A DNA stretch of 32,478 nucleotides from Acidobacteriaceae bacterium. GTDB taxonomy: Bacteria; Acidobacteriota; Terriglobia; Terriglobales; Acidobacteriaceae. The notes under the pieces were generated by a model. That model did no database searches and was not told where the DNA came from. It saw only the letters and a program-made list of their open reading frames with translations. This document shows positions 1-32,478 of the stretch, piece after piece (positions within the stretch are counted from its first letter, which is position 1; each line of letters opens with the position of its first letter). Both the position numbers and the translations under genes were made by a program. Location of the stretch: assembly GCA_003166855.1 (NCBI GenBank), contig PMUM01000083.1, positions 1 to 32,478 on the forward strand, in the 5' to 3' direction.

Positions 1-227
1 CTTTGAATGACGAGCCCTCCGCCAGCATGAGGATCAACTTGGCGCGAAACACGTATCCGGCCGGCAGAGCACGTGATTGAGCGATGCTGCTTAGATCTGA
101 ATGCTGTTGCTTGGTGAGCAAGATTTCGCTGCCAGTAACCATGACAGCTTTGATGCTAACAGTCTAGTAATGGTTACTCTGCGACAGGCCACTAGGTCAG
201 ATCATCGCCGTTCGGGAGAACACCTGG

Positions 228-1367
228 ATGATTCGTATTCCATTAGGCTGCGACCCCGAAACCAAGCAGCGTAATTATTACAACCGAACAGTTCATGGCT
301 CTCTTCGCCAGGCACAGAAGTTCCTAGGAAGAAAGATCGATGAACTGGGTGCCAGTATCGAGAGAGATGGCGCGAAGATTCGGTTGGATCAATATCTCGA
401 TCAGTGGCTCAAGACAATCAAATTGCGGATCTGCAGCAAGACATATGAAAGCTACGAGAGTCTGCTCGCAAAATACATCCGCCCATCACTAGGGAAAAAA
501 TCTTTGGTCGCAATTAGGCCGTTGGACGTCCAGGGGGTTTACGAACAAATGTCAGATCGCGGGCTTTCGCCAAGAACGGTGCAAGGGGCTCATTGGGTGC
601 TCAATGCGGCGTTCAGACAGGCATTGCAGTGGGAAATGATTTTAGAGGTGCCGACCAAAGGCATCAAACTACCCAGGATTCGAAGGCGCGAGATGCGGGT
701 ATTCAGCGTAGAGGAGACAAAGACCTTCTTGAAATTTGCGCTGCCCACGATGTACGGAACTTTGTTCGCCGTCGCCGTCACCACTGGAATGCGTCCCAGC
801 GAGTACATCGGCCTCAAGTGGCAGGACATTGACGGGGAACGCGGAACCGTCAGTGTGAAAAGAACGTTGCGAAAAGGGCCTACGGGACAGTGGGAATACG
901 GCGAGACAAAGCGGGCAGGTAGCCGACGACTGATCAGATTGCAGAACTGGGTCATCGCGAGGCTGAAACAACTCAGGGAGTTCCAGACGGCGCACCCGGT
1001 TGTCGATCCCGAAGAATGGCCGGAAGCCGTCGACCTGATCTTCGTGACGGAATTCGGAAGGCCAGTGAATGTGAATAGCCTGGTCTACAAGCATTTCAAG
1101 CCGATATTAAAGAGGGCCGGACTACCAGACATCAGGCTTTATGATCTGCGGCATACAGCGGCGACGTTGGCATTGACAGTCGGTATTTCGCCCAAGGTCG
1201 TATCGGAACAACTTGGGCACACGAGCGCCGCTTTCACTCTAGATGTTTATTCGCACGTGCTGCCACACATGCAGGATGATGCGGCAGCGAAAGTGGAGGC
1301 TGCACTGATGGGAAGTACATCAGGGATTAGAGGATTAGATGGGGGGCCCGTCGACTATTTCCGATAA
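228..1367 (+). CDS. Tyrosine-type phage integrase / site-specific recombinase
   Basis: 379 aa ORF. C-terminal catalytic signature TGMRPSE...LYDLRHTAATLALTVGISPKVVSEQLGHTSAAFTLDVYSHV (R...HxxR...GH...Y) and an N-terminal SAM-like core-binding region. Confidence 0.95.
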   Translation: MIRIPLGCDPETKQRNYYNRTVHGSLRQAQKFLGRKIDELGASIERDGAKIRLDQYLDQWLKTIKLRICSKTYESYESLLAKYIRPSLGKKSLVAIRPLDVQGVYEQMSDRGLSPRTVQGAHWVLNAAFRQALQWEMILEVPTKGIKLPRIRRREMRVFSVEETKTFLKFALPTMYGTLFAVAVTTGMRPSEYIGLKWQDIDGERGTVSVKRTLRKGPTGQWEYGETKRAGSRRLIRLQNWVIARLKQLREFQTAHPVVDPEEWPEAVDLIFVTEFGRPVNVNSLVYKHFKPILKRAGLPDIRLYDLRHTAATLALTVGISPKVVSEQLGHTSAAFTLDVYSHVLPHMQDDAAAKVEAALMGSTSGIRGLDGGPVDYFR

Positions 1368-1591
1368 ATACCGCGATCGAGCCCCTCAATCAACTGCGCA
1401 GCCCGCACGGCGAAGGTGTCACATATGCGAAGGAGAGTCGTAAGGGTGATGGGTCTGCCGGCCTCTATTTGCTGCCAGTGGCGAGCGGAGAAGCCAAATC
1501 CAATCATGTCTTCTTGGGTGAATCCTTTGGACTTGCGAAGCTTTTTTACGCGCTCTCCGAAAGCGCGAAAGAATTGTTTCTCATCGACCAA
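1355..1591 (-). CDS. Small XRE-family helix-turn-helix regulator (copy 1)
   Basis: 78 aa, TTG start at 1591. FGERVKKLRKSKGFTQEDMIGFGFSARHWQQIEAGRPITLTTLLRICDTF is a classic HTH_3 layout. Confidence 0.8.
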   Translation of the reverse strand: MVDEKQFFRAFGERVKKLRKSKGFTQEDMIGFGFSARHWQQIEAGRPITLTTLLRICDTFAVRAAQLIEGLDRGIYRK

Positions 1592-1621
1592 GCCTGTCTT
1601 TTAAGCGATTAACGGCTCGAT

Positions 1622-1641
1622 CACCACGAGCAGAATAGCTG
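1622..1641 (-). promoter_or_regulatory. Element A1 upstream of XRE copy 1
   Basis: CACCACGAGCAGAATAGCTG on the + strand; 19/20 identical to 1963-1982. Lies about 30 bp upstream of the start codon. Confidence 0.5.
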
Positions 1642-1689
1642 TATCAAAAGGAAATCTATTGTCTGGATGGTTCCGGGAAAGTCGCTCTT

Positions 1690-1929
1690 CTACTCGTCTA
1701 CCATCACGGGACGAGGGAGGCCGTGAACCAGTTCCGACAGGGGTACATCTAGAGCAACAGTAATTCGAAGAAGAGTCTTGATCGTGATGGGTCGTCCTTT
1801 TTCAATTTGTTGCCAGTGTCGCGCCGAGAACCCAAAAGAAATCATATCTTCCTGCGTATAGCGTCTCCTTTCCCGGAGAGCGCGAATCCGCATGCCCAAA
1901 GCTTCGAAGAATTTGCTCGCGTCTAGCAC
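1690..1929 (-). CDS. Small XRE-family helix-turn-helix regulator (copy 2, paralogue of copy 1)
   Basis: Track ORF is 1690..1968. A GTG at 1929 (VLDASKFFEALG...) aligns with copy 1 (MVDEKQFFRAFG...). Shared core QEDMISFGFSARHWQQIEKGRPITIKTLLRI. Confidence 0.8.
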   Translation of the reverse strand: MLDASKFFEALGMRIRALRERRRYTQEDMISFGFSARHWQQIEKGRPITIKTLLRITVALDVPLSELVHGLPRPVMVDE

Positions 1930-1962
1930 GTTGAACCCATTAAGAAGCGGCACGTGCAAAAA

Positions 1963-1982
1963 CACCACGAGCAGATTAGCTG
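1963..1982 (-). promoter_or_regulatory. Element A2 upstream of XRE copy 2
   Basis: CACCACGAGCAGATTAGCTG on the + strand. Same relative position (about 33 bp) upstream of the GTG start of copy 2. Confidence 0.5.
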
Positions 1983-2382
1983 GACAACGAAAAGAACAAG
2001 TGCTATATGTACGGGGAGATTAGCGCAAGATTAGAAAATCTCGTTAAGAATGGCGTCATGGTGACGGAGCGGAGAGAGGGTGAACGTAACGTTGCAGATG
2101 AGTTCATATCTGCCTATGGACGACTCACTGGACCGTTAGCAGGTAAGACTGAGTCCGCAAGCTCAAGGCAGAATTTGTAAGTAGTTGAAACTGAAACGTT
2201 TACGTGTGCTGCGATGTGTGCCAAATCGTGGGGCCGGTGAAGTGTGCCCAAAATCAGGCTCCGGAACCGGTAATCCAAAACGCCAGCAGGGAAGTGCTAA
2301 GTCTGGAAGATGGCCTTCCGACCACAAATCCAGGGCCGAGATCTCATGAATTCCTCTGCTGGGGCCCTTTTAGGGGGAGCCC

Positions 2383-3063
2383 ATGTCTTTATCCGATGAA
2401 GAACTGGCAGCCTTGTTCCTCTCCCCCTCTCGCCTTCAGAGCCTTAGTGACGAAGATCTCATGGCGGCGCTGCGCATGGGCTGCAACGATGCCCTGGCGG
2501 TGTTGTTTGAAAGACACAGCGCTCAGGTCTTCCGGATCGCCCGCGCAATCCTCCACGATGACGGGGAAGCAGAAGAGACGGTCCAGAAGGTGTTCCTGGA
2601 TATATTCCGGGCGGTCAACCAGTTCAACCCCGATCGCGGAACCTTCAAAACTTGGCTGCTTCAGTACGCTTACCACCGCAGCATCGATCGACGGCAGCAT
2701 CTCCAATCAAACCGGTTTTACAGTCGGGACGAACTGGACGACCTGATGCCGGCTGAACTGTTTAATGGGCCCGGCCATTTGCTATGCTTGCCTCCGCAGG
2801 AGGTTGCTTGTCTGGTGGAGCAGGTCCTTGCCACTCTGGAGTCGCGTCAGCGCCGGGTGATCGAGCTCACTTATTTCGAAGGCTTGACCGCAGAAGAGAT
2901 TGCCAAGAAGACGGGCGACTCAGCATCCTCGGTCCGCCACAATCTCTATCGCGGCCTGGCGAAGTTGAGGGATGTCCTGTTGGAAACTGGCAAGGCCAAG
3001 GGAAAACGGACGGCCGCCGAACCGGCGCTGAAAGGGAAGAGGATCCTCGTTGAATACCCATGA
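2383..3063 (+). CDS. RNA polymerase ECF-type sigma-70 factor
   Basis: Region 2: ALAVLFERHSAQVFRIARAILHDDGEAEETVQKVFLDIFRAVNQFNPDRGTFKTWLLQYAYHRSIDRRQ. Region 4: LESRQRRVIELTYFEGLTAEEIAKKTGDSASSVRHNLYRGLAKLRDVL. Confidence 0.9.
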   Translation: MSLSDEELAALFLSPSRLQSLSDEDLMAALRMGCNDALAVLFERHSAQVFRIARAILHDDGEAEETVQKVFLDIFRAVNQFNPDRGTFKTWLLQYAYHRSIDRRQHLQSNRFYSRDELDDLMPAELFNGPGHLLCLPPQEVACLVEQVLATLESRQRRVIELTYFEGLTAEEIAKKTGDSASSVRHNLYRGLAKLRDVLLETGKAKGKRTAAEPALKGKRILVEYP

Positions 3064-4267
3064 ACAATACGAGGAGCTGTGCGCACTGGCTGCTAGCGGG
3101 CAAGCCTCGCAGGATGAGTTAGCGGATCTAAGATCTCACCTCGAACTCTGTCCCAGCTGTCGCGCCACGACCTACGATTTTACGCAGATCAGTGCTCAGG
3201 CCCTTTCCCAGCTAGCAGCGAAGCATCTGCACTGTCAGATTCCCTCCGGAATGACGCAGAGATTTATGGCTCGGGCCCGGTCCGAGGGGATCGAGATGAC
3301 CCGCGAGAACGTGCCCCAGGCCCCGGCAGCAAATCGTCGTTGGTTTTTCGCGACTATCGGCGTCGCGGCCGCAGTTGTCCTGATCGGGGGTTTTCTGACC
3401 ATTGGCAGGCGGAAGTCAACTCCGGTAGCGGTTGACCGTCCGCCAGTTCCTGCCAACCAGATGGCCGTGCCTTCGTCTGGTACGGTTTCCGAAGATGGCG
3501 GAGCGGGGGACGCCCGACTCCAACAACAACTGGCAGCGGCCCGGTCAGAAATGAAGTTCATGTCGGCGACGATTCAGGAACAACGCGCCGAGATCGAATC
3601 CAAAAGGAAGGCGAGCGACGACTTAAATTCGCGCCTCACCGAAGCAGAGAAGGGAAGTGTAATCACTCAGTCTGAGCGAGCCCAGCGGGACGTTCGCATC
3701 GCGCAGCTTGAGACGGAGATAGAGAAAGCGAAGTCCGAAAAGAACGCGAGCGATACGACGCTTGTTCTCCAAGAGGCCGAGCTTCGTGAACTTCGAAAAC
3801 AAATCTCCGACGCAGCCGCAGCTCTGGGAGAACAACAGGAACTCGCTGAGAAGGGAAGTGACGTACGCGACCTCGTGGTCGCACGCAATCTCCACATCAT
3901 CGATGTGCATGACCGGGACGGGGACGGCAAGAGCCAGCGGGCCTTTGGCCGGATCTTCTACACGGAAGGGAAGTCCCTCATCTTTTATGCGTACGACCTG
4001 GCGGACCCGCGGAAACTGGAAGCCAAAGTGTCGTTTTACGTGTGGGGTGAACGGCTGGGTGCCGAAAAGCCTATCAGAAGCTTGGGCGTCTTCCACAACG
4101 ATGACGCGAGCGACGGACGATGGGTGCTGACGTTCGACGACCCTCAGATCTTGGCGCAGATCAATTCGGTTTTCGTGACCGTTGAGTCCGCTAAGAAGTC
4201 GATTAAGGAACCCGGAGGCAAGAGAATCTTGTTTGCGTTCCTGGGGGACAAGCCCAATCACCCGTGA
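3050..4267 (+). CDS. Putative zf-HC2 anti-sigma-like membrane protein with coiled coil and extra C-terminal domain
   Basis: Overlaps the sigma gene by 14 nt. N-terminal HLELCPSCRA zinc-finger-like motif, TM segment WFFATIGVAAAVVLIGGFLTIG, long coiled coil, then a about 120 aa beta-rich-looking C-terminal domain. Confidence 0.75.
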   Translation: MNTHEQYEELCALAASGQASQDELADLRSHLELCPSCRATTYDFTQISAQALSQLAAKHLHCQIPSGMTQRFMARARSEGIEMTRENVPQAPAANRRWFFATIGVAAAVVLIGGFLTIGRRKSTPVAVDRPPVPANQMAVPSSGTVSEDGGAGDARLQQQLAAARSEMKFMSATIQEQRAEIESKRKASDDLNSRLTEAEKGSVITQSERAQRDVRIAQLETEIEKAKSEKNASDTTLVLQEAELRELRKQISDAAAALGEQQELAEKGSDVRDLVVARNLHIIDVHDRDGDGKSQRAFGRIFYTEGKSLIFYAYDLADPRKLEAKVSFYVWGERLGAEKPIRSLGVFHNDDASDGRWVLTFDDPQILAQINSVFVTVESAKKSIKEPGGKRILFAFLGDKPNHP

Positions 4268-4361
4268 ATCGAATTCCATCTCCTGTCAGACTCGGTGTGC
4301 AGCTTCCTATAGAAGATGGATGCATTTCGCATCAACTGGTGGACTGAAAATCTGTCGCCGG

Positions 4362-5849
4362 TCATCGCTCGCGGGTAGGTTTGAAGATGACCCGTAATAC
4401 TCTCGAATTTTTCGCGTAATTTCCATGGGCGCCGGTGGGCCAGACAAAGAATGGGGGAATTTTGAAACCCGAATTTCGGACGTGATAATTCAAGACATTG
4501 ACACCCTCGATGTCTGGAACATCCCAGGAAAGCAAGTCGTCCGGGTCGCTCCAGGCCACGATCTGGGGCCCGGGAGACAAAGAAGGGCGGTGCTGCAGGA
4601 AAGCTTGCCTCATTAACAGCCAATGCTTGATGGAAACCGGCTTCGCGGTCTCGGGCGGCGTGCTGGCTGGCGGGTTCGTGGGTGGTTGGGTCGGAGCCGA
4701 GACCCGGGCAAGCTCTAAGAGTTCCACTTGGTTTGCGAGGAAGTAGAAGCCGGCGGTGTGCGCGGAAAAATAATCCACCGCATTTGTCTCTGCCGGAGAG
4801 ATCGCGAATTCCGCAAGTCCAGGGATTTGTGGACCGAGCCAGTCCGAATCAAGGGCGGCGAGCGAAAGATAACTACCGAGGCTGTGCGTAATGAAGTAGA
4901 ACTCAGGGCCGGCATCTTCCGGCTTCGCTGCCTTCGAATCGATACCCGCGGCTTCCAAGGACTTCACCAAAAGTTGGCGGATTCCGGCCGTCAAAATCTC
5001 CTGTACTGGCCCGAGAGCCATGACCGCATCGCCAAAACCCCAGTCCATCAGGTCGTTTTTCAGCGAGCGGTTGGCGAGTGTCGCATGGCGGGAGATATGG
5101 CCGAGTTCCGTTGCTTCGGCAGGCTCAATCCACCGATAGGCCAAATAGCGTCCCGGGTGATCAGTATCCGATTGGTTGCCCTTTGGAACCGCACAAATGT
5201 CCAACTGATCCTTAGACGGGCCAGTCAGCGCAGAGTCGCTAGGGATGAGCCATTTGCATTTCAGTGGATAGGCAATAGGCCACCAGTTGAGTTCGTCCAG
5301 CATGATCGGCGTATGACCGTTGCCGGCAAGCTCATAGCGGTCAATAAATGGCGCTGAGGCGTTCCAATCCTCGGTGGTTTTCCAAATCCGGGCCTGCATG
5401 TATGCGAGCTCCGGTGGAGCGTGATTTAGCGCAAACGGGCCGCTGTCGGCATAGACACGCCCCAAGCTGGTCACCGTACATTCGCCAAGATATTTGCAAA
5501 TACCCTGACGCAGGAGCGACGAGTCGCCCGCTCCCACCTGTTTGATGCCATGCATGTAAAGGATGTGGATGGGTGTCCTGCCTTTGACGGCCATCTCCTT
5601 GGCGCCGATGGTTTCCGACATCAAATGAGGATTACCGGCGTGGTCCGCGCTCTTGATCACATCGCCGATGGACTGCATTCGAGCGGGCGGGTGCCCTCCA
5701 GAGGCACTTTGCGACCACATCTGAGATGAAGCAAGGAGGAAAATTGCGACGGCGGTCGTGATCCTATTATTTTGAGGGTGTCTCACGCTCGGCACTCCAA
5801 GTCGAGATGGGGAGGTGGCGAAACTGTTTGGCATCTTCGGCTGCATCAC
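4362..5849 (-). CDS. Putative exported alpha/beta-hydrolase (lipase/esterase-like)
   Basis: 495 aa. Hydrophobic N-terminal segment ITTAVAIFLLASSQMWSQ; oxyanion-like ILYMHGIKQ; nucleophile elbow FITHSLGSYLSLAA; candidate Asp in AWSDPDDLLSW; candidate His in PTGAHGNY. GTG start overlaps the upstream stop (GTGA). Confidence 0.6.
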   Translation of the reverse strand: MMQPKMPNSFATSPSRLGVPSVRHPQNNRITTAVAIFLLASSQMWSQSASGGHPPARMQSIGDVIKSADHAGNPHLMSETIGAKEMAVKGRTPIHILYMHGIKQVGAGDSSLLRQGICKYLGECTVTSLGRVYADSGPFALNHAPPELAYMQARIWKTTEDWNASAPFIDRYELAGNGHTPIMLDELNWWPIAYPLKCKWLIPSDSALTGPSKDQLDICAVPKGNQSDTDHPGRYLAYRWIEPAEATELGHISRHATLANRSLKNDLMDWGFGDAVMALGPVQEILTAGIRQLLVKSLEAAGIDSKAAKPEDAGPEFYFITHSLGSYLSLAALDSDWLGPQIPGLAEFAISPAETNAVDYFSAHTAGFYFLANQVELLELARVSAPTQPPTNPPASTPPETAKPVSIKHWLLMRQAFLQHRPSLSPGPQIVAWSDPDDLLSWDVPDIEGVNVLNYHVRNSGFKIPPFFVWPTGAHGNYAKNSRVLRVIFKPTRER

Positions 5850-7408
5850 TCAAGAAAATAGTCGATGTAGGTATCCGTTGCGCGTATGCCTGCCTTGTTG
5901 GCTTTATCGCTGAGGCGCTCGTTCACGTCAGAGATGACCACCCTCTCGGCCGTCTTTTCCTTCAGGGCTTTGAGCAGCGCAGGCGCCGGCATCTCCCAAC
6001 CCTTCGTGCCCTGGTTCTTGGCCGTCGCTTCGTCGAGAGGAATAAACGCGACGAGATCATCGCGATTCATGAGTTCCAGCCCTCCCTTCTTCAAGGTGGC
6101 ATTGTGACTGCAATGGTGGCCGACTTTGTAAAAGACGGTGCGCCCAAGCAGTTCGAGAGCAGGCATCGGTTTTGCGCGCCCCGGAACGTCGAACCGCACG
6201 CGCTCCCACGATTGCCAGTTGCCCACCTGGGCATCACCGACGAACAGCAGCACTTCACCCTTTTTCACGAACTCGAATGCCAGCACAAGACTGGTGTTGT
6301 TGGTGTCGTTGTCGAGATCGAGCGCTAATTCACCGAAAGCTGCGACCCAGTCGTCTTCAATCTGCCGCCAAGACTGATTAGGATCGTCGTAAGTCTTGGA
6401 GACAAAGTCCTCAATGATGGCGAAGTAGGGGCTTGGGCCCGGCTGACCGAATTGATTCGGAGAACTGCGCGGAATCCTGTGCTCGTCGGAGAATGGGAAA
6501 TACCGCTCGCCATCTCCTGCCGTGGCTCCGGTAAGGGTGGCGACCGCCGCACCTAGCGCATCCATACCAGCATCCCCAATTGCCGCCAGGTGGTAAATCA
6601 GGTCCTGGCTCTTCATTTCCGCAGTCGCCTGGCTGGTCTTCAGTAGAATAGGGTCTTCGGGCGGGCCGAGTACATATACGCGGACCCCTTTAACGCCATC
6701 CAGTTCCAAAGGGTCGCAGCCAGGTTTCAGATACTCGATATTCTCAGCTGCTTTGCCCCGAAGCTTCAGATACTCGAGTGCCTCTGCAATTCTTCCAGCG
6801 CCGGTTGAGTCCTCGTCTTCGCTGAATCCAAGCACTTGTGCCACACCCTGCAAGGCTGGCGCTGCTGCTAAAGGACTTTTCAGGGCGGCCTGCAGCTTGG
6901 CGATGGCTTTCTTTCTAGCTTGTTTGATTGCTCTGATCTCTGGCTTGTTAAGATTCTCAGTCCAGCCCAACCACACGCCGCCGATGTCGAAGTCGTTGTT
7001 GAACACATCGCGGGCCTGGTTAAATCCCGAGAGGTGATCCTTGTGTTCGTGAGTCGCCACGACAAGATCCAGCTTTGCCTTGCCTCCGCCGTTTTCTGCT
7101 CGCACGGTGTCCCGAATATGTTCGACGATGCTTGTCATGAACTGCTTGTCCCGGCCCAAGGCGCCGCAGTCAATGAGCATGTGGAATGGGTGGTTGCCCT
7201 CACGCGGAAATGTGAGGAGAAAACAATCGCCCAGACCCTGTCGGTACATGCGCACGCGGACACGGAACTGTGTGGGGCTGCCTGCAACCGAAACAGGAGC
7301 TACTATGCCTTTACTCGGCTTGACCTTCGAACGAGTCTTCACTCTGACCTTGGCCTTCGCAGTCTTCTTCGCGACTTTCCCGGATTTCTTTGCTGCTACG
7401 CGTGGCAT
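5846..7408 (-). CDS. Metallo-beta-lactamase-fold hydrolase, ComEC/Rec2-like (MBL-2)
   Basis: Track ORF 5846..7477; likely ATG at 7408 (MPRVAAKKSGK...). FHMLIDCGALG; LDLVVATHEHKDHLSGF (HxHxDH); NTNNTSLVLAFEF...VLLFVGDAQ; KVGHHCSHN. Confidence 0.85.
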   Translation of the reverse strand: MPRVAAKKSGKVAKKTAKAKVRVKTRSKVKPSKGIVAPVSVAGSPTQFRVRVRMYRQGLGDCFLLTFPREGNHPFHMLIDCGALGRDKQFMTSIVEHIRDTVRAENGGGKAKLDLVVATHEHKDHLSGFNQARDVFNNDFDIGGVWLGWTENLNKPEIRAIKQARKKAIAKLQAALKSPLAAAPALQGVAQVLGFSEDEDSTGAGRIAEALEYLKLRGKAAENIEYLKPGCDPLELDGVKGVRVYVLGPPEDPILLKTSQATAEMKSQDLIYHLAAIGDAGMDALGAAVATLTGATAGDGERYFPFSDEHRIPRSSPNQFGQPGPSPYFAIIEDFVSKTYDDPNQSWRQIEDDWVAAFGELALDLDNDTNNTSLVLAFEFVKKGEVLLFVGDAQVGNWQSWERVRFDVPGRAKPMPALELLGRTVFYKVGHHCSHNATLKKGGLELMNRDDLVAFIPLDEATAKNQGTKGWEMPAPALLKALKEKTAERVVISDVNERLSDKANKAGIRATDTYIDYFLE

Positions 7409-7427
7409 GGTGTAATGACTCCAAAGA

Positions 7428-9359
7428 TCAAGCACCGCTGCTGTGAAGAGCGGCGAAAGGTTCGCGGATGCCGACAAAGTACGTTGAACCCAGTGAGGCC
7501 GTCAGAGATCGGCTTTCCTCAAACTCGATGGTACGAAGCAGTCGCTCCTGGTCGTGAAGTCCCTTGCGGATCACATAGGTCACTCGTTCCTCGTCGAGGT
7601 CGATTACCAGAACGCTGCCACAACGGATCGAGTGGGTCTGCCCATTGTGTTCCATCGTCTCGGTCTGCACCAGTGTGATGAACACCTGGTTGAGGGCGCG
7701 CCCATCCCCTCTCTGGCGCCGCGCCTCACGAATAGACTTGACGAAAAAGACCGGTGCGCCTCCGGAAAGCTTCACACCCGGAGGCGGCGAGAATCCAGAC
7801 AGCGCCAACCCCGTCAGTGTTTGAAGGATTAATGCCTTGATCACCTGGTTCTGTATCGCCGCGTGCAGGTCCGCCTGGATTCCCCGGCTCATACTCCATA
7901 TCGCCTCGCGGCTGGTCAGGTAACGCAATTTGTCCACGTGCGTGCGCAGGTGAATGTTCGAAATGAATAGCTTAAGCCTGTCTTCCATTTCCCCGGGAGC
8001 CAGCGTAGGATCCTCGCCCGGCCGCGTCCACCGCAGGCTGTCTTCTGAGAGCGTCCGCACATTGTTCGGATAGATTCCCCGGCGCCGGAACGCCTCGATG
8101 AACGCTACGCGGTAGCGATGCTGATCGTCGGGGAAGAGATCCATGTCAGAGGTGATGAGCGCACGCAGGTACTCACCGAAGGTCAAATCGACAGGCGGGC
8201 AGTAATCTAATGCGCGAATACATATGTTTAGGACATGGCCGGCAGATTTCGCGGCTTCCTGTGCCAATCGATTCGATAGATCGGGATGAAGTTCGCCCTG
8301 TGGAAGTACCCCAGTGCCTCCACTCGCAAGTCGGAGCAGATCACGCGACCGGTTTTGATAGATCGAAAGAAAAGCATCGAACACGGCCGCGACAAGAATG
8401 GCACCGCGCTCATGCACTTTCGTAGTACGGTCCAACTCCGCGGGATCCGGTGTCAAACGAACCCATTTCCCGATCGCCGGATCGTATTTGCCGATAGCGT
8501 CCCGCAAGGCCCCGTGCGTTCCCCGGGCATGCCCGACCTGAGCCGCCAACTGGGCCAGAAGATTTTCCGTGCGCAAGTCTCCTCGCGTCTTCGCGATCTG
8601 GTGCCTGAGCACCTCGGGGAAAGTGAAGTGCTGAAAGAGCGCCACGATATCCGCGAAGGCCTCGTGAAATGCCAAAACGTCTTGATTCGTAGGTTCCAAG
8701 AAATGTTCATGGAACCCATCGAGCAGAGCATGAGTCGTTTCGTGAGCGACGACGTCGTGGGAAAGACAAGTGAACACCATGCCGCCGGGAAACTGACCAG
8801 AGGTTCGATCCTCGGTCGCGGGAAAATAGCCGAAGAGAAGCGCTCCTTTGCGGCGACTGTAATAAGCGTTGGCCATCCGCAAAGCGTGCGGATAGATGCG
8901 TAGTCTGGGTACAAACTGATCCGTCAAGGGGGCGCCGCTTTCTCGATTATGTTGATCGGTCCAAAAAGCCTTCCGCCCCAGAGCGCGCTCGAACCGGTCG
9001 ATCGTCGTCATTGCGACCGCATAGGCCATTTGCTGATGAAACTGCGGGTTGCCTTCCGATGGTGCCAAGCCATTTTGAGCGAGGACTCGCTCATCGTTCA
9101 GATCGACAGGCGCGTAGAAGCAACCGCTCGGCGGGTCGTAGTCCACTACCTCGATGTATTCTCCGACCGGACCAGGAGAGACCTCTTCCCAGGGAATTTT
9201 GTAGGTGATCTCGCTGACCAGAGCGGTTTCGAGCTGAGTCGCCAAGGTCGGATCAAAACCGTAGCCACGCAACAAACGGTGCGTGGGCGCAAGAGGCTGC
9301 GAAGCCACGTGCCGCGCCGCCTCTGTGGTCCCCTGCTTCAGTTTGCTATTTATCGCCAT
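7428..9359 (-). CDS. Putative gluzincin-type zinc metallopeptidase
   Basis: 643 aa. DVVAHETTHALLDGFHEHFLEPTNQDVLAFHEAFADIVALFQHF: HExxH with a downstream Glu helix (HEAFAD) resembling M4-type NExxSD spacing. Confidence 0.7.
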   Translation of the reverse strand: MAINSKLKQGTTEAARHVASQPLAPTHRLLRGYGFDPTLATQLETALVSEITYKIPWEEVSPGPVGEYIEVVDYDPPSGCFYAPVDLNDERVLAQNGLAPSEGNPQFHQQMAYAVAMTTIDRFERALGRKAFWTDQHNRESGAPLTDQFVPRLRIYPHALRMANAYYSRRKGALLFGYFPATEDRTSGQFPGGMVFTCLSHDVVAHETTHALLDGFHEHFLEPTNQDVLAFHEAFADIVALFQHFTFPEVLRHQIAKTRGDLRTENLLAQLAAQVGHARGTHGALRDAIGKYDPAIGKWVRLTPDPAELDRTTKVHERGAILVAAVFDAFLSIYQNRSRDLLRLASGGTGVLPQGELHPDLSNRLAQEAAKSAGHVLNICIRALDYCPPVDLTFGEYLRALITSDMDLFPDDQHRYRVAFIEAFRRRGIYPNNVRTLSEDSLRWTRPGEDPTLAPGEMEDRLKLFISNIHLRTHVDKLRYLTSREAIWSMSRGIQADLHAAIQNQVIKALILQTLTGLALSGFSPPPGVKLSGGAPVFFVKSIREARRQRGDGRALNQVFITLVQTETMEHNGQTHSIRCGSVLVIDLDEERVTYVIRKGLHDQERLLRTIEFEESRSLTASLGSTYFVGIREPFAALHSSGA

Positions 9360-9395
9360 CGTTCCTCGTTAGAGATGAATCATAAGAGAGGGTAG

Positions 9396-10244
9396 TTATC
9401 GTTGAGCGCCTTTGCGCTTGCCACTTTGCTTTGACCCTTTCGCGCGTCTAGGCGGTCGAGCCGGCCTGGCCGCTTTCGACACGCTCGCTTCGCGGATGTG
9501 AAAGATCTCTGTCTGGTTGGCGGCCAGGGCAAACGGCCCGGGAGGTTCATAGGCGGCAAACGACGGCTGCGCGGCAAATTTACGAGCCTTCTTGATCTCC
9601 TTTTCGATTTGGTCTCCCTTCCAAGACACGACGCCAACGTAACGAGGCGCATTGACCACCGCTTTACCATCCTCTGTAAGTGACACGGAGACGCTGGCAT
9701 TGGCTTTGAAGAGCCCTTCGACCTCCGGAAGGCTGAGAGTCACGGCAGCTCCCTTACTGTTATGAAAGGCGTAGGTGAACGTTGCCGCTTTCAAGGCCGC
9801 CACCACGGTGAGGTTGTTCTTGTCCAGGATGTCGCGCAGGCATGAGTCACGTTTGTGATCCACCAGAAAGTCGATGAGAGCGCCGGTCGCGATGGTTTCG
9901 TGCTGCAGACCTCCCATCACCACGATTGCACTGCTCACGCTTTTTGCCTCGAGCCCTGCTTTAGCTTTTCCGAGGCTGAAGATTGTCTCGAGGAAACTCA
10001 CAATTCCCTTGAGATTGAATTCGAATTCGCGCTGAAATTGAAGTGTGTCCACCGCGTGATCCTCTGTGACCTTCAACGGCGGATTGGGCAGGCAAGTCCC
10101 GGGATCCCGGACGATGAACAGTTGGCCGTCATGAAAGGAGTAGATCGTGGAGGGCCCCGAATTCTCGCGCGGGAGGGGCAGCGCGGTGTATTTCGCTTTA
10201 GCTAACACTTTCTCGAGATCTGCCATCCATGCTCCGTGAATCAA
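9396..10244 (-). CDS. Uncharacterised protein; gasdermin-like pore-former layout is a hypothesis
   Basis: ORF of about 276-282 aa (TTG 10244 or ATG 10226) in the coupled minus operon. Segment GKAKAGLEAKSVSS...GALIDFLVDHKRDSCLRDILDKNNLTVVAALKAATFTYAF...GLFKANASVSVSLTEDGKAVVNAPRYVGVVSW resembles the order of elements in gasdermin N-domains. Basic disordered C-terminus. Confidence 0.75.
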   Translation of the reverse strand: MIHGAWMADLEKVLAKAKYTALPLPRENSGPSTIYSFHDGQLFIVRDPGTCLPNPPLKVTEDHAVDTLQFQREFEFNLKGIVSFLETIFSLGKAKAGLEAKSVSSAIVVMGGLQHETIATGALIDFLVDHKRDSCLRDILDKNNLTVVAALKAATFTYAFHNSKGAAVTLSLPEVEGLFKANASVSVSLTEDGKAVVNAPRYVGVVSWKGDQIEKEIKKARKFAAQPSFAAYEPPGPFALAANQTEIFHIREASVSKAARPARPPRRAKGSKQSGKRKGAQR

Positions 10245-10250
10245 GAACTT

Positions 10251-11081
10251 TCAGACGTGGCTGTAGCTCACCTCAACCTGGTTCCCGTCGGTTTCGATCG
10301 TGACGTGATAGTGCTCGTCGGTGCGATATGTGGGCGTGTGCGCCGAGAGAGCACTTATTACTTTGGGATCAGGGTGGCTGAACGGACGAAGATGGCTGCT
10401 GATCGCCACCTTGGTTGTTTTGGAAATGTTATTAAGCCAGGGAGTGGTCCCCGTTGCAGTAAAAGTACCGTTTGCGGATCCGTGATGAGGCACCTTGAAG
10501 AATCCGGTGTTTTTGGGAATCTGGGCGGCAACCTGCGTCCACACCGCATCGGCCTCGGCGTCGCCGGTCAATACGAAAGATAACTGCCCGAGAGTAATGG
10601 CCAACACCACAGAATTGTTGTTCTCGTTCGGCAGAATATTGCCAGGCCTGGGCCACATCACTTGCAGGGATGCAGGCCCGAACGATGGCAGAATCTTGCT
10701 CGTGTCCACTACATCGTACTGCCCGACCCTGCTCGATCGATTGGCATAGCGGAGCAAGTCGGCGAAAAATGCGGGCTGATTTGCCGGAGTCGAATACCAA
10801 AACCGCCTTGTGCCAAAGTCGCGAAGAATTTTCTTCAGTCCCTGGCCGTGATCTGCGTGGGCATGTGTCAGTAAGATCCACTCAAAGATCGGCGTAGCGG
10901 AGGGAACCGTAAGCCCCTTTTTCTCAAAGAACCGCTTCAGAAAGATGTAGGAAGAACGAAGCGTGGCGGTGTCGTTTGAATCAATCAGAGCGTAATAATC
11001 CGTGCCCGTGCTGTCTTGCGACTGCAGCAAGACAGAGTCGCCCCATCCGACGTCAATCAGGGTTGCTCGAAGTTTGCTCAT
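10251..11081 (-). CDS. Metallo-beta-lactamase-fold hydrolase, ComEC/Rec2-like (MBL-1)
   Basis: LIDVGWGDSVLLQS; ILLTHAHADHGQGL (HxHxDH); NNNSVVLAITLGQLSFVLTGDAEADA; FKVPHHGSANG. Confidence 0.9.
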   Translation of the reverse strand: MSKLRATLIDVGWGDSVLLQSQDSTGTDYYALIDSNDTATLRSSYIFLKRFFEKKGLTVPSATPIFEWILLTHAHADHGQGLKKILRDFGTRRFWYSTPANQPAFFADLLRYANRSSRVGQYDVVDTSKILPSFGPASLQVMWPRPGNILPNENNNSVVLAITLGQLSFVLTGDAEADAVWTQVAAQIPKNTGFFKVPHHGSANGTFTATGTTPWLNNISKTTKVAISSHLRPFSHPDPKVISALSAHTPTYRTDEHYHVTIETDGNQVEVSYSHV

Positions 11082-11699
11082 TTAAGAACCGCCTGACGAC
11101 CGATCATGGCCTGGCCTGGTGCGTAGTTGAAGTTCGGGGTTCTTCGGAGCACTGTTTTGCGCGCCTGAAATCTGTTCGGCGACCCAGCTTCCGAATGCCC
11201 GCGTCTCTTCCGGAGAGAAGACCACCGGCGGCAGCTCTTTGCACTGTAGCTCAAACTGCCGTTGATTGGATTGGCCGTCGCGAAAACGGAACGCCTCGTT
11301 AAACAACTCATTCGTGACGCGGTAAACATCCCCCACCTGCACAGAAGCGGAAAACAGAAAGCGCGGCAGCCATAGGTCGGCAAAATTGATGAGGAGAAAA
11401 GCCTGCTTCTCTACCTGTTGGAACAGCTGGTCTACGAGATTGTAGTTGCTGAATCGCGGCGCGCCGAACGGCTGCTGAACAATACCGACAAGTTCCAGGA
11501 GCAAGAAGGGTGCGACCTGGTTGTTGAGCCTGATTTGCCAACCAGGGCTGGGATCATCGCACTCAATAGACATGTAGCTGCACCGCACCATTTGAAAATA
11601 GGGCCGGTCCGCTGTTTCAACAAAAATCGGAACATCGGGACTGTGCGGCGATGCCATGAGATTGCTTCTCGATGGTGGATACTGAACGTCAGACATCAT
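11082..11699 (-). CDS. Uncharacterised 205 aa protein in minus operon
   Basis: Stop abuts the MBL-1 start (11081/11082); start overlaps the upstream stop (ATGA, 11696-11699). Confidence 0.65.
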   Translation of the reverse strand: MMSDVQYPPSRSNLMASPHSPDVPIFVETADRPYFQMVRCSYMSIECDDPSPGWQIRLNNQVAPFLLLELVGIVQQPFGAPRFSNYNLVDQLFQQVEKQAFLLINFADLWLPRFLFSASVQVGDVYRVTNELFNEAFRFRDGQSNQRQFELQCKELPPVVFSPEETRAFGSWVAEQISGAQNSAPKNPELQLRTRPGHDRSSGGS

Positions 11700-14600
11700 T
11701 GCTTCACAACATCAATAGGTAGCTGAACAGTTTTATTCGGGTTTCCTTTAATCTTGGCATTCAACTCCTTGTGGCCTGGCAGTTTTGTGACATCGGTGGT
11801 GATCGCGACATCCAAAGACTTCTTCTCGGCATTGTAGGTCGCGACGAGCTTCGATGTTTCGAAAGTCACCGAACTCGGATCGATCGTCGACAGATCGCCG
11901 CCGACAAAGCTCACAATCCCGCTATCGGCGACTCGCAGGTAGCCGGGTGTTGGCGATGGTTTGGAGGTGTCCGCCTTTGGCAAGGCCAAGTCCCACTCAA
12001 CCCACGAATCGTCGATTGGGAATCTCGGCGGAGCCGTACCGGAGAGCAGGAAACGGATAGCTTTTGCGTCTCCAAGGTCTGATTTATCCGCCGTCAGCAC
12101 GGCCACACTCTTCGTTATCACATCAAACTGCACGTCGTCCGTTCGATCCTCGTTGCCGATCCAGATTCTTAAGCACGGTCTGTCTCTAGTCGCAACGGCC
12201 GGCGGAATCACACACAGCGGCAAAAGCTTGTCAAAATCGTAGCCACTGATCTCAAAGAAGCTGGTTGTGCCGGCCTTGGGGGCTCCTGTCGCCGGCGGAT
12301 CGTCCGGTTTGGGAGGATACGTCGAGGATGTAGCGAGGGCGCTGAACATGGGGTAAAAGTCCACGTCCCCCCCTTTTTCCAAATCGTCCCAGCGCAGATC
12401 TCGGACCAAGAAACTCTGTGCGTTCCTGACATCGGACGTAGGCGCCACAAATCGGTAAGTGCATACGACCTTGCTGCCATCGGGCTGGCCTGCACAGCGC
12501 TGGTGCGAGAATGGACTTTCTTTCACACCATAAGCTTGATTAGCGATCAGAACGAGCGGCTTCGGCATGCCATCTCGCTGACTCTGCCTGTCAGGGAGCC
12601 TGTAACTCTCACCAAGCTTGAGCAACAGTTCCATTCGTGAATTGCCGTCCGGATTAGGTATTGCGCGCAGGCTCGCGTCTATTTTGCATTCTGCGTTGTC
12701 CCTCGTTTCAATCCCAAACGGCACTTTTTGACCATTTTGACCCACCAGAGTCAACGGTCCGGCCTCCAATAGATCATGCGCACTGCCAAACAACTCCACA
12801 CTGCTGCCATCGAACGTCAGTGGAGTGAGATTGTTGGCTCCAGCAAGAACACTGACGCCAGACGAGTAGAAGTTACCGGTTCCCGTTAACTTAACTTGGC
12901 CGGCTCCAAGGTCGGTCATACTAACGTTATAAATTGATGGCGTGTTCACCAACGCGATTCCAGTGCTATCCGGAACCACGCTGCAACTGCTGCTATATAC
13001 GGCGCCAACCTCCTGGCGCTTGGGGTCGTAGGCCCTCCAGCGGGTCTGAATGTAAACGGTTGGCCTGAAATCCGTATGATCGAAGCTCGTGGGAAGAGCC
13101 AATTGTGCAAATACCTGTCTTTGTCCTCCCCGAACATATTCCTGTCCGAGAACAGGTCTAAATTGCCATCCAAAGATGATGGTCTTCGACAATCGGCCGA
13201 GATCGTCGACTCCTTTGAAATTTGGACACCCACTCAGCTCACCCCAACCCCCAAAATCAAGAACACTCTTCGTTACGTCGTGCAGGGATTGCTGCCAGGG
13301 GCGATCCAAACCCTTAGTCTCCTCGATGGGATTCGGAAACTGAAGAGCCAAGGTATCCGCTTCTTGCGCGAGGTAAAGACGGTCTTTGGATTTTCCGGTG
13401 TTTACCCCGACCGATACTGGTGCGACCGCAACGCCACCTCCGAATGAGTTCTGATGGCTCGTGATTTTGGCTACGTTATAAGTCTTCTCGGAAGGCAATA
13501 AGGTCATGATGCTGGGCGCATCCTCGCCGGCATTGGGTACCATCACGATTCGAACCTCCGCAATCGCGTGCCTGAACTGACGAGGTGGATCAATCGAGAC
13601 GGCGAATCCCACGGTCGTTTGCTGACGCGTCGCAACCGCTCGCGAGTTGCGCAGCAGGTATTGATCGGAGAGAGCACCCTGAAGCAGCAGTCGGAGCGTT
13701 GTGATCTGCGCGTTTAGCTCCACCTGCTGGGTGAGAATATCGGCACTCGCGATTCCAATATTAGTGGGCGCAGCCAAAGCGGTTGATGCGGGAGCTACGG
13801 GAACAGTGCCGGCAAAACTCTGGTTTGCTGTGGTCGTGCTGTTCTGTTGGGCGGAGGTTACGCCCGATGTCTGCTGAGTTGTGGTCGGATTGTTTGTCGT
13901 TGTATTAATGGCCTGCGTTGCAGAAGGCGGCCCGCTCACGGTCTGCGACGTGGTAGGAATGGCGTTGCAGCCAAAAGTGGTTCCGCTCCCGTAGCTCGGG
14001 AGAGTGCCATCGGGACATTGCAATGTCACAGTAGTTGCGGCCGTGCCCGGGGTTGACGAATTGACGGCTGTGGAAGCATTTCCATTCAATCCGCTCGTAA
14101 CGGTATTAGTGACGGCGGGAACGGGCGTAGTCGTAATTTGGGCACTCAGGAACGACGTGTCCCGGGTGACGCCCTGCAGATTTCCGAGGGCGGCTGTGAT
14201 AGACGCCGCGTTAAATCCCGAGATCGTGCTTAACTGTGTGGCCGTATCGTTCAGCATCTTTCTGAGGGCAGTAACGTCGAAAAGCTTCGCCTTGCCGACC
14301 ATGATCCCATTCGCTTTATAGTCATCTTCATTGCTTAGAAGAGGCGGCCACATCGTCAGGAAAGTTCGGTCTCCCTTGTCCACCGAATAAAAACGACAGC
14401 TATCGGTTTTGCGGAACCAGTCGATCCGCCATGCATCGCCGCCGGGTTCGAACAGGAATGGGCCGCGATGTTGATCGACTTTCGATCCGTTCACCGCGTA
14501 TATGGAATCGGGATCGTTAAAAACGTCAGGGAATATTTGGAGTCGACCCTTATCGTCGATTTGCATTCCCACTTTCAATGAGTGTGACTCTGGATCTCTG

Positions 14601-15586
14601 AAGACAAGGAATTGCTTCGTACAGTTCGCCGCATACAGACCCTGGGGGCATTTTGCGTTCGAGTCCCTAACCTGAAGCCCAAAGACAGAAAAGCCGGACT
14701 GCTGTAACTCCCATTGAGGCTGTTGCGCGAGATCCACTACTTTGCCGTCGCCCTCATAGATCAAGATATGATGGCCGGTATCCTTGGCTTTAACGATAAA
14801 ATCCGGCTCCGGTGTAAACGCGAAATTCGTCACAAGGGTAGTGGTCAGATCGCGCAAAGGCGCAGAGACACTTAATTCTTCGGTGTTGTTTGTTTGTTTT
14901 TGTTTTCGGATGACCAGCTGCGCTGTCTGTCCCGCTGTCACGACTTCGGCCACCGCATCCGTGCGTGCGCGATTAATTTGTTCTGCGATCTGTTTCAGGG
15001 TTTGATTGCTGATCGCGATGGTGGTTGCCGGGCTACTCCCCACTTTGGTCGTGAGGCTCCCCGTGAACGCATCGTCTGGGCCCGATTGAGCGCGAACCTG
15101 CCGAACAACCGTCGTAACGTTGAGATATTGATTCAAATCGGGAGCCGGTTGCTGGGCTCCCGCGTACACGCAGCTAACAGCTGCTGCTAAACATAGCCTT
15201 GCGACACAGACAATCCGAAGCCAGACGGCACTCCCTGGCGGACAGGCGTCCTCAGGCTGCTTCGGGAGTGACGTATCAACGCAAGCTAGTCGAGGGTTCT
15301 CGTCGAGTTCCAGGACCCGAGCGCCCGGAAGAGAATTGAACACACGCCCCAGAAAGCAGAGGGAGCACTCGAGCGATTCTTGAATGGCCTGGCGTGTACT
15401 CAAGGCAACGCGAGAGAAATGAAAGGAGAATGCGATCGGGTTGGCGGCCATTCCAGGGACCTCTCTTGGTCTCAAGTGAACAACCGACGTGAGTCCCCCG
15501 AGTCGCAGCTCCGCTTTAAGGATGCAAGCGTGCCACATCGTTCGGTTGACAACGGCACACACACCAGCTATTCGTGAGACCGGCAA
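11696..15586 (-). CDS. Very large probable exported protein with S/T/N/Q-rich linker
   Basis: Up to 1296 aa, start uncertain. Hydrophobic signal-like segment LRIVCVARLCLAAAVSCVYAGAQQPAPDLNQYL. Low-complexity Thr/Ser/Asn/Gln stretch mid-protein; C-terminal half looks beta-rich. Confidence 0.75.
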   Translation of the reverse strand: MPVSRIAGVCAVVNRTMWHACILKAELRLGGLTSVVHLRPREVPGMAANPIAFSFHFSRVALSTRQAIQESLECSLCFLGRVFNSLPGARVLELDENPRLACVDTSLPKQPEDACPPGSAVWLRIVCVARLCLAAAVSCVYAGAQQPAPDLNQYLNVTTVVRQVRAQSGPDDAFTGSLTTKVGSSPATTIAISNQTLKQIAEQINRARTDAVAEVVTAGQTAQLVIRKQKQTNNTEELSVSAPLRDLTTTLVTNFAFTPEPDFIVKAKDTGHHILIYEGDGKVVDLAQQPQWELQQSGFSVFGLQVRDSNAKCPQGLYAANCTKQFLVFRDPESHSLKVGMQIDDKGRLQIFPDVFNDPDSIYAVNGSKVDQHRGPFLFEPGGDAWRIDWFRKTDSCRFYSVDKGDRTFLTMWPPLLSNEDDYKANGIMVGKAKLFDVTALRKMLNDTATQLSTISGFNAASITAALGNLQGVTRDTSFLSAQITTTPVPAVTNTVTSGLNGNASTAVNSSTPGTAATTVTLQCPDGTLPSYGSGTTFGCNAIPTTSQTVSGPPSATQAINTTTNNPTTTQQTSGVTSAQQNSTTTANQSFAGTVPVAPASTALAAPTNIGIASADILTQQVELNAQITTLRLLLQGALSDQYLLRNSRAVATRQQTTVGFAVSIDPPRQFRHAIAEVRIVMVPNAGEDAPSIMTLLPSEKTYNVAKITSHQNSFGGGVAVAPVSVGVNTGKSKDRLYLAQEADTLALQFPNPIEETKGLDRPWQQSLHDVTKSVLDFGGWGELSGCPNFKGVDDLGRLSKTIIFGWQFRPVLGQEYVRGGQRQVFAQLALPTSFDHTDFRPTVYIQTRWRAYDPKRQEVGAVYSSSCSVVPDSTGIALVNTPSIYNVSMTDLGAGQVKLTGTGNFYSSGVSVLAGANNLTPLTFDGSSVELFGSAHDLLEAGPLTLVGQNGQKVPFGIETRDNAECKIDASLRAIPNPDGNSRMELLLKLGESYRLPDRQSQRDGMPKPLVLIANQAYGVKESPFSHQRCAGQPDGSKVVCTYRFVAPTSDVRNAQSFLVRDLRWDDLEKGGDVDFYPMFSALATSSTYPPKPDDPPATGAPKAGTTSFFEISGYDFDKLLPLCVIPPAVATRDRPCLRIWIGNEDRTDDVQFDVITKSVAVLTADKSDLGDAKAIRFLLSGTAPPRFPIDDSWVEWDLALPKADTSKPSPTPGYLRVADSGIVSFVGGDLSTIDPSSVTFETSKLVATYNAEKKSLDVAITTDVTKLPGHKELNAKIKGNPNKTVQLPIDVVKQ

Positions 15587-15901
15587 TTAGAAGCCCCCTC
15601 GGACGTGAAGCTTAGGCAAGCTCACTCTTCCGTCTGCCGGATCGCCTTCGAAAATAGCCTTTCAGGTTTGGAATGTCAATAGACAGCATGAGGATACTCA
15701 GGCCGGTAGAGGTAACGAGGAATGTTGGGACTACAACGAAACGAATGTCGTATTGCCGTTGGTCGTTAGAGTTGGAAGGCCGCGGACTAATGAAAATAAG
15801 AGACGTGCTTTTCGTCCTTTATCACCACAGACTAAAGACAGAGCCTGGTTACCATGGCTCGCGTCCACGAAGCGTGGTAACTTAGGCGAACGCTACGTCG
15901 A

Positions 15902-16966
15902 ATGCCTGATCTAGTTCATCTCGGAGTGACCGAGAATTCTCCCTCGGTTCACGTGTACGTATTCCGCGTCGGGGAAGGTCTAGGGAATGCCATCCTACTT
16001 CGTTTCCCCGATCGGACATGTGCAATTGTGGATTGGGGAACGCAGAAGGATGAGCCACTTGAGGCCGCCTTGACCATAGCGAAACAAGGACGTGTCCGCG
16101 TCGTGGCCGTTACACACGATCACGCCGATCACGCCTTGGGTTTGGTTAGGTTGCTCGAAACCTTCGTTGCGGCGGGTGTCAAGATCGATCAATTTGTGTA
16201 CCCGACATCTCAACTTCGCGACCTCGATGAGTTGTCCAAGGCCCGCGTCAAAGCTCGAGATCTGGGTATTCCGATCCACCCGGTTCACGTACGGACCAAC
16301 CCGAAAGGCGTATGGGACCCTGATTCTTTAGATTGGGAGGACGATTTTTGGGAGTTGATGGTACTGGCGCCGCTGGATACGGACGCAGCCAGCAGCGAGG
16401 TCAGGTCCTTTCAGAAGGACCAGCCCGCGGGAAATTCTACGAGTCTCGTTGTCTTGTTTGCCTTTGAGCCGGACTCTTCATCGAACATTCCGGGGCAAGG
16501 AAAAATTCTATTCACTGGTGACGCCACGGGCAGGGTGTTGAGGACTGCAGATGAAGTCGCGTCACAAAGCGGTCTTACTCTCGATAATCAGCTGCTGGTT
16601 GTTCCACATCATGGCGGCGTTAGCGTCGTTCCAGAGTGGTTGGAGCGTAACATTCATGGAATCGCCGTCATATCGGCGCGAACCAATTCGCCACACCATC
16701 CCAAACAGGCGACTCTTCAACAGTTGGCGCGTCGAACCTGCCAAGGTCAAGAGAAAAAACTCTATTGCACTTCCTATGCGCAAGCCTGTCGCAAAGAGTT
16801 TGAAGGGGAAGCCGAGGCAGACGATGTGCAACTTGTCGGCGAGGGGCCTTGTTTCGGCCACTTGGTGATTCGTGTTCCGCTGCAGGGCCGCGCAAGCTTC
16901 GAGTCGAGTTCGGCCACGGGAGAGCAGCGGCGCCGATACGGATGGTGCGGTAACCCGACGAGGTGA
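15902..16966 (+). CDS. Metallo-beta-lactamase-fold hydrolase, ComEC-like (MBL-3)
   Basis: VFRVGEGLGNAILLRFPDRTCAIVDWG; VVAVTHDHADHALGLVRLL; NSTSLVVLFAFE...KILFTGDATG; LLVVPHHGG. Confidence 0.9.
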   Translation: MPDLVHLGVTENSPSVHVYVFRVGEGLGNAILLRFPDRTCAIVDWGTQKDEPLEAALTIAKQGRVRVVAVTHDHADHALGLVRLLETFVAAGVKIDQFVYPTSQLRDLDELSKARVKARDLGIPIHPVHVRTNPKGVWDPDSLDWEDDFWELMVLAPLDTDAASSEVRSFQKDQPAGNSTSLVVLFAFEPDSSSNIPGQGKILFTGDATGRVLRTADEVASQSGLTLDNQLLVVPHHGGVSVVPEWLERNIHGIAVISARTNSPHHPKQATLQQLARRTCQGQEKKLYCTSYAQACRKEFEGEAEADDVQLVGEGPCFGHLVIRVPLQGRASFESSSATGEQRRRYGWCGNPTR

Positions 16967-16967
16967 A

Positions 16968-17906
16968 TCAGCTCTTCGCGGTGTTACGTAAAGGCGCAGC
17001 TGACGATTCATATTTTTGCGCCTCGATCTTAGGAGTACGCTTCCGTTTCGGTAATGGAGTCTCATACTCGAGCAACTCCGCTTCTTGTCGCTTTATTTCG
17101 TCCTGCCTTTCGGCAGAGCGCAATAAGACTGCTGGTACACATACGGACGCTACCATTCCCGGCGACCACTGAAATTCATACAGAATAAAAACGTCCTTTG
17201 CCGCCTCGATGCCGACGGCCCGAAGCATCTTGGTGTCAACGATCCGAAGCTCAGCGCGATCCCCGGTTGTGACGACCGAAAGCGCCTCATCACCCTCAAT
17301 CCTCTCCACGTATGCAAAATGCCGGCGCACCTGGCTCAACTCCGCATCCACCTTTTTCGCGATCGCAGTCATCTGGACGGCGACCTCTCGGACTTCCTGG
17401 TTTGAAACAACTAAGTCCTTGAGAGTCTCATTCAGGAGGCGGGCCGGCTCCATCCGGTTCGGCACGGCTACTCTCTGACGTACGCTCTCGTCCACAACGT
17501 TCAGGACGTTTGCAAACCTGCCTGACTTGACCAGCTCTGCCAGACCGGCATCGTTATAGAGCTCACCGAGTTCAAAAGCGCGCTTGCGGCTCGATCCTTG
17601 GCTAGCCGCAAGGCACTCTAATAGAGCGGTGTGATTGAGGGAGACACGACCCCATCGTCCCAAGTAAGCGAGGTTCCCCGGCCAATCAAACTTGCGTATA
17701 AGCTCTCTTCGGAGCTTCTGGGTACCGGGCTGATTTTCCACGAAGCGATCAATCGCCGATGCCGCGACTATAGGTTGCTCCAGAAAATCCCGACCCTCAA
17801 CGAGCGTGCCAGTCCATGAGGCGGTTTTCGGTTTGTCCACAACCGTGGTGGATTCCATAGCTACATTCTCCATATGGAGTATATCCGTATGGAGGCCTAT
17901 AGTCAA
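16968..17906 (-). CDS. Uncharacterised protein, start uncertain (internal MENVAM/MESTTV possible)
   Basis: 312 aa ORF with protein-like composition. Convergent with MBL-3, one base between stops. C-terminal coiled-coil/basic segment. Confidence 0.65.
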   Translation of the reverse strand: MTIGLHTDILHMENVAMESTTVVDKPKTASWTGTLVEGRDFLEQPIVAASAIDRFVENQPGTQKLRRELIRKFDWPGNLAYLGRWGRVSLNHTALLECLAASQGSSRKRAFELGELYNDAGLAELVKSGRFANVLNVVDESVRQRVAVPNRMEPARLLNETLKDLVVSNQEVREVAVQMTAIAKKVDAELSQVRRHFAYVERIEGDEALSVVTTGDRAELRIVDTKMLRAVGIEAAKDVFILYEFQWSPGMVASVCVPAVLLRSAERQDEIKRQEAELLEYETPLPKRKRTPKIEAQKYESSAAPLRNTAKS

Positions 17907-18005
17907 CTATCTTGCGGTAATCACATAAGTCATTTATTTGCATATTGATGGACGAACAACGGCTGGGTTCGATGATTCCCGCAGCGGAGCGCTAATCGTC
18001 GACCT

Positions 18006-18702
18006 CTATTTTCTGGTTTTGCGCTTTGGGCGCGATGAGCCCTCCCGCGTCGAAGCGCGCCTTTTCCAGCCGCGGAGCTTGATGGGTGCTTTCGTGGGCT
18101 GATCGCGACTGGGGCTATTGGGATAGCGGGATATTTTATGACCGGACTTCCAGAGAACTCGAAGAAAACTCTGGTCGTATTTTTTGAAGTAAGTTTCTGC
18201 TGCCCAGCGGTTGATGCTCTCGACCAATCGGCGAGCATCACCTGACGTTTTCATGCCGCTTCGCTTCGCGTCAATGATCGTCTTAACTGCATGGGTCATA
18301 GCGTCCGTCAACACTCTTAATATAAGGACCAAAAATGAAATCCGGGCCGCTCGACTTGCTGAAGGCGTGACCGATCCCGGGATAACCACAGTTACAGGAG
18401 TAGAAGATGAATGTGCAGGTTCTCGGAAGCGCATCCTCGAAGAGTGCCGCCAAGTCATGCCAGCGGATCTCCTGTTCTCGAACACAAAAACCTGTTTTGG
18501 AGTCGTGCCCGTGCGCACCGAGAATGAGAATATCGCAACCGTCGAAATTTTCGCGCAGCAGGAACTCCCGCAAAGCGTCAGCCGTCGGGATCGTCGCGAC
18601 CCGTACATCAAAATCCGCAGCCGTAAGATCCCGAATCAGTTCCTTCAACGGCTCTTCAACCACGTCGTCTTCACGGAAGCACCTCAGATAAAGAACTTTC
18701 AC
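18006..18702 (-). pseudogene. Small caspase/CHAT-like protein, apparently split by a frameshift near 18300-18345
   Basis: Frame 1 (18283..18702, GTG start): KVLYLRCF...CDILILGAHGHDSKTGF...CTFIFYSCNCGYPGIGHAF, i.e. beta-His-Gly-His and beta-Cys elements of a caspase-like dyad. Frame 2 (to 18006) then reads VLTDAMTHAVKTIIDAKRSGMKTSGDARRLVESINRWAAETYFKKYDQSFLRVLWKSGHKI..., a plausible continuation. Confidence 0.55.
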
Positions 18703-18852
18703 TCAAGCAGATCCTGTTTACTGATGCGCGGATTGTCGCACCTCGGGCGATCCGACGCAACCGCATCCGTTGAAGATGTCTCGCCGCAAAGATTCTCTCG
18801 TGGGCAAAAACCGGCGATTACCCCGCATACGTTTGTAGAGGAATGCCGATCG

Positions 18853-21800
18853 ATGCTCCGTCGCCAATGTAAGTTTGTCGCAAAGTGTTTTCTCCTATGG
18901 CTGCTCTTCTCCCTCGTCGCCAACTTTACCTGGGCACAATCCGAAACTGCGACGGTTTCCGGTCAGGTCGTGGATCCGTCAGGACTGAACATAACGGGTG
19001 CCCAGGTAAAGCTTGTAGACATTGATCGAGATACCAGCATCGGCGCAACCACCAACACTTCAGGCTTGTACACATTTCCGAGCGTTAAGCCCGGGCGCTA
19101 CAGGATGGAAGTCACAGCCGCGGGCTTCAGGGTGGTCAATGTCACGGGCGTCACGGTAAACGTCCAGGATCATCTCGAACAAAACTTCAAGCTAGTCGTG
19201 GGATCGATTTCCGAGTCGATGACGGTAACGGCGGACGCCTATAACGTGAACACGACCGATGCGACTGTCAGCACGGTCGTTGATCGGAACTTCGCGGAGA
19301 ACCTGCCGATGAATGGCAGGAGCTTTCAAGCCTTGATTCAACTAACACCTGGCGTTGTATCGATCGCTAGTACATCGCAAGACTCCGGCCAGTTCAGTGT
19401 CAACGGTCAGCGGGGCACGTCTAATTATTTTACGATTGATGGTGTCTCTGCCAACATCGGCATGTCCGCTGTTTCTGGTCAGGGGGCACTGAATAACGGC
19501 GCTGCCGGGACGCTTTCAGGGTTTAGCGTTCAAGGCGGTACTAACAGCCTGGTGTCGGTCGATGCTTTACAAGAATTTAGGATTCAAACGTCTACTTTTG
19601 CACCCGAATTTGGCCGAACTCCTGGCGCACAAGTGTCAATCGTCACTCGATCAGGGACAAACGAATTTCACGGTACACTATTTGACTATCTCCGCAATGA
19701 TGCGTTAGATGCGAATGATTGGTTTGCTAACCGCGATGGGCTGACTAAACCGCAGGAGCGTCAAAACGATTTTGGCGGAATGTTGGCTGGTCCAATAATT
19801 AAAAACCAAACCTTTTTTCTCTTTTCCTATGAAGGGCTTCGCCTGAGGCTTCCAGAGGTCGCCGAATCGGAGGTCCCTTCTCAGAGTGCAAGAGTGTCGG
19901 CGATCACAACCCTCCAGCCCTATTTCAATTCATTCCCAGTGCCAGCAGCAGGTGCCCCAGACATCAATGGCATTTCGCCTTTCAATGCGAGTTATTCGAA
20001 TCGTTCCACATTGGATGCAGTCAGCCTTCGCATAGACCAGCGGGTCAGTGACAAAGTCACTCTCTTCGGTAGGTACAACTACTCTCCCTCAGATCTGTTT
20101 CAGCGACCCCTGGGCCACTCACTGAACACTCTAGAAACATCCAAGATAGCAACGCAAACATTGACAATAGGTAGCAGCTGGAACATCTCACCCGAGCTCA
20201 GCAATGAGCTGCGACTTAACTATAGTCGTGGCAATGCCCGGGCCAACTTTGTATTGGACAATTTCGGGGGCGCGGTGCCTCTGACAGTTTCGGAACTGGG
20301 TTTCCCCACTCCGTTTGACACACCGAATTCATCTTTTGCGTTCCAGTTATTTGACGGGGTCTCGGGCCTCTACCTCGGGCAGGTCGCGCACAACGTGCAG
20401 CGACAGTGGAACGTGGTTGACGGTCTGACTTGGCAGCGGGGTTCGCACACGCTCAAGTTCGGCGTCGACTATAGACGACTGATGCCGACCAGCGCACCTC
20501 CCCAGTACGTCCAGGATGCCTTCTTTCTCAGCGTGAATGCAGCTGAGTCAGGCCAGATGTTATTTTCCATCCTGCAACAGGCTCGCGGTGCAGCGCTCCT
20601 TTTCCAAAACCTGGGTAGTTTTGCGCAGGACACGTGGCGTATTACTTCTCGCCTAACCGTGACCTACGGTCTGCGGTGGGACATCGATTCTGCACCCTCG
20701 TCGCGCAACGGCCTCAACTTGCAGGCAGTAACAAACTTTGACGACCCCTCGCAATTGGCGTTAGCGCCAGATGGCGTGCCTATTTTTGCGACTAAATTCG
20801 GGAATGTGGCGCCGCGACTTGGCATGGCCTACCAGTTCACGCAAAAACAGGGTTGGGAAACCGTGCTGCGGGCGGGCTGGGGAAAATTCTTCGACTTGGC
20901 AACAGCTGAGGTGGGAGAACTAACGAACGGTATTAGCTATCCCTTTGGCAGCACGGCGTTCCCCTGTTGCGCGTTTCCGCTCGACGCCGCCGCGGCAACG
21001 CCGCCTCCAATTTCGAGAAGTCTTCCTTTCGGGGTGTTGACCGCTTTTGATCCAAAGCTCGGGCTGCCCTATGTCCAGGAATGGAACGTCGCGTTGGAAC
21101 AGTCTTTAGGCAGGAATCAATCCGTAACGGCTTCATACATTGGTTCTGCGGGCAGGCGTCTCATAGAGACCGTCGGAATCATCTCGCCCAATCCAAACTT
21201 TGGCGAGGCTCTGCTCATATCGAACGGAGGAACATCTGACTACAATGCACTGCAAATTCAGGCGAACCGGCGGCTGTCTCACAGTTTGCAGGCGCTTGCT
21301 TCCTACACGTGGGCGCACTCAATCGACACCGGTTCCGCTTCTTCTCTTGGCCAAGCCTCCAATACATTTGATCCTCGGGCGGGCGCCCAGGCGAACCGCG
21401 GGCCCTCTGATTTCGATATTCGTCAGGCGTTTTCGGCGGGCGTAACATACGACATTCCCGTTCCCCATGTCAATGCATTGGCGAAAGCCATCCTGCGCGG
21501 CTGGTCGCTCCAGAACATCATTCTGGCTCGTTCTGCGCCACCGGTAAACGTCGACGACAGCGCATTCCAAGGCTTGTTAGGAAGCAGTTTTGCGGACGTT
21601 CGAGCCGATCTGATCCCAGGAATTCCTTCATATATTTTCGGGTCGCAGTATCCAGGCGGGAAGATACTCAACAACACGCCCAACCTGGGCGGACCTGGCT
21701 GCCTGGGACCCTATTGCCCTCCCCCCACCGATGCGAACGGTAATCCCTTGCGGCAAGGAAATCTGTCGCGAAATGCGCTCAGAGGTTTTGGCGCAACACA

Positions 21801-22062
21801 ATGGGATTTCGCAGTCCATCGCGAGTTCCCAATTCGCGAATCCCTAAAGCTTCAGTTCCGGGCAGAGATGTTTAATCTTCTTAACCATCCCAACTTCGGG
21901 AGTCCGATTGGTGACCTCAGCAATAACTCTCAGTTCGGTCAGTCCGTGCAGATGCTTGGGAGAAGCCTCGACGGCCAAAATCAGGGTGGAGGCAGTTTCA
22001 GCTCGCTCTATCAGATCGGGGGCCCGCGGTCCATCCAGCTCGCTCTCAAATTGGTGTTCTGA
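18853..22062 (+). CDS. TonB-dependent receptor, Oar/carboxypeptidase-regulatory-like type
   Basis: Likely ATG at 18853 (MLRRQCKFVAKCFLLWLLFSLVANFTWAQSE, signal peptide) inside track ORF 18211..22062. N-terminal TVSGQVVDPSGLNITGAQVKLVD...GLYTFPSVKPGRYRMEV; plug ENLPMNGRSFQALIQLTPGV; C-terminal Phe. Confidence 0.93.
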   Translation: MLRRQCKFVAKCFLLWLLFSLVANFTWAQSETATVSGQVVDPSGLNITGAQVKLVDIDRDTSIGATTNTSGLYTFPSVKPGRYRMEVTAAGFRVVNVTGVTVNVQDHLEQNFKLVVGSISESMTVTADAYNVNTTDATVSTVVDRNFAENLPMNGRSFQALIQLTPGVVSIASTSQDSGQFSVNGQRGTSNYFTIDGVSANIGMSAVSGQGALNNGAAGTLSGFSVQGGTNSLVSVDALQEFRIQTSTFAPEFGRTPGAQVSIVTRSGTNEFHGTLFDYLRNDALDANDWFANRDGLTKPQERQNDFGGMLAGPIIKNQTFFLFSYEGLRLRLPEVAESEVPSQSARVSAITTLQPYFNSFPVPAAGAPDINGISPFNASYSNRSTLDAVSLRIDQRVSDKVTLFGRYNYSPSDLFQRPLGHSLNTLETSKIATQTLTIGSSWNISPELSNELRLNYSRGNARANFVLDNFGGAVPLTVSELGFPTPFDTPNSSFAFQLFDGVSGLYLGQVAHNVQRQWNVVDGLTWQRGSHTLKFGVDYRRLMPTSAPPQYVQDAFFLSVNAAESGQMLFSILQQARGAALLFQNLGSFAQDTWRITSRLTVTYGLRWDIDSAPSSRNGLNLQAVTNFDDPSQLALAPDGVPIFATKFGNVAPRLGMAYQFTQKQGWETVLRAGWGKFFDLATAEVGELTNGISYPFGSTAFPCCAFPLDAAAATPPPISRSLPFGVLTAFDPKLGLPYVQEWNVALEQSLGRNQSVTASYIGSAGRRLIETVGIISPNPNFGEALLISNGGTSDYNALQIQANRRLSHSLQALASYTWAHSIDTGSASSLGQASNTFDPRAGAQANRGPSDFDIRQAFSAGVTYDIPVPHVNALAKAILRGWSLQNIILARSAPPVNVDDSAFQGLLGSSFADVRADLIPGIPSYIFGSQYPGGKILNNTPNLGGPGCLGPYCPPPTDANGNPLRQGNLSRNALRGFGATQWDFAVHREFPIRESLKLQFRAEMFNLLNHPNFGSPIGDLSNNSQFGQSVQMLGRSLDGQNQGGGSFSSLYQIGGPRSIQLALKLVF

Positions 22063-22065
22063 CGA

Positions 22066-24471
22066 ATGGGCATCCTGAAATCAGCTGCATCAACACCTTT
22101 GATTGATCGAGGAGTCCACCTGTTGTCGAAAATTCCTATCAGCGTCGACGAATGGCACTCCATATGGAACCAACAATTCACGATTGCGCCTCGTCTTCGG
22201 TCAGGAATTCAATCTCGGAAGATCGTGCTGTTCTTTCTTCTCGGGTTGCTACCTGTCAGAGCCTATACAGCGTCCAAGCATTGGCCAGACGCGGATCTCA
22301 CAGCAAAGCAGCCGACTAGGCGTCCGCCGACCGTGGCGGACTCAATTGGGATGACCAACCTGGGAGACCCCGAATACATTCGCGGCGGAACTTCTCGCGA
22401 CCGCGTTGCGGTGTTCTCGCCGGATGGCAGTAGATTTGTTATTGTCCTGAAAAAGGGCAATCTTGATCAAGACACAAATGAATACGCGTTATTTCAGTGG
22501 CGGACGAGCGAGATCTCTCACTCGCACGTTCCCGAGCACTTGCTGACGATGTCTTCTTCCTCGAATCGGGGAGCCATCGAGGACGTCAGATGGATGAACG
22601 ACAGCGAGACCCTCGTGTTTCTAGGGGAGAACCCGAACGAATTGCGACAGCTTTATACATTTAACGTTCGCACACGAAAACTTACGACGATTACCCGCAA
22701 TCCAACGAATCTTCTCTGTTATGGCATGACGCCGGACGGCCACAACTTCGCCTACGTAGCAAAAGAACCTCCTCGCGCCTTCTTTGATCCAAGTGCCCGA
22801 CGCCAGGGAATTGTCGTAACGACTGAATTGCTCATGGACCTATTGGCAGGGCGGAAAGGGGGTGATGCGGTGTTCGGAGGAGAGGGTCAGTTATTTATTA
22901 AAACAGGACTCGACGACGCCAGACGACTGGAAGTTCCGGGTATACCCGGATCTGAATGTGAACTTAGCATGTCTCCGAACGGAGAATACATCGTCATGCC
23001 TCTGCGGGTAGCCAAAATTCCGCAGAATTGGAAAGACTACGCGGACTCCGATGTACACGCGAGCAGTGTGAAAGAGCTGCGCGAAGGAGAGTTCTCCGAT
23101 TTGCAGAGACTAGAAATTGTTAACGCAGAGACGTCGAAGAACGAAGTGTTTTTGAACTCGCCGATCCAGGGGAAAGAGACCAGGATGGTTTGGTCTCCCG
23201 ACGGTCACTCTGTCGCCATTGGCAACGTTCTGCTGCCGCTAGATAACAGTGAGAGTAGCGAGATCACGACAAGACAATCAAAACTCTTCTCGGTGGAACT
23301 GGGTGTCCCGAGCGGCGAGATTACGATGATCACTGATGAAGAATTAAAGCTACTAAACTGGGACAAAACGACTCATCGACTAGCCTTCGAAGAACCAGGA
23401 ATCGCCTGGTACGACTCTGAGCCTGGTTCCAAAGTCTTCTTTGCCAAAGCTGGATCAAAGTGGGGCAAGATAAATGGGGAAAACTCGAAAGCGGCAGGGC
23501 CTGAGATCTTTTTGAAAGAAGACATGAATACCCCGCCGAAGATCGTCGCGATCGATCCGTTGACGCACCGGGAGGCAATGCTGCTAGACCTGAACCCACA
23601 GTTTGCTGCACTCAGATTTGGCAAGGTCGAGGAGGTCATGTGGAACTCGTCGGATGGTCATGTGGTAAAGGGTGGACTCTACTATCCAGTTGATTATGTA
23701 TCAGGAAAACGGTATCCCCTTGTGATACAGACGCATTTCTGGTCTGCGAAGAGATTTTGGATAGATGGACCTTGGACGACTGCTTTTGCAGCACAAGCAC
23801 TAGCAGGCAAAAGCATCATGGTTCTTCAAGCTGACGAGGATGTTAGCGAAATCGGCACGCCCAACGAAGCTCCTCGCGAAATCGCCTCTTTTGAGGGAGC
23901 CGTCGATTACCTCGACCAAAGAGGACTTGTCGATCGCAGTCGTGTTGGTATTATCGGGTTCAGCCGGACGTGCCTTCATGTCAAATATGCACTGACGCAT
24001 TCGGCGGTTCGCTTTGCCGCAGCTTCGGTCACAGACGGTGTGGATGGTGGGTATTTTCAATATATCCAATCGATATCGCCATCCGGGACTGCCTACACTT
24101 TGGACAGCGAAGCGATAAATGGTGGCTCGCCGTTCGGAGACAAGTTAATCAACTGGCTTGAACGTTCACCTGGATTCAACCTTGACAAGGTTCATACTCC
24201 CGTTCGCATCGTGGCCGAGAATGCCGATGTGGTCTTATTCGAGTGGGAATGGTTTGCCGGTTTATCTCGTTTGGACAAACCTGTGGAAATGATTGTGATG
24301 CAAGATGGAGAACACATCCTACAGAAGCCCTGGGAGCGAATGATCTCACAGCAGGGCAACGTGGACTGGTTTGATTTTTGGCTTAACGACGAGGAAGACC
24401 CGGATCCCGCCAAAAGCGCGCAGTACCAACGTTGGCGAAAAATGCGGGTCAAATCAGTTCGTAGGCAATGA
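22066..24471 (+). CDS. S9-family peptidase of the Atxe2-like lasso-peptide isopeptidase type
   Basis: Starts 4 nt after the receptor stop. Beta-propeller then alpha/beta hydrolase domain; nucleophile VGIIGFSRTCLHVKYALTHS; C-terminal QDGEHILQKPWERMISQQGNVDWFDFWLNDEEDPDPAKSAQYQRWRKMR. Confidence 0.8.
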   Translation: MGILKSAASTPLIDRGVHLLSKIPISVDEWHSIWNQQFTIAPRLRSGIQSRKIVLFFLLGLLPVRAYTASKHWPDADLTAKQPTRRPPTVADSIGMTNLGDPEYIRGGTSRDRVAVFSPDGSRFVIVLKKGNLDQDTNEYALFQWRTSEISHSHVPEHLLTMSSSSNRGAIEDVRWMNDSETLVFLGENPNELRQLYTFNVRTRKLTTITRNPTNLLCYGMTPDGHNFAYVAKEPPRAFFDPSARRQGIVVTTELLMDLLAGRKGGDAVFGGEGQLFIKTGLDDARRLEVPGIPGSECELSMSPNGEYIVMPLRVAKIPQNWKDYADSDVHASSVKELREGEFSDLQRLEIVNAETSKNEVFLNSPIQGKETRMVWSPDGHSVAIGNVLLPLDNSESSEITTRQSKLFSVELGVPSGEITMITDEELKLLNWDKTTHRLAFEEPGIAWYDSEPGSKVFFAKAGSKWGKINGENSKAAGPEIFLKEDMNTPPKIVAIDPLTHREAMLLDLNPQFAALRFGKVEEVMWNSSDGHVVKGGLYYPVDYVSGKRYPLVIQTHFWSAKRFWIDGPWTTAFAAQALAGKSIMVLQADEDVSEIGTPNEAPREIASFEGAVDYLDQRGLVDRSRVGIIGFSRTCLHVKYALTHSAVRFAAASVTDGVDGGYFQYIQSISPSGTAYTLDSEAINGGSPFGDKLINWLERSPGFNLDKVHTPVRIVAENADVVLFEWEWFAGLSRLDKPVEMIVMQDGEHILQKPWERMISQQGNVDWFDFWLNDEEDPDPAKSAQYQRWRKMRVKSVRRQ

Positions 24472-24473
24472 AC

Positions 24474-24510
24474 ACACCTTCCCGGCCTTGCCGGCGGGCT
24501 GGGAAGGTGT
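24474..24510. terminator. Perfect inverted repeat between convergent genes; possible bidirectional terminator
   Basis: ACACCTTCCC (24474-24483) and GGGAAGGTGT (24501-24510), 10-bp perfect arms. No clear T-tract. Confidence 0.5.
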
Positions 24511-24530
24511 TACCGCTTCAGTCGTGTTGG

Positions 24531-24677
24531 CTACTCATCCAGATCGTAGGCTGCTACGCTGTGGATTGCGCCCTGTGTTCCGTCAGGAACGTTCGACTTC
24601 TTCGGATTGCCTTGCATGTCGGTGATGACTGCGACGGCGTTCCCAAGGATACGAACTTCAGGTTTGCTGTATTTCAT
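24531..24677 (-). CDS. Candidate lasso-type RiPP precursor peptide (48 aa)
   Basis: MKYSKPEVRILGNAVAVITDMQGNPKKSNVPDGTQGAIHSVAAYDLDE. Strong RBS AAAGGAGG 7-8 nt upstream of ATG. YxxPxVxxxG leader motif. Directly downstream of the cyclase gene. Too short for the ORF track. Confidence 0.75.
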   Translation of the reverse strand: MKYSKPEVRILGNAVAVITDMQGNPKKSNVPDGTQGAIHSVAAYDLDE

Positions 24678-24736
24678 CGTTTTGTCCTCCTTTCTCACGG
24701 TGTTCTCACCACTTTGCTAGCGGAAGTGATGGAGAT

Positions 24737-26674
24737 CTAAAGATGCTCAATATTCGTTGCTTCTATGCCGTGGTAACTCCTTTGAAATGAGGGCGAAGCT
24801 ACAACCGGATCAATCAAGCCACGCGAGATCAAACTGCGCAGCCAAAACTCAAGCGAGATCGCCTTTAGTAGCCGTACGGTGTGTACCTTCGTTCCATTTG
24901 TGGCGGCATGTAATGTGTCCAGAAACGCCCCCTGGTTGATGTACCCGAGACTCGTGCAAATTGGCGAGTCAAAGGCGAGTAGCAACTGCTCAAAGTTGTT
25001 CGCCAAAGCGACTAGAGGCGTGCGCGCCCCAAACTGCTTGGTTCTGCGCGACAAAATTTCTCGCGGTACGATCCCCGCCAGCGAACGTCGCATTAGAGAT
25101 CTTCTCTCGCCTGGGCGAAGGATCTGGCTTGCCGGTATGGATAAGATGAACTCGATCAAATCTTGATCAAGGTACGGGTAGCGGGTCTCTTCGATCGTCA
25201 CGACGGAGGGGGTCCACTTTGCCATCTTTCTGGCGATCAGAGAGACTCCGCCGAAGTACGAGCGGCGGCTTGGCAGCCATGTGTCGAATGTCTCAGCGAC
25301 TCCAAGTTGTCTAAGGGCAAGTTGCGTTCGTACGGCAAATTTATTTTCAATCCAGTTTTCGATTGTGGCGTCTCTGGATAGGTACTGGCCGACCGAATTT
25401 GGCAGCAATCCGATGCAGGACTGCCACAAAAGTTGAAGGAATGGTTTTCGCTTGACCAAACTCCACTGGACGAGCTGTTTGGCTAGTTGGCCAAACCTGA
25501 ATTGAACGATGAGATCGGCGAGCAGCGCATGCGGGTCCGGCACGCCACCCAAGAACTCATCGCCGCCAATTCCGGACAAAACGGCTCGGTAACCTCCGTT
25601 CTGGACCACCGCTGCGCGCTCAGCGTCTAGGGCCGTTGCGGCAGCGAAATGGCCCGGGAGGGGAACGAAGTCGATGTATTCGAGAGACGCCGGACAAGTT
25701 CCTAACTGGCTGGTATCGATGTGATGTCCGATTCTTCTACGAAATCCTTCTACCTTTTGAAAATAGATCCAGTCATCTCCGTTCGGTTCCGTTTTATCGT
25801 AGAAAGACAGAGTGTCGACTCTACGCATGGCCGTGCCCGGCGCGGCAACGACGTCATCGGCCATGCAAACAATCGATGAGGAGTCCAATCCACCGCTGAG
25901 CTCCGCAAGAATCGGTGAGTCTGAACGCAACCTGCGGCGGACAGATTGGCGGAACACGTGGCGGAAGTGCTCCTCGTATTCTGTGTCCTTCTTGTAACGA
26001 ATGCGGGACTGGGTGCTGAATCGCCAATACCGTTCCTCGTGAAGTCCTCCGATGTTAATTTGCGCGAACTTTCCCGGGGGAACTTCGCGAATCTCGCGAT
26101 AGGGAGTCAGGTCGGCATCGGGATCTTGTGCGAAATATCCAGCGATGTAGTCATCGTCGATGTGGAGTGTTTCTCCCGAGAAAAGAACGAGGGGCGCGAG
26201 ATCTGTGGACCACCAGATTCGGTCCTTCCTTAGATAGTAGAAGATATGCCGGATGCCAATGTAGTCGACGGCAAGAACAAGGTCCCTCTGCAGCGGTTTC
26301 CAGACGGACATCGCCCAGTCACCGATGATTCGGCGGAAGCAGTTGGTTTCCCAGCGGTCGAAAGCGGCACCGACGATAGCGACATCGGTGGGTTCCACTT
26401 CGAGATCGCTGTGCAGATCAGCGATCAAATCATCGCGATTGTCAAGACGACCGTCCCACGTCAGGGCAAAGCCCCGCCGGGACAAAAATGGCTGCTTCTC
26501 GCGGCGCGACTCAGCCGTGGTGTAGAACGGGCGATAGAGAAGAGCGATTGACCCGTCCAGATGAAAGCGTTCACCATCAGGGCCTTGGCGCTTCATGGCC
26601 TCGCTGATGGCCGCGAGTAGTTTCCGGTCGACTATCTTGCCATCGAGATTCCAAATGCCAGCCTGGACGCTCAC
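24737..26674 (-). CDS. Lasso peptide cyclase, asparagine-synthetase-like (C protein)
   Basis: Track ORF 24737..26917; likely GTG at 26674 preceded by GAGGAG. GIWNLDGK...RGFALTWDGRLDNRDDL..., AELSGGLDSSSIVCMA (PP-loop), LSGIGGDEFLGGVPD. Confidence 0.88.
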   Translation of the reverse strand: MSVQAGIWNLDGKIVDRKLLAAISEAMKRQGPDGERFHLDGSIALLYRPFYTTAESRREKQPFLSRRGFALTWDGRLDNRDDLIADLHSDLEVEPTDVAIVGAAFDRWETNCFRRIIGDWAMSVWKPLQRDLVLAVDYIGIRHIFYYLRKDRIWWSTDLAPLVLFSGETLHIDDDYIAGYFAQDPDADLTPYREIREVPPGKFAQINIGGLHEERYWRFSTQSRIRYKKDTEYEEHFRHVFRQSVRRRLRSDSPILAELSGGLDSSSIVCMADDVVAAPGTAMRRVDTLSFYDKTEPNGDDWIYFQKVEGFRRRIGHHIDTSQLGTCPASLEYIDFVPLPGHFAAATALDAERAAVVQNGGYRAVLSGIGGDEFLGGVPDPHALLADLIVQFRFGQLAKQLVQWSLVKRKPFLQLLWQSCIGLLPNSVGQYLSRDATIENWIENKFAVRTQLALRQLGVAETFDTWLPSRRSYFGGVSLIARKMAKWTPSVVTIEETRYPYLDQDLIEFILSIPASQILRPGERRSLMRRSLAGIVPREILSRRTKQFGARTPLVALANNFEQLLLAFDSPICTSLGYINQGAFLDTLHAATNGTKVHTVRLLKAISLEFWLRSLISRGLIDPVVASPSFQRSYHGIEATNIEHL

Positions 26675-26688
26675 AGCAGTCTCCTCGC

Positions 26689-27060
26689 CTAGCAACGATC
26701 CCAAACGGCGTAGGTCGCTTGGACGTTCGAGCGCTCGTTGATCGTTCGCCCTTCGACCTCTACCCAAGCGTGAGCTTTGAAGGGCAATTTTTGGGCACCC
26801 AAGACCATGTCCGCACGAACCGCGTGCCTCCTGAGCAAATAGATAGTCACGAAGGACCGCTGTAAGCAGAGAGCTTGTTTCGGATACCAAACACAAGCGT
26901 GATTGACCGCCATGCACACACGGTCAATGATGTCCTGTTCCGCAGGCACGTTGGCAACTTTCCAACCCTTGACAGTGCTGTGCAGAACCCGAAAAGAGCA
27001 GACGGCCTGCAAAATGTCGTAGGCCAAGAGCATGAACAATGCTTGGAAGAGCAGAATCAC
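26689..27060 (-). CDS. Lasso peptide leader protease, B2 / transglutaminase-like
   Basis: CVWYPKQALCLQRSFVTIYLLRRHAVRADMVLGAQKLPFKAHAWVEVEGRTINE (Cys-His-Asn/Asp protease signature of B2). GTG 27060 overlaps the upstream stop as GTGA; the longer track ORF starts at 27171. Confidence 0.85.
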   Translation of the reverse strand: MILLFQALFMLLAYDILQAVCSFRVLHSTVKGWKVANVPAEQDIIDRVCMAVNHACVWYPKQALCLQRSFVTIYLLRRHAVRADMVLGAQKLPFKAHAWVEVEGRTINERSNVQATYAVWDRC

Positions 27061-29240
27061 AAGGACGACCTTGACTGCACATGAACTCCAATTTCGTGGC
27101 AGACAAAAGCGAGTCTGTCGGTAAGGGCCTCGATTTTCGTCGAAAAGGGCTGAATTGGTGCGTGCCCCCACGCAGGCTTGTAGTCAAGTAAAACGGGACG
27201 GCTGGAAGCAGTTGCAGCTTGCAGGCGTGCAGCCATTTTGCGCGCGTGCATCGGATTGCATCGAGTGTCTGCATCTCCTGAGATGAGCAGCGCTGCCGGA
27301 TAAGCGACCCTGTCAACGACGTGGTGGTATGGCGAGTAGGCCATTAGGCATTGAAAATCCCCTCGGTCTTCGGGCGACCCATATTCGTCAGCCCATCCGG
27401 CAGCAAAATCAAAAAGGTGATATCTCGCCATATCGAGCAACGGGCCAAGGCAGACGGCGACGCAGAAAAGCTCAGGATGCTGGGTAATCGCTGCACCGAC
27501 AAGGAGACCGGCATTGGATCCTCCGCCGATGGCGATGCGGCTGGATATCGAGCGCTGTTCTCGAATCAGCCACTCGGCCGCCGCCACAAAATCATTGAAA
27601 GAATTCTGACGGTTTTCGCGCTTGCCGGCGCGGTGCCACTGCTCGCCAAGTTCCGAGCCCCCACGTAGAGCCGGGACTGCAAGCAGAAATCCTTGCTCCA
27701 TAAGGAACGTGGCGAACACAGAGAATCGAGGTGTCACGCAACTCCCGAAGCCACCGTAGCCCGTCAGAAAGGTCGGAAGAGGACCGGAATGCAAAAGGTC
27801 CGTGCGCGCAGCAAGAAAGAGTGGAACTGAGGTCCCGTCCGTCGAGCTGTATGCAGTTTCCTCGATCGCGATTGCGCAGGGATCACTTGGGGTGTTCGCT
27901 TCATCCCAAGCCAAGACATCTTTTCGACGAGCGTCATAGCAATGAACAGCGGGCGGTTTGGAAATTGAGGTGTAGCTGTAGAACAATTTCTCCGTTGCGT
28001 TCGGTCGATTGAGCAAATTGATGGTCCCGCAGGCAGGGAAGGAAGTGGCTTCCTTCCGTGTTCCGTCCAGGCCAAAGATTTCAATCTCCGTAGAAAAAGG
28101 ATCGCTCCGAGTCACAAACACTTGATCGGCCGCGACCGCAAACTGCTGAATGTATCTATCGGACTCAGGTACGACGTCATGCCAATGATGAGGATCGGGA
28201 TCTACTGAGTCGATCCGGACGATGCGGAAGTTCGGAGCCGCGAGGTCTGTATAAGCCAGCAATTGACCACATACGAAAAACGGAACAAAGCAGCCTTCAA
28301 TTTCCCGAATTGCCAGCTTGATTTCGGTTGGCTTGGATGAAATCTCTTGTAGATAAACCGAGGCTCGAGGTGAACAGCCAGTGAAGAAGATCGTGTAAGC
28401 CAATAGCTTAGCTTCAGGAGAATGGAGAATTCCTAGAAAGAGATTCGGTTCATCGCCGGCGAAGAATATTTCCTGGTCCTGCGATCGGTCTGTGCCAAAC
28501 CCGTGCCAGAAAACGGCTCGATAGTTGGGACGGGGGTCGCGTCGTTCGCGATGGGAGTAGTAAAACCCGGAGCCGTCAGGTGCAAAGACGAATCCGGTGC
28601 AGAGGCCTTCCGGAAGGCGGTCCGGAAGCACGGCACCGCGCTCGACATCGAGGATTTCGAGAGACGAGTGATCAGTGCCGCTTTGCCGGACAGAGTACGC
28701 GAGGAGGCGACCATCCTCAGAGATCGCAGCGATAGAGACGGCGGTTGAGTTCCCGCTTCCACGCAGAGCTGGGTCGACCAGAATAGTCTCTGTTCCTAAG
28801 AACCCATCCTTCATGGCGATGACTGGCTGCTCCGCGTCCTTCTGGCGCCTAAGGAAAAAGTAACGGTCGCCGACGTTCCAAGGTTCGGAGATAACTTCCT
28901 TCAGAGCCAGCAGCTCTCTGACCTGCGTCCTAATTCGCTCTCGGTCCGGAATCGCATCGAAATACGCGCGCGTGTAGGCGGCTTGTTCTTCAAGCCACGT
29001 CCTCGTTCGAGGCGAGTTCTGATCCTCCAGCCACCGATATGGATCTGTGATCTCGACGCCGTGCAGGATTTCGATGACGGGTTCGACCGGTGTCGGCGGA
29101 GGTACAACGAATGCGTGAGCCATGTGCTTACGCTCCAGAACATTCAGGGCTACGGAGGTAGCAGCTCTAGGACCTGGGCTCGACCCCACATCTGAGCTAA
29201 GCGATGCGTGACAGTAAGTCCATAGCGGGGTCTTCTTCAA
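27057..29240 (-). CDS. Prolyl oligopeptidase (S9A family)
   Basis: PYRWLEDQNSPRTRTWLEEQ; GGFGSCVTPRFS; AIGGGSNAGLLVGA (Ser); ISGDADTRCNPMHA (Asp); WGHAP (His). Alternative start ATG 29123 (MAHAFVV). Confidence 0.92.
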   Translation of the reverse strand: MKKTPLWTYCHASLSSDVGSSPGPRAATSVALNVLERKHMAHAFVVPPPTPVEPVIEILHGVEITDPYRWLEDQNSPRTRTWLEEQAAYTRAYFDAIPDRERIRTQVRELLALKEVISEPWNVGDRYFFLRRQKDAEQPVIAMKDGFLGTETILVDPALRGSGNSTAVSIAAISEDGRLLAYSVRQSGTDHSSLEILDVERGAVLPDRLPEGLCTGFVFAPDGSGFYYSHRERRDPRPNYRAVFWHGFGTDRSQDQEIFFAGDEPNLFLGILHSPEAKLLAYTIFFTGCSPRASVYLQEISSKPTEIKLAIREIEGCFVPFFVCGQLLAYTDLAAPNFRIVRIDSVDPDPHHWHDVVPESDRYIQQFAVAADQVFVTRSDPFSTEIEIFGLDGTRKEATSFPACGTINLLNRPNATEKLFYSYTSISKPPAVHCYDARRKDVLAWDEANTPSDPCAIAIEETAYSSTDGTSVPLFLAARTDLLHSGPLPTFLTGYGGFGSCVTPRFSVFATFLMEQGFLLAVPALRGGSELGEQWHRAGKRENRQNSFNDFVAAAEWLIREQRSISSRIAIGGGSNAGLLVGAAITQHPELFCVAVCLGPLLDMARYHLFDFAAGWADEYGSPEDRGDFQCLMAYSPYHHVVDRVAYPAALLISGDADTRCNPMHARKMAARLQAATASSRPVLLDYKPAWGHAPIQPFSTKIEALTDRLAFVCHEIGVHVQSRSSL

Positions 29241-29252
29241 AAAACTTTTTTC

Positions 29253-29270
29253 ATGCAGGAAATCGTGCAG
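29253..29270. promoter_or_regulatory. Palindromic motif copy 1
   Basis: ATGCAGGAAATCGTGCAG; matches the 31431-31448 palindrome at 15/18 positions. Confidence 0.5.
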
Positions 29271-29445
29271 GCCAACTCTGTCCGGGAGGAGCTTCGAAAT
29301 GCATTACTTGGAACCGTAGGAACGAGAATGCAATGTGATGACTGCTAAGAACTTGAACAACCCGGCGGGCGCCCTCGCTGGTCGGGATAGCGGCGAGGAT
29401 TCCGCACTACTGGTGGGCACAGTGATTCGGGTTTGGCCTCGGGAT

Positions 29446-29463
29446 CTGCACAAAATCGTGCAA
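29446..29463. promoter_or_regulatory. Palindromic motif copy 2
   Basis: CTGCACAAAATCGTGCAA; matches the 31431-31448 palindrome at 15/18 positions. Confidence 0.5.
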
Positions 29464-30106
29464 GAAACAAAGACGTCAAACTTCGCAGTTGCCAGTGGTC
29501 AGTTTCCTTAGACAGGCGCTCGGCCCCAGAACACCAGTAACATGAAACCATAACCCACGTTTCCTTTTTGAGGCCTGTGTAAGTGGTCCTATGATCGGGG
29601 CAACGCCAGTATTGGGGAAGGAGACTGTCGAGCGTCCAAGCTGTGACTGGGCAACGTGCATATTTGCCGAGGGCCGGGATGAAGTGGTGATCAGGGCCCG
29701 CATCGGAACCGGTTTATAGCGGTCGGGGTAAGCTCGCAACACAGCATCCTTGCCCAGTTCTTGGTGGCCCTCGATCTCTGGCAGAAGCATTTTGTACTTC
29801 CCGCGTGAAGGGGATTGGCGGGCGTTCTCGTTTTATTAGGTATAGGCCGACTTAGGACTCTGTTCCATTTTCCGAACAAGCCGAACATTGTTCTTGCGGG
29901 AGGCAACTCTGGTTTTACACTCAGAGGAAAATAGGTTATTTCTTGCATTGGTGAAAATGGCACTCTATTTGGAATGCTCTACGCGGATCTTTTGAGAGGT
30001 ATGAACAGGGTCACATAGTAGTGGTCGATTGAGCGCTCAGCGATACGCTGCTGATTGGATTCTTCGCCGAGCCACCGTCAAATCCGTCACGACGGGAGTA
30101 GTAGTC

Positions 30107-30877
30107 ATGACCAGTCCGGGAGGTTGGCTCAGAGAGCGCCGCGAGGAACTCCACCTTTCGCGTAGTGGCGTTGAGCGCCTTCCGAGTGAGTCGGCAAGCG
30201 AAGCTGCGAACGCGCGCTATCGCATCCGACGTGGCCGCCTCGCCGACCTTGAGGAAGACAGGGGCGCACCGAACATTTTTGAGGCAGCAAGTATTAGCGA
30301 GTGCTACAAAGTTCCCTATCTTGCCGTATTGCAAGCCTTCAACCTGAAAGTGGGCGAGTCTCGGAGCACGTCGGAAAGCCCCTCGATATCCCACGAGCTT
30401 TTGCTTTCAAAGCAATGGTCCTTCTCTGACGCGGATCGCCCCTTTTCGCTGACATTTCAAAGCAACGTCAGTTTTGAAGCCACCCGCCTGGTTACGGAGA
30501 GCGCGGAGGAATTGGGCGTTCCCGCGGTCGTGCGCCGGCGCTTGGATGTGGGCCATTTCCGGCTGGGCATAATCGGCCTAAACGACGATACCATGGGCGA
30601 ACTGGTCCCGGCCGGTTCGGTGGTGGTCATCGACAACTCTCATAACACGGTTGAGATGGGTGACTGGAAAAGCATCCGGGAACGGCCCATCTATTTCGTG
30701 TGGCATGAGAATGGCTTCAGTTGCTCTTGGTGCTACATGGCGCGGGAAACGTTGTTTATCGTGCCCTATCCGACTTCACACCAGCCGGTAATGATTTTCA
30801 AGATACCCCGCGCAGCGTCGATTATCGGCCGAGTTATTCACGTTTGGCCGCCTCTCATCATCCAGAGGCCAGGTTGA
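30107..30877 (+). CDS. HTH regulator with S24/LexA-like C-terminal domain
   Basis: Likely ATG 30107 (MTSPGGWLRERREELHLSRSGVERL...). C-terminal DTMGELVPAGSVVVIDNSHNTVEMGDW...RPIYFVWHENGFSCSWCYM...KIPRAASIIGRVIHVWPPL resembles S24-like domains. Confidence 0.7.
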   Translation: MTSPGGWLRERREELHLSRSGVERLPSESASEAANARYRIRRGRLADLEEDRGAPNIFEAASISECYKVPYLAVLQAFNLKVGESRSTSESPSISHELLLSKQWSFSDADRPFSLTFQSNVSFEATRLVTESAEELGVPAVVRRRLDVGHFRLGIIGLNDDTMGELVPAGSVVVIDNSHNTVEMGDWKSIRERPIYFVWHENGFSCSWCYMARETLFIVPYPTSHQPVMIFKIPRAASIIGRVIHVWPPLIIQRPG

Positions 30878-30907
30878 AAAACCCGCGCACAGCCCCGGGC
30901 TAGCGGG
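30877..30907 (-). terminator. Probable intrinsic terminator of the pqqD-like gene
   Basis: On the minus strand CCCGC-TAGCCCGGGGCTGTGC-GCGGG followed by TTTTT; the TAG stop of the pqqD-like ORF lies within it. Confidence 0.5.
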
Positions 30908-31262
30908 CTGATGATCGCTCCTTCCGGCGCGGTAACATTCTGGAGAACCAAGATCTCTTGGGCACGGGTTGACCCGGTCGATGAATCAAATGCTTGGCTT
31001 CCAGTGCGGCAACGAATTCGGTTGCGTCCGAGAGAAGCTGAGATCGGGATACGGAGAATTCCTGTCCCAGGGCATCCGCAATCTGATCGAGGGAACATCT
31101 CTTCTTCAATAACTCCCAGATTCGGAGCCCGACTGGGTTGAGACTGAAGCAGATGCCTTGTTCAACATCCAGGAGCACTGCGCCATCTTCCGAGGCAGTC
31201 TCTCGGACACCTGGTGCGATGGTGAAGTCTGTGATCATTGCTGGGCCGCTCATGTTTGCCAC
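30900..31262 (-). CDS. PqqD-family RiPP recognition element protein (lasso B1)
   Basis: AVLLDVEQGICFSLNPVGLRIWELLKKRCSLDQIADALGQEFSVSRSQLLSDATEFVAALEAKHLI: PqqD signature. Confidence 0.88.
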   Translation of the reverse strand: MANMSGPAMITDFTIAPGVRETASEDGAVLLDVEQGICFSLNPVGLRIWELLKKRCSLDQIADALGQEFSVSRSQLLSDATEFVAALEAKHLIHRPGQPVPKRSWFSRMLPRRKERSSAR

Positions 31263-31430
31263 CTTGCGATTGGCCTCTCGTCTCCGTCAGAGGAATACCC
31301 GCCAAAGTAGACTGGATTCTCAATGCCGGCAAAAACTATTTTTGTTGCAGGAATTTCTACAGAAGGAATTCGCGGCAAGATGATTTTTCCGGCATTTAGG
31401 GTCAAACCGATGGTCAAGATTCTGTAGTCC

Positions 31431-31448
31431 CTGCACGAATTCGTGCAG
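31431..31448. promoter_or_regulatory. Perfect 18-bp palindrome, motif copy 3
   Basis: CTGCACGAATTCGTGCAG is exactly self-complementary; lies between the divergent pqqD-like and ABC transporter genes. Confidence 0.6.
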
Positions 31449-31652
31449 CGGAACGGCAGGAGCGTCCGTGCCGGCAACCTATTGACTTCCTCAGGGAAGA
31501 GACCAACTTCTTCGTAAATGTCAGTCACTCAGTAGGTTATGGAGTTCGATGTTACAGAACACAGTCCGAGGCGCAGCGAGTTCGACTGTCGAAATTCTGG
31601 CAGCGAAAAAAGATTTGTCCCGCAGCTTCCGGAAGGTGTTATGTAGCACAGC

Positions 31653-32478
31653 ATGTCGGGGCAGAATGGCCAATCCCTGTCTTCTTCCGTGAGCTGGATT
31701 GTCCGCTACCTTCGTCCCCTCTCGTCACTAGTGATCGCGGACCTTGTATGCATGATTGTGGGCAGTGGCCTCTCGTTACTCGATCCGCTGGTCGTAAAGT
31801 GGCTGATTGATATTGCTCTCCCGAAGCGTGACCTCCACCTCGTCCTGTTGGGCACATTGGTCTTTTGTGCGGTGTACCTGGCGAGCCTGGGGACCAACTA
31901 CCTGGCGTCGTTCGTGAGCTGTCTGCTCACGCAAAAGATGGTATTCCGGATCCGAGTCTCACTGCTACGCCAGATCCACGCGCTGCCTGCACACCGTCAC
32001 GAAAAGTCACAAGTGGGAGATACGCTCTATCGCATAGAGCAAGATGTCGACCGCGTGGCCGAACTGAGCGGAGACATTCTTCCCTTAACCATTCAGATGG
32101 TGCTCATGGGAATCATGGTGTTGATGACCATGGGAATTCTGAATTGGCATCTGACGGCGATCGTTGCCCCGATGTTGCCGATCTTCTACCTCTTGCAGCG
32201 CCGCTATGCGGCGAAATTAAAGGACGCGGCGGACCAGGTTCAAAGTCAGTCAGGGAAAATCAATGCATTTCTGCAGGAACACTTGGCAGGCATGATGCAG
32301 TTGCAACTGCTCAACCGCACCGGCACGCAAGCCAGGAAATTTGCTCGTCTTGCGGCGAAGGGAGCGCAGCTTCAGGTTCAACAGCGAGCCACGGAAATGG
32401 CCTTTGGCGGGGCATCTGTGTCGGTCATCGTCCTTGGTATGGGTCTGATCCTCGGCTACGGTGGGTATGAAGTAACTC
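31653..32478 (+). CDS. ABC transporter, transmembrane domain (exporter), truncated by window end
   Basis: Open frame from ATG 31653: MSGQNGQSLSSSVSWIVRYLRPLSSLVIADLVCMIVGSGLSLLDPLVVKWLIDIALPKRDLHLVLLG...HRHEKSQVGDTLYRIEQDVDRVAELSGDILPL. ABC_membrane pattern; no stop before the window end, so absent from the ORF track. Confidence 0.88.
   Translation, partial: MSGQNGQSLSSSVSWIVRYLRPLSSLVIADLVCMIVGSGLSLLDPLVVKWLIDIALPKRDLHLVLLGTLVFCAVYLASLGTNYLASFVSCLLTQKMVFRIRVSLLRQIHALPAHRHEKSQVGDTLYRIEQDVDRVAELSGDILPLTIQMVLMGIMVLMTMGILNWHLTAIVAPMLPIFYLLQRRYAAKLKDAADQVQSQSGKINAFLQEHLAGMMQLQLLNRTGTQARKFARLAAKGAQLQVQQRATEMAFGGASVSVIVLGMGLILGYGGYEVT

Follow-up and report, generated by a model that had tools for sequence, protein, structure and literature searches.

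A lasso-type precursor gene in an acidobacterial split-B cluster and a Lys-to-acceptor register that may reflect side-chain ring closure

The window considered here, the whole 32,478-nucleotide stretch of contig PMUM01000083.1 from an Acidobacteriaceae bacterium, contains a cluster of split-B genes resembling those of lasso peptide pathways. On the minus strand the gene order is B1, a prolyl-oligopeptidase-like protein (POP), B2, C and precursor A; an AtxE2-like isopeptidase and a TonB-dependent receptor are encoded on the plus strand, in convergent orientation to A. The B1/B2 and C maturation genes thus adjoin a precursor, as expected of a lasso cluster, and the isopeptidase and receptor are the pair expected of an isopeptidase cluster. 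The principal features are as follows.

18211..22062, plus strand: TonB-dependent receptor (PF25183, E 1.5e-151; PF13620)
22066..24471, plus strand: AtxE2-like lasso isopeptidase (NF033523, E 1.1e-51)
24531..24677, minus strand: precursor A gene, 48 aa, MKYSKPEVRILGNAVAVITDMQGNPKKSNVPDGTQGAIHSVAAYDLDE
24686..24693, minus strand: Shine-Dalgarno sequence AAAGGAGG, 8 nt upstream of the precursor ATG
24737..26674, minus strand: macrolactam synthetase C, asparagine-synthetase-like (Pfam PF00733, E 3.4e-35)
26689..27171, minus strand: B2 leader peptidase (NF033537, 69.3 bits against a cut-off of 33)
27057..29240, minus strand: prolyl-oligopeptidase-like peptidase, POP (PF02897 and PF00326)
30900..31262, minus strand: B1 leader-binding protein, PqqD/RRE (PF05402, E 1.9e-18)
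31653..32478, plus strand: start of a 612-aa ORF that runs past the window, divergent from B1

C matches the NCBIfam lasso cyclase model NF033535 with E 2.4e-85, under the model cut-off, and its GTG start is inferred from alignment; B1 is also below the cut-offs of the lasso PqqD models. Residues C102 and H134 of B2 are invariant, and the true start of this gene is probably near 27063, where the domain begins. The POP, with a probable start at 29123, is closest to the Myxococcus prolyl endopeptidase 2bkl (E 5e-119), and its matches also include the macrocyclising peptidases PCY1 and OphP. The isopeptidase does not reach the cut-off of NF033523 (176 bits against 400); Ser and His are aligned with those of AtxE2 (5txc, E 1.7e-27). 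The receptor start at 18211 is a mechanical ORF start, the domains beginning near 18950, and the 612-aa ORF reads by eye as an ABC-transporter-like membrane protein. The kinase or phosphotransferase that is a criterion of the lasso group of Duan et al. 2023 is absent from the window and from its two nearest relatives, L068 and L110. Between 29240 and 30900, where relatives have the phosphotransferase, the window has a plus-strand ORF (30029-30877) of no clear family. Elsewhere in the window, proteins at 5846-7477 and 10251-11081 gave weak PADLOC matches to LmuA and RTasMBL (E about 1e-12, and 1e-6 to 1e-8) and are probably metallo-beta-lactamase-fold hydrolases; the ORF at 15902-16966 looks similar to them.

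The preliminary description had proposed an unannotated minus-strand ORF for the 48-mer at 24531-24677, with a strong Shine-Dalgarno and a start 59 nt from the cyclase stop, and each of these points was borne out: the coordinates are exact, the start codon is the ATG at 24677, AAAGGAGG lies 8 nt from it, and the 59-nt separation is correct. The window has 473 ORFs of 35-60 aa counted from start to stop; 7 have a strong Shine-Dalgarno, 5 begin with YxxPx[LVIM], and the precursor ORF alone combines the two. The 48-mer has a single match in its own genome and no match to NCBIfam or Pfam models, which is consistent with its having been missed by annotation.

The same cluster layout recurs across Acidobacteriota. 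Contigs of relatives were found with a cyclase alignment as query, a single cyclase sequence having given no matches against genome contigs. Past C, at over 50 acidobacterial loci, comes a small ORF, as a rule no more than about 150 nt away but in some cases at 0.5-1.6 kb. Its Shine-Dalgarno is almost always strong (in most relatives the same AAAGGAGG), its leader has the form YxKPE[VLI]xxxGxAxxx[I/V]Q, and its C-terminus reads, for example, AYEADE, AYQADE or AYDLDE (28, 8 and 7, respectively, among 68 cores); several clusters have two or three precursor copies. Because the relatives carry this post-C ORF with the same leader, the same acidic C-terminus and a Shine-Dalgarno that is almost always strong, the 48-aa ORF is confirmed, as far as comparison of sequences can do so, as a genuine lasso-type precursor and not a chance ORF, and it belongs to a large lasso-type family so far found only in Acidobacteriota. 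The further proposal, in which the neighbouring B1/B2/C machinery acts on this precursor as its substrate, is likewise strongly supported by synteny and by the conserved leader and C-terminus in many acidobacterial clusters. It would have been refuted by a lack of conservation at orthologous loci, which the comparable ORFs at more than 50 loci rule out, or by a different small ORF always lying beside the cyclase, which was also examined and did not refute it.

Between B1 and POP/B2, most relatives also encode a protein of about 460 aa that contains a phosphotransferase domain of the APH type. Within the 57 K-type clusters, POP is present in 29, the phosphotransferase in 41 and an AtxE2-like isopeptidase in 51, and ten have neither POP nor phosphotransferase; their shared enzymes are B1, B2 and C. 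Two tandem C genes were seen in clusters L031, L036, L056-L058 and L060-L063, the PP-loop reading LSGGRDSS in the first, whose GGDE loop is of the usual form, and LSGG[ML]DSS in the second, whose GGDE region is mostly altered; the accompanying precursors have GYADWE-like ends and mostly a Lys-acceptor spacing of +8. One genome of the window's genus (G003, clusters L029-L043) has eight lasso B2 genes, with Lys-type clusters mixed among canonical fused-B clusters.

Within the precursor, the following elements can be assigned by comparison with relatives and with the published leader positions of Bradymonas BsfA, where Tyr is at -17, Pro at -14, Leu at -12 and Ile at -2 (PMC10368454).

24621..24677, minus strand: leader, residues 1-19 (alignment with relatives and the BsfA positions)
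24534..24620, minus strand: predicted core, residues 20-48, DMQGNPKKSNVPDGTQGAIHSVAAYDLDE (inferred cut after residue 19)
24600..24602, minus strand: K26 (core K7), predicted ring residue and nucleophile (Lys-Asp/Glu spacing rule in relatives)
24582..24584, minus strand: D32 (core D13), predicted macrolactam acceptor, +6 from K26
24534..24551, minus strand: C-terminal motif AYDLDE, family AY[EDQ]xDE (C-termini of relatives)

On the BsfA scale Y3, P6, V8 and I18 fall at -17, -14, -12 and -2, so that the YxxPxL-type leader is present in the window (Y3, P6, V8), as it is in the relatives, whose leaders follow YxKPE[VLI]xxx(G)xAxxx[I/V][Q/x]. The preliminary description had taken T19 for the Thr of a YxxPxLxxxGx5T motif, an assignment that could not be sustained: T19 is at -1 and is not conserved, the residue there in relatives being mostly Gln, with Ile or Val before it at -2. 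The window leader lacks the Thr usual at -2 of lasso leaders, having I18 in its place, and this does not exclude the lasso class, given the known exception in Bradymonas. Ile/Val at -2 in Acidobacteriaceae was already noted in 2023 by Duan et al. (PMC10368454), and the window precursor meets this criterion of their group. With I18 at -2, as Ile is in BsfA, the leader would be expected to be cut after T19, a cleavage point that remains inferred.

A core beginning at residue 20 has no Asp or Glu at positions 7-9, where a lasso acceptor is looked for, the first candidate being D13; most K-type relatives also have none there on the BsfA scale, and in the discovery set their acceptors fall at core 9-17. 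What the cores do share, when aligned on the first suitable Lys, is that this Lys (1-8 residues into the core over 67 distinct cores of the type, 3-9 residues past the leader end in the discovery set) is followed by Asp or Glu at +6, +7 or +8 (in 34, 19 and 6 discovery cores). This arrangement is found in 59 of 60 distinct discovery cores, as compared with 25.5 +/- 5.3% when residues are shuffled within cores (maximum 45%, 5000 permutations). The one core that does not conform, L100, is from a canonical Gly1-Asp8 cluster outside the K-type clade. The variance of the acceptor position in the discovery set is 3.57, against 0.45 for the Lys-acceptor spacing, and over 67 distinct K-type cores the spacing is nearly fixed whereas the distance from cleavage site to Lys varies. 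The 60 cores in which the pattern was first tested are also those in which it was discovered, and sequences related by descent do not count as independent cases. The outcome is unchanged after thinning at 60% identity (53 cores, 98%), and the rule is kept in eight of eight distinct K-type precursors from genomes not used for discovery, fetched later by another route (L110, two from L112, L113, L116, L119 from Edaphobacter aggregans DSM 19364, L121 from Granulicella sp. L60, and L123).

From this register it is proposed that the adjacent split-B cluster makes a lasso-type peptide with a K26-D32 ring, closed most simply through the Lys side-chain amine, a reading that is judged to stand evenly balanced between right and wrong. 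B1 would bind the leader through Y3, P6 and V8, B2 would cut after I18-T19 (after IQ in relatives), and C would activate the D32 side chain and join D32 to K26 as a macrolactam, so that the ring would link two side chains and leave the N-terminal tail free. The 16-residue C-terminal segment ending in AYDLDE may then thread the ring. For a cut after T19, the dehydrated side-chain product would have a monoisotopic mass of 3038.404 Da ([M+3H]3+ 1013.809). Threading is assumed from the presence of the isopeptidase, by analogy with characterised systems, in which this enzyme acts on threaded lassos or threaded isopeptide rings (PMC9266682). A similar analogy, to isopeptidase clusters, underlies the inferred biological role, in which the peptide would leave the cell, be taken back by the TonB-dependent receptor and then be opened by the isopeptidase.

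The Lys side chain is the simplest nucleophile because the distance from cut to Lys varies while the Lys-acceptor spacing is nearly fixed. By arithmetic, a Lys side-chain ring with Asp at spacing s would contain 3s+8 atoms, or 26 at +6 and 29 at +7, near the 25 and 28 atoms of canonical 8- and 9-residue rings. A B2 cut after IQ followed by side-chain attack is also suggested by the absence of any cleavage specificity around Lys (residues just before it show no preference in the discovery set, and Pro directly follows it in 6 of 52) and by the fixed distance of IQ from the B1-binding motif in relatives. Since K-type clusters share B1, B2 and C, and ten are without POP and phosphotransferase, the use of Lys should come from C. 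Against the side-chain reading, about 60% of K-type cores start with Gly or Ser after IQ, which could mean that the N-terminal amine still matters; against the proposal as a whole, a product has been seen from no K-type cluster, and the window, without the phosphotransferase usual in relatives, could hold a partly decayed cluster. No report of a Lys side chain as nucleophile of a known lasso cyclase was found in the lasso literature covered.

The K-type cyclases are also related by descent. In a quick tree of 92 cyclases, made without bootstraps, all 57 K-type members fall in one branch (SH-aLRT 99) together with six others (L072, L076, L078, L082, L085 and L029) that form one nested clade with the acceptor at core 8 or 9. 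The nested clade is mostly Gly1, L029 having Ser1 with Glu7/Asp9, and Gly1 is enriched in it (7/8 vs 23/67, Fisher p 0.006). The canonical register, with the acceptor at 8 after IQ, is seen in sister clades, whose clusters have a fused B1-B2 or another layout. It is a possibility, held just short of an even chance, that this acidobacterial clade of asparagine-synthetase-like lasso cyclases closes its ring by a Lys side chain and leaves a free N-terminal tail, with one nested switch back to the N-terminus. K-type cyclases share a loop after GGDE, GGDExxGGVPxPxPEL (residues 371-386); its GGVPxPxPEL part is modified in the switched clade, and other cyclases lack it. As a putative marker of the Lys register this loop is suggestive only, since the tree has a single switch and the association is confounded by common descent.

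The alternative that survives best is that an N-terminal extension is trimmed by B2, POP or a housekeeping peptidase and that the Lys alpha-amine then becomes ring residue 1. Spacings of 6, 7 and 8 would correspond to rings of 7, 8 and 9, exactly the known range; clusters with POP have longer extensions (median Lys position 5 vs 3, p 0.003); and K26 of the window precursor would be exposed by cleavage after proline P25. However, the residue before Lys shows no preference, no trimming enzyme is common to all K-type clusters, two-cyclase clusters without POP likewise have long extensions, and 7-residue rings would be the commonest whereas canonical sister-clade relatives use 8. Trimming to Lys with alpha-amine closure, for which a window peptide starting at K26 would have a mass of 2396.161 Da, is considered unlikely, but cannot be excluded. 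It is improbable, though some evidence could be so read, that the Lys-acceptor motif serves only for recognition and that the product of C is non-threaded or carries a different modification; the AY[EDQ]xDE C-terminus is also strongly conserved, so that some conserved residues clearly serve recognition, and the NCBIfam lasso cyclase cut-offs are not reached. A spacing that flexes over three consecutive values is, however, exactly what a ring size would do, and the isopeptidase retained in 51 of 57 clusters is of a kind that acts on threaded isopeptide rings (PMC9266682).

Ordinary N-terminal chemistry elsewhere in the precursor, either a 13-residue D20-D32 ring or a Thr(-2)-style core GAIHSVAAYDLDE from G36, would agree with the N-terminal amines used by all lasso cyclases in the literature covered, and T34 does sit at -2 of G36. 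It is nonetheless given little chance: neither ring size lies within 7-9, relatives would require rings of 8 to 17, T34 and G36 are not conserved, and the leader positions put the cut after residue 19. That the window cluster is decaying and makes no product, as the missing phosphotransferase between B1 and POP might suggest, is scarcely credible when L068 and L110 likewise lack it with A, B1, POP, B2 and C intact, the window genes are all open, and the precursor obeys the family rule.

Three other accounts of the Lys were tried and rejected. POP is not the source of the register, as clusters without it obey the rule too; an oligopeptidase-B-like cut after Lys does not suit a prolyl-endopeptidase relative, and Pro often follows Lys; and a link to the phosphotransferase fails with its absence from the window and other K-type clusters.

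Several known systems resemble the window cluster in part. The Bradymonas sediminis bsf cluster (PMC10368454) has a split B1/B2, a YxxPxL leader and Ile at -2, but in BsfA the cut is immediately followed by a core with Gly1 and Asp8, and the cluster includes a kinase, whereas the window has its acceptor at core 13, no kinase and a Lys-anchored register. Group II lasso clusters from soil metagenomes (PMC12670498; see also PMC9064862), with split B and an intervening prolyl-oligopeptidase gene, are probably of the same kind as the window cluster, although ordinary cores were predicted for them and the text describes no Lys motif (PMC12670498). In 2025, soil clusters of similar layout from which the peptidase genes were omitted gave no detectable product in E. 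coli (PMC12670498). Astexin and sphingopyxin (AtxE2) clusters also have an isopeptidase and a TonB-dependent receptor beside the lasso genes, but they are proteobacterial with A-C-B order, fused B, Thr(-2) and an N-terminal ring, whereas in the window A comes after C and the isopeptidase gene runs towards A. Macrolactams of a Lys side chain with Asp or Glu also occur in graspetides (microviridins), where ATP-grasp ligases make them. The Lys-to-Asp/Glu linkage would be shared with the window, which differs in having an asparagine-synthetase-like cyclase with B1/B2. No published description of the Lys register was found, subscription papers, preprints and figure content being outside coverage, and in a June 2026 review (PMC13352647) the words lysine and Acidobacter are both absent.

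The novelty lies in a register anchored on Lys throughout an entire cyclase clade, which departs from N-terminal ring closure in a way that can be tested. Lasso peptides in the literature covered all close the ring from the N-terminal amine, so that leader removal defines the ring; a Lys-anchored ring, if true, would separate the two, would allow N-terminal tags or extensions, and would explain why acidobacterial clusters are hard to predict and express. Cores in this phylum, which is widespread in soil, could be predicted by the simple rule of a Lys followed by Asp or Glu at +6 to +8, and the switch inside the clade means that the choice of nucleophile can be mapped in the cyclase.
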